In this document: positions 1 to 64,000 of the stretch, in pieces
How the letters are laid out: each line of letters opens with the position of its first letter
How positions within the stretch are numbered: the first letter of the stretch is position 1
NCBI RefSeq assembly: GCF_030705305.1
Contig: NZ_JAUZEE010000004.1
Coordinates: 329,736 to 393,735 of the forward strand
Direction of reading: 5' to 3'
Source of the DNA: Leptothrix discophora
Lineage (GTDB): Bacteria > Pseudomonadota > Gammaproteobacteria > Burkholderiales > Burkholderiaceae_C
DNA: 64,000 nucleotides
Notes under the pieces: model-generated
What the model was told of the DNA's origin: nothing
Databases searched by the model: none
Seen by the model: the letters and a program-made list of their open reading frames with translations, nothing else
Program-made: the position numbers and the translations under genes

Positions 1-3000
1 ACCATCGGCCAGCGTCAGCATGCTGTTGACGCTCAGGCTGCTGATGTACGCGGTGCGGTCCTCTGCGCCGATGGCGCCGTCCCGGTTGACGTCCAGTACG
101 TAGTCTTCGTACCCGTCGCCATGCCGCGACAGGATCAGCTGGGCGCTCGAGGCCGGCGTTCGGGTGTTGTTGGCGTACTCGATCGCTGCGGCCAGCCCCA
201 GCGCCAGATCGGACTCGACCGGCGCCGTGGCGACCGACGTGCGCTGGGTCACCTCGCCGCGCAGGTCGGTGAACCGCACACCCACGGCGAGGGCGTGATG
301 CAGGTCGGCATCCGTCACCTCGTAGGTGCGACCGACGGCGGCCGGACCGATCGGCACGCCGTCGCGCAGCCAGGTGTAGGCCATGCCGGCCTGTCCGCCG
401 GCGATGCCGTCCGGGTCGGCCAGCGTGTTGCTGATGGTCAGGTTGTTGCCGACACGGGCCATGCCCTGCACGCCGATGTCGCCTGTGGCGGGCTTGTTCG
501 GCACCAGCACCGACAGCGCCAGCTCACGACTCGGATCGGGCGTCGTGTCGTCTCCATCGGTGGCGGTGACGGTCAACACGTCACGGCCCATCTGCGCCTC
601 GGGCCGCGGGAGCACGCCGTCGTCGGGCGTGTACGTCAGTGTGTCCAGCAGCGACTGCATCTGTGCCTGCGTGCCGGCAAAGGACAGGCTGCTGCCTCCC
701 TGGCCGGTGACGACGGGCAGCACGTCCTCCGGCGAGGCGGCGGTCGGCAGCGTGACCTTCAGTGCGCCGTGCTGCACCGACACCGTCACGCCACGCAGCG
801 CCCCGACACCGACGTCGACGTCGCTGACCCGGATGCCCGTCAGCGAGCTGGTCTTGCCGGTCTCCAGGCCGTTCGGCGCGGCGGGCAAGCCGATGACGGG
901 CGCATCGCCGACGCTGGCCACATGAAGTGCCACGGTGGCCTTGGACTCGTGGCCATCGGCATCACGGGCGACCAGCGTCAGCTCACCGTCGCCGTGGGCC
1001 TGCACCAGGTCGGCATAGGTCAGGGTCGCGAGCGATTCGTGCAGCGTCTGGGCATTGCCCGTCAAGGTCAGCGCGGAACCGCTGAGCGTGCTGCCGGCAT
1101 GCCGCACCGTCAGGGTGCCGCGTCCGACCGACAGGCTCAGGCTGGCGAGGGCACTGGCGCTGCCGTCCGGATCAGCGTCGGACAGGGTGATCTGGCCGGT
1201 GCCCAGCGGGCTGGTGACGACATCCTCCAGGGTCGAGATGCCGCCCTCGACCAGGGCCTGCGAGAGCTGGATCTCCGGCGCCACCACCGGCCGCGGCGTG
1301 ACCCCGACGGTGTAGGAACGACTGATCGTCAGGCCCTCGAGGTCGGTGGTGACGATCCGCACGGTGTCGCTGGTGTCGCCGGGGTTGAGCGCGTGGTAGT
1401 CCCCGTCGGCGGTGTAGTGCAGGGTCGCCAGCGCGGCCTGGATGTCGACCAGCGCCCCGGACATCGTCAGCTCGGCGCTGTCAAGGCCCGCGAGTTCTGC
1501 CTGGCCGCTGCCTTTCGTTGCCGTCAGCGTGCCGTGGCCAACGCTGACGACGGTGCGCAGCGATGCGCTGTCGACGTCGTCGACCCGGATGCCGGTGAGA
1601 ATTTCAGAACGTCCGGCGACATACGTGCTGGCGCCATTGGCGGGCACGGTCAGCACCGGCGCGTCGTTGACGGCGTCGACGGCGAGGACCCATTCCCTGC
1701 GGTCGGTCTTGCCGGTCAGGTCCCGGGCCGTGACCACCAGCCGGTCTTCGCCGCTGGCATGGGACGTGCCGATGTAGCTGAGGGTCGCCAGCGCCGCATT
1801 CACCTGTGCGGTCGTGCCGGTCAGGGTCAAGGTGGCGCTGTCGTTGCCAATGGCGTGGGCACCGCCGGAAAGGTCCGCCTTCAGCAGGCCGCGGCCCACG
1901 CTCAGCTCGACGCGATCGAAGGCGCTGTCGCTGCCAGGAAGGTCGGCATCGCGCACCGACAGGGCGGTCGGGCCGCTGTTGGCGGCGGTGGCGCGCAGCG
2001 GCAGACGGGTGTCTTCCAGCACACGCAGCACAGGCCCGGCATCGGCCCAGGCATCGGGCGCGACGAGCACCGGCGCAGCCGCCGTGTCGACACTCAGGCG
2101 GATCGATGCGGCCGCGTTGGCATTGCCTCCCAACGTGTCGAACACGGCGCCATTGCGCACCGTGATGCGGGCCTCGGCCAAGGTGCTGCTGGCCGGCGTG
2201 AACACGGCGGTCCAGGCGAGGCCGCCGCCGTCCACCGGACGCAGGTCAGAAAGAGAGCCAACGGCCGCGCCGCCATAAACAGCGATGTCGGCCAGGGTGA
2301 AGTCGGTCACCGGCTCCGACATCCTGAAGGTCAGCAGCGCCTGGGTCGACGCCTCGCGACCGGCCAGTCCGACCTTGGTGGCATCGCTCGTGATAGACAC
2401 CACCGGCGGGGTGACGTCGGAGACACCGGACAGTTCAAAGTGACTCGCCTGGCTGGCGTTGCCGTAACGGTCCACATAGGCACCGGCTGGCGCGTCGAGG
2501 GTGAAGTTCGTGATGCCGGTCGCGTCGGCGGTCAGTGTCACGCTGGCCTGCCAGACGGTGCGGTTGTCCAGTTGCACCGGCACGATGGCGGACAGCTCGC
2601 CCAGCTTGGCGTGGACGCGGTCGTCGGTTCGCTTGAGGAGGTCCAGCGTGAACGTGCCCGTCCGGGGCTCCTCGTCAAAGGTCAGCAGCAAGCGGGTCTC
2701 GGCACCCGGATTGAGGACAAACACGTCCGAGGAAATGGTCAGGCCGGGGCCGGTGCGATCCAGCGTGATGCCGCCGTTGGGCACGCCACCGACGGCACTG
2801 GCCGCACCGCTCTTGCCGGCGTAGACCTGATAGGCCATCAGGTGGGCATAGCTGCCCTCGGTCGGTGCCGCCAGGCTCAAGACCGGCCGGTTCGCGACGA
2901 CCGCGGGCAGGTCGCCGGCCGCGCTGCCCAGGCGAACGTCGCCATCGTCGAGCTGGCCATTGAGGTTGCGATCGTCGAAGACCACGACGCGGGCACCGGG

Positions 3001-6000
3001 GACATGGCTGGATGCCGTCAAGTCGAAGTGGATCTGGCTGGCGTTGCCGTAGGTCTGGTCGGCCTTGAGGGAAATGCCCAGCGGACCGGGCTCGTTCGGG
3101 CTGATGCGCACAGACCGGGCCAGCGCCGAGGCCTCGTCGGCCAGGACACCGGACGAGCTCTCCTGGACCACCCGAAGGTTCTCGTAGACACCTTCGGACA
3201 GCGCATTCACGGCGGCGACGCTGACCGACCGGTAGTTGGTGGAGATGGTCGAGCGACCCAGTTCGACGTCGACGCCACGGTCCAGCCTGCCGTTGCCGTT
3301 GACGTCCCGGAACAGGATGGCGGTGTTGTTGTTCTCGCCACCCTTGAAGTTGAAGGTCGGCGTGGCGATGTAGGTGTAGTAGTCCCGAGGCGCAAGGCCT
3401 GCACCGGCGACGCTGAGGCGGTCCATCGCCTCATCGAACTCGAGGTCGGTCAGCTGACCGGGCCGGTCGGTGGAGATGACCAGCTCCGGCACCTCGCTCG
3501 AGCCACGCACCCGCTTGGTGGGACTGACATTGCCGGCCGCGTCGATCTGGACGACCTTCAGATTCTTGTAGGTGCCGTCGGCAAGCACCTGGCCGGCATT
3601 GAGCGACAGCACGCCACGCGCCGAGGCGGCACCCACGTCGCCCAGGACCACCCGGCCCAGCTCGACGTTGCCTGACAAGGTGTCGGACTCCTGCTCATCG
3701 TTGAACAGGACGACGGTCGCGCCGCCCTCGCCCTCCACGGCAAAGTTCGGCGTGTTCTCGCCGGTCTTGCCATCACCGACCTTGCCGGTGTCGGATCCCG
3801 CGTCCAGCACGGCGGAGACCACCGAGACCGGCGCCAGCGTGTCGATGCGCAGCGGCGCAGCCGCAGAAGCAGCCACGGCCTGCGTGGCGAGGCCGGCGTC
3901 GTTGCCAGCCACGTCGGTCAGGCGGGCCGCGCCGAGCGACAGGGCAGACGCATCGATGGACAGTCCAGGGCTGTTGTCCTGTCGGCCGACGGTGTATTCG
4001 AAGGTCAGCTCGCGGGTGCCCGAACCTGAGACCAGGAGAGCCGACACGACGGTCGTGGCGTTCAGCCGCAGCGACACGTGCGGTCCGACGGCCTGGGGGT
4101 CGGTGGCAGCCTCGACATGGACCGCACGCTCGAAGGTCGCGGTGATGCGGACCTTGCTCCCGACCGTCAGGTAGCCGCTCTCGGGAGCGGTCGTGGCGAT
4201 CGTCAGCACGGGCGCGGCCACGATCTGGCTGATCACCTGCAGAGGCTGCATGTTGAAGGCCGGGCTGTCATTGCCGGCGGCATCGGTGGTCACCGCCGTC
4301 AGCGCGTAGGTGCCGTCGGCCAGCGGGCGGTCGGGCGTCGTCAAGGCCAGATCCAGGTAGCCCTGGTCGGACGTCAGGACCAGGCCCGGCACGGTCACGC
4401 CTGTGCCCAGTCGCTTCAGCTGGCCGCGACCCTGGACGAACTCGCCGGGATCGAGCCGGCCGTCGCCGTTCGTGTCGACGAAGACGACCACCTGCGCGCC
4501 CGCCTCGCCGACGATGCGCACCGTGGGCACCGTCTGGCGCGTGATGCCATCGCCGGCGCTGATGCCGGTGTCGTCGAGTTCCAGCACGCGCGCCGATGGC
4601 TGGGCCGGCGCACGGGTGTCGACCAGCATGGAGATGCCGGGCGATGGGACGCTTTCATTGCCGGCATCGTCGAAGGCGGTCGCCGTCAGTGTGTGGACCG
4701 TGCCCAGCGCATTGGTGTTCGCCAGCGCGCGCGTGGTCAGGACCCCGCGGCCGTTCTCGTCGAGCACGACGCTGCCAACCGCCGCACCCAATGCGTCGGC
4801 AAGCACCACCCGCGAGAGGGCTTCACCCGCCACGTCGAAGACCAGCACATCCTTGCCGGTGATGTTGTCGCCGATGGCACCGGTGTTGGAGGCTGCCTGC
4901 AGGGTCAGCGACGGCGCGACCGGCGCCAGGGCGTCGACGCCCTGGCCCGTGGCATCCAGCGTCGTGTCGACCAACAGGCTGAAGGCCCGGGTCAGCAAGC
5001 CCCCGGACACGTCGCGGATGGAGGTGCTGCCACCGCTCGTGACCAACGCCGAACGGCCGACGGAAATCTCGCCCTCCAGTTCGGATGCCTTGGTGACCAG
5101 GTAACCGAACACCAGCTCGTTGCCGCCGTTGGCGGCGACCGGATCGACCAGGATCGCCTCGACGGTCTTGGTGCCGACCTGGAACCTGAGCTTGGGCGCA
5201 TAGGTGCGCACGTCGTCGACGCCGTTGGTGGTGACGTTCCACGCCACCTTGCTCGGCAACACGACCTTCACGAGGATGGTCTCGCCGACGTGGTATCGCG
5301 TCGCGCCGGCCGTCTCGGGAGCGCTGACGATGGCCACCGGCGCGTGGTCGATCGCCAGGTCCACCGCAGGCAGCACGAAGTCGGGCTTCATGCCGGGACC
5401 GGGTTCGATGGTGAGCTTGAACCGGCTGATCTCGGCGGGCGCCCGGTCCGGACTCAGCAGCGTGCGGCCGTTGACGTCGGGCGCGAACTCGACAAGCGGC
5501 GCCTCTTCCTGGCCGGCGAGGTTGTCCCGGAAGACGGGCACCTTGAAGAGCAGGGGCAAGGTGGTCGACGCCGCGTCGTAGTCCGACGGCAACGTGTAGT
5601 TCACCGTGTAGTCCCGCGCACTGCCGGACGTGCCATCGGGATGGAAGCGCAGCGTGTAGTTGTCGCCGGCACGCGCACCCTTCGCCGGGGTGATGGCCAC
5701 GGTCAGGCCGTCGGTCAGGCTGGTGTAGGCGATCACCCCGGCGGCATCGACCTGCTCGCCGATGGTCGAGCTGGCATTGTTGCGGCGGCGCAGGCTGACA
5801 CTGGCCAGGTTGGCCTGGATGGCGGCTGACACGTCGGCGTCGGCGAAGTACGCGTTGCTGACCGTCTGCAGCAACAGGCTGGCGGCTGCATCGAGCGTCA
5901 CCCCGCGGCCAACGGTCGCATCATCCTGAAGGTGCCGCGCGAGGTAGTCGATCACGCCGTCGAGACCGGTCGTCTCTTGCCAGGTCGCCATCTTCGAGAG

Positions 6001-7215
6001 CACGGCCAGTGCCTTGCCGTAGGCATCCGGTGACGCGGTCCAGTCGGCGTTGACGGGCTTGGGCTGCGCGTTCTGGACCAAGGGGAAGCTGCCCAGCGAG
6101 GAGAACAGCGCGGCAACCGACTGATGGATCGCGGCGATGGTCTCGTCGGCCTTGGCGGCATCGGCGAACAGTTCCGGATGGGAGACCAACAAGCCGTCGA
6201 TGTGGCGTGACGCCACGGTGGTCAGCGGCGTGACCGCGAGCGACATCGTCGAGCCGCTGACATGGGCCAGTTCGTTGGAAGCGACGGGCGCCTTGCTGAT
6301 CCAGGCTGACAGCACCGTCGCGCCGAGGTCGGTGTCGTAGCCCGAGACCGGGTTGGTCTCGTCGTCGAAGTTCGCGGCGCTGCCGTTGTCGTCGTGCAGC
6401 TCGATCTTGAGTCGTGCGCCGGCGGCCAGCTTGCCGAACTGGGTGACCGTCACCTTGAGCTCGCCCGTGAGCGGGTTGGCCACGAGCACGTTGGCCGGAT
6501 CGATGACCTGCCGCTGCCCGTCGGCATCGACGACCACGACCCGCAAGCCGGTCATCTCGCCCGCCATGGGCAGGACGCGGAAGGTGAGGTAGTCCGGCGA
6601 CGTCGGCGCGGGTGCAGGGGCGGGCGCAGGAGACTTCGCGCCGGACGCCAAGGCCAGCACACCCACCGCAGCAGCCCCGAGCAGCAACGGCGTGCTCTCG
6701 TACCAGGCCGCATCGTCGCCACCCGCGCTGCCACCCGCGTCGCCGCCAGCCGGTGTCGCGGGCGGTCGCGGCGCAGGGCGCGGTGCCGCCGGTGGCAAGG
6801 CCTGCCGCAGCAGGTCCTCCCCGACGCTGCCTGGCGTGCCGAGTTCGGCTGCGGCCGGTGCCTGCGCCAGTTCGACCTTCAGCGCCGACGTGGCAGCGCC
6901 GAGGGTCGGTGCAGGGCCGGCGGTTTCGTCGGCGATGCCGTCGGGCATCGCTGCGGTTCCATCGTCCTCGCCGCCGAGGCGAGCCTCACGGTCGGACCCA
7001 TGACCGGCCTTGGGATCGACCAGATCCGCGACCTCATCCGCGACCACGGCATCGACCACCGGAAGCGCATGCTCGGCGGGCTGCCTGACATCCACCGGAT
7101 CCACATCGCCCTCTCGTCGCGTCCGCAACCGCGCCAGCAGACGGCGAGCCATTCCATCGTTCTGGACGACCGGATCGGCTGCAACGGAAAACGCATTCGG
7201 CTTCTTGGATGACAT
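1..7215 (-). CDS. Giant Ig-like/cadherin-like repeat adhesin (3' end beyond window)
   Basis: A single open frame of at least 2405 codons reads leftward off the window, so the stop and C-terminus are not seen. It starts at the ATG at 7213-7215; no earlier in-frame start is open and the ribosome site is weak. The first ~170 residues are acidic and low-complexity, followed by a hydrophobic stretch (~175-192) and a Pro-Ala repeat. There is no classical N-terminal signal peptide, as in many type I-secreted Bap/LapA-class adhesins. The middle carries bacterial Ig-like repeats with TDAAGND-type signatures and Asp-rich calcium motifs such as DTNGDGRLDPGE (near 4440-4480), DVNGNGRLD (near 3270-3310) and DRNLNGQLD (near 2940-2985). 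The last part has four cadherin-like repeats with a shared ALATLxY core (about 540-1960), and a dockerin-like DVNRDG motif near 60-100. Role inferred: surface attachment or biofilm. The secretion genes would lie outside the window. Confidence 0.85.
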   Translation of the reverse strand, partial: MSSKKPNAFSVAADPVVQNDGMARRLLARLRTRREGDVDPVDVRQPAEHALPVVDAVVADEVADLVDPKAGHGSDREARLGGEDDGTAAMPDGIADETAGPAPTLGAATSALKVELAQAPAAAELGTPGSVGEDLLRQALPPAAPRPAPRPPATPAGGDAGGSAGGDDAAWYESTPLLLGAAAVGVLALASGAKSPAPAPAPAPTSPDYLTFRVLPMAGEMTGLRVVVVDADGQRQVIDPANVLVANPLTGELKVTVTQFGKLAAGARLKIELHDDNGSAANFDDETNPVSGYDTDLGATVLSAWISKAPVASNELAHVSGSTMSLAVTPLTTVASRHIDGLLVSHPELFADAAKADETIAAIHQSVAALFSSLGSFPLVQNAQPKPVNADWTASPDAYGKALAVLSKMATWQETTGLDGVIDYLARHLQDDATVGRGVTLDAAASLLLQTVSNAYFADADVSAAIQANLASVSLRRRNNASSTIGEQVDAAGVIAYTSLTDGLTVAITPAKGARAGDNYTLRFHPDGTSGSARDYTVNYTLPSDYDAASTTLPLLFKVPVFRDNLAGQEEAPLVEFAPDVNGRTLLSPDRAPAEISRFKLTIEPGPGMKPDFVLPAVDLAIDHAPVAIVSAPETAGATRYHVGETILVKVVLPSKVAWNVTTNGVDDVRTYAPKLRFQVGTKTVEAILVDPVAANGGNELVFGYLVTKASELEGEISVGRSALVTSGGSTSIRDVSGGLLTRAFSLLVDTTLDATGQGVDALAPVAPSLTLQAASNTGAIGDNITGKDVLVFDVAGEALSRVVLADALGAAVGSVVLDENGRGVLTTRALANTNALGTVHTLTATAFDDAGNESVPSPGISMLVDTRAPAQPSARVLELDDTGISAGDGITRQTVPTVRIVGEAGAQVVVFVDTNGDGRLDPGEFVQGRGQLKRLGTGVTVPGLVLTSDQGYLDLALTTPDRPLADGTYALTAVTTDAAGNDSPAFNMQPLQVISQIVAAPVLTIATTAPESGYLTVGSKVRITATFERAVHVEAATDPQAVGPHVSLRLNATTVVSALLVSGSGTRELTFEYTVGRQDNSPGLSIDASALSLGAARLTDVAGNDAGLATQAVAASAAAPLRIDTLAPVSVVSAVLDAGSDTGKVGDGKTGENTPNFAVEGEGGATVVLFNDEQESDTLSGNVELGRVVLGDVGAASARGVLSLNAGQVLADGTYKNLKVVQIDAAGNVSPTKRVRGSSEVPELVISTDRPGQLTDLEFDEAMDRLSVAGAGLAPRDYYTYIATPTFNFKGGENNNTAILFRDVNGNGRLDRGVDVELGRSTISTNYRSVSVAAVNALSEGVYENLRVVQESSSGVLADEASALARSVRISPNEPGPLGISLKADQTYGNASQIHFDLTASSHVPGARVVVFDDRNLNGQLDDGDVRLGSAAGDLPAVVANRPVLSLAAPTEGSYAHLMAYQVYAGKSGAASAVGGVPNGGITLDRTGPGLTISSDVFVLNPGAETRLLLTFDEEPRTGTFTLDLLKRTDDRVHAKLGELSAIVPVQLDNRTVWQASVTLTADATGITNFTLDAPAGAYVDRYGNASQASHFELSGVSDVTPPVVSITSDATKVGLAGREASTQALLTFRMSEPVTDFTLADIAVYGGAAVGSLSDLRPVDGGGLAWTAVFTPASSTLAEARITVRNGAVFDTLGGNANAAASIRLSVDTAAAPVLVAPDAWADAGPVLRVLEDTRLPLRATAANSGPTALSVRDADLPGSDSAFDRVELSVGRGLLKADLSGGAHAIGNDSATLTLTGTTAQVNAALATLSYIGTSHASGEDRLVVTARDLTGKTDRREWVLAVDAVNDAPVLTVPANGASTYVAGRSEILTGIRVDDVDSASLRTVVSVGHGTLTATKGSGQAELAGLDSAELTMSGALVDIQAALATLHYTADGDYHALNPGDTSDTVRIVTTDLEGLTISRSYTVGVTPRPVVAPEIQLSQALVEGGISTLEDVVTSPLGTGQITLSDADPDGSASALASLSLSVGRGTLTVRHAGSTLSGSALTLTGNAQTLHESLATLTYADLVQAHGDGELTLVARDADGHESKATVALHVASVGDAPVIGLPAAPNGLETGKTSSLTGIRVSDVDVGVGALRGVTVSVQHGALKVTLPTAASPEDVLPVVTGQGGSSLSFAGTQAQMQSLLDTLTYTPDDGVLPRPEAQMGRDVLTVTATDGDDTTPDPSRELALSVLVPNKPATGDIGVQGMARVGNNLTISNTLADPDGIAGGQAGMAYTWLRDGVPIGPAAVGRTYEVTDADLHHALAVGVRFTDLRGEVTQRTSVATAPVESDLALGLAAAIEYANNTRTPASSAQLILSRHGDGYEDYVLDVNRDGAIGAEDRTAYISSLSVNSMLTLADG

Positions 7216-7377
7216 GGGTGACGGCAATCAGGGTGAGGACACCATGGCAAGTGGCATCGCATGGATTCGGTGGGGACGCAGGCGAACCGTCGGAAGCCGC
7301 AGCTCCGGTCCAAGAGGCCTGCGGCCTCCATTCACGACGAGGTCGTCAGGAATGCCTGGGGAGACTCGGGGGCTGAC

Positions 7378-8964
7378 TCAATCGACCCGCTGCTGGCGCA
7401 GCAGCTCTTCACTGAGGTCATCGAGCTTGCGGTTCAAGCCGGACAGCTCGTAGCGCGCGGCGAGGGTGTCGTTCTGGCTGGAGGCCTCGAGCCGGGCGAT
7501 CATTTCCACGAGCTGCGGCTGGATGCGTTCGGCCAGCTCGCGCAAGCGGCCATCCAGTGCATGAAGCGTCAAGTTGGTCTCCAGCGTGTTGGCGCCGAGT
7601 CCGCCGATCAGCATGGTCTGCTCGCGAAGCTCGCGCGAGGTCTCGCCCACGCCGGCGAGCAGCGCCGCCAGATCCTGGTGCATGGCCGCACGGAGCTCGG
7701 CGTGGGTCTTCGTCAGATGTTGGCGCGACTGATCTGCCGACTCGCCGATGGCATCGCGCACGCTGACCAGCTCGCGCACGGCGGAGTTGTTGTGGTCGGC
7801 GATGAACTTGGCCTGCATCGCGATGTCCGCAAGCGTTCCGGATCCGGACTGGATCGCGGCGGCGACCTGGTTCTGCGACAGCTGCAGGTCGTCGAACTTG
7901 CGGGCCATGGTCTCGAGCCGCTGCGCCACAACGGAGGCGACCTTCTCGATGTGCGCGCGGGTCTCGTCGGAGCCAAGGCGCTTCTCGGCCAGCGCCGACA
8001 TCGCCTGCATCGCGTCACTGGCCAGACGCATCTTCGAGGCCGCCACGAGGATGGCCTCGGTCTGGCGGGAGAGGTCACTGCGCAGGCCGGAGATCTCTTC
8101 GAGCTGCAAGCGGGCCAGACGCGTGTCGACGACGCCGTTGCCGCCGCCGTCCTGGCGAGCGGGACGCCCGTGGAGGAGTTCCGCCACCTGCAGGAACGTC
8201 TTCTCTGCCGTGGCCACGGTCTCGGCCTGCAGCCTGCGCAACGTCAACATCTGCAAGCTGTTGACCATGGAGCCACCGAGACCGAACAGCGAAGCGACGA
8301 ACGCCTCACCCATCCCGCCCAACGGTCCGCTCATCTGCAGGAAGAAGCGCGACATCGTGTCGGCCGAATCGGCATTGCCGACGCCGGAGAACAGGCCGAT
8401 CAGGCTGGCCACTTCCTTGAGCGTGACGATCAGGCCGAGGAAGGTTCCGAACAGGCCCAGGCCGATCAGCGTGCTGGCGATGTGACCAGGCACCAGCGTG
8501 CGGCGTCCGACGGCCAGTTCGAACTCGTGCACCTTGGTGCTCAGGATCTCGGCATCGAGGCCATCCCCACGGGAGCGTTCGGCGCGCAGCACCCCGAAGA
8601 GCTGCAGGACATCACGGCCGATGCCCGATCTGGCGAGCGCATGGCCCAGAGCCGTGCGCTGGATATCGAACGGTGACCCCGCCTTGTCGACCATGGCGCC
8701 CCGCAGATCACGCATGGCCTTGCTGTCCGCAGCCAGTCGCACCGCATGGACGATGGCAAGCCCCTGACCGAGGCACGTCATCACAAGGATGAAGATGGCA
8801 AAGGCCGGGTTCGCCGATCCGTTGACCAAGGCAACGATGCGATCGAACAACCAGACCATGCCGATCAGGTAGGCCACCGTGACGGCAACGCAGGCCACGA
8901 GCGACCAGGGACGCTCGATTCCGCCACTCGCCGGAATCGACGTCGACGTTCTGGGAAGACTCAT
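7378..8964 (-). CDS. MotA/TolQ/ExbB-family proton-channel protein with long C-terminal tail
   Basis: 528 residues from the ATG at 8962-8964, chosen because AAGGAG lies six bases upstream; longer starts lack such a site. Four hydrophobic segments are visible: ~20-40, ~53-75, ~161-182 and ~210-230. The last two have the Gly-rich GLGLFGTFLGLIVTLK and GGMGEAFVASLFGLGGS signatures of the MotA/TolQ/ExbB channel core. The remaining ~290 residues are polar, rich in Leu/Ala/Glu/Arg and probably coiled coil, much longer than in TolQ or ExbB. The architecture resembles ZorA-like and related 5-subunit proton motors, but no OmpA/MotB-like partner lies next to it here. It is followed after 162 bp by the giant adhesin on the same strand, so a joint role in adhesin display or secretion is plausible but unproven. 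Confidence 0.85.
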   Translation of the reverse strand: MSLPRTSTSIPASGGIERPWSLVACVAVTVAYLIGMVWLFDRIVALVNGSANPAFAIFILVMTCLGQGLAIVHAVRLAADSKAMRDLRGAMVDKAGSPFDIQRTALGHALARSGIGRDVLQLFGVLRAERSRGDGLDAEILSTKVHEFELAVGRRTLVPGHIASTLIGLGLFGTFLGLIVTLKEVASLIGLFSGVGNADSADTMSRFFLQMSGPLGGMGEAFVASLFGLGGSMVNSLQMLTLRRLQAETVATAEKTFLQVAELLHGRPARQDGGGNGVVDTRLARLQLEEISGLRSDLSRQTEAILVAASKMRLASDAMQAMSALAEKRLGSDETRAHIEKVASVVAQRLETMARKFDDLQLSQNQVAAAIQSGSGTLADIAMQAKFIADHNNSAVRELVSVRDAIGESADQSRQHLTKTHAELRAAMHQDLAALLAGVGETSRELREQTMLIGGLGANTLETNLTLHALDGRLRELAERIQPQLVEMIARLEASSQNDTLAARYELSGLNRKLDDLSEELLRQQRVD

Positions 8965-9193
8965 GAATGCTCCTTGTTGGGCGCCCCCGCAGGGACAGAT
9001 GGGACGCGGATGCGGGCAGGGCCCGGCGTGTTGACCGGAAGTCACGTGGCGCACGGACATCCGGTCACAGGCATGAGCACGAGTTTCTGAAACGACCGGA
9101 ACTGCAACAACTACAGCAATCGGCCATTCCTGATGTCGGACCTACTCAGATGAGGCAGTGACGGCCTGGTCTGGGGGTCGGGCCCGATGACTT

Positions 9194-10705
9194 TCATTGC
9201 GGGTGCTGCCGTCGAGGAAGCACCACCCAAAAGTCCCGTGAGCGACGCGGCACGACGACCGACGGGTTGAACGTCGTGGGGGTACCGGACCCCGGGGTCG
9301 GTGACACCGGCCGACCCTTCGAAGGGGGCCCGTCGGCGTCCAGAATGGGGTCGGAACGGACCCTCTCACTGGCCCAGCGATGGGCTTCCCCGAAGATCGC
9401 CTGCAGCGACAGGGCCAGCCCCGGCATCGCGGCCAACGGTCCCGGCAGCCAGCCGGAGGGCTGCCTGACATGGCCCTGGACGAACGCCAGCAGGGCACCC
9501 AGCAGGCCGCTGCGTTGACGCGCCGCCTGTTCGATGCGGGCACCGGCGCGCACGCCGTGGTCCGGATCGCGGTAGGCGATGCCCAGGGTGGTCCGGATGT
9601 GGTCCAGCAGGCCCAGCATGTAGGCCTCGTCGGACAGCGCGACCTGGGTCGGCGCGACGCGTCGCGCCAGCAAGGCCATCAGGCGGGCGTTGACCAGGCC
9701 GACATAGGTCCATGGCCGATCGGCCAGGCCGGTGTCGGTCAGCGTCAGCACCGCGAGCCAGGCCTGCAACTGGTGACGCGGCAGCATGCGGATCAGGTCG
9801 GCCAGGCAGTTGGGCGCGTCCATCGGCGAGAGCCGGTGGTCGGACATGCCGGCCAACTGCCAGACCCGCAATGCGGTCGCTGGATCGGCCGCCAGGGCGA
9901 TCGCGATCGACTCGTTCGACGCGCCGTGCTGAATCAGGAGTTGCAGTCGCCGGATGACCTGGCGCGAGCACGCCGGCAGGCAGGGCGCCTTGACGACCGA
10001 GGGACGTGCGATGCCATGGCCCTGCATCAGGTCGAAGCCCAGCGCCTTGGCGGCGTCGATGTCGGCCTGGGTCTCGAGCTTCTCGGCGATCAGCTTGACG
10101 CCATGCCATCGGGCCAGCGTGAGCATGGCCGGCAAGTTCGCCGGGGCGGTCAGGCGCCAGTCGATCTTGATGAACTCGACCCACTCGATCAGCGTCCAGC
10201 GCGTATCCAGCGGCGAATCGATGTCGTCCAACGCGAAACGGTAGCCGCGCTGATGCAGATCGCGGACCCGCGCGATGACCTCGGGCGTGGCGACGATGGT
10301 CTCGAGCAGCTCGATGACCGCCCAGTCCGGCGAGACCGCCTCGACGACCGGGCCCATCAGCGTGGCCAGGTCGACGTTGACGAACCAGGTCAGGCCGCGC
10401 GCACGCCGGGGCAGACCCAGGTCCAGCACCGCGGTGGCGAGCACCTCGCAGGTCGCCTGCAGACCGGAGGTGATGCCGCGCGCGTCGTCGTGGTCACCGC
10501 CACGAAACAGCAGCTCATGACCCAAGGCGAGGCCATCGCGGTCCGCGATCACCTGCAGGCCGACCTGGCGCGGCTCGGGTTGACGCGCGAGTTCCGGCGC
10601 GCGGTCCGCAGCCGCTGCGGGCGTGTCGACCGGTTGGACGATGCGCAGGGGCACGGTGCGCTCGAAGTCGAACGGGCGGGTGGGCATCGGCAAGGTGTGG
10701 GCCAT
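9194..10705 (-). CDS. EAL-HDOD signalling protein (YuxH/CdgJ type)
   Basis: 503 residues. An EAL domain spans ~50-285 and an HDOD domain ~290-480. The EAL motif reads HELLFRG, the ELLFR form typical of EAL-HDOD proteins. Several EAL landmark residues remain: FVNVD, ELLE, the LDD of FALDDID, IKID, AEKLE and MQG, so binding or even hydrolysis of cyclic di-GMP cannot be excluded from sequence, although many members of this subfamily act as non-catalytic sensors. The HDOD part begins at IRRLQLLIQHGAS. It lies downstream of its paralogue (10844-12331) and upstream of the MotA-like and adhesin genes, all on one strand, which suggests c-di-GMP-linked control of surface attachment. The ATG start at 10705 has no strong ribosome site, and a second in-frame ATG lies six codons inside. 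Confidence 0.85.
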   Translation of the reverse strand: MAHTLPMPTRPFDFERTVPLRIVQPVDTPAAAADRAPELARQPEPRQVGLQVIADRDGLALGHELLFRGGDHDDARGITSGLQATCEVLATAVLDLGLPRRARGLTWFVNVDLATLMGPVVEAVSPDWAVIELLETIVATPEVIARVRDLHQRGYRFALDDIDSPLDTRWTLIEWVEFIKIDWRLTAPANLPAMLTLARWHGVKLIAEKLETQADIDAAKALGFDLMQGHGIARPSVVKAPCLPACSRQVIRRLQLLIQHGASNESIAIALAADPATALRVWQLAGMSDHRLSPMDAPNCLADLIRMLPRHQLQAWLAVLTLTDTGLADRPWTYVGLVNARLMALLARRVAPTQVALSDEAYMLGLLDHIRTTLGIAYRDPDHGVRAGARIEQAARQRSGLLGALLAFVQGHVRQPSGWLPGPLAAMPGLALSLQAIFGEAHRWASERVRSDPILDADGPPSKGRPVSPTPGSGTPTTFNPSVVVPRRSRDFWVVLPRRQHPQ

Positions 10706-10843
10706 GGGGGTCGACTGCGATGAGCCGGTGAGAGATGCGGTGGAGGACCCGGCCGCGCTGGTCGGGATGAGCAGCGGGCCGGAAGTCAGGACAAGCGGCT
10801 CGCGGCGAGCGGAGCGGCGATGAGCGGAGCGGCGATGCGCGCG

Positions 10844-12331
10844 TCAGCGCCGTTCGGCTCGGCGACGCGTCGCCGCCGACCGTGGGTCGATCCCCGCCGA
10901 GGCGGCCGGCAAGGTGATCTCGCGGTCGACGACCCACTGGCCGACTTCCTCGAAGAGGTCGGCGATGGCGGTGGCCGGTGCGGCTTGCTCGCCACCGGAC
11001 ATCAGCCGCTGGCCGATGTCGAGCACCGCGCCCAGCAGGCACTGGCGGCGGATCCAGGCGTCCTCGAGGGCGTGACTCATCAGCGGCATGGCCGTGCCGC
11101 CAGCCATGCGCTCGGGCAGGGTCAGGCGGAAATGCGCCACCAGGCCGAGCAGCGCGGCTTGCCGGTGCAGGTCGGGATAGGCCGGTGCCAGCCGTTCGGC
11201 CAGCAATTGCATGAAGCACGACAGGTGCATGGCACCCTCAGCCCAACCCGCTGGCGACCTCACGATGCGCAGGCGCGCTTCGAGCGCCAGCCCGTCCAGC
11301 CAGTTCGACAGGAAGCGTCCACGCAGAACGCGGACCAGGTCGAGGATGGAGTCGGGGCGGTGGGCGCGGCCGTTCAGGCCGTCGCAGGCCAGGATCATCA
11401 GGCGCAGCACCAGCGCCGGATCCTGTGCGGCCAGCTCGGCCAGGTCGGCGTCCGTTGCATCCGTCGCCAACAGGTTGCGCAGCTGGTCGATACGAAGCAG
11501 GCTGCACGGCGGCAGTTGCTCGCGCGAGGTGCTGGCCGGACGCGACAGCAGCGTGCCGGAATAGGCATGCACGCCCAGCGCGCGGTATTCGCGGAAGGCG
11601 TCGAGCCGGTCGATGCCACGCAGGTAGACGCGCCGGTCGGCGATGTCGGGCCAGAGCGCCAGCAGGGCCGAACGGTCGCTGGCGGCGATGTCGATCTGGA
11701 TCCACTGGACGTGGTCGATCAGTGCCAGGACCCGCGCCGAAGGCTGGCCGATGCAGGGCAGCGAGAAGGTGAAGCCGCGCGCACGCAGGTCATCGAGACG
11801 GTCCAGCAGAGACGGTGTGGGCCGCACCTGGGCCGGAAGCTGGACGATCGCCCAGGACGGGTCGAGCAGCTCGACCAGCGGTCCGGCCAGCAGTTCCTCG
11901 GAGACGTCGATGAAGAAGGGATGGCCTTCGCAGAGGTTGCGCAGGCCGACCGAGAAGACCAGGTCGCACAGCCCCGTGATCCAGGCCGCCGGGGTCGGCG
12001 GCAAGAGGGTCTCGCGGGCCAGCGGCAGCACGTGCAGCGCCACCTCGTGGCCCAGGCTGTTGACCACCTTGACCGTCCGGACCGACACGTGCGGCATCTG
12101 GATGGCCACTGGCGAGTGGTTCGGGGATGCCGCCGTCGCACCGGGGTTCACGCCCGCGGCCGGCGGCAAGGTGGCCGGTTCAGGCAGCAGCGCCGCATCG
12201 AACTCGCCCTGCGCTGGAGCCGCCGGCAGGACCGGCAACGCGTGCGCTGCGCACGGTACGGAGGCCGCAATGTCCAGGCTTTCGCTCGGGCGTTGCGGGG
12301 TCGTGCAGGGAGAGGGGACGTCGGGTCGCAT
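10844..12331 (-). CDS. Degenerate EAL-HDOD protein, paralogue of its downstream neighbour
   Basis: 495 residues from the ATG at 12329-12331, preceded by GAGGAG nine bases upstream; an 87-base longer frame exists but has no such site. It aligns along its length with the 9194-10705 protein, but the catalytic positions are gone: the ELLE site reads QLPA, the DD site reads SLPCIG, the KID lysine is Gln (IQID), AEKLE reads LRGID, and the final Q motif reads YSGTLLSRP. It should therefore be unable to hydrolyse cyclic di-GMP. The C-terminal HDOD domain (about 290-470) is retained. The first ~95 residues are Pro/Ala-rich and unique. Likely role (inference): a protein-protein signalling partner or nucleotide sensor for the adhesin locus. 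It starts just downstream of the terminator of the inositol dehydrogenase genes. Confidence 0.8.
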   Translation of the reverse strand: MRPDVPSPCTTPQRPSESLDIAASVPCAAHALPVLPAAPAQGEFDAALLPEPATLPPAAGVNPGATAASPNHSPVAIQMPHVSVRTVKVVNSLGHEVALHVLPLARETLLPPTPAAWITGLCDLVFSVGLRNLCEGHPFFIDVSEELLAGPLVELLDPSWAIVQLPAQVRPTPSLLDRLDDLRARGFTFSLPCIGQPSARVLALIDHVQWIQIDIAASDRSALLALWPDIADRRVYLRGIDRLDAFREYRALGVHAYSGTLLSRPASTSREQLPPCSLLRIDQLRNLLATDATDADLAELAAQDPALVLRLMILACDGLNGRAHRPDSILDLVRVLRGRFLSNWLDGLALEARLRIVRSPAGWAEGAMHLSCFMQLLAERLAPAYPDLHRQAALLGLVAHFRLTLPERMAGGTAMPLMSHALEDAWIRRQCLLGAVLDIGQRLMSGGEQAAPATAIADLFEEVGQWVVDREITLPAASAGIDPRSAATRRRAERR

Positions 12332-12446
12332 CGCATTCAGCTCCTCGTCGCCACCGGCATGAAACCGGCATGAAACGACAGTGAATGCAGTGTGCTGAGC
12401 GCCCCCCGGACCGCCCACTACCTATTGCGACGGTTGTGTGTCACCC

Positions 12447-12466
12447 GCCTACAGCTTTTTGTAGGC
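12447..12466 (-). terminator. Hairpin after the inositol dehydrogenase pair
   Basis: GCCTACA-N6-TGTAGGC forms a seven-base perfect stem about 40 bases past the stop of the 12507-13550 gene on the minus strand. A second weaker GC hairpin lies beside it. There is no clear U-tract, so intrinsic termination is only probable. Confidence 0.45.
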
Positions 12467-12506
12467 CCTGCCAAAGCAGGCCTGGCGGACCCGTCCGCCC
12501 GCCGGA

Positions 12507-13550
12507 TCAGGCGATCGTTTCGACCTGCCCGCTGTGCAGCGAACGCGTGATCGCCAGGCCGATGCGGGTGGCTTCCATCGCGTCCGACAGCGTCAGGTCC
12601 AGCGGTGCCACGCCGCGGCAGGCGGCCACGAAGGCGTTGATCTCGCGGGTGAAGGCACCCTCGAAGCGGGCATGGAAATCGGGCAGCACGGCATGGCCGA
12701 CACCGCGCGCATCGCTGCGGATCACGCGGTCCAGCGCGGCGTGTTCGCCGACCATGAGCTTGCCGGCCGTGCCGATGATCTCGGTGGTGGTCTCGTGGCC
12801 ATGGGCGAAGGTGCGCGAGGCATAGAAGACCGCGCGGGCGCCGCCCTCGAACTCGACGATGGCCAGGCCGTTGTCGACGTCGCCGCATTCGGCCAGGCCG
12901 GGATGCATCGCGATGGTGCCGCTGGCGAAGGCGCGCAGTGCCTTGGGCCGGCCGAGCATCCAGCGCGCCAGGTCGATGTCGTGAACGCTGCAGTCCATGT
13001 AGATGCCGCCCGACGTCGGCGCGAAGCGCACGAAGAAGCCGTCCGGGTCGTTCTGGTCGCAGGTCTGCGAGCGCACGAGAAAGGGTCGACCGATCTCGCC
13101 GGCGGCGATCGCGGCCTGGGCGTTCTGGTAGCTGGCGTCGAAGCGGCGCACGAAGCCGACCATCGCGACCTGGCCGGGATGCTGCTCGGCCACGGCCAGC
13201 ACGCGTTCGCAGTCCGGCACGTTCAGCGCCAGCGGCTTCTCGACGAAGACGTGCTTGCCGGCCTTCAGCGCGGCGATGGTCTGGTCGGCATGCAGCGACG
13301 TCGGCGTGACCAGCACGACCGCGTCGATGTCCGGGTCGGCCAGGAAGGCGTCGAAGTCGGCATGCACGCGCTGCACGCCCAGCGAGGTCCGCGCGTGCTC
13401 GCGTTCGGCCTCGACCGGGCTGCAGGCCGAGACCAGCTGGACATGACGGGTCGTGAAGGCCAGCGCCTCGGCATGGCGGCGGCCGAGCCGGCCGAGGCCG
13501 GCGATGCCCACGCGCAGGTGGCCGGTGATGGGGGCGTTCGATGTCGTCAT
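12507..13550 (-). CDS. Gfo/Idh/MocA-family inositol dehydrogenase (paralogue of IolG)
   Basis: 347 residues. The N-terminal Rossmann fold has GIAGLGRLG, followed by the family EKP motif (104-106) with the catalytic lysine at 105. The C-terminal substrate domain contains H190-D191, the His-Asp pair used in inositol dehydrogenases. NAD(P)-dependent oxidation of an inositol ring to an inosose is the expected reaction. It follows iolG by 27 bp on the same strand, so the two are co-transcribed. Because the cluster already has a closer IolG and a third family member at 37246, this copy probably handles another stereoisomer (scyllo- or D-chiro-inositol) or an inosamine; this is inference. MocA of rhizopine catabolism belongs to the same family. 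Start ATG at 13550 with GAAGAGA upstream. Confidence 0.85.
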   Translation of the reverse strand: MTTSNAPITGHLRVGIAGLGRLGRRHAEALAFTTRHVQLVSACSPVEAEREHARTSLGVQRVHADFDAFLADPDIDAVVLVTPTSLHADQTIAALKAGKHVFVEKPLALNVPDCERVLAVAEQHPGQVAMVGFVRRFDASYQNAQAAIAAGEIGRPFLVRSQTCDQNDPDGFFVRFAPTSGGIYMDCSVHDIDLARWMLGRPKALRAFASGTIAMHPGLAECGDVDNGLAIVEFEGGARAVFYASRTFAHGHETTTEIIGTAGKLMVGEHAALDRVIRSDARGVGHAVLPDFHARFEGAFTREINAFVAACRGVAPLDLTLSDAMEATRIGLAITRSLHSGQVETIA

Positions 13551-13577
13551 GTCAGCGGTCTCTTCAGGTGGTTGGAA

Positions 13578-14573
13578 TCAGAGCTGGATCGGCTGGCCGC
13601 TGTTGGCGCTCTCGGTCGCCGCGTCGGCCAGGATCTGCGCCTTCACGCCGTCGGCCACCGTGGTGCGGAAGGGCGCGCCGGTCTGCAGGCAGTCGAAGAA
13701 GTGGGCGATCTCGGCCTTGTAGGCGGCGGCATAGCGCTGCAGGAAGAAGGCCTCGGGCTTGTCGGCACGCACGCCCTGGGCATCCCACTGCACGACCTGG
13801 CTGGGCGTGTGGTTGCCGCACTGGAGCATGCCGGCCGATCCCAGCACCTCGAAGCGCTGGTCGTAGCCGTAGGCGGCACGGCGGCTGGTGTTGATCTGGC
13901 AGAGACGGCCCTTCTTCGTGCGGATCGTCACGGCGGTGCTGTCGTAGTCGCCCAGGCCGGCGATGGCCGGGTCGGTCAGCACCGAGCCGGAGGCACTCAG
14001 CCAGTCGGCCTCGTCGCCGTCGGCGCAGAGGATCCAGCGGAACACGTCCAGGTCGTGGATCAGCATGTCGCGGAAGATGCCACCGGAGGCCTTGATGTAT
14101 TCGGCCGGCGGGGCGCCCGGGTCGCGGCTGGTGATGATCAGCATCTCGGGATTGCCGATCTCGCCGCGGTCCATGCGGGTGCGGGCCTCGTTGAAGGTCG
14201 GGTCGAAGCGGCGCTGGAAGCCGATCATGCAGGCCACGCCGGCGGCCTTGACGGCCTCGCCGCAGGCGATGGCGCGCGGCACCGACAGGTCGACCGGCTT
14301 CTCGCAGAAGATGTGCTTGCCGGCGGCGGCCGCGCGGTTGATCAGGTCCGAATGGGTCGACGTCGGCGAGGTGATCGCCACCGCGTCGATGGACGGGTCG
14401 GCCAGCACCGCCTCGATGGTCGAGACCTGCGCGCCGAGCTGCTGCGCGAGCTGCGCGGCGCTGTCGCCCATCGGGTCACAGATGGACTGGAGCTTCACGC
14501 CAGGCAGCGAAGCCAGGTTGGTGGCGTGGATGCGGCCGATGCGGCCAGCGCCAAAGACGGCGACGTTCTTCAT
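13578..14573 (-). CDS. iolG: Inositol 2-dehydrogenase
   Basis: 331 residues, the usual length for IolG. The Rossmann motif GAGRIGRIH lies at the N-terminus, EKPVDL follows with the catalytic lysine near 92, and LIHDLDVFRW carries the conserved His-Asp (near 173-176). It oxidises myo-inositol to 2-keto-myo-inositol (scyllo-inosose), the entry step of the pathway completed by iolE, iolD, iolB and iolC further right. It is the first gene of a two-gene minus-strand operon. The start has a clean GAGGAG nine bases upstream. The divergent intergenic region towards iolI carries two inverted repeats of the GGAA-N6-TTCC type, 29 bp apart, so control by the RpiR regulator of this island is likely. Confidence 0.92.
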   Translation of the reverse strand: MKNVAVFGAGRIGRIHATNLASLPGVKLQSICDPMGDSAAQLAQQLGAQVSTIEAVLADPSIDAVAITSPTSTHSDLINRAAAAGKHIFCEKPVDLSVPRAIACGEAVKAAGVACMIGFQRRFDPTFNEARTRMDRGEIGNPEMLIITSRDPGAPPAEYIKASGGIFRDMLIHDLDVFRWILCADGDEADWLSASGSVLTDPAIAGLGDYDSTAVTIRTKKGRLCQINTSRRAAYGYDQRFEVLGSAGMLQCGNHTPSQVVQWDAQGVRADKPEAFFLQRYAAAYKAEIAHFFDCLQTGAPFRTTVADGVKAQILADAATESANSGQPIQL

Positions 14574-14926
14574 GGGGTCTCCTCGACGGGGGCGGGTGTG
14601 CAGGCAGGACGGAAGGCGGGGTTCACGGGCGGTGGGGAGGCCACCCGGAACGCGGATCGGACTATAGCGAGCCGACCCATCGTTTTGGAATTTTTTTTCT
14701 GATATTCCAGATCAGTGAACTCAGTTTCATCGCAGCCTGACGGCGCATCACCTAGGGAAAACACGAAGATCGTGCCGTCGACGGCGACAAGCATCGCCTT
14801 CGCTTGAGCAAAAAAGGTCAAGGCCGTGCCGGACAAGGCCGTGGCCGCACCCTAGAGTCGGCGCCATGCCAGCCACCGTGCGTGGCCGCTTTTGCCAACC
14901 CGTCGTCACGACCCTGGAGACACCGC
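14574..14926. promoter_or_regulatory. Divergent iolG/iolI intergenic region with two IolR-like boxes
   Basis: This 353-base gap between iolG and iolI holds no credible gene. It is notably more AT-rich than its surroundings around 14680-14730. Two inverted repeats occur there: GGAA-tttttt-TTCT at 14687-14700 and TGAA-ctcagt-TTCA at 14716-14729, whose GAA half-sites are 29 bp apart. They resemble GGAA-N6-TTCC, which I recall as the target of the RpiR-type inositol repressor of Sinorhizobium. A ten-base direct repeat (CAAGGCCGTG, twice near 14820-14855) lies closer to iolI; its meaning is unknown. Confidence 0.6.
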
Positions 14927-15760
14927 ATGTCCGCCCTCCGCTTCTGCCTGAACCGCATGTCCGCCCCGCGCATGGCCTTCGAGGCCTATGCCGCCATGAC
15001 CCGCCGGCTGGGCGTGCAGGCCATCGAGATCCGCAACGACCTGGGCGGTGTCGAGATCACCGACGGCACGCCGGCCGCCACGATCGGCGCCATCGCCCGT
15101 GACCACGGCCTGGTGATCCGCTCGATCAACGCGCTGCAGCGCTTCGAGCAGTTCACCGCCGAGCGCGAGGCCGAAGCCATCGAGCTGGCCCGCTACGCCC
15201 GCGACTGCGGCGCCGAGGCGCTGGTGCTCTGCCCCACCAACAGCCGCGCCGACCGGCGCTCGGCCGACGAGCGCCATGCCGCGCTGGTGCATGCGCTGAA
15301 GTCGCTCAAGCCCATCCTGGCCGACCACGGCATCGTCGGCCTGGTCGAGCCGCTGGGCTTCGAGGAATGCGCCGTGCGCCGCAAGTCGCAGGCCGTGCGC
15401 GCCTTCGAGGAGATCGGCGCCGACGCGACCTTCCGCCTGGTCCACGACACCTTCCACCACCACCTCGCCGGCGAAGGCCTGTTCTTCCCGCAGTGGACCG
15501 GCCTGATCCACATCTCCGGCGTCGAGGACTCGGCCGTGACCGTGCCCGACATGCGCGACGGCCACCGCGTGCTCGTCGGCTCGGCCGACCGGCTGGGCAA
15601 CCCGGCACAGATCCGCCGCCTGCTGGACGCCGGCTACGCGGGCTACGTGTCCTTCGAGCCCTTCGCGGAATCGGTCGCGGCCTCGGCCTCGATCGAGGCG
15701 GAACTGGCCGCCAGCATGGCCTGGCTGGACGCCTCGGTGGCGACCGCTCAGCCGGCCTGA
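14927..15760 (+). CDS. iolI: 2-keto-myo-inositol isomerase (TIM barrel)
   Basis: 277 residues from the ATG at 14927 (CTGGAGAC just upstream); an upstream start would add 41 non-conserved residues. The protein is a xylose-isomerase-like TIM barrel of the length of Bacillus IolI (278). Shared landmarks are IEIRNDLG near the N-terminus, LVEPLGF with the metal-binding Glu, LVHDTFHHHLAG with the Asp/His metal ligands, and SFEPF at the end with the last Glu. IolI interconverts 2-keto-myo-inositol and 1-keto-D-chiro-inositol, linking D-chiro-inositol use to the main pathway. It is divergent from iolG and is followed after 31 bp by a LacI regulator on the same strand. Confidence 0.85.
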   Translation: MSALRFCLNRMSAPRMAFEAYAAMTRRLGVQAIEIRNDLGGVEITDGTPAATIGAIARDHGLVIRSINALQRFEQFTAEREAEAIELARYARDCGAEALVLCPTNSRADRRSADERHAALVHALKSLKPILADHGIVGLVEPLGFEECAVRRKSQAVRAFEEIGADATFRLVHDTFHHHLAGEGLFFPQWTGLIHISGVEDSAVTVPDMRDGHRVLVGSADRLGNPAQIRRLLDAGYAGYVSFEPFAESVAASASIEAELAASMAWLDASVATAQPA

Positions 15761-15791
15761 CGCGAGGGCCGGACGCAGCGGAGCGACGACC

Positions 15792-16937
15792 ATGAGCGCC
15801 ACGACGTCGCATCATCCGGCGATGGTCCGTCGCAAGCGCTCTGCCCGATTCATCGAGATCGCCGCCGCTGCCGGCGTCAGCATCTCGACCGTCAACCGCG
15901 TGCTCAACGAGCGCGGCAGCGTCTCGTCCGAGACCCGCGCCCGTGTCGTCGCCGCAGCCAAGCAACTGGGCGTGCCGCGCGTGCTGCCCGATCCGCGCCA
16001 TGGCCTGACCCGCTATGACGTGATCCTCGCGGCCAGCCCGACGCCCTACTTCGGCCGCCTGGAACTGGCCTTGCAGCGCAGCGCGCAGATGCTGGACACG
16101 CGCATCGTGATCCACCGCCACCGGGTCGACGCGGCCGACGAGGCGGCGCTGCTGCAGGCCATCGGCCAGCCTCGCCACCGACGCGACGGCCTGATGGTCG
16201 CGCTGCACGACAGCGCCGCGGTGCGCGAGGCCCTGCGGGCCCAGCGCGAGCGCGGCATCCCGGTGGTGACGCTCATGAGCGCGATCGGCGCGCCGGGCGA
16301 GATCGACGGCCTGCGCTACGTCGGCATCGACAACCTGCGCGCCGGCCGCACCGCCGGCCACTTCATCGGTCGCATGACGCCGGCCAGCGCCGGCCCGGGC
16401 CATGTCCTGCTGCTGACCCATCGCCTGAGTTACCGCGCGCATGCCGAACGCATCGAGGGCTGCCGGCAGGTGCTGGCCGGGCGCCACCCGCACCTGACGC
16501 TGGCCGAGCCGGTCGAGTGCCTGGACGATGCCGACCGCAACCAGCTGGCGGTGCAGCAGGCACTGCAGGCCAGCCGCCGCGACGGCCTGCCGCTGGTGGC
16601 GATCTATCACAGCGGCGCGGGCAGCTCCGGCATCGCGCGGGCGCTGCAACAGGCGCGTGGCCTGCTGCCGCGCCGCGTCACCTGGATCGGCCACGAGTTG
16701 AGCGACGACCACCGCCGCTGGCTGCGCGAGGACCTGCTGGACCTCGCCATCGACCAGGACCCGGACGGCCAGATCGTCGCCGGCCTGCACCACCTGCTGC
16801 ATGCCAGCGGCTACGTCGATGACGCGCCGCGCGACGAGCCGAACGACTTCCGGCTGTTCTGCGCCGAGAACCTGCGTGAACTGCCGCCCTACCTGGACGG
16901 ACCGCTGCATGCACCGCTCGAGAAGATCGTCCGCTGA
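15792..16937 (+). CDS. LacI-family transcriptional regulator
   Basis: 381 residues. The N-terminal helix-turn-helix (about 20-65) reads IAAAAGVSISTVNRVLNERG, a typical LacI HTH with hinge region. A periplasmic-binding-protein-like sensor domain of the type-4 fold follows (about 75-345). It lies 31 bp downstream of iolI and probably shares its transcript. It most likely senses an inositol or derivative and controls part of the island, but neither the ligand nor the operator can be read from the sequence. It is a different subfamily from the LacI protein at 24761. Confidence 0.85.
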   Translation: MSATTSHHPAMVRRKRSARFIEIAAAAGVSISTVNRVLNERGSVSSETRARVVAAAKQLGVPRVLPDPRHGLTRYDVILAASPTPYFGRLELALQRSAQMLDTRIVIHRHRVDAADEAALLQAIGQPRHRRDGLMVALHDSAAVREALRAQRERGIPVVTLMSAIGAPGEIDGLRYVGIDNLRAGRTAGHFIGRMTPASAGPGHVLLLTHRLSYRAHAERIEGCRQVLAGRHPHLTLAEPVECLDDADRNQLAVQQALQASRRDGLPLVAIYHSGAGSSGIARALQQARGLLPRRVTWIGHELSDDHRRWLREDLLDLAIDQDPDGQIVAGLHHLLHASGYVDDAPRDEPNDFRLFCAENLRELPPYLDGPLHAPLEKIVR

Positions 16938-16965
16938 GCCGCGCCGCCCGGCGCTGGCGTGCGGC

Positions 16966-17856
16966 TCAGGTGGCCGTGTCGCGCACCGCGCCGGACAGGG
17001 TGGTCGGCCGGTACGGCAGTTCGAGCCGGTAGGCCAGGGCGATGAACAGGCTCTGCGCCAGGCCCATCGTGCTGGTCAGCGAACGGAAGCCGAAGGTCGA
17101 GTTGTCCTGCACCACCAGCGCGACCTGGGCCTCGCGGGCCAGCGGGCTCATGCGGCTGTCGGTGATCGCGATCAGCTTGGCGCCACGCTGCACCGCCTGC
17201 TGGGCCACCGTGACCGTCTCCTCGGCATAGGGCGCGAAGGAGATCGCGATGATCACGTCGCCGGCCCGCACCGAGCGGGTCTGGCCCTCGTGCATGCTGC
17301 CCATCGCGCTGACCAGCATGATCCGCTTGTCGGTGTGCTGCAGCGCGTAGTCGAGGTAGACGGCGACCGAGAAGCTGCGCCGCGAGCCGCAGATCCAGAT
17401 CACGTCGGTCTCGGCCAGCAGGTCGACCGCGAGCTTGAAGGCCGGGCCGCTCAGGTCGTGCTGAAGCTCCTGCATGCCGGCGATGCTGCCGCCGAGGAAC
17501 TCGTGCGCGATCTCGACCGCCGACAGGCTGCCCGCGCCGGAGTCGATCACCTCGCGGATGCGGGCCTTGTAGTTGCGGCTCGGCGCGATCTGCTGGCTCA
17601 GGCCGTCGCGGAAGATGCGCTGCAGCTCGGTGTAGCCGCTGAAGCCGAAATGCTTGGCGAAGCGCACGACCGCCGAAGGCTGCACGCCGCACTGCGCGGC
17701 AACTTCCTGGATGCCCTCGAGCCCGAGGTGGTCGCGGTGCTGCTCGACATGCCGGGCGATCAGCTTGAGCTGCTTGCTCAGGCTCTCGTATTCCTCGGAG
17801 ATGCGCTTGAGGAGCTGGTCGACGGTGAGCTTCTGCGGAGCGATGTCAGGCGTCAT
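16966..17856 (-). CDS. RpiR-family regulator with SIS domain, probable IolR-type inositol repressor
   Basis: 296 residues from the ATG at 17854-17856; a GTG 51 bases upstream would give 313. An N-terminal RpiR helix-turn-helix (about 15-85, with QPSAVVRFAKHFGFSGYTE) is followed by an SIS sugar-isomerase domain (about 130-260, CGSRRSFSVAVY and the SFAPYAEET loop). RpiR proteins named IolR repress inositol genes in Salmonella and Sinorhizobium. Its position among iol genes makes the same role the best guess, though specificity is not proven here. Its own promoter, shared with the divergent mocF-like gene, carries three GAA-N6-TT(T/G)C boxes spaced exactly 30 bp, suggesting autoregulation. Confidence 0.85.
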   Translation of the reverse strand: MTPDIAPQKLTVDQLLKRISEEYESLSKQLKLIARHVEQHRDHLGLEGIQEVAAQCGVQPSAVVRFAKHFGFSGYTELQRIFRDGLSQQIAPSRNYKARIREVIDSGAGSLSAVEIAHEFLGGSIAGMQELQHDLSGPAFKLAVDLLAETDVIWICGSRRSFSVAVYLDYALQHTDKRIMLVSAMGSMHEGQTRSVRAGDVIIAISFAPYAEETVTVAQQAVQRGAKLIAITDSRMSPLAREAQVALVVQDNSTFGFRSLTSTMGLAQSLFIALAYRLELPYRPTTLSGAVRDTAT

Positions 17857-17916
17857 GGAAGGCGGCCCTGTGGTGGCTCGGCCGGGTCGGCCGGGAACGG
17901 TTGTCACACGATTGTA

Positions 17917-17990
17917 CGAAGCGGGTTTTCAGGATCCTGTCGGCATAGAACCGAGTTTTCCCCTAGTCTCGCAAATAGAAATCTGTTTGC
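17917..17990. promoter_or_regulatory. Three 30-bp-phased IolR-like boxes between the rpiR and mocF-like genes
   Basis: GAA half-sites fall at 17918, 17948 and 17978, exactly 30 bp apart. Each is followed by six bases and then TTTC, TTTC and TTGC. All three are weaker than the GGAA-N6-TTCC copy near mocD, but the regular spacing (about three helical turns) is unlikely by chance. They sit in the only divergent promoter region of the regulator and the MocF-like reductase. Confidence 0.55.
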
Positions 17991-18080
17991 AATGCAGAGG
18001 GTCGATTCCTAGAATCGATCGCCAGCCGGACCGCCGTCCGGGCCTTCCGTTCCCACCTCACATCCGCACGCGAGCGCCTC

Positions 18081-19325
18081 ATGCACAACTCCCAGGAAGC
18101 CGCCATGGTGATCGTCGGCGCCGGCCATGTCGGTGGCCGGACCGCCCAGCATCTGCGCGAGGCCGGCTGGACCGGCGAGATCGTGCTGATCGGGGCCGAG
18201 CCCGCCCTGCCCTATGAACGCCCGCCTCTGTCCAAGGGCGTGCTGACCGGCGCGCAGACGCTGGCGCAGACGGCCATCCTGACGCCCGAAGCCTGCGACG
18301 CCGCCCGCATCACGCACTGGACCGGCACGGTCAGCGCGATCCATCCGATGGCGCGCCAGGTGAGCCTGTCCGACGGCCGCAGCCTCGCCTACCGCGCCCT
18401 GCTGCTGGCCACCGGCGGCCATGCCCGCGCGCTGTCCATCCCCGGTGCCGACCATCCCGCCGTGCAGGCGCTGCGGACCCAGACCGACGCGGTCGCGCTG
18501 GCGCCGCGCCTGCGGCCCGGCGCACATGTCGTGCTGGTCGGCGGCGGCTTCATCGGCCTGGAGGTGGCGGCCTCGGCGCTGGCCATGGGCTGCCGCGTCA
18601 CCCTGCTCGAAGGCGCGCCGCGCCTGATGGGCCGGGCCGTGCCGGCCAGCGTGGCCGAGCGCGTGCTCGCGCTGCACCGTCGCCACGGCGTGGACGTGCG
18701 CCTGGGCGTCGTGCCGCGGGCCTTCGAGGCCCAGGGCGATGGCCTGACCGTTCACCTGACCGCGGGCGAACCGCTGCAGGCCGATGCCGTCGTGGTCGGC
18801 ATCGGCATCGAGCCGGCGACCGAGCTGGCGCGTGCGGCCGGGCTGCGCACCGATCGAGGCATCGTGGTCGATCGCCGCCTGGCGACGTCCGCCGCCGGTG
18901 TCTACGCGGCCGGCGACGTGGCCGAGTTCCCGAGCCCGCTGTCGGGCCTGCCGATCCGCCAGGAAACCTGGCACAACGCCGAGACCCAGGCCCGTGTCGC
19001 GGCGCTCAACATGCTCGGCGGCGACGAGACCCATGCCAGCACCGCCTGGTTCTGGTCCGACCAGTTCGACTGGCAGCTGCAGGTCAGCGGCGAGCCGGCG
19101 CTGGGCGTCACCACGGTGCAGCGACCGCTGGCCGATGCCGATGCGGAACTGAACCTCTACCTCGATGCCGACGGCCGCATCGTCGGCGTCAGCGGCTGCG
19201 GCCCGACCTCGGCCGTGGCCAAGGAACTGAAGCTCGCCCGCACGCTGGTCGAACGCGGCGTGCGCAGCAACGCCCAGACGCTGGCCGACCCTGCCGTCAA
19301 GCTCAAGAGCCTGCTGTCGGCCTGA
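18081..19325 (+). CDS. FAD-dependent ferredoxin reductase, MocF-like
   Basis: 414 residues. The N-terminal FAD site is VIVGAGHVGGRTAQHLRE, the NAD(P) site VLVGGGFIGLEVAA lies near 150, and VYAAGDVAE (near 275) is the second FAD motif. This is the layout of class-I oxygenase ferredoxin reductases (HcaD/ThcD/MocF type). It should pass electrons from NAD(P)H to a Rieske ferredoxin. The best candidate is the MocE-like protein encoded 4 kb away at 23144-23452, which in turn would feed the MocD-like oxygenase. It starts a plus-strand run with the PanB-like, purU and TIM-barrel genes. A later ATG at 18105 with AGGA upstream is an alternative start (406 residues). Confidence 0.82.
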   Translation: MHNSQEAAMVIVGAGHVGGRTAQHLREAGWTGEIVLIGAEPALPYERPPLSKGVLTGAQTLAQTAILTPEACDAARITHWTGTVSAIHPMARQVSLSDGRSLAYRALLLATGGHARALSIPGADHPAVQALRTQTDAVALAPRLRPGAHVVLVGGGFIGLEVAASALAMGCRVTLLEGAPRLMGRAVPASVAERVLALHRRHGVDVRLGVVPRAFEAQGDGLTVHLTAGEPLQADAVVVGIGIEPATELARAAGLRTDRGIVVDRRLATSAAGVYAAGDVAEFPSPLSGLPIRQETWHNAETQARVAALNMLGGDETHASTAWFWSDQFDWQLQVSGEPALGVTTVQRPLADADAELNLYLDADGRIVGVSGCGPTSAVAKELKLARTLVERGVRSNAQTLADPAVKLKSLLSA

Positions 19326-19364
19326 GCACCGCCCCTGCCGATCCCACCTCTGACTGGACGCCCC

Positions 19365-20165
19365 ATGAAGAAGCCCCAACGCCCGACCATCGCCGACCTG
19401 CTGGCCCTCAAGGGCCAGCGCCAGCTGAGCATGCTGCGGGTCGAGACGCTGGACGAGGCCGCCGCCGCGCAGCAGGCCGGCATCGACCTGGTGTCGGTCC
19501 CGCCGGCCCTGCTGGGCCCGGCCTTCCGCGAAGCCGCGCCGACGATCTTCGCCATCCCCGGCTTGGAATATGGCGACTTCATCACCGCCGAGGACTACCT
19601 GCGCGCGGCCTTCGCGGCGATGCGAGCCGGCGGTGACGCGGTCTACTGCGCCGCCAGCATGGGCATCGTGCGCCGGCTGCGCGACGAGGGCATCCCCGTG
19701 TGCGGCCACAGCGGCCTGATCCCGTCGCAGGCCACCTGGACCGGCGGCTTCAAGGCGGTCGGCAAGACGCTGGACAGCGCGATGCTCGTCTACCGGCAGG
19801 TCCAGGCGCTGGAGGAAGCCGGCGCCTTCGCCGCCGAGATCGAGGTCGTGCCGGCCGAGGTCGCCGCGCTGATCTCGCGGCGCACGAAGCTGCTGCTGAT
19901 CTCGATGGGCGCGGGCGCCGGCTGCGACGCGCAATACCTGTTCGCCAGCGACGTGCTGGGCTTCAACCGCGGCCATGTGCCGCGCCACGCCAGGCAGTAC
20001 CGCAACTTCGCGGCGGAATACGACCGCCTGCAGGCCGAGCGTGTCGCCGCCTTCCAGGAATACCAGGCCGACGTGGCCGGCGGCGCCTACCCCGAGAAGC
20101 GCCACGAGGTCAGCGTCGCGCCGGACGTGCTGGCGCAGTTCGCCGACGCGCTCGACCGGGCCTGA
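19365..20165 (+). CDS. PanB-like protein lacking the metal ligands of ketopantoate hydroxymethyltransferase
   Basis: 266 residues, the length of PanB, with several PanB blocks preserved: VCGHSGLIPSQ (112-122), the glycine-rich turn after it, EVVP with the catalytic Glu (160), ISMGAGAGCDAQYLF, and RGHVPRHARQYRNF. The three Mg ligands of PanB are lost: the VGDSLG site reads VSVPPA, the ADLPF site reads AIPGLEY, and the KIEGG site reads YCAAS. It is therefore unlikely to be the housekeeping pantothenate enzyme, and no other pan gene is nearby. It sits between the ferredoxin reductase and purU, so a role with a one-carbon unit or an aldol-type step in methyl-inositol breakdown is the working idea (inference). 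The function is not established. Confidence 0.7.
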   Translation: MKKPQRPTIADLLALKGQRQLSMLRVETLDEAAAAQQAGIDLVSVPPALLGPAFREAAPTIFAIPGLEYGDFITAEDYLRAAFAAMRAGGDAVYCAASMGIVRRLRDEGIPVCGHSGLIPSQATWTGGFKAVGKTLDSAMLVYRQVQALEEAGAFAAEIEVVPAEVAALISRRTKLLLISMGAGAGCDAQYLFASDVLGFNRGHVPRHARQYRNFAAEYDRLQAERVAAFQEYQADVAGGAYPEKRHEVSVAPDVLAQFADALDRA

Positions 20166-20268
20166 TCCCGCGCGCCTGCGGCGACCTTCCCTTCGCATCC
20201 GCCCGCCTGGCCGGCCGCATCACGCGGCGGGCGGGGCGCAGCCTTGTCCTTCCCACGCCAGCCCGACC

Positions 20269-20316
20269 ATGAGCACGACCATCAGCACGACCATCAGCAC
20301 GACCATGAGCCCGACC
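20269..20316 (+). repeat. 12-bp tandem repeat at the purU start
   Basis: Four 12-base units occur in tandem: ATGAGCACGACC, ATCAGCACGACC twice, then ATGAGCCCGACC. They encode MSTT-ISTT-ISTT-MSPT, so both the first and last units supply an ATG. Gain or loss of units would keep the frame and only move the upstream start. Confidence 0.8.
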
Positions 20317-21153
20317 TACATCCTCACGCTTTCCTGCCCCGACCAGCCTGGCATCGTGCACGGCGTGGCCGGTCTGCTGTTCACGCTGGGCGGCAACATC
20401 ACCGAGGCGGCGCAGTTCAACGACGCGCAGACGGGCCTGTTCTTCATGCGCGTGCAGTTCGCCTGCGAGCAGACCACGCAGGCCGGGCTGGAGAACGCGC
20501 TGGCCGAGCTGGCCGCGCAATGGCGCATGAGCACCGAGCTGAAGCGGGCCGACACGAAGATGTCGACCGTCATCCTGGTGAGCCAGCACGGTCACTGCCT
20601 CAACGACCTGCTGTTCCGCTTCAAGAGCGGCCTGCTGCCGATCGACATCCGCGCGATCGTCTCCAACCACCGCGACTTCTACCAGCTCGCGGCCAGCTAC
20701 AACATCCCCTTCCACCACATCGCGGTGACGGCGGCGAGCAAGGCCGATGCGGAGGCCCGCCAGCTCGACATCATCCGCAACGAAGGCGCCGAGCTGGTCG
20801 TGCTGGCGCGCTACATGCAGGTCCTGAGCGACCCGATGTGCCGTGCGCTGAGCGGCAAGGCCATCAACATCCACCACAGCTTCCTGCCCAGCTTCAAGGG
20901 CGCGCGGCCCTACTACCAGGCGCTGGACCGCGGCGTGAAGCTGATCGGCGCGACCGCCCACTACGTGACGGCCGACCTCGACGAGGGCCCGATCATCGAG
21001 CAGGACGTGGCCCGCGTGGACCACAGCCTGACGGTCGATGACCTGACCTCGATCGGCCGCGACACCGAAAGCCAGGTGCTGGCGCGCGCCGTCAAGTGGC
21101 ACAGCGAACACCGCGTGCTGCTCAATGGGCACAAGACCGTCATCTTCAAGTGA
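20269..21153 (+). CDS. purU: Formyltetrahydrofolate deformylase
   Basis: 294 residues from the first ATG, or 282 from the ATG at 20305, which matches the usual ~280 of PurU. An N-terminal ACT domain (from YILTLSCPDQPGIVHG) is followed by a formyl-transferase-like catalytic domain. The catalytic block INIHHSFLPSFKGARPY and the later GATAHYVTADLDEGPII contain the expected Asn/His and Asp. The enzyme hydrolyses 10-formyl-THF to formate and THF. In demethylation gene clusters it typically disposes of the carbon released as formaldehyde, which fits its place after the MocF-like gene. The next gene overlaps its stop by four bases (GTGA), implying translational coupling. The first codons are a 12-bp tandem repeat. 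Confidence 0.9.
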   Translation: MSTTISTTISTTMSPTYILTLSCPDQPGIVHGVAGLLFTLGGNITEAAQFNDAQTGLFFMRVQFACEQTTQAGLENALAELAAQWRMSTELKRADTKMSTVILVSQHGHCLNDLLFRFKSGLLPIDIRAIVSNHRDFYQLAASYNIPFHHIAVTAASKADAEARQLDIIRNEGAELVVLARYMQVLSDPMCRALSGKAINIHHSFLPSFKGARPYYQALDRGVKLIGATAHYVTADLDEGPIIEQDVARVDHSLTVDDLTSIGRDTESQVLARAVKWHSEHRVLLNGHKTVIFK

Positions 21154-22211
21154 GCGCGGCGAGCCTGACCGACGCCGTCGCCACAGGCTCATCGACTGAG
21201 CCAGTGGCCAGCCGCGTTGCCGCGCCGCTGCGGGTGGGCATCAACATCGACGGCGTGCTGCTGCACGACGGCATCCGCACGCCACAGCCGGCCACGCGCT
21301 ACGCCTGGGTGCGTCACAGCGGGGCCTTCGACTATGTCGAGAAGAACATCGACCCGAGCGAGGACTTCACGCCCTGGTTCGACCTGGTCGAGCGCCACGG
21401 CCTGCCCATCGGCGTGTTCGGCGGCATCTTCTGTGCCGGCCGCGACGAGGCCCGCATGCGCTGGGGCCTGGCCACCGGCGGGCGGCTCGGCGCGAGGCTG
21501 TTCAACATGCAGCTGTTCGCGCGCCACTTCGGCGGGCGGCCGATCACCGATGCGCAGGTCGTCGACTTCTACTGCGAGGCGCTCGATCACGGCGGCCCGG
21601 TCGGCTGCCTGCCGACGCTGGAGGTCCACGTCGACATGTGGAACGAGGACTTCCGCCGGGTCGAGCGCGTGGCCGACCTGCTGGCGCGCCAGAACGTGCC
21701 GCTGCGCCTGACGCTGGACCACTCGCACCTGATCTTCAAGATCGGCCATGCCGCCGAGCTGGCCGCCAGCGGCCTGGCCGACCAGCCCGACGGCGCCCGT
21801 GCGCTGCTGTCACCCGACAGCGACCAGGCGCTCTACGCGATGTGGCTGCGCGAAGGCTGGGTGGCCCATGCGCACGCCCGCAGCGTCGCGCCGGGCATCG
21901 CGCACAACGCGGCCATGAATCGCCAGCGCGACCTGCCCGGCCGCGCGATCCAGTACCCCTTCGTCCAGCCGCCGCCCGGCACGTTCCATGCCGACTGGCG
22001 TGAGGAAGCGCTGCAACCCTGGAAGGATGCGGTGATCGCGCTGCTCGACTGGATGCGCGACCACCCGGACCGCGCGCCGCAGCAGATCAGCTGCGAGTTC
22101 ATTCCCTTCGCCGACTACGGCGGCGGCGGGCGCTACCCGATCTGGGACAACAACCTCGCCTGCGCCGCATGGCTGCGGCGGGTGTGGGCGCAGCGCGGGC
22201 TCACGGACTGA
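21150..22211 (+). CDS. Xylose-isomerase-like TIM-barrel protein of unassigned substrate
   Basis: 353 residues from a GTG at 21150 that overlaps the purU stop (GTGA); there is no in-frame ATG near the conserved start, so coupled translation is likely. The protein looks like the sugar-phosphate isomerase/epimerase (AP endonuclease family 2) barrel. Candidate metal ligands are Glu in LEVHVDMW, Asp/His in LTLDHSHLIFK, His in VAHAHARS and Glu in ISCEFIPFADY. It is longer than IolI, IolE or typical IolH and shows no close match that I can name. MocC of rhizopine catabolism is of this general fold, so action on a keto-inositol or inosamine is possible (inference). It is the last gene of the mocF-like-panB-like-purU run and converges on terC with a 9-base gap. 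Confidence 0.7.
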   Translation: MSAASLTDAVATGSSTEPVASRVAAPLRVGINIDGVLLHDGIRTPQPATRYAWVRHSGAFDYVEKNIDPSEDFTPWFDLVERHGLPIGVFGGIFCAGRDEARMRWGLATGGRLGARLFNMQLFARHFGGRPITDAQVVDFYCEALDHGGPVGCLPTLEVHVDMWNEDFRRVERVADLLARQNVPLRLTLDHSHLIFKIGHAAELAASGLADQPDGARALLSPDSDQALYAMWLREGWVAHAHARSVAPGIAHNAAMNRQRDLPGRAIQYPFVQPPPGTFHADWREEALQPWKDAVIALLDWMRDHPDRAPQQISCEFIPFADYGGGGRYPIWDNNLACAAWLRRVWAQRGLTD

Positions 22212-22220
22212 GCCCGACGT

Positions 22221-22970
<750 letters not shown>

Positions 22971-23047
22971 GGGTATCCCTCGGGGCGTGGTGTGGTTGAA
23001 CGTGGAAGCGTGGAAACGTCGTGACGTGGTGACACGCAAACGTCAAA

Positions 23048-23073
23048 GGGCCGGTGCCCTGAAGCACCGGCCC
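23048..23073 (-). terminator. Strong hairpin after mocE-like gene
   Basis: GGGCCGGTGC-N6-GCACCGGCCC is a perfect ten-base stem. Read on the minus strand it is followed by TTTGACGTTT, a modest U-rich tail. It lies about 70 bases past the mocE-like stop and separates the mocDE-like operon from terC. Confidence 0.75.
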
Positions 23074-23143
23074 GCGTTTCCGTCAGACGCCGTGTGAACC
23101 TGCGTCCGAGCGGAAAGTTCCCACCGATTCTGACGTCCCGCGC

Positions 23144-23452
23144 TCAGACCTCGATCTGGATCCGGCCGTCGGCGATGCGCGCCGGCCAGGTCTTGAGGTT
23201 GACGCACACCGGCGCGCCCAGCGCGCGGCCGTCGCGGATGTCGAAGCGGCCGTTGTGCTTCGGGCACTCGATCACGTGCTCCATGACCAGGCCGTCGCAG
23301 AGGTGGACCTGCTCGTGCGTGCACAGGCCGTCGCTGGCGTAGACCTGGCCGTCGTAGCGGTAGACGGCGTAGGTCTTGCCGCCGTGGTCGAAGCGCATGA
23401 CGTCCTCGTCGTCGAGGTCGTCCAGCGCGCAGACGTTCACCCAGGTGCTCAT
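23144..23452 (-). CDS. mocE: Rieske [2Fe-2S] ferredoxin, MocE-like
   Basis: 102 residues, a stand-alone Rieske ferredoxin. The cluster-binding motifs are CTH (44-46) and CPKH (63-66), separated by the usual 16 residues. It lies 42 bp downstream of the MocD-like oxygenase gene, with AAGGAG ahead of its ATG, so the two form an operon. In Rhizobium rhizopine catabolism MocE is the ferredoxin of a MocD-MocE-MocF demethylating complex; this gene occupies the same position next to an equivalent oxygenase, with a matching reductase at 18081. The symbol rests on family plus context; the substrate is inferred. Confidence 0.8.
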   Translation of the reverse strand: MSTWVNVCALDDLDDEDVMRFDHGGKTYAVYRYDGQVYASDGLCTHEQVHLCDGLVMEHVIECPKHNGRFDIRDGRALGAPVCVNLKTWPARIADGRIQIEV

Positions 23453-23494
23453 GTCGTGTCTCCTTGTTCGGGGCTTGCGAGGTTCAGGACCGGA

Positions 23495-24586
23495 TCAGGC
23501 GCGGACCGCCGGCGCCGGGATCGGGCGCTGCACGAAGTGGCCCGGCTCGCGGCGCTGGCGCAGCACGGCCGGAATGATCTCGCGGTAGGCCTGCCAGGTG
23601 CCGGTGTAGGCGGGCGGGCAGTCGGCCTGGATCGCCGCATGCAGGCGGGGCAGCGCGTGGTACGGGACCATCGGGAACATGTGGTGTTCGACGTGGTAGT
23701 TCATGTTCCAGTAGAGGAAACGGAACACCGGGTTCATGTGGACCGTGCGGCAGTTGCGGCGGTGGTCGGTCACGTTCTCCGGCAGGCCGGCATGCTGGGT
23801 GAAGCCGAAGAAGTTGAACAGCCAGGCACCGGCAAAGGACGGCAGGCCGATGAAGAACAGCGGCAGCCAGCTTTGCAGCAGCACGGCCGCGAGGACCACC
23901 ACGGCGTAGACCAGCAGCCAGGCGCGGGCCTCGCGGACCATCTTCGGCCATTCCATCTCGGGCACGAAGGTCTTCTCCTCCGCGTCGAGCTGGCCGAATG
24001 CATTGGCGACGACACGGGCCAGCTCGCGCGGGCCGCTGCGCAGCTGGAACAGGTTGAGGACGGTCGAGGCCAGGTCGGTCGGCACCGGCACCGCGATCTC
24101 CGGATCGCGGCCGGTCACCAGGGTGTCGGTGTGGTGGCGGGCATGACTCCAGCGCCAGCGGGTCGGGCGGCGCAGCACCATGAAGCTGGCGACCTGGTAG
24201 AGCGCATCGCTCATCCAGCGGGTCTTGAAGGGCGTGCCGTGGCTGGACTCGTGCCAGCGCGAGTCGGCCGGACCGCAGTACAGCGTCGCGTAGACGAAAA
24301 AGGCGAGCGCGAACCAGGCCGTGCCCCAGCTCAGCGCCATGGCCACGCCGGCTGCGGCGATGACGCCGAACCACAGCAGCGTGTCGCGGATGGCCGGGCC
24401 GTCGCTGCGCTTCATCAGCTCCTTCATCAGCGCGCGCGGCACCTCGCAGCGGTACCAGTCGGCGTTGACCAGGCCGGCGGCTTGCGCGCGCTCGCCGGCC
24501 CCGCCGATCAGGGCGTAGTCGGACAGCGTCGGCTGCGGGCTGCGGATGGCGGCCGGGGCCGTCAGGGTGGCGGTGGATGCGCTCAT
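23495..24586 (-). CDS. mocD: Membrane di-iron oxygenase/fatty-acid-desaturase fold, MocD-like
   Basis: 363 residues from the ATG at 24584-24586 (AAGGA upstream); a 35-residue longer frame has no support. Two pairs of hydrophobic helices (about 68-100 and 220-265) surround three histidine boxes: HESSH (112-116), HARHH (148-152) and HVEHH (298-302), the di-iron site of desaturases and alkane-hydroxylase-like enzymes. MocD of Rhizobium is this kind of protein and is proposed to oxidise the O-methyl group of rhizopine. Context agrees: a Rieske ferredoxin gene follows immediately, a complete inositol pathway surrounds it, and purU is nearby. A perfect GGAA-N6-TTCC box sits 36 bases upstream of the start. 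A true lipid desaturase is the main alternative. Confidence 0.78.
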   Translation of the reverse strand: MSASTATLTAPAAIRSPQPTLSDYALIGGAGERAQAAGLVNADWYRCEVPRALMKELMKRSDGPAIRDTLLWFGVIAAAGVAMALSWGTAWFALAFFVYATLYCGPADSRWHESSHGTPFKTRWMSDALYQVASFMVLRRPTRWRWSHARHHTDTLVTGRDPEIAVPVPTDLASTVLNLFQLRSGPRELARVVANAFGQLDAEEKTFVPEMEWPKMVREARAWLLVYAVVVLAAVLLQSWLPLFFIGLPSFAGAWLFNFFGFTQHAGLPENVTDHRRNCRTVHMNPVFRFLYWNMNYHVEHHMFPMVPYHALPRLHAAIQADCPPAYTGTWQAYREIIPAVLRQRREPGHFVQRPIPAPAVRA

Positions 24587-24621
24587 GTCTTGGGGTCCTT
24601 GTTTCGTGTCGCACGTCAGTT

Positions 24622-24635
24622 GGAAATGAATTTCC
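24622..24635. promoter_or_regulatory. Perfect GGAA-N6-TTCC inverted repeat at the mocD/lacI divergent promoter
   Basis: GGAA-atgaat-TTCC is the only fully consensus copy of this motif that I found in the window. The 14-mer TGGAAATGAATTTC is shared exactly with the promoter region between the inositol-binding-protein and iolC genes (29847-29860). It lies 36 bases upstream of the mocD-like start. Confidence 0.65.
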
Positions 24636-24713
24636 AGGCGACGAGGCGATCGTAGGGAGACCGCCGGCGGACCGCCAGTGGATTCCATCATTTCCCATCA
24701 GAAGGCATCATCC

Positions 24714-24730
24714 ATGACGCATCGCATCAT
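24714..24730. promoter_or_regulatory. Candidate LacI operator
   Basis: ATGAcGCatcGCaTCAT is an imperfect 17-base palindrome (ATGANGC-N3-GCNTCAT) located between the mocD-like and lacI-type genes, within a stretch rich in CATC repeats. Its size and position suit an operator for the adjacent LacI protein, but no second copy was found to support it. Confidence 0.35.
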
Positions 24731-24760
24731 TGCATTTCCATCATTCAGGAGAACACGCCG

Positions 24761-25837
24761 ATGACGGGACGCGCCACGCTCAACGACGTCGCCGCCGCCG
24801 CGGGCGTCAGCAGCGCCACGGTCGACCGGGTGCTCAACAGCCGACTGCCGGTCAAGGAGGCGACCGCGCTGCGGGTCATCGAGGCGGCCGAGCGGCTCGG
24901 CCACCACGGCGCGCGGCTGATGCGCGAACGTCTGCGCGAGCACACCGAGCTGCGTTCGCTGGGCTTCTGCCTGCAGAAGCGCCATGCCGCCTTCTACCGG
25001 GCCTTCGCCGACGACCTGAACGCGGCGGTGGCTGCGCCGGGGCAGCCGCGCGCGGTCTCGGTCATCGAGTACATCGACGCGCTGGAGCCGGGCGAGATCG
25101 CGCGGCGCATCCTGGCGGTCGGCCGCGAGGTCGACGCGCTGGCGCTGGTGGCGATCGAGCATCCGCACGTGACCGAGGCGGTCCGGACGCTGCATGCCGA
25201 GGGCCGGCCCTGCTGGACGCTGCTGTCGGACCTGAGCGTGCCCGAGCGGGCCGGCTACGTCGGCGTGGACGGCCGCAAGAGCGGGCGCACTGCCGCCTGG
25301 ACCATCAGCCGGCTGGCGCGCGCACCGGGGCCGGTGGCGGTCTTCGTCGGCAGCTACCGCTACCTGGGGCAGGAGGCCTGCGAGATGAGCTTCCGGGCCT
25401 ACCTGCGCGAGCACGCGCCGCAGTTCCGCGTGCTCGACACCCTCGTCAACCTGGAGGACGACCAGATGGCCTACGAGGCCACGCTGGACCTGCTGCGGCG
25501 CGAGCCCGGCCTGGTCGGCCTGTATGCGGCCGGTGGCGGGGTGGCCGGCATGATCCGGGCGCTGCGCGAGGAGGCCAGCCTGCGCCCGCCGGGCGCCACG
25601 GCGCCGCGGCCGCACATCGTCACGGTCTGCAACGAGCTGACGCCCGAGCACCGCGCCGGCCTGGTCGACGGCCTGGTCGACCTGGTGCTGGGCACGCCCA
25701 CCCCGCGCATCGCCCGCACCGTCGTCGCGGCGATGCACGCGGCCATCGACCGGCGCGGCACGCCCGCCGCCGCGAACCATCCCCTGGCGGTGCAGATGAG
25801 CCTGCCGGCCGATCTGTACGTGGCGGAGAACCTGTGA
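24761..25837 (+). CDS. LacI-family transcriptional regulator beside the moc-like genes
   Basis: 358 residues. The HTH reads LNDVAAAAGVSSATVDRVLNSR; the VDRVLN variant is common in sugar-sensing LacI proteins with ribose-type ligand domains. A periplasmic-binding-protein-like sensor follows (about 60-330). It starts at an ATG with CAGGAG upstream and is divergent from the mocDE-like operon, whose local regulator it probably is. It converges on the inositol ABC transporter genes across a strong terminator. Ligand unknown; an O-methyl inositol or inosamine would fit the context (inference). Confidence 0.86.
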   Translation: MTGRATLNDVAAAAGVSSATVDRVLNSRLPVKEATALRVIEAAERLGHHGARLMRERLREHTELRSLGFCLQKRHAAFYRAFADDLNAAVAAPGQPRAVSVIEYIDALEPGEIARRILAVGREVDALALVAIEHPHVTEAVRTLHAEGRPCWTLLSDLSVPERAGYVGVDGRKSGRTAAWTISRLARAPGPVAVFVGSYRYLGQEACEMSFRAYLREHAPQFRVLDTLVNLEDDQMAYEATLDLLRREPGLVGLYAAGGGVAGMIRALREEASLRPPGATAPRPHIVTVCNELTPEHRAGLVDGLVDLVLGTPTPRIARTVVAAMHAAIDRRGTPAAANHPLAVQMSLPADLYVAENL

Positions 25838-25847
25838 TCCCGCCATG

Positions 25848-25888
25848 AAAAAAGGGGCAGGCTGCGCGCGATGCGCGAGACCTGCCCC
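25848..25888 (-). terminator. Intrinsic terminator of the inositol ABC transporter operon
   Basis: GGGGCAGG and CCTGCCCC pair across a GC-rich loop and, on the minus strand, are followed directly by six T residues. It sits about 90 bases past the permease stop and a few bases past the convergent lacI-type gene, and could serve both. Confidence 0.85.
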
Positions 25889-25979
25889 GACACGGTGGGA
25901 GCCCGCCGCGTTGCCGCGGCCAGACCTCGTCCGTTCCCCTGGGAAAACTGCTGGATGCCCTTCGACCGCGGAGGTCCGA

Positions 25980-27005
25980 TCAGCTGCGGCGCTTGCGCTG
26001 GCGGTACTGGTCGGCCACCACGGCGGCCACGATGATGGCGCCCTTGACCATCTCCTGGTAGTACGCGTCGATGCGGATGAAGGTGAAGCCCGAGGTCATC
26101 ACGCCCAGGATCAGCACGCCGATCACGGTGCCGGTGATGCGGCCCAGGCCGCCCGACAGCGAGGTGCCGCCGATGACGACCGCCGCGATGGCGTCCAGCT
26201 CGTACATCACGCCCATGCCCGACTGGCCGGAGATCGCGCGGGCCGCCGTCACGCTGCCGGCGATGCCGCTGAGCAGGCCGGCGATGGCGTAGATCCAGAT
26301 CAGGTGGCGGTTGACGTTGATGCCCGAGACCAGCGCGGCCTGGCGGTTCGCGCCGATGGCGTAGGTGAACTTGCCGAAGCGGGTGTAGCGCAGCACGACG
26401 TGGAAGATCGCCGCGAGGGTCAGGAAGATGAAGACCGGCACGACGCCCGAGCCGATCCAGGCGAAGTCGTCGGTCAGCATCGACACCGGCATGCCGCCGG
26501 TGAACCACTTGGCGAAGCCGCGCGCGGCCACCATCGTGCCCAGCGTGGCGATGAACGGCGGGATGGCGGTGTAGGCGATCAGCGAGCCGTTGATCACGCC
26601 GATCACCAGGCCGGCCGCGACGCCGGCCAGGATCGGGTAGATCGCCGGCAGGTCGGTCAGCTGCGGGAAGACCGCGCGGGGGAAGTCCGAGACCTGCGCC
26701 AGGCTGGCCGCAACCACCGCCGAGGCGGCCACCACCGAGCCCGAGGACAGGTCGATGCCGCTGGTGATGATCACCAGGTTGACGCCCACCGCGATGATGC
26801 CGATGACCGCCATCTGCAGGATGATGATCTGCAGCCGCTCCGGGTTCATCAGGAAGCTCTGGCCGTTGATCCACCAGCCCAGCGCCTCGAAGAACAGGCT
26901 GATGCCGACCAGCACGAGAAGGATGCCGAGTTCGGGCGGCACCTTGCGGCGCGCCGGCTTGAAGGTCATGGACTGCGCGCCCACGGTCGAATTCAGGAGA
27001 CTCAT
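25980..27005 (-). CDS. iatP: Inositol ABC transporter, permease (RbsC/XylH type)
   Basis: 341 residues with about ten hydrophobic helices and the conserved [20 protein letters not shown] and [18 protein letters not shown] blocks of the BPD_transp_2 (ribose/xylose) permease family. It forms the membrane channel for the binding protein and ATPase encoded upstream on the same strand (order: binding protein, ATPase, permease, with 147- and 52-base gaps). The inositol assignment comes from the divergent iolCDEB operon and the surrounding iol genes; IatP/IatA/IbpA is the known naming in Caulobacter. A ribose-type substrate cannot be excluded from the permease alone. Confidence 0.85.
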
Positions 27006-27057
27006 GGTGATACCTGCTGGGTCTGGGTCTGGGTAAGGGGGGTCGGGACCGGCGCGT

Positions 27058-28572
27058 TCACGACGAGGCCAGTTCCATGATGCGGACCTGGTCGGCCTCG
27101 GCCCGGTCGACGATGCCGGTCATGTGGCCTTCGTGCATGACCATGACGCGGTCGCTCATGCCGAGCACCTCGGGCATCTCCGAGGAGATCATCAGCACCG
27201 CGACGCCCTGGCCGGCCAGCTGCGAGACCAGCCTGTGGATCTCGGCCTTGGCCCCGACGTCGATGCCGCGGGTCGGCTCGTCGAGGATCAGGATCTTCGG
27301 GTTCGTCAGCAGCCAGCGGCCGATCAGCACCTTCTGCTGGTTGCCGCCCGACAGGTTCTGGATCACCTCGGCCAGGTTGGGCGTCTTCACGCGCAGCTTG
27401 GCGCTCATGGCCTCGCAGTCGCGCTTGAGCTGGCCTTCCTGCACGAAGCCGAACTTGACGTAGCGCTGGCTCAGCACCGCCGTGTCCATGTTGGCCAGGA
27501 TGTCGAGCAGCAGGAAGCAGCCGGTGTCCTTGCGGTCCTCGGTCAGGAAGGCCATGCCGTGGCGCATGGCCTGGGCCGGACTGCCGATCACGACGGGCTG
27601 ATCGTCGATGCGGATCTCGCCCTCGGTGGCCGGCACGACGCCGAACAGCGCCTCGGCCACGTTCGAGCGGCCCGAGCCGACCAGGCCCGCCAGGCCGAGG
27701 ATCTCGCCGGCGCGCAGGTCGAAGCTGACGCCGCTGAAGATGCCGTTGACGCCGAGGTTGCGCACCGACAGGACGACCTCGCCGATCGGCACGGTCTCCT
27801 TCGGGAACATCTGCGTGACCTCGCGGCCGACCATCATCTTGATGATGTCGTCGCGCGTGACCTCGGTGGACAGGCGGGTGTCGATGTACTTGCCATCGCG
27901 GAACACCGACACCTCGTCGGCGATCTCGAACAGCTCGTTCATCTTGTGGGTGATGTAGACGATGCCTTTGCCCTGTGCCCGCAGCTGCTTGATGATGCGG
28001 AACAGGTGGGCGACTTCCTTGTCGGTCAGCGCCGAGGTGGGCTCGTCCATGATCAGCACGTCCGAGTCGAAGGACACGGCCTTGGCGATCTCCACCATCT
28101 GGCGGCTGGCGATGGACAGCGAGCGGACCTCGGCCTCGGGATCGATGTCGATCACCAGCCGGTCGAACAGCGCCTGCGTGCGGCGACGCAGCTCGGCATG
28201 GTCGACGAAGCCAAGCCGGTTCTTCGGCTCGCGGCGGATCCAGATGTTCTCGGCCACCGTCATGTAGGGCATCAGGTTGAGTTCCTGATGGATCATGGCG
28301 ATGCCGTTGTTGAGCGCATCGAGCGGGCCACTCAGCGTCAGGGCACGGCCCTTGACGCGCAGCTCGCCCTGATCGGGGATATAGACGCCGGCGATGATCT
28401 TCATCAGCGTCGACTTGCCCGCGCCGTTCTCGCCCATCAGGGCATGCACGGTGCCGGCACGCAGCTTGAAGCGCACGTCGTCCAGGGCGACGACGCCGGG
28501 AAAGGCCTTGCGCACGCCGGCGATCTCGAGCAGCGGCGGCTCGGTGGCGGCGGCAGGGGCGTTGGGGGACAT
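27058..28572 (-). CDS. iatA: Inositol ABC transporter, double ATP-binding protein
   Basis: 504 residues with two ABC domains, as in RbsA. The first has Walker [10 protein letters not shown] (about 48-56) and Walker [12 protein letters not shown]. The second has a degenerate Walker A (GLVGSGRSN), an intact signature LSGGNQQK and Walker [13 protein letters not shown]. This asymmetry is normal for carbohydrate importers of the CUT2 class. It powers uptake with the permease and binding protein flanking it. GAGG lies about nine bases before the ATG. Substrate assigned by context to inositol. Confidence 0.87.
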
Positions 28573-28719
28573 GCTTGCGACCTCGCGTACGACGATGGCG
28601 GCGTCACCCGATCACGCGATCGGGCAACGCCCCGGACCGCAGGCACCCGGACGGATGCGCTGCGGTCCTCAATCGGAAAGACGATCGATGGATGGCTCGG
28701 ACCGGAGGTCCGATCCCGA

Positions 28720-29646
28720 TCAGTTCTTGCCGGTGTACTTGCTCAGGTTGGCCGGGGTGACCAGCTCGAAGGGCACGTTGACGAAGCGCTCGACCTTCTG
28801 CTTCTTGATCAGCTTCAGGGCGGCGTCGACCGCACCCGAACCCTGGCCGGCGGCGTTCTGGAACACCGTGACCTTCAGGTCGCCCGCCTTCATCGAGGCC
28901 AGCGCGTCGGGCGTCGCGTCGATGCCGGCGACGATCGAGTTCGGCGTCCACTTCTTGGCGGCCTTCAGCGCGTTGATGGCGCCCAGGGCCATCTCGTCGT
29001 TGTTGGCGATGATGGCGTCGAACTGCACGCCCGAGGACAGCCAGTTGGTCGTGATGTCCTGGCCCTGGGTGCGGTCCCACTTGCCTTCACGCTTGTCGGC
29101 GATCTTGATGCCCGAGCATTCCTTGGTCGCGACGACTTCCTCGATGTCCTTGGTGCGGGTGCGGGCCGCCTCGTTGGACAGCTCGCCCATCAGCACCAGC
29201 ACGTTGCCCTTGCCCTTGAGCAGGCGGCAGACTTCCTGGGTCTGCAGCGTGCCCGAGACCTTCTCGTCGGAGGCCACGAAGGCCACGCCGGCCGGCAGCT
29301 TGTCGAAGTCGACCGGCTTGCGGTTGACGTAGACCAGCGGGATCTTGGCGTCGGAGACCATCTTGGTGATCTTCGGGGTCGCGTCGGTGTCGACCGGGTT
29401 GACGATGATGGCGTCGACCTTCTGCGCGATCAGGTTCTGGATCTGGCTGAGTTGCTTGCCCACGTCGTTGCCGGCGTCCTCGACCTGCACGGTCGCGCCC
29501 GCCTTCTTGCCGGCTTCGAGCGTGCCGTTCTTCAGGATGGTCAGGAACGTGTCCAGCTGGGCCATGGCCAGGCCGACCTTCTGGGCGTGGGCCAGCGGGG
29601 TGGCCAGGGTGCCGGCAACGGCGACAGCAAGCAGGATCTTCTTCAT
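28720..29646 (-). CDS. ibpA: Periplasmic inositol-binding protein
   Basis: 308 residues from the ATG at 29644-29646 (GAGGAG upstream); a longer frame to 29772 has no support. A clear signal peptide (MKKILLAVAVAGTLATPLAHA) precedes a ribose-type periplasmic-binding fold with VDAIIVNPVDTDATP and NNDEMALGAINAL. It captures the sugar for the IatA/IatP complex. It is the first gene of the transporter operon and divergent from iolC. MocB of rhizopine catabolism is in the same family, so the ligand could be an inositol derivative as well as myo-inositol. Confidence 0.87.
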   Translation of the reverse strand: MKKILLAVAVAGTLATPLAHAQKVGLAMAQLDTFLTILKNGTLEAGKKAGATVQVEDAGNDVGKQLSQIQNLIAQKVDAIIVNPVDTDATPKITKMVSDAKIPLVYVNRKPVDFDKLPAGVAFVASDEKVSGTLQTQEVCRLLKGKGNVLVLMGELSNEAARTRTKDIEEVVATKECSGIKIADKREGKWDRTQGQDITTNWLSSGVQFDAIIANNDEMALGAINALKAAKKWTPNSIVAGIDATPDALASMKAGDLKVTVFQNAAGQGSGAVDAALKLIKKQKVERFVNVPFELVTPANLSKYTGKN

Positions 29647-29997
29647 GGTCAGGTCTCCTCGGTTCGGAACGGGCGGGGTCGGACGTGTGGACGGGTCGAC
29701 ACCCGGGTTGAGCACCACGGCGGCACCGGCTGGCACCGCCGCGATTTCGGTGCCGCCCCCCATGGGCGCCACCGCGTTCTGGCTGCTGCACTGACGGGGA
29801 TCAGCGTCTCAGCACGGCGCCACTGTAGTCCGGCACCCTGCAATTTTGGAAATGAATTTCTGAGGAGTTACCCCTAGCGAAGTTCATTTCTCTTGTTCTA
29901 GACTCGGCGCCCATCGCCTCGTCCACCCGAGGTTTCCCCTCCCGCAGCCCCGTCCGATGGAGCCCCGCCTGGGGCGCACGCGTCAGAAAGCGACACC
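29647..29997. promoter_or_regulatory. Divergent ibpA/iolC intergenic region with two 30-bp-phased boxes
   Basis: There is no gene in this 351-base gap. An AT-richer core contains GGAA-atgaat-TTCT (29848-29861) and CGAA-gttcat-TTCT (29878-29891), whose GAA half-sites are exactly 30 bp apart. These match the boxes at the iolG/iolI, rpiR/mocF and mocD/lacI promoters. Both operons (transporter and iolCDEB) would be controlled from here. I could not pick a convincing -35/-10 pair. Confidence 0.62.
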
Positions 29998-31950
29998 ATG
30001 AGTGCCTTCACCTTCCCTTCCGGTCGCCGCATCGACCTCGCCTGCCTGGGCCGTGTCGCGGTCGACCTCTACGCCCAGCAGTTCGGCAGCCGGCTCGAAG
30101 ACGCGCGCAGCCTGCAGATGTACCTGGGCGGCTCGTCGGGCAACCTGGCCTTCGGCGTGGCGCGGCTGGGCCTGAAGAGCGCCATGATTTCCCGCGTCGG
30201 CAACGAGCAGATGGGCCGCTTCCTGCGCGAGACGCTGGAACAGGAAGGCTGCGACGTCAGCCAGTTGCAGACCGACCCGGAGCGCCTGACCGCGCTGGTG
30301 CTGCTGGGCCTGAAGGACCGCGACACCTTCCCGCTGCTGTTCGTCCGCGAGAACTGCGCCGACATGGCGGTGGACGCCGCGCTGATCGACGAGGCCTTCA
30401 TCGCCCAGTGCCGTGCGCTGGCCTTGACCGGCACCCACCTGTCGACGCCGACGACGCGCCGCGCCGCCACCGCCGCGCTGACCGCCGCGCGCCGCCACGG
30501 CGTCGTGCGCGTGCTCGACATCGACTACCGCCCGGTGCTGTGGGGCCTGACCGCGCGCGGCGCCGGCGAGAACCGCTACGTGGCCGATGCGAACGTGACG
30601 CTGCAGCTGCAGCAGATGCTCGGCCACTTCGACCTGCTGGTCGGCACCGAGGAGGAGTTCCTGATCGCCGGCGGCGTCAGCGACGACCTGATGGCCTCGC
30701 TGCGCGCGGTGCGCGACGTGTCCGCCGCCACGCTGGTGGTCAAGCGTGGCGCGCTGGGCTGCTGCGTCATCGAGGGCGCGATCCCGGCCGCGATCGACGA
30801 TGCGCCGACCTACAAGGGCGAGCGCGTCGAGGTGCTCAACGTGCTGGGCGCCGGCGACGCCTTCCTGTCCGGCCTGATGACCGGCCTGCTGCAGGGCAAG
30901 GACTGGACCGGCGCGACGCAGATGGCCAACGCCTGCGGCGCGATCGTGGTCTCGCGCCATGCCTGCTCGGCCGCGATGCCCACGCCGGCCGAGCTGACCC
31001 ACTGGTTCGGCGGCAGCCGCAACCCGAAGGTCGACGCCGACCAGGACCTCGCCCACCTGCACCGCGTCAGCGCCGCCCGGCCGCACTGGGACGAGCTGTG
31101 CGTGATGGCCTTCGACCACCGCAGCCAGTTCTTCGACCTGGCCCGCGAGGCCGGCGCGGACGAGTCGCGCATCCCGCGCCTGAAGGCGCTGCTGGTCGGC
31201 GCGGCCGAGCAGGTCGAGCGCAGCCACCAGCTGCAAGGCCACATGGGCGTGCTGATCGACGGCGGCGACTACGGCCGCGACGCGCTGGCCAGCGCCACCG
31301 GCCGCGGCTGGTGGGTCGGCCGGCCGGTCGAGCTGCCGGGCTCGCGCCCGCTGCGCTTCGACGGCACCCGCTCGATCGGCAGCGCGCTGATCCACTGGCC
31401 GACCGAGCAGGTCGTGAAGTGCCTGGTCCACTACCACCCGGACGATGCCTACGCGCTGCGCCTGGCCCAGGAACAGACCGTGCTGGAGCTGTGGGAAGCC
31501 ACCCGCGAGAGCGGCAACGAGCTGCTGCTGGAGGTCATCCCGCCCAGGGCGATGACGCCGGCCGGCAGCGAGGACGAGGCCGTGCTGCGCGCGGTCAAGC
31601 GCTTCTACAACCTGGGCGTCAAGCCCGAGTGGTGGAAGCTCGCGCCGATGCAGCCGGCTGGCTGGGCCGCCCTGGAAGCCCTGGTGGCCGAGCGCGATCC
31701 GCACTGCCGCGGCGCCGTGATCCTGGGCCTGAACCAGCCGTTGCAGTTCCTGGCCGACAGCTTCGCGCAGGCCACCAACCCGATCGTCAAGGGCTTCATG
31801 GTCGGCCGCACGCTGTGGGTCGAGCCGTCGCTGAAGTGGCTGCGCGGCGAGATCGACGACGCCGCCTTCCAGCAGCAGGTGGGCCGCAACTTCGCCGTGC
31901 TGATCGAGGCCTGGCAGGCCCGGCGCGGCGCAGCGCGCGCAGCGGCCTGA
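29998..31950 (+). CDS. iolC: Bifunctional 5-dehydro-2-deoxygluconokinase / DUF2090 aldolase fusion
   Basis: 650 residues, about twice the size of Bacillus IolC. Residues ~12-330 are a PfkB-type kinase: the N-terminal YLGGSSGNLAFGVARLG and the catalytic NVLGAGDAFLSGLM, with the base Asp in GAGD. Residues ~345-640 are a DUF2090 domain, an aldolase-like barrel beginning near WDELCVMAFDHRSQFF. The kinase phosphorylates 2-deoxy-5-keto-gluconate. The fused domain is thought to perform the next, IolJ-type cleavage to dihydroxyacetone phosphate and malonic semialdehyde, and no separate iolJ is present here. First gene of iolC-iolD-iolE-iolB. Confidence 0.93.
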   Translation: MSAFTFPSGRRIDLACLGRVAVDLYAQQFGSRLEDARSLQMYLGGSSGNLAFGVARLGLKSAMISRVGNEQMGRFLRETLEQEGCDVSQLQTDPERLTALVLLGLKDRDTFPLLFVRENCADMAVDAALIDEAFIAQCRALALTGTHLSTPTTRRAATAALTAARRHGVVRVLDIDYRPVLWGLTARGAGENRYVADANVTLQLQQMLGHFDLLVGTEEEFLIAGGVSDDLMASLRAVRDVSAATLVVKRGALGCCVIEGAIPAAIDDAPTYKGERVEVLNVLGAGDAFLSGLMTGLLQGKDWTGATQMANACGAIVVSRHACSAAMPTPAELTHWFGGSRNPKVDADQDLAHLHRVSAARPHWDELCVMAFDHRSQFFDLAREAGADESRIPRLKALLVGAAEQVERSHQLQGHMGVLIDGGDYGRDALASATGRGWWVGRPVELPGSRPLRFDGTRSIGSALIHWPTEQVVKCLVHYHPDDAYALRLAQEQTVLELWEATRESGNELLLEVIPPRAMTPAGSEDEAVLRAVKRFYNLGVKPEWWKLAPMQPAGWAALEALVAERDPHCRGAVILGLNQPLQFLADSFAQATNPIVKGFMVGRTLWVEPSLKWLRGEIDDAAFQQQVGRNFAVLIEAWQARRGAARAAA

Positions 31951-32007
31951 GCCGCTCGCCCGACCCCATCCGACCGACTCCTGCCCTGTCCCCTTGAGGC
32001 ACGAACC

Positions 32008-33897
32008 ATGAAGACGATCCGACTCACGATGTCGCAGGCGCTGGTGCGCCACCTCGCCGCGCTGCGCGTCGAGGTCACGACGGCCGACGGCCGCACCGAG
32101 ATCCAGCCCTATTGCGGTGGTGCCTTCGCCATCTTCGGCCACGGCAACGTCGCCGGCCTGGGCGAGGCCCTGTACGAGCAGCGTGCGGTGCTGCCGACCT
32201 GGCGGGCCCACAACGAGCAGGGCATGGCGCTGGCCGCCGTGGCCTATGCCAAGGCCAACTTCCGCCAGCGCATCCTGGCGGTCAGCACCTCGATCGGCCC
32301 GGGCGCGACCAACCTGGTCACCGCGGCGGCCGTGGCGCACGTCAACCGCATCTCGATGCTGCTGCTGCCGGGCGACACCTTCGCCACCCGAGCGCCGGAC
32401 CCGGTGCTGCAGCAGATCGAGTCCTTCGGCCAGGGCGACCTGAGCGCCAACGACTGCTTCCGCCCGGTCACGCGCTACTTCGACCGCATCACCCGGCCCG
32501 AGCAGATCCTGACCGCGCTGCCGCGCGCCATCCAGGTCATGACCGACCCGGCCAACTGCGGCCCCGTCTGCCTGGCCCTGCCGCAGGACGTGCAGGCCGA
32601 GGCCTTCGACTGCCCCGAGAGCTTCCTCCAGCCCGAGGTGATCCGCTGGCGTCGCCCGCCGGCCGATGCCGGTGAGCTGGCGCGCGCCATCGCGCTGCTG
32701 AAGACCTCGCGCCGGCCGCTGATCGTGGCCGGCGGCGGCGTGCTCTACAGCCAGGCCTGGGACGCGCTGCGCGCCTTCGCCGACACGCACGGCGTGCCGG
32801 TGGTTGAGTCGCACGGCGGCAAGAGCGCGCTGGCCTGGGACCACCCGCTCAACCTCGGCGCGATCGGCGTCGACGGCGTGCAGGTCGCCAACGGGATGGC
32901 CCGCCAGGCCGACGTCGTGCTGGCGGTCGGCACCCGGCTGCAGGACTTCACCACCGGCTCGCATGCGCTGTTCGCGCAGGCCCGGCTGCTGAGCCTGAAC
33001 GTGCAGCCCTACGACGCCGGCAAGTGGAGCGGCGCCAGCCTGGTCGCCGATGCCCGCCTCGGCCTGCAGGCCCTGAGCGCCGGCCTGTCCGACGGCGCCG
33101 GCTGGTCGGCCGATGCCGGCTGGACCGCGCAGGCACGCGAGCAGGCCGCCGCCGGCCAGGCCTGGATCCAGCAGATCACCACCGCCGCGCCGCAGCCCGG
33201 CGTGCTGCCCTACGACGCCGAGGTGATCGGCGCGGTGCGCGACTCGCTCGATGACGCGGGCGGCGACAGCGGCACGAAGGACATCGTGGTCTGCGCCGCC
33301 GGCACGCTGCCGGCCGAGCTGCACAAGCTCTGGCGGGCCCGCGCACCGGGCGGCTACCACATGGAATACGGCTACTCGTGCATGGGCTACGAGATCGCCG
33401 GCGGCCTGGGCGCCAAGATCGGCGCGCCCGAGCGCGAGGTCATCGTGATGGTCGGCGACGGCTCCTACATGATGATGAACTCCGAGCTGGCCAGCTCGGT
33501 GCTGCTGGGCCGCAAGCTGATCGTGGTCGTGCTCGACAACCGCGGCTACGGCTGCATCGAGCGCCTGCAGCGCGCCTCGGGCGTGCCCGGCTTCAACAAC
33601 ATGCTCGACGACTGCACCGCCGAGGCCGGCGAGCGCAGCACGCTGGACTTCGCGATGCACGCCCGCTCGATGGGCGCGGACGCGGTCCATGTGGGCAGCG
33701 TCGCCGAGCTGAAGGCGGCCATGGTCCGGGCCCGCGCCGCCAGCAAGACCCAGGTCATCGTGATCGACACCACCCACCACCGCACCTCGCCCGGCGGCTG
33801 CTGGTGGGAGGTCGCGATCCCCGAGGTCTCGAGCCGCCCGGACGTCGACGCCGCCCATGGCCGCTACGTCGACGGCAAGCAGGGCCAGCGGCTCTGA
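32008..33897 (+). CDS. iolD: 3D-(3,5/4)-trihydroxycyclohexane-1,2-dione hydrolase (ThDP-dependent)
   Basis: 629 residues, the usual IolD length. Three-domain ThDP-enzyme layout: N-terminal PYR domain with the activating Glu region (RAHNEQGMALAAVAYAKA), a central domain with IVAGGGVLYSQA, and a C-terminal PP domain with the ThDP motif GDGSYMMMNSELASS followed by LDNRGYGCIE. The enzyme opens the inositol ring, giving 5-deoxy-glucuronate. It lies 57 bp after iolC and 54 bp before iolE on the same strand. Weak TTGAGG ribosome site. Confidence 0.94.
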   Translation: MKTIRLTMSQALVRHLAALRVEVTTADGRTEIQPYCGGAFAIFGHGNVAGLGEALYEQRAVLPTWRAHNEQGMALAAVAYAKANFRQRILAVSTSIGPGATNLVTAAAVAHVNRISMLLLPGDTFATRAPDPVLQQIESFGQGDLSANDCFRPVTRYFDRITRPEQILTALPRAIQVMTDPANCGPVCLALPQDVQAEAFDCPESFLQPEVIRWRRPPADAGELARAIALLKTSRRPLIVAGGGVLYSQAWDALRAFADTHGVPVVESHGGKSALAWDHPLNLGAIGVDGVQVANGMARQADVVLAVGTRLQDFTTGSHALFAQARLLSLNVQPYDAGKWSGASLVADARLGLQALSAGLSDGAGWSADAGWTAQAREQAAAGQAWIQQITTAAPQPGVLPYDAEVIGAVRDSLDDAGGDSGTKDIVVCAAGTLPAELHKLWRARAPGGYHMEYGYSCMGYEIAGGLGAKIGAPEREVIVMVGDGSYMMMNSELASSVLLGRKLIVVVLDNRGYGCIERLQRASGVPGFNNMLDDCTAEAGERSTLDFAMHARSMGADAVHVGSVAELKAAMVRARAASKTQVIVIDTTHHRTSPGGCWWEVAIPEVSSRPDVDAAHGRYVDGKQGQRL

Positions 33898-33951
33898 ACG
33901 GTTTTCACCTTCCCCGACACTTCACCCCCTCCTTCAAGACTGAGCACCGAC

Positions 33952-34881
33952 ATGAGCTGGAACGTCCGCATCGGCATCAACCCCATTTCCTGGATGAACG
34001 ACGACCTGCCCTCGCTGGGCGGCGAGACCCCGCTGGAGACCGCGCTGCGCGAAGGCGCCGAGATCGGCTACGTCGGCTTCGAACTGGGCAACAAGTTCCC
34101 CAAGGAAGGCCCCGCCCTGAAGGCCAAGCTCGACGAGTTCGGCGTGGCCTGCGTCTCGGGCTGGTATTCCGGCTTCCTGGCCGAGGTCGCGCCCGGCCAG
34201 AGCAACGAGGAGGCGGTCGCCGCCGAGATCGGGCGCTGCGCCGCCCACATGGCCAAGCTGCAACACAACGGCTGCAACGTGGTGGTCTACGGCGAGTGCG
34301 CCGGCACCATCCAGGGCCAGATCGACACCCCCGTGGGCAAGCGCCCGCGCTTCGCCAGCGCCGCGCTGTGGCAGGCCTATGCCGAGCGGCTGAACGCCTT
34401 CGGCGAGCACCTGCTCAAGACCTACGGCATCCGCCTGGCCTACCACCACCACATGGGCGCCTACGTCGAGTCGCCGGCCGACATCGACCAGCTGATGGCG
34501 CTGACCGATCCGGCCAAGGTCTTCCTGCTGTTCGACACCGGCCATGCCTGGTACGGCGGCGCCGCCGACCCGGTCGCGCTGCTCAAGAAGCACCTCGCGC
34601 GCGTCGTGCACGTCCACTGCAAGGACGTGCGCCCGCCCGTCATCGGCCAGGCCCGCAACGACGGCTGGAGCTTCCTGACCGGCGTCATCAACGGCACCTT
34701 CACCGTGCCCGGCGACGGCGTGATCGACTTCGACGCCGTGCTGTCGACGCTGCATGCGGCCGGCTACGAAGGCTGGCTGGTGGTCGAGGCCGAACAGGAC
34801 CCGGCCGTCGCGCCGAGCTATGCGTACGCCCAGAAGGGCTACCGCACGCTCAAGGCCATCGTCGACCGGCTCGCCGCCTGA
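33952..34881 (+). CDS. iolE: myo-Inosose-2 dehydratase
   Basis: 309 residues, a TIM-barrel protein opening with IGINPISWMNDDLPSLGG, a hallmark of IolE. Metal-ligand candidates are in LAYHHHMGAYVES, LLFDTGHAWYGG, VHVHCKDVR and VVEAEQDPA. It removes water from 2-keto-myo-inositol, yielding the diketone used by IolD. It sits between iolD and iolB in the operon; iolB follows after 29 bp. Confidence 0.94.
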   Translation: MSWNVRIGINPISWMNDDLPSLGGETPLETALREGAEIGYVGFELGNKFPKEGPALKAKLDEFGVACVSGWYSGFLAEVAPGQSNEEAVAAEIGRCAAHMAKLQHNGCNVVVYGECAGTIQGQIDTPVGKRPRFASAALWQAYAERLNAFGEHLLKTYGIRLAYHHHMGAYVESPADIDQLMALTDPAKVFLLFDTGHAWYGGAADPVALLKKHLARVVHVHCKDVRPPVIGQARNDGWSFLTGVINGTFTVPGDGVIDFDAVLSTLHAAGYEGWLVVEAEQDPAVAPSYAYAQKGYRTLKAIVDRLAA

Positions 34882-34910
34882 GCCACCCCAGCCGTCCCGG
34901 AGGAAACGCC

Positions 34911-35714
34911 ATGTCCCTGCTCGTCAAGGCCCGTCCGGGCCGCGAGATCTGTGAAGTCACCCCGGCCTCGGCCGGCTGGAAACACGTCGGCTTCAAGGCG
35001 CTGCGGCTGGCCGCCGGCGACACCGAGCGGCTGGCCACCGGCACGCGCGAGCTGTGCGTCGTCGTGCTGACCGGGACGGTCGACGTGCGCGTCGACGGCA
35101 CCCTGCATGCGGGCCTCGGCCAGCGCGACAGCGTGTTCGACGGCCCGCCGGACGCGATCTACGTGCCGGGCGGCGCGTCGGTCAAGATCGTCGCCAGCCG
35201 TACCGCCGAGGTCGCGCTGTGCACCGCGCCGTACAAGGGCGAGGGCGCCGGCCACCCGGTCAAGCGCATCGACGGCCGCGCCATGCGGCTCAGTTCGCGC
35301 GGCCAGGGCAGCAACACGCGCCACGTCTGCGACATCCTGCCGCAGGACGACCCGTCGGCCGACCACCTGCTGGTCGTCGAGGTCATCACGCCGGGTGGCA
35401 ATTCCAGCAGCTACCCGCCGCACAAGCACGACCGCGACGTGCCCCCCGAGGAAACCCTGCTCGAAGAGACGTATTACCACCGGATCAACCCGCCGCAAGG
35501 CTTCGCCTTCCAGCGCGTCTACACCGACGACCGCAGCATCGACGAGTCCTGCGCGGTCGAGGACCACGACGTGGTCATGGTTCCCAAGGGTTATCACCCA
35601 TGCGTGGCACCGCACGGTTACGACCTCTATTACTTGAACGTCATGGCCGGCCCCGGCCGGCTGTGGCATTTCAAGAATGACCCGGCCCACGAGTGGATGT
35701 TGAAGACCCCCTGA
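34911..35714 (+). CDS. iolB: 5-deoxy-glucuronate isomerase
   Basis: 267 residues, bicupin protein. The second cupin has the metal-binding SSSYPPHKHDRD...EETYYHRINPPQGFAFQRVY block and HPCVAPHGYDLYYLNVMAGP near the C-terminus, both diagnostic of IolB. It converts 5-deoxy-glucuronate into 2-deoxy-5-keto-gluconate, the substrate of IolC. Excellent GGAGG ribosome site eight bases before the ATG. Last gene of the operon, followed by a strong terminator. Confidence 0.94.
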   Translation: MSLLVKARPGREICEVTPASAGWKHVGFKALRLAAGDTERLATGTRELCVVVLTGTVDVRVDGTLHAGLGQRDSVFDGPPDAIYVPGGASVKIVASRTAEVALCTAPYKGEGAGHPVKRIDGRAMRLSSRGQGSNTRHVCDILPQDDPSADHLLVVEVITPGGNSSSYPPHKHDRDVPPEETLLEETYYHRINPPQGFAFQRVYTDDRSIDESCAVEDHDVVMVPKGYHPCVAPHGYDLYYLNVMAGPGRLWHFKNDPAHEWMLKTP

Positions 35715-35792
35715 ATCGGGCCATCGCCGGTACCGTCGCGTAACCGCGACATCGAGAGGACCGGGGTTTACACCCAAGCGCAACGCTTGACG

Positions 35793-35818
35793 GGACGCAA
35801 CCGTTTGCGTCCTTTTTT
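35793..35818 (+). terminator. Intrinsic terminator of iolCDEB
   Basis: GGACGCAA and TTGCGTCC form a perfect eight-base stem with a four-base loop and are followed at once by six T residues. It lies about 80 bases past iolB. Confidence 0.92.
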
Positions 35819-36145
35819 CTGCTCACGGCCTAGTCCGTGACGCTGGCGCCGCAGCGCCTGGGGAAATCCCGCTTGGAGCCCTCCTGGATCCCTCTTGACG
35901 ATGCGGCGCACAAATCATGTGCATGCAAAGTAACCCGCTGAAATATTGCGGTGCAACACGCACTGGTTTCGGGAAAGAAACTGGTGCACCCCAGAATGAC
36001 ATCCAGTTTGCAAAGTGGCTTCCACGCAACGAATCGATTGCCTAAAAGCCGCACGCAGATACAGTTCACCTCGAACTTGGATTTACCCCCGTTCACCCAC
36101 GGCCGGCTCGCGGCCAATTTTCGCAACCCGAGAGGAGAAACTCGA
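35819..36145 (+). promoter_or_regulatory. Long leader region of the porin gene
   Basis: This stretch between the iolB terminator and the porin (whole gene-free gap 35715-36145) holds no credible gene and is less GC-rich than its surroundings. It contains GCACA-N5-TGTGC near 35908 and an extended imperfect stem around 35950-35990 (GGTGCA ... GTTTC / GAAAC ... TGCACC), which could fold in the leader RNA. The ribosome site AGAGGAGAAA precedes the porin ATG. No promoter hexamers could be assigned with confidence. Confidence 0.4.
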
Positions 36146-37107
36146 ATGCAACGTTTCATCAAGCTGAGCGCCGTCATGGCCGCCGTCATCGCTGCCCCGG
36201 CTTTCGCTGCTGCCACGATGGATGCCAACCTGGAACTGGACACCAAGTTCGGCAACCAAAGCCGTGGCGTCAGCCAAGGCGGCCGCGTCGAATTCAATGT
36301 CGGCGGCAAGGCCGGTGGTGATGCAGGCTTCGTTGCTGCTCGCTGCTGATCAAGAAGGACGGCACGACCGGCACCGACGACATGTGGGGCCAGATCGGCA
36401 CCTCCGCATTCGACGTCAAGTTCGGCCGCTTCGAAGCTGCTGACCTGTTCCCGGTTGGCAAGGACGTCTACGTCGAGAGCGCTGTCGCCTTCGCCGACCC
36501 CACCGCCACCGTCGGTTACCGCGCCAACTCGCTGCGCGGTCGTACCGCTGGCAGCGTTGCTCACCTGGCCCTGACGGCCAACCTGGGCGTCGCCAGCCTG
36601 GAAGTGGGCGTGGTTGAGTCGAAAGCTGACGGCGCCGTGAAGGGCATCCGTCCGGCCGTGTCGTTCAACGTTGGTCCCGCTTCGGTGAAGGTCGGCTTCG
36701 AAAGCGGCCAGACCAACGCCACGGCTGGCGGCGTGTTCTCGCTGGATCCCACGACTGGTGCCATCACTGCTTCCGCTGCTGCTGCACAGGAAAAGTTTGA
36801 AGGCTTCGGCGGCACCGTCGGCCTGCCCCTGGCTGGCGGCACCGTCAACCTGAACGCCGCTTCGGGCAAGAACAAGACCACCGACACCAAGAGCTCGTCG
36901 TATGGCGTGGTTGGCGTGTTCGGCCCGGCCGGCGTGGCGCTGATCTCCGACAAGACCGGCAACGTCAAGCAGACCACGGTCTACGCTGCCTACAGCCTGC
37001 CGCTGTTCAATACCGGCGCGACCATCACCCCGGCCGTTTCGTCCAGCCGCTCGTCGGGCCTGAAGACCGTGTCGGGCGCTGCTCTGCGCGTGAACTACAC
37101 CTTCTGA
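36146..37107 (+). pseudogene. Outer-membrane porin gene with a one-base frameshift
   Basis: The first 67 codons (36146-36349) give a signal peptide (MQRFIKLSAVMAAVIAAPAFA) and the first beta strands, then hit a TGA directly after VAARC. One frame over, the protein continues without a break as LLIKKDGTTGTDDMWGQIG and runs to a C-terminal ...VNYTF, the aromatic end expected of an outer-membrane barrel. Inserting one base near 36343 (CGCTG to CGCCTG) restores a ~320-residue porin. Codon use is strongly biased to GCT/GTT/CGT-type codons unlike neighbouring genes, typical of a highly expressed protein. So this is either a recent inactivation, a phase-type event or a sequencing error. It may have served solute entry for the inositol system. 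Confidence 0.8.
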
Positions 37108-37170
37108 TGACCGGCCTGCCCGCAGCGATGCAGGCAGGCTGAGGGCGGCCTGACCGCCCACCATCAGACC

Positions 37171-37198
37171 CCAAGGGCCGGCTTATGCCGGCCCTTGG
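37171..37198 (+). terminator. Terminator after the porin
   Basis: CCAAGGGCCGGC-TTAT-GCCGGCCCTTGG is a perfect twelve-base stem with a four-base loop, followed by TCTTTG. It lies about 65 bases past the porin stop. Confidence 0.85.
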
Positions 37199-37245
37199 TC
37201 TTTGTGGCGCCGACATCGCGTCCCTCGCCTGGAGCAGCCCCGGAC

Positions 37246-38331
37246 ATGAACACCCCCTTGCAGGTCGCGCTGATCGGCCACGGCTACGTCGGCCGCACCT
37301 TCCATGCGCCGCTGATCGCGGCGACGCCGGGCCTGCGGCTGGCGCTGATCGCCTCCTCCGGTGATCCGGCCGCGCTGCAGGCGCGCTGGCCGGGCGTACG
37401 GGTCGAGCCCGATTACGTCGCCGCCGCGACCGCCGAGGGCATCGACCTGGTCGTCATCGCCACGCCCAACGACAGCCACCACCCGCTGGCGCGCGCCGCG
37501 CTGCTGGCGGGCAAGGCCGTGGTGATCGACAAGCCCTTCACGGTCACGCTCGACGAGGCCGAGGACCTGGTGACGCTGGCGCGCGAGCGCGGCCAGCTGC
37601 TCTCGGTCTTCCACAACCGGCGCTGGGACGGCGACTTCCTGACCGTGCAGGCCCACCTCGCCGCCGGCCTGCTGGGCGAGGTGCGCGAGGTCGTCTCGCG
37701 CTTCGACCGCTACGACCCGATCCCGCGCGACCGTTGGCGCGAGCGGGCGGGGCCCGGTTCCGGGCTCTGGTATGACCTCGGCCCGCACCTGGTCGACCAG
37801 GCGCTGTGCCTGTTCGGCCCGCCCGACACGGTGACCGGCGACCTGGCCATCCTGCGCGACGGCAGCGAGGCGGTCGACCTGGCCCAGGTGACGCTGGGCT
37901 ACGCGCAGCCGGCCCGGCGCGTGGTGCTGCACTGCACCCGCCTGGCCGCCCTGCCCGCGCCGCGCTTCGAGGTCCACGGCCAGCTCGGCAGCCTGGTCTC
38001 CGAAGGGCTGGACGTGCAGGAAGACCAGCTCAAGCTCGACCTGCCGCCCGGCGCACCCGGCTGGGGCGAGGACCCGCGCGCGCTGCGCTGGATGGACTGG
38101 CGCGACGCCGCGCCGCACCTGCCGCAGCCCGCCAACACCCGCGCCCCGCGCGACCCCGTCGCCCTGCCCCGCCTGCGCGGCGACTACCCGGCCTACTACG
38201 CCGGCATCCGCGACGCCATCCGCGACGGCGCCCCCAACCCGGTCACGCCCGAGTCGGCCTTGCTGACGATGCAGGTGATGGACCTGGCGATGAGAAGTGC
38301 CGAGCAGGGGCGGACGCTGGACGTTCCATGA
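37246..38331 (+). CDS. Gfo/Idh/MocA-family oxidoreductase, YdgJ/IolW-like scyllo-inositol dehydrogenase
   Basis: 361 residues from the ATG at 37246; a GTG 51 bases earlier is less likely. It closely resembles E. coli YdgJ: ALIGHGYVGRTFHAPLI at the start, VIATPNDSHHPLA, the DKPFTVTL motif (95-97, catalytic Lys), LLSVFHNRRWDGDFL and GPGSGLWYDLGPHLVDQAL. YdgJ and IolW use NADP(H) with scyllo-inositol or inososes, so this is the third inositol-type dehydrogenase of the island. It follows the porin terminator and is transcribed separately. Confidence 0.85.
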   Translation: MNTPLQVALIGHGYVGRTFHAPLIAATPGLRLALIASSGDPAALQARWPGVRVEPDYVAAATAEGIDLVVIATPNDSHHPLARAALLAGKAVVIDKPFTVTLDEAEDLVTLARERGQLLSVFHNRRWDGDFLTVQAHLAAGLLGEVREVVSRFDRYDPIPRDRWRERAGPGSGLWYDLGPHLVDQALCLFGPPDTVTGDLAILRDGSEAVDLAQVTLGYAQPARRVVLHCTRLAALPAPRFEVHGQLGSLVSEGLDVQEDQLKLDLPPGAPGWGEDPRALRWMDWRDAAPHLPQPANTRAPRDPVALPRLRGDYPAYYAGIRDAIRDGAPNPVTPESALLTMQVMDLAMRSAEQGRTLDVP

Positions 38332-38366
38332 TGGCGGCGTAACGCATGCGCAATACACTGCGACCC

Positions 38367-38639
38367 ATGAAGACGGCCGTCATCCCTCAGGTCCGGGTCG
38401 AACCGGAATTGCGAACCGAACTCGACACGTCCTTGCGCGAGGGAGAGACCCTGTCCGAATTCGTCGAGGCGGCGGTCCGATCTGCCTTGGCCTTCCGGCA
38501 AGTCCAGACCCGTTTCCACGCCAGGGGACAGGCGGCCTGGGAACAGTACCTGGCCACGGGCCGCTCCAAGTCGGCCGACGAGGTGCTGGATGCCTTGCAG
38601 GCCAAGGTCGATGCCAGACGCAGGCAACTCGAAAGATGA
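38367..38639 (+). CDS. Antitoxin, ribbon-helix-helix type (partner of ParE/RelE-like toxin)
   Basis: 90 residues from the ATG at 38367. The N-terminal part (VRVEPELRTELDTSLREG, then LSEFVEAAVRSAL) fits a ribbon-helix-helix DNA-binding fold; the remainder is a charged helical tail that would wrap the toxin. Its stop overlaps the start of the next gene (ATGA), the usual arrangement of a toxin-antitoxin pair. An upstream in-frame ATG at 38346 would add seven residues. Confidence 0.8.
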   Translation: MKTAVIPQVRVEPELRTELDTSLREGETLSEFVEAAVRSALAFRQVQTRFHARGQAAWEQYLATGRSKSADEVLDALQAKVDARRRQLER

Positions 38640-38950
38640 CCTTCAGCGTCCGGATCACCGACGCTGCCGAAGAAGACCTCATCCGTTTGCTGGACTTCCT
38701 GCTTGACCGGGTCGAGACCCTGGAGGACCTGGAGAAGGCGCAGCTCACGATCGACTCGGTGCGGGCCACCTACAGGCACCAGCTGTCCTCGACGCCCTTC
38801 AGCTTCCGCAAGGCCGGTCAGAGCCCCACGCGTCGCGAGCTGATCGTGCCGGCAGGTGCCAGCGGCTATGTGGTGCTCTACGAGATCGCCAGCCCGACGA
38901 CGGTGGTCGTCCTGGCGATCAGGCACCAGCTGGAGCAGGACTACCACTGA
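38636..38950 (+). CDS. ParE/RelE-superfamily toxin
   Basis: 104 residues beginning MTFSVRITDAAEEDLIRLLDFL, the first strand and helix of the ParE/RelE fold. It ends with YVVLYEIASPTTVVVLAIRHQLE, matching the terminal strands in which ParE-type proteins carry the RHQxE motif. ParE members target gyrase and RelE members cut mRNA; which applies cannot be read here. It overlaps the antitoxin by four bases. The pair stands between the inositol and glycogen regions. Confidence 0.85.
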   Translation: MTFSVRITDAAEEDLIRLLDFLLDRVETLEDLEKAQLTIDSVRATYRHQLSSTPFSFRKAGQSPTRRELIVPAGASGYVVLYEIASPTTVVVLAIRHQLEQDYH

Positions 38951-38986
38951 GCGGCACACCGCCGTCGTGGAACCGACGGGCGTGCT

Positions 38987-41900
38987 TCATCGATCGGTCA
39001 ACGCCGCCGGTCCCGGCTCGTCAGCCGGCCCATCCATGATCGGGGGCGACACGGCCGTCGGCTCCTCGGACCCGTCAGCCGCCGCGATGGCGTCCCCGTC
39101 CCTGCCAGCCGCCGGCTCGGCCGCGGTGTTCTCCGCCGCCAACTTCTCCGCAGCAGCCGCCGCCTCCGCCGCCTCCTCCCTCGCCTGCGCCACCAGGTAG
39201 CTCACCGCCGCCATCACGAGGTTGGCGACGCGGTGGGGCGGGTTGGCATAGAACTCGGTCCAGGCCTGGGCGCGGTGCTCGTTGTAGTCGGCGGCGACGT
39301 GACCGATGCGGCGTTCCTGCCAGCCCAGGCGCACGGCGATGCCGATCAGCACGTCCATCACCAGCCAGCTGCCCAGCCGCAGGTCGGCGTTGGCACGGAA
39401 GATGTCGCTGAGCGCGAGCAGCGCCTCGATCGTGAGCTGGCGGTATTCCGGTGCCTGGATCTTTTCGAGCAGGTCCTCCACCTGCAGCGCGAAGCCGCGT
39501 TCGCCCGGCGTGCTGTCGGCCCGCGCGAGCGTGCTGTCGAGCCGGTTGCGGGCGTCGAGCTGGTCGCCGATGACCAGCCCCGGGACCTGCCGCAGCAGCG
39601 CCCAGATGCGCTCGTGGAAGTCGCCGGGCACGCGGGTGAGCACGCCGCTCAGCTCGCGCCAGGCCAGCCAGCCGGGCACGTCCTCGGGCAGCGCCGGGTC
39701 GTGCGAGGCCGAGAAGTCGACCGCCACCAGCGCGGTCTCGCCGTCGCCGGTCTCGTGGACCTGCAGCGACTGCAGCCGGACGAGATCGCGGCCCATCTCC
39801 TGCTCGCGCGCGATGACCTCGCGCAGCCGCGCCATCAGGGCCTGCGGGCTGCAGTCGAGCAGGTGGTCGAAGGCCTCGGCCTGGCTGATCGCGTGTTCCA
39901 GCGCCAGCCGGCCGGTGATCAGCAGCAGCAGGTACCAGGGCCGCAGCGTCAGCGTGCCCTTGAACAGGCCGGGGTCGGCCTTGATCATGGTGCCCAGCAG
40001 CAGCACGAGTTCCTGGATCAGCAACCGCGCGCGGGCATCGTCGCCGCCGAAGCGGCGCAGCCGCTCGAACAGCTCGGCATTGCCCAGCGGCGACGCGATG
40101 ATGGCCTGCACGTCGTAGGCACGACCCAGCGAGACCTGCTTGCCGCGGCCGACGATCTGCGAGACGGCGTCCTCCAGCGTCTCGTCCTGGATGTCGAGCA
40201 CCGCCGCCGCGCGGCGCAGCACGCCCCAGCGGCGTTCGGCACCGGCGCGCGCATAGATCGCCTCGGCCAGCTCGCGCACGGTGCCGCCCAGCGACGAACG
40301 CGCGTCCAGCCCCCACCGCTGCGACAGCAGCGACAGCACCTCGATCTGCTCGTAGGGGTTGCGGCTGCGGGCCAGCAGGCGCTGGTGGAAGGACGGGTCG
40401 TGCTCACGCTCCAGTGCGGCCGCGCGGGCAGGGCTGAGCGGCCGGGTCGCCGCCTCTTCCCAGTGCAGCACGGCAGCGGCGACGGCGCCGGTGTCGGGCG
40501 CCGAGCGCGGCTGGGCCGGCAGCGCCGGCAGGTGGTCGGCGGTGCAGACCGCCGTGCGCGGCAGCAGCTCGGCCAGCGGGCCGACCTTCAGCGCACCCGC
40601 TGCGGCGCGACCCGCCTCGCTGTCCGCTGGCGGGCCCTGCAGGTTGCGCAGCCAGGCCAGCAGGCTGTCCGCGCCGCGCGTGTCCAGCATGGGCTGGGTG
40701 ATCAGCACGACCATCAGCGGACGGGTCGGCCGGCGCTCGCGGCGCAGCACGCGCAACGGCGTGGCGTCGTCGGCGGCGACCCGCGCATCGACCGCCCACG
40801 GCAGGTGGCGCGCATGGCGGCCCAGCCAGGCGATCTCGGCCTGCATCTCGTCGATCAGCAGGCCGTTGTCCAGGCCCAGGTAGAAGCCCTGGCGGTTGAA
40901 CAGCGAGGGCAGGAAGACGGTGGTGCGCCCGCCCTGGCGGTAGACCTTGCTGGTGGCCAGCGCGCCCAGGCGCTGCAGCGGCCGGCCGCTCAGGCCCAGG
41001 TCGTTCCAGCGGCCCAGGTGGGTCAGCAGGCCGTCCAGTTCGTCGGCATAGCGGACCTCGACCAGCGGACGGACCTCGGTCAGCGTCTGGGCCTGGATGC
41101 CGTGCACGGCCAGCCGGGCCTGCACCAGCGGATCGGTGGCCAGCAGCGCCAGCTGGACGGTGGCCTGCGGGGCGGGCGGGGCGGAGGACTCCTGGGCCGC
41201 CGCCTCGCCGTCGAGCGCCGCGACGGGCGTCGATCCTTTCAATGCATCGAGCGCACGTTGCCGGTTCAGCGGGTCGAGCTGCTCCGGCCGGACCCAGCCT
41301 TCCTGCAGCAGCGCGCCGACCAGGTAGAGGCTCTGGGCCCAGACCAGCGGCACGTTGTCGTTGGGCACGCGGTCCTGGCTGTGCGGGGACTCGCGTTCGG
41401 CCTCGATGTGTTCGGCCGGCACGACGTACAGCTCGGGCAGCAGGCGCTGGCCGTCGCGCTCGACCATCAGCGCGTCGAGCCGCTCACGGTAGTCGGCCGC
41501 CTGGGCCGTGTCCTCGCGCAGCCGGGCGTCGATCAGCAGGTAGGTGAAGAACAGCGGCCACTCGCTCTCGATGCGGCGGAAGCGCTGCAGCTCGCCCTGT
41601 TCGTAGTGCAGCCGGCTGTGGTCCTCGACGACGGTCTGGTGGCCGTCGCGCAGGAAGCGCTTGCAGCCATAGCGGCCCTGCAGCTTGGCGACGATGCGCG
41701 AGCGGGTCGCCTCGATCAGCTCGGGGTCGTCGACCGCGAAGGCCGGGTAGCCGATCACCGACAGCAGCGCGGCGTCGGTCTCCTTGCTCTCGGACTCGCG
41801 CGGCAGCAGCGCGGCCAGCGTGCTGCGGGCATGCGCGATGTCGTCGCCCTGGACGAGGATGCGCGGCGCCAGGCCGGGCAGCAGGTCGGCGTCGGCGATC

Positions 41901-42715
41901 GCCTCCAGCGCGGCCTTGGCCATGCCCACCGAGCTGGCGTTGATCTCGGCGCGGCCCTGGTTCTGCTTGTGGCCGCGCTCCCAGATGCCGTAGTCGGGCG
42001 TGCGGTGGGCGCGGGCCAGGTAGTGCACGAGGTTCTGCACGAAGGCGACCTCATGCGGTTCACGCACGATGGACAGGCCGCTGGCGCTCATCTGCGCGAG
42101 CTGCAGCAGGAAGATCGCGGTGGCGTCGATCTGCAGGTGGCCCCACTCGGCATCGCCGACCACCGGATCGCCGGTGGTGGTGGCGTACTTCGCGTGCAGG
42201 GCATCGAGCGGATGCTGGCTGTGCTTGAAGCGCTCGACCTTGTGGGCCTGCTTGATCATCGCGGCGAGCAAGCCGCGCATCAGCGCCTCGACCCGCTCGC
42301 GCAACTCGGCCGACAGGGCCGGATCGCGCTCGCGGTGGGCCAGTTCGAGGGCCCAGATCGCGAGGATGCTGTAGACGTTGTCGCGCACCCAGGCATGGGT
42401 GTAGTCGCCGTGCACCGTGATGGCGGTGCTGGCCGGCAGCAGGCCGGTGACCGGGTCCTGGCGCGACAGGATGATCTGGCGGGCCTGCTCGACCCAGCCC
42501 GCGAGCGGGTCGGCCGGCGGCGCGGCATCGGCCGGTGCGGGCTCGATCAGGTCGAGCGGCGCGAAGGCCGAGGTGGCGGCGGACGCGGGAAGGGCCGAGG
42601 CGGCCTCCGTGGGCGGGGTCGCGGTCGGGACCGCGGTGACCGAAGGGTGCGTGGAGGCCTGGCGGTCGGCTTCGGCGCCGGCCGGGCGGCGGGCTGCCTG
42701 GGTGTTTGCCGTCAT
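38987..42715 (-). CDS. Bacterial homologue of phosphorylase kinase alpha/beta subunit (GH15-like)
   Basis: 1242 residues. After a ~70-residue Ala/Pro-rich leader, residues ~75-500 match the GH15-like N-terminal domain of animal phosphorylase b kinase alpha/beta subunits remarkably closely: QDPVTGLLPAS, AWVRDNVYSILAIWAL, DALHAKYATTTGDPVVGD, EWGHLQIDAT, NASSVGMAKAALEAI, KLQGRYGCKRFLRDG and DRVPNDNVPLVWAQSLYL. The C-terminal part (about 900-1190) also keeps the family's helical block (LIQELVLLLGTMIKADPGLF). No calmodulin-type or kinase (gamma) gene is nearby. It is transcribed after branching enzyme and amylosucrase, so a role in alpha-glucan handling or its control is likely. Ends with an Ala-rich tail. 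The ATG has GGGAG upstream. Confidence 0.88.
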   Translation of the reverse strand: MTANTQAARRPAGAEADRQASTHPSVTAVPTATPPTEAASALPASAATSAFAPLDLIEPAPADAAPPADPLAGWVEQARQIILSRQDPVTGLLPASTAITVHGDYTHAWVRDNVYSILAIWALELAHRERDPALSAELRERVEALMRGLLAAMIKQAHKVERFKHSQHPLDALHAKYATTTGDPVVGDAEWGHLQIDATAIFLLQLAQMSASGLSIVREPHEVAFVQNLVHYLARAHRTPDYGIWERGHKQNQGRAEINASSVGMAKAALEAIADADLLPGLAPRILVQGDDIAHARSTLAALLPRESESKETDAALLSVIGYPAFAVDDPELIEATRSRIVAKLQGRYGCKRFLRDGHQTVVEDHSRLHYEQGELQRFRRIESEWPLFFTYLLIDARLREDTAQAADYRERLDALMVERDGQRLLPELYVVPAEHIEAERESPHSQDRVPNDNVPLVWAQSLYLVGALLQEGWVRPEQLDPLNRQRALDALKGSTPVAALDGEAAAQESSAPPAPQATVQLALLATDPLVQARLAVHGIQAQTLTEVRPLVEVRYADELDGLLTHLGRWNDLGLSGRPLQRLGALATSKVYRQGGRTTVFLPSLFNRQGFYLGLDNGLLIDEMQAEIAWLGRHARHLPWAVDARVAADDATPLRVLRRERRPTRPLMVVLITQPMLDTRGADSLLAWLRNLQGPPADSEAGRAAAGALKVGPLAELLPRTAVCTADHLPALPAQPRSAPDTGAVAAAVLHWEEAATRPLSPARAAALEREHDPSFHQRLLARSRNPYEQIEVLSLLSQRWGLDARSSLGGTVRELAEAIYARAGAERRWGVLRRAAAVLDIQDETLEDAVSQIVGRGKQVSLGRAYDVQAIIASPLGNAELFERLRRFGGDDARARLLIQELVLLLGTMIKADPGLFKGTLTLRPWYLLLLITGRLALEHAISQAEAFDHLLDCSPQALMARLREVIAREQEMGRDLVRLQSLQVHETGDGETALVAVDFSASHDPALPEDVPGWLAWRELSGVLTRVPGDFHERIWALLRQVPGLVIGDQLDARNRLDSTLARADSTPGERGFALQVEDLLEKIQAPEYRQLTIEALLALSDIFRANADLRLGSWLVMDVLIGIAVRLGWQERRIGHVAADYNEHRAQAWTEFYANPPHRVANLVMAAVSYLVAQAREEAAEAAAAAEKLAAENTAAEPAAGRDGDAIAAADGSEEPTAVSPPIMDGPADEPGPAALTDR

Positions 42716-42895
42716 GGATGTCTCCCATTGATCAAGGGTTAACCCTCACTGCGGGAGTTTCGCATCCTCTCAGTTACAGGCGGGCTTCGAAACCGCAAGC
42801 AGGCGCTCGCCTGCGGGGGCGGCGAGTCGTTCGTTCGCCGAACCGGTGCATGCAAGCGCCGGGCCCGGCAGGCCAAGGCAGGATCGCAGCCGGGA

Positions 42896-45094
<2,199 letters not shown>

Positions 45095-45214
45095 GGCAGT
45101 CTCCGGCGGTGTTATGTGCGAGGGGGCGCGCAGTATGGGTTCGGAACGGTGGAACAGGGGTACGGCGAGGGTACGGCGTGGGGACGGTGCAGGCGCCGCG
45201 ACGGCGCCGTGGAC

Positions 45215-47221
45215 TCAGCCGCGACGGCAGTCCAGCCAGACCATCTGGTAGGGCGCCAGCGTCAGGTCGCTGCGCAGGTCATGGCCGTTCTGCGCGATCA
45301 GGTCGGCCGCCGCGCCCGGCATGCCCGAGAGCACCCGCGCCGCGACGACCTGTTCCTTCTCGCTGAAGTTGGCCAGCACGAGGATGTTGCCGCCACCGGA
45401 CTGGCCCTCCCCGCTGCGCAGGTAGCCCAGCACGGCCGGATTGCCCGACCAGAACGGCGTCAGCCGCCCGCCGCCGAACGAGGGCAGGTGCTGGCGCAGC
45501 CGGATCAGGTGCGACAGGCCCGCGAAGATCCGTCCGGCGTCGCTGGCCGGATCGAGCCGCTGCTCCCAGCGCGTCACGTCGCGCGCCGGCCGGTGGACCC
45601 AGCGGCTGTCGCCGGCCTTGCCCGGGTCCTGCAGATAGCCCATGTCGTTGAGCGCGCCGAACTCGTCGCCCAGGTAGATCAGCGGGATGCCGCCCGAGGA
45701 CAGCGCCACGCCGTAGAGCAGCAGCATGCGCGCGACCGCATGCGGGTCGCCCTGCTCCAGCCCGCACAGCGAGGCCGCCGTGCCGCTGATGCGGCAGTCG
45801 CCGGTGGTGGGGTTGTCCTGGAAGGGCACGCCACGCGCGAAGCTGCCGGGGAAGCGGTTGACGTAGAAGCGGTTCAGGAAGGTGCGGTGGTCGAAGCCGT
45901 GGATGCCCAGCTGGATCGCGTCCTCGTCGGCGAAGGTCCAGCCGATGTCGTCGTGGCTGCGCACGTAGTTGACCCAGGCGGTGTGCTGCGGCAGGTGGTG
46001 GCGCTCGGCCAGCGCCTTCTGCAGCATGTTGACCTCGCGCGTGGCCAGCGTGTTCCACAGCAGCGCCATCTGGAGCGGGTTGTAGGAGATCTGGCACTCG
46101 GCCGGATCGATGTACTTCACCACGTCGTCCGGGTGGACGATGGCCTCGCTCTTGAACAGCATGGCCGGCGCGGCGATGCGGGCCACCGCGTTGTAGGCCC
46201 GCAGCAGCTGGTGCGCCTCGGGCAGGTTCTCGCAGGACGTGCCCAGGCGCTTCCAGATGAAGGCCACCGCATCCATGCGCAGGAACTCGACGCCGAGGTT
46301 GGCGATGTAAAGCATCTCGCCGGCCATCGCGTCGAAGACGTCCGGGTTCGCGTAGTTCAGGTCCCACTGGTAGCTGTGGAAGGTGGTCCAGACCCAGCGG
46401 TTGTCGGGCAGCGGGCTGAAGGCGCCGGGATGCTCGTCGGGGAAGATCTCGCGCAGCGTGCGCTCGTAGGCGTCGGGCTGCTCGCGGCCTTCGAAGATGT
46501 AGAAGAACGCCTTGTGGCGGGCATCGCCGGCCAGTGCCGCGCGGGCCCATTCATGCTCGTCGCTGGTGTGGTTGAAGACGAAGTCCAGCACCAGCGAGAT
46601 GCCCTCGTCGCGCAGCTTCTGCGCCAGCCGGCGCAGGTCGTCGATGTGGCCCAGGCTGGGCTTGACGTCGCGGTAGCTGCTGACCGCGTAGCCGCCGTCG
46701 TTGTGCGGCTCCGGGCACAGGAAGGGCGGCATCAGGTGCAGGTAGGTCAGCCCCAGCGACTTGAAGTACGGGATCTGCGCCTCGATGCCGCGCAGGTTGC
46801 CACCGTACAGGTCGGCATAGCAGACGCCGCCGACCATGCGGTGCGACTGGAACCAGTCGGGCTCGGCCTCGCGGCGTTCGTCGAGCGAGCGCAGGTCGGC
46901 TGGACGGGCATGCCAGGACTTCCAGCAGGTCTGCAGCAGCCGGGTCAGGAAGGGCTCGAAGTCGGGCCGGTCACCGTACAGCGGCGCCAGCTCGCCGACC
47001 AGCGTGCCCAGGTGCTGCTGCAGGCGACGCGCGTAGCCGGGCCACAGCGGGTCGCGCGCATGGGCGCTGGCGACGGCGGCATGGGCGCGCTGGACCCGCG
47101 CGTCGGGATGGGCGAAGGTCGCCACGCTCACGCCGGCGACCGGCGCGGGGGCAACGGGTGCGGGTACAGCGAGGGTGGGGGCCGCTGGCGCGGGGGCGGC
47201 GGATGAGGTGTTCTTGGCCAC
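45215..47221 (-). CDS. Amylosucrase (GH13)
   Basis: About 668 residues from a GTG at 47221, chosen because AGGAAGGA lies six bases before it; an ATG at 47239 is the alternative. After an Ala/Pro-rich stretch, the protein aligns throughout with Neisseria amylosucrase: [45 protein letters not shown] with the nucleophile Asp, FKSEAIVHP with the acid Glu, [15 protein letters not shown], and [12 protein letters not shown]. Amylosucrase builds alpha-1,4-glucan from sucrose and releases fructose, with no nucleotide sugar needed. Located between branching enzyme and the glucosidase/ABC transporter genes on the same strand. The N-terminal Ala-rich run looks like a linker, not a signal peptide. Confidence 0.9.
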
Positions 47222-47290
47222 GGCGGGTCCTTCCTTCATCGATGGGATCGGGGTTGCGTGCGTGCGGGGAGCCTGGGAACCGTCTGGCAA

Positions 47291-49012
47291 TCAGCCGAGC
47301 AGCCGGATGACGCGGGCCTCCCACGGCCGCAGCGGCAGCGCGTGCAGGTCCGTGCCGGCCGGCTCGGCGATGTTGGCGATGACGGTCTCCCAGCGCGACG
47401 CGGGAATGTCCGCCGGCAGCTCGAAGACCGGGCTGTCGGCGCTGAAGTTGCACACCACCAGCCAGCGCTCGGCGCCGAGCGTGCGGGTGTAGGCGTAGAC
47501 CTGCGGATGCTCGGCCAGCAGCAGGTCGTGGCGGCCGTCGACCACGATCGGATGGGCCTTGCGCAGCGCGATCAGGCGGCGGTAGTAGTGGAAGACCGAG
47601 CCCTCGTCGGCCAGCGCCTGCGCGGCGTTGATCTCGGGGAAGGTCGGGTTGAGCTTGAGCCAGGGCGTGCCGGTGGTGAAGCCGGCGTTCGGGCCATCGG
47701 TCCACGGCATCGGCGTGCGGGCGTTGTCGCGGCTCTTCGCATGGATGGCGCGCATCAGCTCGGCCGGATCCTCGCCACGCTCGGTGGTCGCGACCCGGTA
47801 CATGTTGCGGGTCTCGATGTCCTGGTAGTCCTCGATGCCCGGGAAGCGCACGTTGCCCAGGCCCAGTTCCTCGCCCTGGTAGACATAGGGCGTGCCCTGG
47901 TGCAGGTGCAGCCAGGTGCCGAGCATCTGGGCCGAGCGCACGCGGTGCTCGCCGTCGTCGCCGAAACGCGAGACCGGCCGCGGCTGGTCGTGGTTGCTCA
48001 GGTAGAGGCTGTTCCAGCCGCAGCCGTGCAGCTCGTCCTGCCAGCGCGCCATGGTGCGCTTGAGGTCGCGCAGGTCGAGCGTCTTCAGGGCCCACTTGCC
48101 GCGCGGATCACCCGGCTGGCTGTCGAGGTCCATGTGCTCGAACTGGAACAGCATGTTGAGCGCGCCGTCGACCGGGTCGGAGATCTCGCGGCCCTGCCGG
48201 GTCGTGGCCATGGGCGCCTCGCCCACGGTCAGCGTGTCGTAGTGGTCGAGCACCTCGTGGCGCATCTCGCGCAGAAACTCCAGCAGGCGCGGGCCGTTGC
48301 AGGTCAGCGCAAAGCCCGGCTGCAGGAAGCCCTCGCGCACCACCGGCGCGTCGGGCAGGCTGCCGTCCTCGCGCCAGGGCTTGGAGATCATGTTGATGAC
48401 GTCCATGCGGAAGCCGTCCACGCCGCGGTCGAGCCAGAAGCGCATCAGCGCATAGACCTCCTGGCGCAGCGCCGGGTTCTCCCAGTTCAGGTCGGGCTGC
48501 TTGCGGCTGAACATGTGCAGGTAGTACTCGCCGGTCGGCTCGTTCCATTCCCACACCGAGCCGCTGAAAGCAGCTTCCCAGTTTGTCGGCTGGCCCGGCC
48601 GGCCATCGGCGCCGATGCGGGGCTCACGCCAGATGTAGTGGTCGTGGTACGGGTTGTCGCGGCTCGTGCGGGCCTGCTGGAACCAGGCGTGTTCGTCGGA
48701 GCTGTGGTTGACCACCAGGTCCATCACCAGCTTGATGCCGCGCGCGTGCATGGCCGCGAGCATCTCGTCGAAGTCGGCCAGCGTGCCGAACTCGGGCGCG
48801 ATGTCGCGGTAGTCGCTGATGTCGTAGCCGTTGTCGTCCTGCGGCGAACGGTAGACCGGCGACAGCCAGACCACGTCGACGCCGAGCGCCTGCAGGTGGT
48901 CGAGCTTGGAGGTGATGCCCTTGAGGTCGCCGATCCCGTCACCGTTGCTGTCGCAGAAGCTGCGCGGGTAGATCTGGTAGACGACGCTGGATTTCCACCA
49001 GGGAGTTTTCAT
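47291..49012 (-). CDS. GH13 oligo-1,6-glucosidase/alpha-glucosidase
   Basis: 573 residues from the ATG at 49012 (CAGGAG upstream). N-terminal WWKSSVVYQIYPRSFCDSNGDGIGDLKGI is the GH13_31-type signature. Catalytic sites: DGFRMDVINMISK (nucleophile), TVGEAPM (acid Glu) and LSNHDQPRPVSRFG. Val/Met residues in these regions are those seen in oligo-1,6-glucosidases and related trehalulose/isomaltulose-cleaving enzymes. It hydrolyses short alpha-glucosides in the cytoplasm. It stands between the ABC ATPase gene and amylosucrase; the ATPase ends about 180 bases upstream of it. Confidence 0.88.
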   Translation of the reverse strand: MKTPWWKSSVVYQIYPRSFCDSNGDGIGDLKGITSKLDHLQALGVDVVWLSPVYRSPQDDNGYDISDYRDIAPEFGTLADFDEMLAAMHARGIKLVMDLVVNHSSDEHAWFQQARTSRDNPYHDHYIWREPRIGADGRPGQPTNWEAAFSGSVWEWNEPTGEYYLHMFSRKQPDLNWENPALRQEVYALMRFWLDRGVDGFRMDVINMISKPWREDGSLPDAPVVREGFLQPGFALTCNGPRLLEFLREMRHEVLDHYDTLTVGEAPMATTRQGREISDPVDGALNMLFQFEHMDLDSQPGDPRGKWALKTLDLRDLKRTMARWQDELHGCGWNSLYLSNHDQPRPVSRFGDDGEHRVRSAQMLGTWLHLHQGTPYVYQGEELGLGNVRFPGIEDYQDIETRNMYRVATTERGEDPAELMRAIHAKSRDNARTPMPWTDGPNAGFTTGTPWLKLNPTFPEINAAQALADEGSVFHYYRRLIALRKAHPIVVDGRHDLLLAEHPQVYAYTRTLGAERWLVVCNFSADSPVFELPADIPASRWETVIANIAEPAGTDLHALPLRPWEARVIRLLG

Positions 49013-49147
49013 GACGGCGGCTCCTGCTTGCGGTCGAAGTCGATGACGGGAAGGCGAGCGCACACGCACGGGAACGGGTGGCCCGTGTGTCTGCGCCGGA
49101 GGGCGGCTGTGCGGGATGGGTCCGCAGCGGGCCGGCCGGCCCGCCGC

Positions 49148-49190
49148 GGATCAGGCCAGATCAGGCCAGATCAGGCCGGATCAGGCTGGA

Positions 49191-49197
<7 letters not shown>
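49148..49197. repeat. Five tandem 10-bp repeats at the end of the ABC ATPase gene
   Basis: The decamer GATCAGGCC(A/G) is repeated five times without interruption. On the minus strand each copy holds a TGA, and the 10-bp period places TGA in all three frames. The ATPase gene uses the first one it meets as its stop (49191-49193). Copy number could change without altering the protein. Confidence 0.85.
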
Positions 49198-50327
<1,130 letters not shown>

Positions 50328-50363
50328 GGCGAGCGTGGTGGGTTGGACGAGAGGTTGCGAAGG

Positions 50364-52064
50364 TCAGCCAGCCTTGGAGGCCAGTCGGGCGAAAAGCACG
50401 CCAAAAGGCTCGAAGGCCAGGGTCGAGCCCTGCAGCGAGGCGCCACGCGCACCGCTGCCGGACAGGACCTCGGCCACGGCCGTGGTGGCATCGAGCGCGA
50501 ACGAAGCCGGCTTCGCGCTGAGGTTGAAGGCGCACAGCAGGCGTTCGCCAGCGTGCTCGCGCACGAAGGCCAGCACCTGTGCGTCGTCGCCGATCAGCGC
50601 CAGCGAGCCCTGCAGCAGCGCCGGCTGGGTCTTGCGCCAGGCCAGCAGGCGGCGATAGGCATGCAGCGTCGAGTCGGCATCGGCCTCCTGCACGTCGACC
50701 GCCAGCGCCTGGTGCGCCGGGCTGACCGGCAGCCAGGGCTTGGCCGTGGCACCTGCCGGGCTGAAGCCCAGGTCCTGGCCGGCCGCTTCCCAGGGGAAGG
50801 GGGTGCGGCAGCCGTCGCGGCCCTTGAAGTCCGGCCACATGGTGATGCCGTAGGGGTCCTGCAGGTCCTCGAAGGCGATGTCGGCCTCGGGCAGGCCCAG
50901 CTCGTCGCCCTGGTAGATGCAGACGCTGCCGCGCAGGCTCAGCTGCAGCGCGGCGGCCGCACGCACCATCGCGGCCTGGGTCGTGGCGTCGAAGCCGGTG
51001 TTCCAGCGCGAGGCGAAGCGCACGCAGTCGTGGTTGGACAGGGCCCAGCAGGCCCAGCCCTTGTCGGCGGTCGGCGCGACGCCCTCGAACTTGGCGATCA
51101 CGCCACGCACGTAGGTCGCGCTGCCGTCGGGTGCCAGCAGGTCGAAGCAGTAGCCCATGTGCAGCTTGTCGAAGTCGGCGGTGTACTGGGCCACCATCAA
51201 CATGCCGGACTCGTCGCCGATCTCGCCGACCATGGTCGTGTCGGGGTACTGGTCGACCAGCGCACGGATGCGCTGCAGGAAGCCCAGCGCGTCCGGCCGG
51301 CTGCGGTCGTAGACGTGCTGCTGCCAGGCGTAGGGGTTGGTCGAGGCGACCGTGGGGTTGGATGCGTCGGGCTCGCCGAGGCCGGGGTTGCTGCGCAGCT
51401 CGGCGTCGTGGAAGCAGAAGTTGATCGCGTCCAGCCGGTAGCCGTCGACGCCGAAGTCGAGCCAGAACTTGACCGAGGCGAGCAGCGCCTCCTGGACCGC
51501 CGGGTTGTGGAAGTTCAGGTCCGGCTGGCTGGCCAGGAAGTTGTGCAGGTAGTACTGGCGGCGCCGGGTGTCCCACTGCCAGGAGCTGCCGCCGAAGACG
51601 CTGAGCCAGTTGTTGGGCGGCGTGCCGTCGTCCTTCGCATCGGCCCAGACGAACCAGTCGGCCTTGGCGTTGTCGCGGCTGGAGCGGCTTTCCTTGAACC
51701 ACGGATGCTGGTCCGAACAGTGCGAAAGGACCTGGTCGATGATGACCTTCAGGCCCAGCGCGTGGGCCCGCATCACCAGCGCCTTGAAGTCGGCCAGCGT
51801 GCCGAACATCGGGTCGATGTCGTTGTAGTCGCTGACGTCGTAGCCGAAGTCCTTCATCGGGCTCGTGAAGATCGGCGACAGCCAGATCGCGTCGGCGCCG
51901 AGCCTGGCCACATGGTCGAGGCGGCGCGTGATGCCCGGCAGGTCGCCGATGCCGTCGCCGTTGCTGTCCTGCCAGCTGCGCGGGTAGATCTGGTAGATCA
52001 CGCCGCTGCGCCACCACGCGTTGTTGGGGGCCTTGGCGATCACGGGGGTCTTGGAACTGCTCAT
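50364..52064 (-). CDS. GH13_23-type alpha-glucosidase, copy A
   Basis: 566 residues. WWRSGVIYQIYPRSWQDSNGDGIGDLPGI, then IDQVLSHCSDQHPWF, DGYRLDAINF with the nucleophile Asp, TTMVGEIGDE with the acid Glu and NHDCVRFASRW with the third Asp. The pattern matches Halomonas HaG-type alpha-glucosidases, which cleave short alpha-1,4 glucosides and can transglucosylate. Copy B upstream is very similar along its length, so this is a tandem duplication. Copy A differs at substrate-facing positions (SHC in place of SHT; NHDCVRF in place of NHDIPRV). 36 bases separate it from the ATPase gene. Confidence 0.9.
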   Translation of the reverse strand: MSSSKTPVIAKAPNNAWWRSGVIYQIYPRSWQDSNGDGIGDLPGITRRLDHVARLGADAIWLSPIFTSPMKDFGYDVSDYNDIDPMFGTLADFKALVMRAHALGLKVIIDQVLSHCSDQHPWFKESRSSRDNAKADWFVWADAKDDGTPPNNWLSVFGGSSWQWDTRRRQYYLHNFLASQPDLNFHNPAVQEALLASVKFWLDFGVDGYRLDAINFCFHDAELRSNPGLGEPDASNPTVASTNPYAWQQHVYDRSRPDALGFLQRIRALVDQYPDTTMVGEIGDESGMLMVAQYTADFDKLHMGYCFDLLAPDGSATYVRGVIAKFEGVAPTADKGWACWALSNHDCVRFASRWNTGFDATTQAAMVRAAAALQLSLRGSVCIYQGDELGLPEADIAFEDLQDPYGITMWPDFKGRDGCRTPFPWEAAGQDLGFSPAGATAKPWLPVSPAHQALAVDVQEADADSTLHAYRRLLAWRKTQPALLQGSLALIGDDAQVLAFVREHAGERLLCAFNLSAKPASFALDATTAVAEVLSGSGARGASLQGSTLAFEPFGVLFARLASKAG

Positions 52065-52130
52065 GGTGATTCGTTCAGGTGGTTGCGGGGCGCGGGATGC
52101 CGGGCAGGACGTGGTGGCGGGTGCGCCGCC

Positions 52131-53780
52131 TCAGCCCAGCCGGGCGAACAGCACGCCCCAGGGTTCGAAGGCGACCGCGTCGCCCTGCACGGCCGCGCCG
52201 CGCACACCGCTGTCAGCAAGGACCGCGCCGATCGGGCCGGCGGCCGCATCGGCGCGCCAGTTCACGGCCGCGTCGGACAGGTTGAAGGCGCACAGCACGC
52301 GCTCGCCGGCATGCTCGCGCACGAAGGCCAGCACCTGCGGATGGGCGGACAGCAGCGTCATGTCGCCGTGGATCAGCGCCGGCACGCCGCGCCGCCAGGC
52401 CAGCAGCGCGCGGTAGGTCTCGTAGACCGAGCCGGACTGGCCGCGCTGGCGGTCGGCCGCGAGCGCGCGGTGCGGCTCGGCCACCGGCAACCACGGCGCG
52501 GTCGTGCTGCCCGCCGCACCAAAGCCGAGGTCGGGCGCGGCCGACTCCCAGGCCATCGGCGTGCGGCAGCCGTCGCGGCCCTTGTAGTCGGGCCACATCG
52601 CGATGCCGTAGGGGTCCTGCAGGTCCTCGAAGGCGATCTCGGCCTCGGGCAGGCCGAGTTCGTCACCCTGGTACAGGCAGGCCGTGCCGCGCAGGCTCAG
52701 CTGCAGCGCGGCGGCGGCCTTCAGCAGGCCGGCCGGCGGGTGTGCGCCGCCCCAGCGCGTGGCCACGCGAGGGATGTCGTGGTTGGTGATGGCCCAGCAC
52801 GGCCAGCCGCTGCCCACGACCTGGTTGAAGCGCGTGAAGACGCCGTGCAGGTAGGTCGCGCCGTGGGGTTCGCCGAGCAGGTCGAAGCAGTAGGCCATGT
52901 GCAGCTTGTCGCCGCCGCCCGTGTATTCGGCGACGCGGGCCAGGCCGTCGTCATCGCCGATCTCGCCGACCATGGTCGTGTCCGGGTACTGGTCGACCAG
53001 CGCGCGCAGGCGCTGCAGGAAGACCAGGTTCTCCGGCTGGCTCTTGTCGAAGTGGTGCCACTGCCAGGCATACGGGTTGACCGGGCTGACCGCCGGGTCG
53101 CTGCCGTCGGGCATGCCACGGCCGGGGTTGCTGCGCAGCTGGCGGTCGTGGAAGTAGAAGTTGACGACGTCGAGCCGGTAGCCGTCGACGCCGAAGTCGA
53201 GCCAGAACTTCACCGAGTCCAGCACGGCCTGCTGGACCTCCGGGTTGTGGAAGTTCAGGTCCGGCTGGCTGGTGAGGAAGTTGTGCAGGAAGTACTGGCG
53301 ACGCCGGGTGTCCCACTGCCAGGCGCTGCCGCCGAAGATGCTCAGCCAGTTGTTGGGCGGGTTGCCGTCGTCGCGGGCATCGGCCCAGACGTACCAGTCG
53401 GCCTTGGCGTTGTCGCGGCTGGCGCGGCTTTCCTTGAACCACGGGTGCTGGTCGCTGGTGTGCGAATACACCTGGTCGATCATCACCTTCAGGCCCAGCG
53501 CGTGGGCCCGCATCACCAGCGCCTTGAAGTCGGACAGCGTGCCGAACATCGGGTCGACATCGCAGTAGTCGCTGATGTCGTAGCCGAAGTCCTTCATCGG
53601 GCTCTTGAAGAAGGGCGACAGCCAGATGCCGTCCGCCCCGAGCGCGGCGATGTGGTCCAGCCGGCGCGTGATGCCAGGCAGGTCGCCGATGCCGTCGCCG
53701 TTGCTGTCCTGGAAACTGCGCGGGTAGATCTGGTAGATCACGCCGCCGCGCCACCAGCCACTGTTGCTCGCCTTGGTCAT
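52131..53780 (-). CDS. GH13_23-type alpha-glucosidase, copy B
   Basis: 549 residues. Same architecture as copy A: WWRGGVIYQIYPRSFQDSNGDG, IDQVYSHTSDQH, DGYRLDVVNFYFHD (nucleophile Asp), TTMVGEIGDDD (acid Glu), and NHDIPRVATRW. In this copy the sequence is closer to what I recall of Halomonas HaG, so it is probably the ancestral one. It hydrolyses imported disaccharides such as maltose or sucrose-type glucosides in the cytoplasm. It follows the second permease gene by about 80 bases; GAGGAAG precedes its ATG. Confidence 0.9.
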   Translation of the reverse strand: MTKASNSGWWRGGVIYQIYPRSFQDSNGDGIGDLPGITRRLDHIAALGADGIWLSPFFKSPMKDFGYDISDYCDVDPMFGTLSDFKALVMRAHALGLKVMIDQVYSHTSDQHPWFKESRASRDNAKADWYVWADARDDGNPPNNWLSIFGGSAWQWDTRRRQYFLHNFLTSQPDLNFHNPEVQQAVLDSVKFWLDFGVDGYRLDVVNFYFHDRQLRSNPGRGMPDGSDPAVSPVNPYAWQWHHFDKSQPENLVFLQRLRALVDQYPDTTMVGEIGDDDGLARVAEYTGGGDKLHMAYCFDLLGEPHGATYLHGVFTRFNQVVGSGWPCWAITNHDIPRVATRWGGAHPPAGLLKAAAALQLSLRGTACLYQGDELGLPEAEIAFEDLQDPYGIAMWPDYKGRDGCRTPMAWESAAPDLGFGAAGSTTAPWLPVAEPHRALAADRQRGQSGSVYETYRALLAWRRGVPALIHGDMTLLSAHPQVLAFVREHAGERVLCAFNLSDAAVNWRADAAAGPIGAVLADSGVRGAAVQGDAVAFEPWGVLFARLG

Positions 53781-53861
53781 GCCGGGTACTTCCTCAAACT
53801 TGCCGTCGCCCGCGCAGCCTGGCCCGGGGACCGGGCTGCGTGGCGGGGCATGGACCTTCGT

Positions 53862-54698
53862 TCAGCCCTTGACCGCGCCAGCCGTCAGGCCCGACACGAT
53901 CTTCTGCTGGAACACCAGCACCAGGATCACCAGCGGCACGGTCACGATGACCGAGGCGGCCATGATCGAGCCCCAGGGGATCTCGTAGGCGGTCGCGCCC
54001 GAGATCATCGAGATGCCCACCGGCACCGTGCGGCGGAAGTCGTCGGTGACGAAGGTCAGCGCGAACAGGAACTCGTTCCACGCGCCGATGAAGGCGAGCA
54101 GGCCGGTCGAGACCAGCGCCGGCGCGAGCAGCGGCATGAAGACCTCGAAGATGATCCGCATCGGTCCGCAGCCGTCCATGATCGCGGCCTCTTCCAGCTC
54201 CTTGGGCAGGCCCCGCATGAAGGTGGTCAGCATCCAGACCGTGAAGGGCAGCGTGAAGACCGTGTAGGGCACGACCAGGCCGATCGAGCGGTTGTACAGG
54301 CCCAGCGACTGCATCAGCTCGAACATGCCCGAGAGCACCGCCACCTGCGGGAACATCGACACCGCCAGGATCGCCAGCAGCAGCGCGCTCTTGCCCTTGA
54401 AGTTGATGCGCCCCAGCGCATAGGCCGCCGTGATGGCCATGAACATGGAGATCACCACCGTGATGGTGGCCACCATGATCGAGTTGCCCAGCTGCGTGCC
54501 GAAGGGCTGCTTGCCCTGGAACAGCGCGATGTAGTTGTAGAGCGTCGGCTCGGTCGGCAGCAGGCTGGTGCTGAACAGCGCCGTGCCGGTCTTCAACGAC
54601 GTCGTGACGGTGTAGAGGAAGGGGTAGACAGAGATCACGACCACGAGGAACGCGAAGAAGTAGATCGCGACCGAGCCCCAGAGAGGACGCTTGTTCAT
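53862..54698 (-). CDS. Alpha-glucoside ABC transporter, permease 2 (MalG/AglG type)
   Basis: 278 residues from the ATG at 54696-54698; a longer same-frame reading to 55109 runs inside the neighbouring permease gene and is not real. Six hydrophobic helices and the cytoplasmic EAA loop (ELEEAAIMDGCGPMRIIFEVFMPLLAP), which contacts the ATPase, are present. The C-terminus (QQKIVSGLTAGAVKG) is the MalG family ending. Its ATG shares one base with the stop of permease 1 (TGATG), so the two are translationally coupled. Confidence 0.92.
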   Translation of the reverse strand: MNKRPLWGSVAIYFFAFLVVVISVYPFLYTVTTSLKTGTALFSTSLLPTEPTLYNYIALFQGKQPFGTQLGNSIMVATITVVISMFMAITAAYALGRINFKGKSALLLAILAVSMFPQVAVLSGMFELMQSLGLYNRSIGLVVPYTVFTLPFTVWMLTTFMRGLPKELEEAAIMDGCGPMRIIFEVFMPLLAPALVSTGLLAFIGAWNEFLFALTFVTDDFRRTVPVGISMISGATAYEIPWGSIMAASVIVTVPLVILVLVFQQKIVSGLTAGAVKG

Positions 54699-55612
54699 CA
54701 GTTGGACTCCTCGTTGAGCTTCACCCGGGCCGCACGCATGAACAGCAGCGCCGACAGGAAGATGATCAGCGTCAGCGACGTCGACGCGGCCGAGCCGGAA
54801 CCCAGGTTGCCGTTGTCGACCATGTCGCGGCGCACGAAGCCCGACATGCTGATGGTGCTGCCGCTGTTGGACGTCAGCACGAAGATGAGGTCGAACACGC
54901 GCAGCGCGTCGAGCAGGCGGAAGATCACCGCGACCATCAGCGGATGCTTGATCAGCGGCAGCGTCACCTTCCAGAACAGGCGCAACGGATGCACGCCGTC
55001 GACGCGGGCGGCCTCGTAGCAGTCCTTGGGCAGGGTCTGCAGCGCCGCCAGGCACAGCAGGGCCATGAAGGGCGTGGTCTTCCAGACGTCGACCGCCACG
55101 ACCGTCCACAGCGCGTAGGCCGGATCGGCGGTGAACGCGATCTTGGTCGTGATGAAGCCGAAATCGACCAGCAGCTGGTTGATCAGCCCGAACTGGTCAT
55201 GAAGGATCCAGCCCCACATCTTGGCCGACACGATGGTCGGTATCGCCCACGGCACCAGCACGGCGGTGCGCACCAGCGCGCGACCCTTGAACTCCTGGTT
55301 CAGCAGCATGGCCACGCCCAGGCCCGCCAGCGTTTCCAGAACCACCGAGACGATCGAGAACTGGAACGTGTTCTTGATCGAGATGCCCCAGTCGGTCTCC
55401 CAGAACTCGGCCGAGAAGATCGACAGACCGAACAGCCCGTACTCCGAGAAATAGTTGTCGAAGCCGACGTAGCTGAACTCGGAGATGTTGTTGATGTTCG
55501 TGTCCGTGAAGCTGAACCAGATCGAACGCGCGAGCGGCCAGCCGGCCACCAGCACCATCAGGATCAGCATCGGGGTCAGGAAGGTCCAGGCGATGCGCGA
55601 GCGGTTTTTCAT
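54698..55612 (-). CDS. Alpha-glucoside ABC transporter, permease 1 (MalF/AglF type)
   Basis: 304 residues. Six hydrophobic segments and an EAA loop (CYEAARVDGVHPLRLFWKVTLPL) near residue 200 identify a carbohydrate CUT1-class permease. Length and absence of a large periplasmic loop fit the AglF/ThuF/UgpA type more than E. coli MalF. It pairs with permease 2 to form the channel fed by the binding protein at 55712-56980. The ribosome site before the ATG is weak (GGGA). Confidence 0.92.
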   Translation of the reverse strand: MKNRSRIAWTFLTPMLILMVLVAGWPLARSIWFSFTDTNINNISEFSYVGFDNYFSEYGLFGLSIFSAEFWETDWGISIKNTFQFSIVSVVLETLAGLGVAMLLNQEFKGRALVRTAVLVPWAIPTIVSAKMWGWILHDQFGLINQLLVDFGFITTKIAFTADPAYALWTVVAVDVWKTTPFMALLCLAALQTLPKDCYEAARVDGVHPLRLFWKVTLPLIKHPLMVAVIFRLLDALRVFDLIFVLTSNSGSTISMSGFVRRDMVDNGNLGSGSAASTSLTLIIFLSALLFMRAARVKLNEESN

Positions 55613-55711
55613 GGGAATGTCCCGACTGCAAAGACAGGAACGGGGCGCTGCCGGTGAAGGAAGGCGCCCCGTCGGAGCTGCGCCCCGAGGGGCGCGGCGT
55701 CACTCAACAGA

Positions 55712-56980
55712 TCACCACTTGGCCTTCTTGATCTGCTTGAGCTTGGCTTCGAGCTTCTTGACCGACTCGGCACCGGTCGTCTTCTTCGACAGCACGTCGT
55801 GGGTCGCGTCCCAGAAGGCGTTCGAGACTTCCGGGTACTTCAGGCCGGTCGCGGTGGCCGGACGGGCAGCCGCGTTGGTGAAGACGTCCAGCAGCTCGAC
55901 CATGAACGGGTTGGCCTTGGCGACGTCGGCATCCTTGTACAGGGCCGGGATCGTCGGGTTGTAGGAACCACCGACCGCGCGCTTCTTCTGGATCTCGGCG
56001 CTGGACATGTACAGGGCCAGCGCGGCAGCCGCGTCGACGTTCTTCGAGTACTTGTTGACGGCCAGCTGCCAGCCACCCAGCGTGGCGGCCTTCTTGGCAC
56101 CCGGGCCGGTGCCGGCGGGCAGCGCGGCGACGCCGATCTTGTCCTTGATCGGGCTGTCGGCGGCCTGACCCAGCGACCAGGCGTACGGCCAGTTGCGCAT
56201 GAAGGCGGCCTTGCCGTTCTGCCACACGCCGCGAGCGTCTTCCTCGCCGTAGTTCAGCACGCCGCTCGGGGCGATGGTGCCGATCCACGAGGCAGCGGCG
56301 TCGAGCGCCTTGGCAGCCTGCGGGTTGTTGATGGTGATGTTGCCCTTGGCGTCGATGACGGTGCCGCCGCCGTAGCTGACGACCCACTCGAGCGCATCGC
56401 AGGTCAGGCCTTCATAGGCCTTGGCCTGGAAGACGAAGCCCTGGAAGTCCGGCGAGGCCGCGCGCTCGGCGTCCTGGATCTTCTTGGCGCCGGCTGCCAG
56501 TTCTTCCCAGGTCTGGGGAACCTTCACGCCGTGCTTGGCCAGCAGGTCCTTGCGATAGAACAGCAGGCCAGCGTCGGTGAACCAGGGCATGCCCAGCAGC
56601 TTGCCGTCCACGGTGTTGTTGGCCACGATCGCCGGGAAGTGATCCTTCTCGACGCCCTTGCTGTACTTCTTCAGGTCGACCAGGTGGTCCTTGATGACGC
56701 CCGGCCAGACCACGTCGATCATGATGACGTCGAGGTCGGACGACTTGGCCGCGAACTGCTGGCGCAGCAGCGCCAGGTTGTCGGTCGTGCTGGCCGGCGG
56801 CGTGTACATCTTGACCGTGTGGCCGTTCTTCTGGCCCCACTCTTCCGCGAACTTGCCGCAGAACTCGACGTCGGCAGCGTTGTTGCCGCAAGAGATGGTG
56901 AGGGTGGCCGCTTGCGCGCCAGCCAGGCCGCCAAAGGCCAGGGAGAGCCCGGCAACGATGTGCTTGTAGGTGATCGACAT
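55712..56980 (-). CDS. Alpha-glucoside ABC transporter, periplasmic binding protein
   Basis: 422 residues from the ATG at 56978-56980 (GGAG upstream); an upstream GTG frame is unsupported. A signal peptide (MSITYKHIVAGLSLAFGGLAGAQA) leads into a family-1 solute-binding protein with DLDVIMIDVVWPG, GMPWFTDAGLLFYRKDLLAKHG and NWPYAWSLG, the pattern of trehalose/maltose/sucrose-binding ThuE-like proteins. First gene of a long minus-strand run ending with the phosphorylase-kinase-like gene. A GTAAT-N3-CTTAC operator lies about 50 bases upstream of its start. Confidence 0.92.
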   Translation of the reverse strand: MSITYKHIVAGLSLAFGGLAGAQAATLTISCGNNAADVEFCGKFAEEWGQKNGHTVKMYTPPASTTDNLALLRQQFAAKSSDLDVIMIDVVWPGVIKDHLVDLKKYSKGVEKDHFPAIVANNTVDGKLLGMPWFTDAGLLFYRKDLLAKHGVKVPQTWEELAAGAKKIQDAERAASPDFQGFVFQAKAYEGLTCDALEWVVSYGGGTVIDAKGNITINNPQAAKALDAAASWIGTIAPSGVLNYGEEDARGVWQNGKAAFMRNWPYAWSLGQAADSPIKDKIGVAALPAGTGPGAKKAATLGGWQLAVNKYSKNVDAAAALALYMSSAEIQKKRAVGGSYNPTIPALYKDADVAKANPFMVELLDVFTNAAARPATATGLKYPEVSNAFWDATHDVLSKKTTGAESVKKLEAKLKQIKKAKW

Positions 56981-57028
56981 GGGTGTTGTCTCCGAAGGAA
57001 GGGTGGCAAAAGCCGCCACGCCGCCAAT

Positions 57029-57041
57029 GTAATTTCCTTAC
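57029..57041. promoter_or_regulatory. HexR-like operator, transporter side
   Basis: GTAAT-ttc-CTTAC is one mismatch away from the perfect palindrome GTAAT-N3-ATTAC found at 57202. RpiR-type HexR proteins recognise sites of the form TGTAAT-N3-ATTACA (recalled from the literature). Located upstream of the binding-protein gene. Confidence 0.6.
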
Positions 57042-57201
57042 ATCGTTGCCCCAATCAGGGTAAACACTGAAGTTCGAAGGTCATCCAGGCGTCAGTTCAC
57101 CTCTCATTGTCCAAGACAACATCAAGCCGCAATCGATTGCGATTCCAGAATCCAGGCAAACCTGGATTTCCAGTCGCGTTCCACCGCTTGAGAGTTACAA
57201 C

Positions 57202-57214
57202 GTAATTTCATTAC
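57202..57214. promoter_or_regulatory. HexR-like operator, glucokinase-RpiR side
   Basis: GTAAT-ttc-ATTAC is a perfect palindrome ending nine bases before the glk-rpiR ATG, where a bound repressor would block initiation. Its twin at 57029 lies 173 bases away across the divergent promoter. Confidence 0.65.
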
Positions 57215-57223
57215 ACTGACCGC

Positions 57224-59077
57224 ATGAATCCCCATGAGCTTTCCGTCGTTTACCCCGACGGTCTGCGCCTGCTGGCCGACGTTGGCGCCTCGAACGTGCG
57301 CTTCGCGCTGGAGCGCGCGCCGGACGACTACAGCGCCAGCGACGTGCTGCCCTGCGCCGAGCACGAGACGCTGGAGGACGCGGTGCGCGTCTTCCTCGCC
57401 CGCCAGGGCAACCCGGCGGTCCACCACGCGGCCTTCTCGCTGCCCAACCCGATCGCGGGCGACCATGTGCAGCTCACCAACCACCCGTGGTCCTTCTCGG
57501 TCGAGGCGATGCGCCGCGCCCTGGGCCTGAAGACGCTGCTGGCGATCAACGACTACAGCGCGCTCGCCATGGGCCTGACGCGGCTGGAGCCGTCCGAGCA
57601 GGTGCAGGTCGGTGGCGGGGAGCCGGCGCCCGGTGGCGTGCAGGGGGTGATCGGCCCGGGCAGCGGCCTGGGCGTGTCGGCCCTGATTCCCGTGCAGGAC
57701 CGCTACGTGACGCTCGCCAGCGAAGGCGGCCATGCCAGCTATGCACCGCAGGACGCGCAGGAAGCGCTGGTCGTGGCCGCCGCACAGGCGCGTTACGGCC
57801 ATGCCTCGGGCGAGCGCCTGATCTCGGCCAGCGGCCTGGAACTGATCTACGAGACGCTGGCCGCGCGCACCGGCGGCAGCGTGCCGGCGCAGCTCGGCGC
57901 GCCCGAGGTGTCGGCGCGTGCACTGGCCGAATCGCCCTGCCCGGTCGCCCGCGAGGCGCTGGCGATGTTCTGCGCCATGCTCGGCACGGTCGCCGGCAAC
58001 GTTGCGCTGACGCTGGGCAGCACCGGCGGGATCTTCGTCGGCGGCGGCATCGTGCCGAAGATCCTGCCCTTCTTTGCACAATCGGCCTTTCGGGCCCGCT
58101 TCGAGCAGAAGGGGCGTTTCTCGCGCTGGCTGCAGGCCATCCCGACCTGGGTGGTGGTCGCGCCGCGCTCGGCATTGCGTGGGGCTTCGGCCTTCCTGGA
58201 AGACCACCTGACCGCCGACCACGGCGCCGAACCGCTGCTCGACGACGTGCGCGCGGCGCTGCAGAAGCTGTCGACCTCGGAGCGGCTGGTCGCCAACGAC
58301 CTGCTGTCGGCACCCCGCGCCTGGATGAGCGACCCGATCGCGCGCATCGCCGATCGCTGCGGTGTCAGCACGCCGACCGTGCTGCGCTTCTGCCGCTCGA
58401 TGGGGTTCAAGGGACTGTCCGACTTCAAGCTGCGCCTGGGTGCCGGCCTGTCGGGCACGACCAAGGTCACGCACCGCAGCGTCAGCGCGGAGGCGCCGAC
58501 GGCCGAGCGCATGGCCACCATCCTCAACAACTCCATCTCGGCCATGATCGCGCTGCGCGACCGTCTGCACCCGCAGGCCTTCGAGCAGGCCGTGCTGCTG
58601 CTGGCGACGGCCCGCCGCATCGAGGTCTACGGCGTGGGCACCGCCGCGCTGGTGGCCGAGGAGGCCCAGAACAAGTTCGGCCGCCTGGGCCTGCAGGCGG
58701 TGGCCCGCACGGATGCGCAGCTTCAGAGCATCACGGCGGCCTTCCTGGGCGCCGATGACGTCTTGCTGGTGATCTCCAACTCGGGTGCGATCGAGCCGAT
58801 CAACGAGGCCGTGACGCGGGCCCGGCGGGGCTCGGCCAGGGTCATCGCGATGTGCCCGCAGCGCAGCGAGCTGGCCCGGCTGGCCGACGTGGTGCTGCCG
58901 GTCGACCACCCGGAAGACCGCCAGGCGCTGGTGCCCATGGTGTCGCGGCTGATGCAGACGGTGATCCTCGACGTGCTGGTGTCGGACCTCGCCCTGCAGC
59001 GCCGCGAGCTGATCGGCCGCCAGCTGGCGCAGCAGGACGACCAGCGCTACGAGACGCTCAGTTCACACAGCCGCTGA
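57224..59077 (+). CDS. glk: Glucokinase-RpiR/HexR regulator fusion
   Basis: 617 residues in two parts. Residues ~12-335 are a bacterial glucokinase (LLADVGASNVRFAL ATP-site, SLPNPIAGDHVQLTNHPW, INDYSALAMGL with the catalytic Asp, GPGSGLGVSAL, and TGGIFVGGGIVPK). Residues ~340-600 are an RpiR/HexR-type regulator: HTH around IARIADRCGVSTPTVLRFCRSMGF, then a SIS domain (VYGVGTAALVAEEAQNKFGRLG and VISNSGAIEPINEA). Such fusions are known in Burkholderia relatives. The kinase phosphorylates glucose released by the glucosidases of the divergent operon, and the SIS domain would sense a sugar phosphate, so enzyme and repressor are one molecule. Two HexR-like palindromes frame its promoter. Confidence 0.93.
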   Translation: MNPHELSVVYPDGLRLLADVGASNVRFALERAPDDYSASDVLPCAEHETLEDAVRVFLARQGNPAVHHAAFSLPNPIAGDHVQLTNHPWSFSVEAMRRALGLKTLLAINDYSALAMGLTRLEPSEQVQVGGGEPAPGGVQGVIGPGSGLGVSALIPVQDRYVTLASEGGHASYAPQDAQEALVVAAAQARYGHASGERLISASGLELIYETLAARTGGSVPAQLGAPEVSARALAESPCPVAREALAMFCAMLGTVAGNVALTLGSTGGIFVGGGIVPKILPFFAQSAFRARFEQKGRFSRWLQAIPTWVVVAPRSALRGASAFLEDHLTADHGAEPLLDDVRAALQKLSTSERLVANDLLSAPRAWMSDPIARIADRCGVSTPTVLRFCRSMGFKGLSDFKLRLGAGLSGTTKVTHRSVSAEAPTAERMATILNNSISAMIALRDRLHPQAFEQAVLLLATARRIEVYGVGTAALVAEEAQNKFGRLGLQAVARTDAQLQSITAAFLGADDVLLVISNSGAIEPINEAVTRARRGSARVIAMCPQRSELARLADVVLPVDHPEDRQALVPMVSRLMQTVILDVLVSDLALQRRELIGRQLAQQDDQRYETLSSHSR

Positions 59078-59108
59078 CGCACGGGGCCGATCGGCCAGCC
59101 AACCAGAA

Positions 59109-59145
59109 CGAAGGCCGCCGATGCATGACGCATCGGCGGCCTTCG
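59109..59145 (+). terminator. Terminator of the glk-rpiR gene
   Basis: A perfect sixteen-base GC-rich stem (CGAAGGCCGCCGATGC and its complement) with a five-base loop, followed by TGGTTTC. It lies about 30 bases past the stop. Confidence 0.85.
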
Positions 59146-59220
59146 TGGTTTCAGGTCGTGAACGAAGCGGCCGGCCGAGCGCCGGGCCGCCCCAAGCCGG
59201 CCGGCGTCCCCACGGGGGAC

Positions 59221-59242
59221 CGAACGGCGGATACGCCGTTCG
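59221..59242 (-). terminator. Hairpin after mmsA
   Basis: CGAACGGCG-GATA-CGCCGTTCG is a perfect nine-base stem located 11 bases past the mmsA stop on the minus strand. There is no U-tract. Confidence 0.55.
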
Positions 59243-59253
59243 AGGGGCTCACA

Positions 59254-60774
<1,521 letters not shown>

Positions 60775-60985
60775 GTCGGTCTCCAGGTGGTGGCAGGCTG
60801 CGACATCGCAGGCTGCGGTGCTCAAGCGATGAGCATGGACGCAGTCTAGGCAGCCAAGGCGGCCGGAAAAAGGTCCACGGGCTGACTACACTGTTCACGA
60901 GAGCAAACAATCCCCCGTGGAAATCAGGAACAAAGCCGGTTTCCATGCAGGGTGATGCACAAGCTGAAGGCCCATCGGAAGAAAC

Positions 60986-61951
60986 ATGGAAGCACGCCGC
61001 GTCGACGGGCTCTGGGCCCACATCCACTGGCTGGGCGTGCTGGGCGCGCTGGGCAGCTACACGGCCGCGGCGCAGCGCCTGGGCGTCAGCAAGGCCGCGA
61101 TGAGCCAGCGCATCGCCGATCTGGAACGCGCCGCGGGCGTGCCGCTGGTGCGCCGGACCACCCGCAGCGTGCGTCTGACCGAGGCCGGCCAGCAGCTCGC
61201 CGACAGCACCCGCGACGCCTATGCGCAGATCGAGCGTGAGCTGGCGCATGTGAAGGACCTGGCCGCCGCACCGCGCGGGCTGCTGCGTGTCACCGCGCCG
61301 GTGGCACTGGGCCGCCAGCAGATCGTGCCGCGCCTGGCGGGCTTCCTGCGCGAGGTGCCGGAGGTGCGCGTCGAGCTGGTGCTGACCGACCAGCTGGTCT
61401 CGCTGGCGCAGGAGGGCTTCGACCTCGCCATCCGCCACACCGCCCGGCCGCCCGAGACCCATGTCGCCTGGACGCTGTGCGAGACCCGCTCCTGCCTGGT
61501 CGCCAGCGCCGACTACCTGGCCCGGCGTGGCCGGCCGGAACATCCGCGCGAGCTGGCGGCCGACCTCGGCCTGCACGACTGCCTGCCCTATGCCCGGCCG
61601 GGCGAGACGCCGACCTGGCAGTTCCAGCCGCTGGCCGGATCCGCCGACGAGGCCTCGGCCTCGACCCCGCCCCTGACCATGGCCGTGCGCGGCCCCTTCA
61701 GCGCCAACAACAGCGAGGCGCTGCGCGAGGCCGCCATCGACGGCCTGGGCATCGCCCTGTTGCCGGACTTCAGCGCGCAATCGGCCCTGCGTGCCGGCAC
61801 GCTGCAGACGCTGCTGCCGGACTGGCGCCCGGTCGGCAGCTTCGGCGAGTCGCTGTTCGCCATCCGGCCCTACAGCCCCTACGTGCCCCGCGCGGTGCAC
61901 GCGCTGGTCGCCTTCCTGCGGCAGAGCCTGAAGGACGGCTTCAAGCCCTGA
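60986..61951 (+). CDS. LysR-family transcriptional regulator divergent from mmsA
   Basis: 321 residues. N-terminal winged HTH (about 12-70: GSYTAAAQRLGVSKAAMSQRIADLERAAGVPLVRRTTRSVRLTEAG) and a LysR substrate-binding domain (about 95-310) of the type seen in the LysR group that controls dehydrogenase genes divergently. GGAAGAAA precedes the ATG. The 211-base divergent gap contains TGGAAA-N16-TTTCCA (60918-60945), a possible LysR site. Probably controls mmsA; effector unknown. Confidence 0.88.
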   Translation: MEARRVDGLWAHIHWLGVLGALGSYTAAAQRLGVSKAAMSQRIADLERAAGVPLVRRTTRSVRLTEAGQQLADSTRDAYAQIERELAHVKDLAAAPRGLLRVTAPVALGRQQIVPRLAGFLREVPEVRVELVLTDQLVSLAQEGFDLAIRHTARPPETHVAWTLCETRSCLVASADYLARRGRPEHPRELAADLGLHDCLPYARPGETPTWQFQPLAGSADEASASTPPLTMAVRGPFSANNSEALREAAIDGLGIALLPDFSAQSALRAGTLQTLLPDWRPVGSFGESLFAIRPYSPYVPRAVHALVAFLRQSLKDGFKP

Positions 61952-61984
61952 CGCGGGCCGCGACACCGTCGATTCGAGCGCCCC

Positions 61985-62019
61985 AAAAAAGAACAGGCCC
62001 ACCGGTGAGGGTGGGCCTG
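61985..62019 (-). terminator. Intrinsic terminator between the LysR gene and dadA
   Basis: CAGGCCCACC and GGTGGGCCTG pair around a six-base loop. On the minus strand the stem is followed by TTC and then six T residues, so it terminates minus-strand transcripts well. It also lies 40 bases past the plus-strand LysR gene. Confidence 0.8.
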
Positions 62020-62152
62020 CAAGCGTTCTGAAGGGAACGAAATCGGTACCGAACGTCCGGATCTCTGCAGTCTGTGGATGTTTTGATGTGACCGCTTCGA
62101 TCGCTGGCGCCGGAACTCCAAGGCCGTGTGACAGCAACTGCTTCACACTTTA

Positions 62153-62168
62153 GGGGGGGTACCCCCCC
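62153..62168. repeat. Perfect G7-TA-C7 palindrome
   Basis: Seven G, then TA, then seven C: a 16-base perfect palindrome in the gap between two convergent genes. It is prone to length change by slippage. No function assigned. Confidence 0.7.
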
Positions 62169-62271
62169 ACCAGCATCCCCACGAAGGTGGAGTCAAAAAG
62201 GTGAATTTGTCACATGTTGTGGCGCGTGCGTCACGTAGGCGTCACGGACCGGTTCACCTGACCGATCGCCT

Positions 62272-63582
62272 TCAGGCCATGGCCATCCGGCCTCGCGGCT
62301 GGGTTGCGGGCTGGCCCAGGAAGCGGAAGGCCAGTTCAGGCTGGCGGCCGCTCATCAGCTCGGCCAGCGCCAGCCCGGACCCGGCACCATGGGTCCAACC
62401 CAGCGTGCCGTGGCCGGCGTTGACCCACAGGCCCGGCAGGCGGGTGCGGCCGATCAGCGGGATGTTGTCGGGCGTGCTCGGGCGCAGGCCGGTCCAGTAG
62501 GACGGCTCGTTCGTGTCGACGACGCCGGGGAACAGCTCCTCGACGCGCCGGCTCAGTGCCGCGCAGCGGGTGCGGGCGGTCGGCGTGTCCAGGCGGGTGT
62601 CGTAGCCGGCCAGCTCGGCGGTGCCGGCCACGCGCAGCCGGTCGCCCAGGCGCGAGATCGCGATCTTGCGGCTGTCGTCCAGCAGGCTGACGACGCTGGC
62701 CCGCGACGGGTCGCGCAGCGCGAAGGTGGCCGAATAGCCCTTGGCCGGATAGATGTTGAGGTGGATGCCCAGCGGGCGCAGCAGCGGCGCGCTGTACGAA
62801 CCCATCGCGACGACCACTGCGTCGCCGCGCAGCGTGCGGGCTTCGGCGCTGTCCATGTCACGCACCCGCACGCCCTGCACCGCGCCGCCGGGGCCCTGCT
62901 CCAGGCCCAGGACCTCATGCCGCCAGTGCGCCTGCAGGCCCTTGGCGACGGCCCGGCGGGCCAGTTCCTGGGTGAAGACGCGGGCGTCGCCCGATTCGTC
63001 GCTGCGGGTGTAGGTGCCACCGAAGATGCGCTCTCCGTGGGCCGCCAGCGCCGGCTCGACGGCCAGCACGCCGGCCCGGTCCAGCACCTGGCGGTCGACG
63101 CCGTGGCGACGCATCAGGGCCGCCGCCGCCGCGCCGGCATCGAGGTCGGCCTGCGAGGAGAAGAAGTGCAGGATGCCGCGCTCCAGGCGCTGGTACTCGA
63201 TGCCGGTCGAGGCCACGACCTGCTTGAGCGCCTGGTGGCTGTAGCGCCCGAGCGCGACCAGCTGGGCGACGTTGCGCTCGAACGCGGCGTCGTTGCACTG
63301 GGTCAGGAAGGACAGGCCCCAGCGCCACTGGTGCGGATCGAGGCGCGGACGGAACAGCAGCGGCGAGTCGTCGCGCAGCAGCCATTTCGCGACCTTGAGC
63401 GGCGCATCGGCGCTGGCCCAGGGCTCGCAGAAGCTGACCGAGATCTGCGCGCCGTTGGCGAAGGAGGTCTCGAGCGCGGCATCTGGCTGGCGGTCCACCA
63501 TCGTGACGGTGTGGCCGCGCTCGATCAGGTGCCAGGCGGTGCTCACGCCGATGATGCCGGCGCCCAGGACGATCACGTGCAT
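62272..63582 (-). CDS. dadA: D-amino-acid dehydrogenase (FAD-dependent)
   Basis: 436 residues from the ATG at 63580-63582 (AAGGAG six bases upstream). MHVIVLGAGIIGVSTAWHLIERGHTVTMVDRQ is the N-terminal FAD site of DadA; FANGAQISVSFCEPWA, FSSQADLD and WTGLRPSTPDNIPLIGRT are DadA landmarks, and the C-terminal NAGHGTLGWTHGAGSG completes the FAD contact. It oxidises D-amino acids such as D-alanine to keto acids, feeding electrons to the respiratory chain. It is divergent from an ArgP-like LysR gene. Unrelated to the inositol genes as far as can be seen. Confidence 0.92.
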   Translation of the reverse strand: MHVIVLGAGIIGVSTAWHLIERGHTVTMVDRQPDAALETSFANGAQISVSFCEPWASADAPLKVAKWLLRDDSPLLFRPRLDPHQWRWGLSFLTQCNDAAFERNVAQLVALGRYSHQALKQVVASTGIEYQRLERGILHFFSSQADLDAGAAAAALMRRHGVDRQVLDRAGVLAVEPALAAHGERIFGGTYTRSDESGDARVFTQELARRAVAKGLQAHWRHEVLGLEQGPGGAVQGVRVRDMDSAEARTLRGDAVVVAMGSYSAPLLRPLGIHLNIYPAKGYSATFALRDPSRASVVSLLDDSRKIAISRLGDRLRVAGTAELAGYDTRLDTPTARTRCAALSRRVEELFPGVVDTNEPSYWTGLRPSTPDNIPLIGRTRLPGLWVNAGHGTLGWTHGAGSGLALAELMSGRQPELAFRFLGQPATQPRGRMAMA

Positions 63583-63703
63583 GAGGAACTCCTTGCGGGA
63601 AGCGTGTTGCGGAATGGACGGCATCTTGGACCTGGCCCCCGGTTTCGAGAAGCGCGATTAATATTCATCACGAATCATTAGCCATCCTGATGAAAGAAGC
63701 GCC

Positions 63704-64000
63704 GTGGAACCCCTCGACCCTGCCGCCCTGGATGCCCTGATCGCGCTGGTCGATGAGGGCAGCTTCGACGCCGCCGCGCGCCGGCTGGCGGTCACGCAGA
63801 GTGCCGTCTCTCAGCGCCTGCGTGCGCTGGAAACGCGCGTCGGCCAGCCGCTGGTGGTGCGCTCGCGGCCGCTGCGGCTGACCACTTCCGGCCAGGTGCT
63901 GCTGCGCCATGCCCGCCATGTGCAGGCGCTGCAGGCTGACCTAGCTGTGAAGAGTCAACAGGTTCTTGCGCGAAGCAAGAAGTCTGGAGATAGGCGGCAA
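63704..64000 (+). CDS. ArgP/IciA-like LysR regulator, 5' part (continues to or is interrupted near the window end)
   Basis: Reads 99 codons from a GTG at 63704 to the right edge. The HTH region (LDALIALVDEGSFDAAARRLAVTQSAVSQRLRALETRVGQPLVVRSRPLRLTTSGQVLLRHARHVQALQADL) matches ArgP/LysG, which control lysine/arginine export; the ATG at 63690 is out of frame. After ADLA (about 63943) the sequence turns into KSQQVLARSKKSG-type residues and drops to about 52% G+C, unlike ArgP. This may mark an insertion that breaks the gene. Divergent from dadA. Confidence 0.7.
   Translation, partial: MEPLDPAALDALIALVDEGSFDAAARRLAVTQSAVSQRLRALETRVGQPLVVRSRPLRLTTSGQVLLRHARHVQALQADLAVKSQQVLARSKKSGDRRQ

Follow-up and report, generated by a model that had tools for sequence, protein, structure and literature searches.

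What does a MocDEF-type oxygenase module do inside an inositol (iol) cluster, and where does the carbon that it removes go? Demethylation by the rhizobial MocDEF proteins is proposed to precede inositol catabolism. We found such a module in a 64,000-nucleotide stretch of the Leptothrix discophora genome, here called the window. We consider it reasonably probable that MocDEF in this iol cluster demethylates an O-methyl-inositol, most likely of the pinitol type, and that a PanB-like protein and PurU take the resulting formaldehyde over tetrahydrofolate (THF) to formate.

Table 1. Features of the locus, numbered from the first nucleotide of the window; scores are in bits against the model cut-off.
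Feature	Position	Strand	Basis
Second Gfo/Idh/MocA dehydrogenase, IolG-like	12507..13550	-	TIGR04380, 290.4 vs 355, below cut-off
IolG inositol 2-dehydrogenase	13578..14573	-	TIGR04380, 409.5 vs 355
tim1, TIM barrel (AP_endonuc_2), IolI-like candidate inosose isomerase	14927..15760	+	PF01261
Second LacI-family regulator	15792..16937	+	PF00356
RpiR-family regulator, IolR-like candidate	16966..17907	-	HTH_6 + SIS
MocF-type FAD ferredoxin reductase	18081..19325	+	Pyr_redox_2 + Reductase_C
PanB-like paralogue, module member with a probable C1-handling role	19365..20165	+	PF02548; below both panB cut-offs
PurU, formyltetrahydrofolate deformylase	20305..21153	+	TIGR00655; start is one of several candidates
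tim2, probable inosose isomerase/epimerase	21204..22211	+	related to genes named xylose isomerase; start chosen among candidates
TerC-family membrane protein	22221..23039	-	PF03741; between both module halves
MocE, Rieske [2Fe-2S] ferredoxin	23144..23452	-	TIGR02377, over cut-off
MocD, desaturase-fold di-iron oxygenase	23495..24586	-	FA_desaturase match, three His boxes
15-bp motif TTGGAAATGAATTTC	24620..24634	+	upstream of mocD
LacI-family regulator divergent from mocD	24761..25837	+	PF00356 + PF13407
Sugar/cyclitol ABC importer	25980..29772	-	permease 25980-27005, ATPase 27058-28572, binding protein 28720-29772
Motif TTGGAAATGAATTTC, second exact copy	29846..29860	+	between divergent ABC and iolC genes
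Fused IolC kinase/aldolase	29998..31950	+	NF047869, 1023.9 vs 600
IolD	32008..33897	+	TIGR04377, 851.3 vs 715
IolE	33952..34881	+	TIGR04379, 374.8 vs 290
IolB	34911..35714	+	TIGR04378, 322.5 vs 205
MmsA/IolA, CoA-acylating methylmalonate-semialdehyde dehydrogenase	59254..60825	-	TIGR01722, 693.6 vs 448.5

The oxygenase, Rieske ferredoxin and FAD reductase named by the sequence-only reading are all present where it placed them, with 42 bp between mocE and mocD and with mocF on the opposite strand, 3.8 kb from mocE (its "4 kb"). MocE exceeds the curated cut-off of TIGR02377 MocE_fam_FeS (153.9 vs 136.15 bits). MocD, scanned as a longer frame reaching to 24691, matches Pfam FA_desaturase with 130.6 bits and carries His boxes (H147xxxH151, H183xxHH187 and H333xxHH337 in the numbering of that frame) that are all invariant among 35 aligned homologues. 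For most homologues the alignment lies wholly downstream of the start at 24586; this start is provisional because three Sphaerotilus matches reach into the longer frame, beginning at its residues 7-23. MocF does not reach its nearest NCBIfam models, HcaD (334 of 450 bits) and AndAa (332 of 650 bits). It shares 44-45% identity with the reductases encoded next to mocDE in R. leguminosarum 248 and R. etli, 59% with the B. cenocepacia protein and 88% with that of S. mobilis. Comparison with the R. leguminosarum and R. etli sets places the window proteins as homologues of the rhizobial ones, and the linkage of a desaturase-family oxygenase with three His boxes, a MocE ferredoxin and an FAD reductase identifies a MocDEF module. 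Both the family membership and the electron-transfer logic assumed for it are supported. That MocD is an acyl-lipid desaturase lying incidentally beside the iol genes is hardly credible: although it falls in the FA_desaturase Pfam family and its best NCBIfam relative is the Delta10 desaturase DesB, it scores only 41.3 of 500 bits there and reaches no NCBIfam equivalog, its MocE partner is over cut-off, and MocD is linked to iol genes in several lineages.

The module had been described as split in two, which is true in the window but only locally, since in two Sphaerotilus loci mocDEF, the panB-like gene and purU are contiguous on a single strand. Relative to those loci the mocF block is inverted and the TerC gene interposed, and judging from gene order the separation of mocDE from mocF is a local rearrangement. 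The TerC gene, which adjoins mocE in S. mobilis (L005) too, is not thought to be a pathway member. The proposed operon of the reductase with one-carbon genes stood in part: PurU exceeds its TIGR00655 cut-off (326.5 vs 285.95 bits), but the panB-named gene falls far below those for PanB.

The inositol pathway is complete, as the sequence-only reading held, with IolG, IolC/aldolase, IolD, IolE, IolB and IolA all over their cut-offs. The IolA gene, however, lies 24 kb away. The ABC importer is under the cut-offs of the sugar-specific models that it matched. Against the PDB, tim1 matches IolI weakly (1i60, E 0.0015) and 2q02 (putative cytoplasmic protein) and 4hgx strongly, and it shares 54-60% identity with the TIM-barrel proteins encoded close to mocD in Rhizobium and Burkholderia. 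Pfam and NCBIfam scans gave no match for tim2; it is 55% identical to a xylose-isomerase-named gene beside mocDEF in B. cenocepacia, a name that suggests a TIM-barrel fold. The LacI regulator divergent from mocD is 43-45% identical to the one beside mocD in R. leguminosarum and R. etli. Additionally, TTGGAAATGAATTTC is a candidate shared operator of the mocD and ABC/iolC promoter regions. At ≤3 mismatches it had three matches, one of them the overlapping reverse reading, with 0.09 expected. Three Sphaerotilus loci have a related motif at the equivalent ABC/iolC site. No copy was found in front of the Sphaerotilus mocD, and the 13-base core of TTGGAAATGAATTTC also occurs within mocF at three Burkholderia loci and in a further locus (L166).

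Two substrates had been suggested for this module, rhizopine and plant O-methyl inositols. Catabolism of rhizopine (3-O-methyl-scyllo-inosamine) as in S. meliloti L5-30, in which MocDEF demethylates and MocABC with MocR completes the pathway, would fit the MocDEF and MocE family membership, the MocA/IolG-type dehydrogenases and the ABC importer. We nevertheless judge it very unlikely here. The cluster's binding protein scores 37.2 bits on the model of MocB, the rhizopine binding protein (NF052284), whose cut-off is 420, and the regulators scanned at 12-38 kb are LacI, LacI and RpiR in place of MocR, a GntR/aminotransferase-like regulator. No gene for amino-group removal was found among the genes scanned in the same interval. 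Across 151 Rhizobiaceae genomes, MocB is over its cut-off in 3 and MocD loci (>340 bits) occur in 34; no MocD was found near those three MocB genes in pieces of up to ~9 kb on each side, one of which ended at a contig end.

An O-methyl-inositol such as pinitol or ononitol holds up as the likely substrate class, and fits better than rhizopine because IolG, TIM-barrel proteins and iol genes are retained beside the module in near relatives. Burkholderia has a compact locus, iolG - tim1 - tim2 - lacI - mocDEF, and one Rhizobiaceae genome (L172) brings together panB-like, iolBEDCG, ABC, tim1, lacI and mocDEF. R. mesoamericanum induces its mocDEF homologues along with iol genes in response to a Mimosa exudate of which pinitol, at 145 uM, was the largest component, an induction that the authors of that study read as rhizopine use (PMC5789663). 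Among the open-licence PMC papers that our searches listed we saw no bacterial demethylation pathway for methylated inositols, and we came across no substrate or activity assay of any module member. A different target, some other O-methyl sugar or cyclitol derivative rather than free O-methyl-inositol, would leave the role of the PanB-like protein and PurU unchanged. Matches to iolB/C/D/E/G, at the thresholds used and within the available stretch, accompany 15 of 80 MocD loci, which means that MocD proteins at large also act on other substrates; among the 65 loci without detected iol genes many are from Verrucomicrobia and some are on short contigs. No mocF match accompanies five mocD-mocE-panB-like loci of Rhizobiaceae (L145, L147, L148, L150, L153), most of which carry sugar ABC genes. 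For the window itself we regard such a target as unlikely, as the window and its nearest relatives embed the module in iol genes with IolG and the tim genes.

The gene between mocF and purU is named panB, and its product scores 120.1 vs 272 bits (NF001452) and 103.3 vs 207.55 bits (TIGR00222) against the PanB models; a separate canonical panB lies elsewhere in the same genome. The GDS, D84 and K112/E114 of PanB are replaced, with H136/E181 retained. The metal-site residues, which we take to be D45, D84 and E114 in E. coli PanB, are replaced in 12 of 12 aligned close-clade rows, and G66 (in place of D84), P46-P47 and Y94-C95 are invariant across 35 homologues. The protein is 71-73% identical to the R. 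etli and R. leguminosarum copies downstream of mocDEF, compared with 54-56% for MocD between the window and Rhizobium, which would be expected if what it acts on is the same product whatever the substrate. In R. etli, loss of panB causes auxotrophy even though RHE_PE00443 is present; no metal-binding domain was detected in that protein, and it did not complement panB (PMC3082293). RHE_PE00443 is apparently RHE_RS26335, the panB-named gene directly behind mocDEF on p42e, to judge by its plasmid, product name, length and gene order. By these comparisons the panB-named gene of the window is evidently not PanB and belongs to the MocDEF module. The sequence-only reading had missed this, and also a second, parallel module in the genome.

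Linkage counts point the same way. PanB-like genes lie within 5 kb of 29 of 39 MocD loci (>340 bits) in the 151 Rhizobiaceae genomes and are absent from that distance at the other 10, and 28 of 29 PanB-like genes >285 bits adjoin MocD, an association far above chance. Among PLSDB plasmid records, 282 have MocD (E <= 1e-5) and 254 PanB-like (E <= 1e-40), with similar figures by genus (Rhizobium, 147 vs 142; Sinorhizobium, 85 vs 87). The PanB-like gene is not obligatory for MocD, because many MocD genomes are without it: of 300 Burkholderiales genomes, 7 have MocD >340 bits and only the window's own also has PanB-like >285 bits, and 16 of 18 selected MocD genomes had no PanB-like match at E <= 1e-30, although 17 of these 18 loci were already known to be without it.

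The PanB-like clade turns up repeatedly next to hydroxylases of an unrelated family, PF04116, as well. The second module in the window's genome comprises a PF04116 oxygenase, a PanB-like protein, a MocE-like ferredoxin, PurU and FolD; a second MocE copy in the genome falls slightly under the TIGR02377 cut-off (129-130 bits). Its FolD and PurU (316.6 bits) are over NCBIfam cut-offs, and its PanB-like copy is below those for PanB (95.5 bits, TIGR00222; 114.1 bits, NF001452). All 8 such oxygenases on the PanB-like tree exceed the PF04116 cut-off; MocE homologues are near 5 of these 8 loci and PurU near 3, and S. mobilis also has FolD at its locus. The PF04116 label requires at least 5 changes on the tree, a count possibly inflated by two unlabelled rows limited by contig pieces.

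The company that it keeps with oxygenases suggests that the panB-named gene between mocF and purU likely handles formaldehyde. The PanB-like protein might instead work on the sugar part of the pathway, as a lyase, aldolase or isomerase. Its AlphaFold model (moderate confidence, pLDDT 73) has PanB as first PDB match, with lyases of the isocitrate-lyase/PEP-mutase superfamily among the matches that follow, and distant paralogues (186-196 bits; L179, L180, L182) occur without an oxygenase, their neighbours being a weak match to the IolC-kinase query and ABC genes. A sugar-directed role of this kind seems rather doubtful, given that the close clade tracks two unrelated oxygenases, that PurU adjoins several of its members, and that iolG and tim genes vary in presence across it.

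We return to demethylation of an O-methyl-inositol, for which gene content, family membership, conserved linkage and the replaced PanB metal-site residues are observed, and substrate, MocD reaction and the roles of tim1, tim2 and the PanB-like protein are inferred. Uptake of the methyl-cyclitol would likely be by the ABC importer. Electrons from NAD(P)H would reach the di-iron oxygenase MocD by way of MocF and then the Rieske ferredoxin MocE, and hydroxylation of the methyl group by MocD would release it as formaldehyde. The demethylated cyclitol would be oxidised and isomerised to 2-keto-myo-inositol by IolG together with tim1 and tim2, and broken down further by IolE, D, B, C and A. We propose that the PanB-like protein handles the one-carbon product, perhaps by loading formaldehyde onto THF. 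The resulting 5,10-methylene-THF would be converted to 10-formyl-THF by FolD and then by PurU to formate and free THF. FolD was not found among the window genes scanned; one copy lies in the second module. THF is not the sole formaldehyde sink, because the genome has a glutathione-dependent formaldehyde dehydrogenase (614 vs 544 bits). More tentatively, and as a possibility that falls clearly short of probable, the PanB-like clade may be a dedicated formaldehyde-to-THF loader, a PanB fold without its metal site that plugs into two unrelated di-iron O-demethylase families and feeds FolD/PurU. He et al. describe the spontaneous formaldehyde-THF reaction as too slow for effective assimilation and considered whether E. 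coli PanB might catalyse it promiscuously; deletion of panB and ltaE, which concerns canonical PanB, left THF-dependent formaldehyde use in E. coli unchanged (PMC7073904).

Known systems share parts of this scheme. The rhizobial MocDEF ferredoxin-oxygenase complex of S. meliloti L5-30 and R. leguminosarum (Bahar 1998, as cited in PMC10107442 and PMC5789663) has the same desaturase-type oxygenase, MocE-family Rieske ferredoxin and FAD reductase. In the window, by contrast, the cluster yielded neither MocB nor MocR, its regulators are LacI/RpiR, PanB-like and PurU genes stand in the reductase operon, and mocDE and mocF are on opposite strands. The loci of R. leguminosarum 248 (L084) and R. etli CFN42 p42e (L199) have homologous tim1, LacI, mocD, mocE, mocF and PanB-like genes; there, however, mocDEF-panB-like is contiguous on one strand, and PurU and iol genes are absent from the flanks shown. 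With PanB (ketopantoate hydroxymethyltransferase) the PanB-like protein shares the fold, C-terminal half and active-site His and Glu, but its metal-site residues are replaced, it is below cut-offs, and its apparent R. etli orthologue is non-complementing. The known amine-oxidase route likewise ties demethylation to methylene-THF and then to FolD and PurU; there the amine oxidase itself yields methylene-THF, whereas the window has a di-iron oxygenase with the PanB-like protein at the C1-loading place. The job proposed for the PanB-like protein, catalysed attachment of formaldehyde to a C1 carrier, is like that of Fae (formaldehyde-activating enzyme), whose carrier is tetrahydromethanopterin (PMC7073904).

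Legumes and other plants are rich in methylated inositols, pinitol among them. If our reading is true, mocDEF, usually discussed as a rhizopine trait, would mostly be a common demethylase of methyl-inositols or methyl-sugars, and the annotation of a large PanB-named clade would be wrong. If the clade is, more specifically, a dedicated formaldehyde-THF loader, such an enzyme would sit on >200 rhizobial plasmid records alone, among a large set of proteins named as pantothenate enzymes. The linkage of a PanB-fold protein to enzymes expected to release formaldehyde makes the question of a catalysed formaldehyde-THF reaction directly testable.

The window encodes a predicted MocDEF O-demethylation module of rhizobial kind within a betaproteobacterial inositol cluster. 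Using codon-position composition and family scans to pick out the real genes, we found MocD, MocE and MocF in the expected families and just where the sequence-only reading had placed them, and the inositol pathway is complete inside the window, as that reading had also held, with IolA 24 kb off. MocD as a lipid desaturase was ruled out on scores. Searched by fold against the PDB, the MocD model had only two matches below E 0.001, both uninformative chains of the chloroplast FtsHi motor complex (E 4e-5 and 6e-5); sequence searches against solved structures gave one weak, irrelevant match for MocD and nothing for tim2, and an Rfam scan of 12-38 kb gave no match. The window, part of a 4.65-Mb genome, encodes a PanB-like protein with 93% identity to one of Leptothrix sp. 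BB-4 and a MocF with 88% identity to that of Sphaerotilus mobilis. By eye only, we also observed a porin-like reading frame at 36382-37107, with iolB on one side and a Gfo/Idh gene on the other, that may let the substrate of the pathway through the outer membrane, and, after the iol cluster (38987-57019), glycogen branching and trehalose/maltose-type alpha-amylase genes with a sugar ABC importer.

Features of the MocDEF module in the window and of a second module in the same genome
Feature	Location	Strand	Family or score
tim1	window 14927-15760	+	TIM barrel
RpiR	window 16966-17907	-	
MocF	window 18081-19325	+	FAD reductase
PanB-like gene	window 19365-20165	+	
PurU	window 20305-21153	+	
tim2	window 21204-22211	+	
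TerC	window 22221-23039	-	
MocE	window 23144-23452	-	Rieske ferredoxin
MocD	window 23495-24586	-	oxygenase
LacI	window 24761-25837	+	
Second module	L117 (G000:C28:64000-82000), 3219-14451		same genome as window
folD	L117		527.6 vs 421 bits
purU	L117		316.6 vs 285.95 bits
MocE-like ferredoxin	L117		130 bits, just below cut-off 136
Second PanB-like protein	L117		61% identical
PF04116 hydroxylase	L117		Pfam family
Other genes	L117		RpiR and LacI regulators, IolG-like dehydrogenase, TIM barrel, sugar ABC genes

The separation of mocF from mocDE, which the sequence-only reading had taken as a split module, is real, but a functional meaning was rejected on comparison with Sphaerotilus, two loci of which have the genes contiguous. 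Sphaerotilus hippei (L004) and one Sphaerotilus MAG (L006) share an order in which a divergent lacI is followed on one strand by mocD, mocE, mocF, the panB-like gene and purU, with tim2 after purU in L004, and the module is flanked by the same ABC/iolCDE genes on one side and rpiR on the other. In the window, the block of mocF, panB-like gene, purU and tim2 is inverted and the TerC gene separates the halves. tim2 and mocF are likewise inverted in a Burkholderiales MAG (L008), and mocF lies ~15 kb from mocD in S. mobilis, whose stretches read (L005, L197) held no match to panB-like, purU or tim2. These gene orders therefore point to a local rearrangement. The S. hippei PanB-like gene (L004 near 12179-13093) does not read through in one frame, only residues 179-266 matching there, either through decay or sequencing error.

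The substrate of MocDEF here is most likely O-methyl-inositols, not rhizopine. The proposed use of plant O-methyl inositols (pinitol, ononitol) is favoured by the company of iolG, tim and iol genes: Burkholderia has a compact module of iolG, tim1, tim2, lacI, mocD, mocE and mocF, and a Rhizobiaceae genome (L172) carries panB-like, iolB/E/D/C/G, ABC, tim1, lacI and mocDEF in a single stretch. Once its methyl group is gone, an inositol other than the myo form, D-chiro-inositol for example, needs IolG together with inosose isomerases to enter the myo pathway. IolI takes part in the D-chiro-inositol step of B. subtilis, and tim1, which resembles it only weakly in a sequence search of solved structures, may be an IolI-like inosose isomerase. 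D-chiro-inositol is described in B. subtilis as handled via 1-keto-D-chiro-inositol (PMC5504672). Additionally, the mocDEF homologues and iol genes of R. mesoamericanum are reported to respond to a root exudate in which pinitol stands at 145 uM and inositol at 0.73 uM, although the authors of that study themselves inferred rhizopine (PMC5789663).

Rhizopine as the substrate, which the sequence-only reading had also entertained, is rejected as unlikely for want of MocB and MocR in the cluster: the window binding protein scores 37 bits on the rhizopine binding protein model (cut-off 420), and MocR was not found there. MocB exceeds its cut-off in 3 of 151 Rhizobiaceae genomes, and MocD loci over 340 bits occur in 34. 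The stretches covered around these three MocB genes (L163-L165) showed no MocD, although their genomes do have it elsewhere. A MocB-based DNA search of plasmids hit 15 records, none of them at 80% query coverage, and so revealed no close rhizopine locus. The wider MocD family clearly serves more than inositols. By our own thresholds, and with many contigs short, 15 of 80 MocD loci had an iolB/C/D/E/G match, or 18 counting tim1 and tim2. In Pseudomonas syringae, mocDEF adjoins a gene named xylA2, and the authors are described as leaving its role open (PMC5132102). At L166-L168 we also observed divergent MocD relatives of ~145-160 bits, another oxygenase subfamily, accompanied by mocF-like reductases and by ABC genes.

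A 15-bp motif, TTGGAAATGAATTTC, is present upstream of mocD and again in the gap from which the ABC and iolC genes diverge; its chance expectation in the window is 0.09 matches at up to 3 mismatches. Three Sphaerotilus loci have a close relative at the corresponding iolC/ABC site, but none was found upstream of their mocD. The 13-base core of the motif also has matches within genes, namely in mocF at three Burkholderia loci and in the L166 mocF-like frame, where it cannot have the same meaning. We take the motif to resemble the GGAA-N6-TTCC box of RpiR-type IolR, and the window RpiR is therefore a candidate regulator that may act at this motif.

The PanB-like protein is rejected as a pantothenate enzyme on model cut-offs, metal residues, a separate canonical copy and a result from R. 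etli. It scores 120 vs 272 and 103 vs 207.55 bits on two PanB models, and the canonical panB of the same genome scores 333 bits on the Pfam model. Aligned to E. coli PanB (1m3u), D84 is replaced by G66 and K112/E114 by a YCA segment, with H136 and E181 retained; D84 and E114 are metal-site residues of E. coli PanB, and the retained His and Glu belong to its active site. The GDS motif is replaced by PPALL or similar in 12 close-clade rows aligned, the second-module copy differing there, and P46-P47, G66, Y94-C95, H115 and E160 are invariant across 35 homologues. In R. etli CFN42, RHE_PE00443 of p42e was shown not to support pantothenate synthesis; it retains only 5 of 12 active-site residues and has no detected metal-binding domain (PMC3082293). 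Within the 470-505 kb of p42e read, a panB-named gene lies directly behind mocDEF, and its product shares 71% identity with that of the window. The plasmid it is on, its product name, its length and the order of genes around it lead us to infer that this gene is RHE_PE00443. The structure model is moderate (pLDDT 73.4, TM ~0.6 to PanB), so no active-site claim is based on it. A protein search scored 5753 of 7997 candidates at E <= 1e-10, a set that may include canonical PanB, and named proteins among the 120 matches listed were called PanB or 'hypothetical protein'. Our literature searches for a PanB paralogue in demethylation listed none beyond the R. etli pantothenate study.

In Rhizobiaceae, the PanB-like gene is linked to MocD. 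Across the 151 Rhizobiaceae genomes we found 39 MocD loci over 340 bits, 29 with a PanB-like gene within 5 kb and 10 without; of the 29 PanB-like genes that score above 285 bits, 28 are neighbours of MocD. Counted by genome, 27 have both, 7 MocD only, none PanB-like only (over 250 bits) and 117 neither (Fisher p = 1e-23, kinship ignored). All 36 Rhizobiaceae places where a PanB-like match reaches 215 bits or more comprise 29 within 5 kb of MocD, one (L172) that shares a cluster with MocD at a distance of 14 kb, five with a PF04116 hydroxylase, unrelated to MocD, at 1-8 kb (L146, L174, L175, L176, L177), and one (L178) with mocE and mocF and no oxygenase found. Four of eight weaker places (147-196 bits) were examined and had no oxygenase match (L179-L182); one of the other four has a MocD match of 276 bits 9.6 kb away. 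In L179, L180 and L182, PanB-like genes of 186-196 bits lie beside a weak IolC kinase query match and sugar ABC genes. Our tree has 39 rows from the PanB family, and the PF04116 label, borne by 8 of them with every one above the Pfam cut-off, requires at least 5 changes on it; rows L154 and L178 are unlabelled, limited by contig pieces, the MocD of L155 is divergent (155 bits), L151 and L152 come from a separate search and L117 from this genome. Absences of the gene count against the proposed partnership, beginning with the 10 Rhizobiaceae loci above. Among 300 Burkholderiales genomes, MocD exceeds 340 bits in 7, with PanB-like over 285 bits in the window's own only. No PanB-like match at E <= 1e-30 was found in 16 of 18 MocD genomes searched, 17 of which had a locus already known to lack the gene. 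At fifteen Burkholderiales loci with a related paralogue (199-217 bits, some of them short), no oxygenase match reached 150 bits. Loci L118-L132 (Burkholderiales) hold a PanB paralogue family other than the window's, with proteins of ~300 aa that begin MASHATGDGG or similar and are 40-46% identical; it lacks the PanB metal motifs in five rows aligned and has no oxygenase match nearby.

The strongest case for a PanB-like protein that serves the one-carbon product, not the sugar, comes from the second module, matched in S. mobilis (L198) by the order folD, purU, mocE, iolG-like, panB-like, PF04116-homologue and ABC. A GH3 glycosidase gene adjoins this module in L117. On paper, its folD would complete a route from formaldehyde through methylene-THF and formyl-THF to formate. 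The one-carbon chemistry proposed for the PanB-like protein is a guess from its neighbours, and the glutathione-dependent formaldehyde dehydrogenase also encoded by the genome counts against it. In E. coli, a panB and ltaE double deletion is reported to leave THF-dependent growth on formaldehyde unchanged (He et al., PMC7073904); the gene deleted there is canonical panB. The proposed one-carbon role of the PanB-fold partner is the novel, testable part of the finding.
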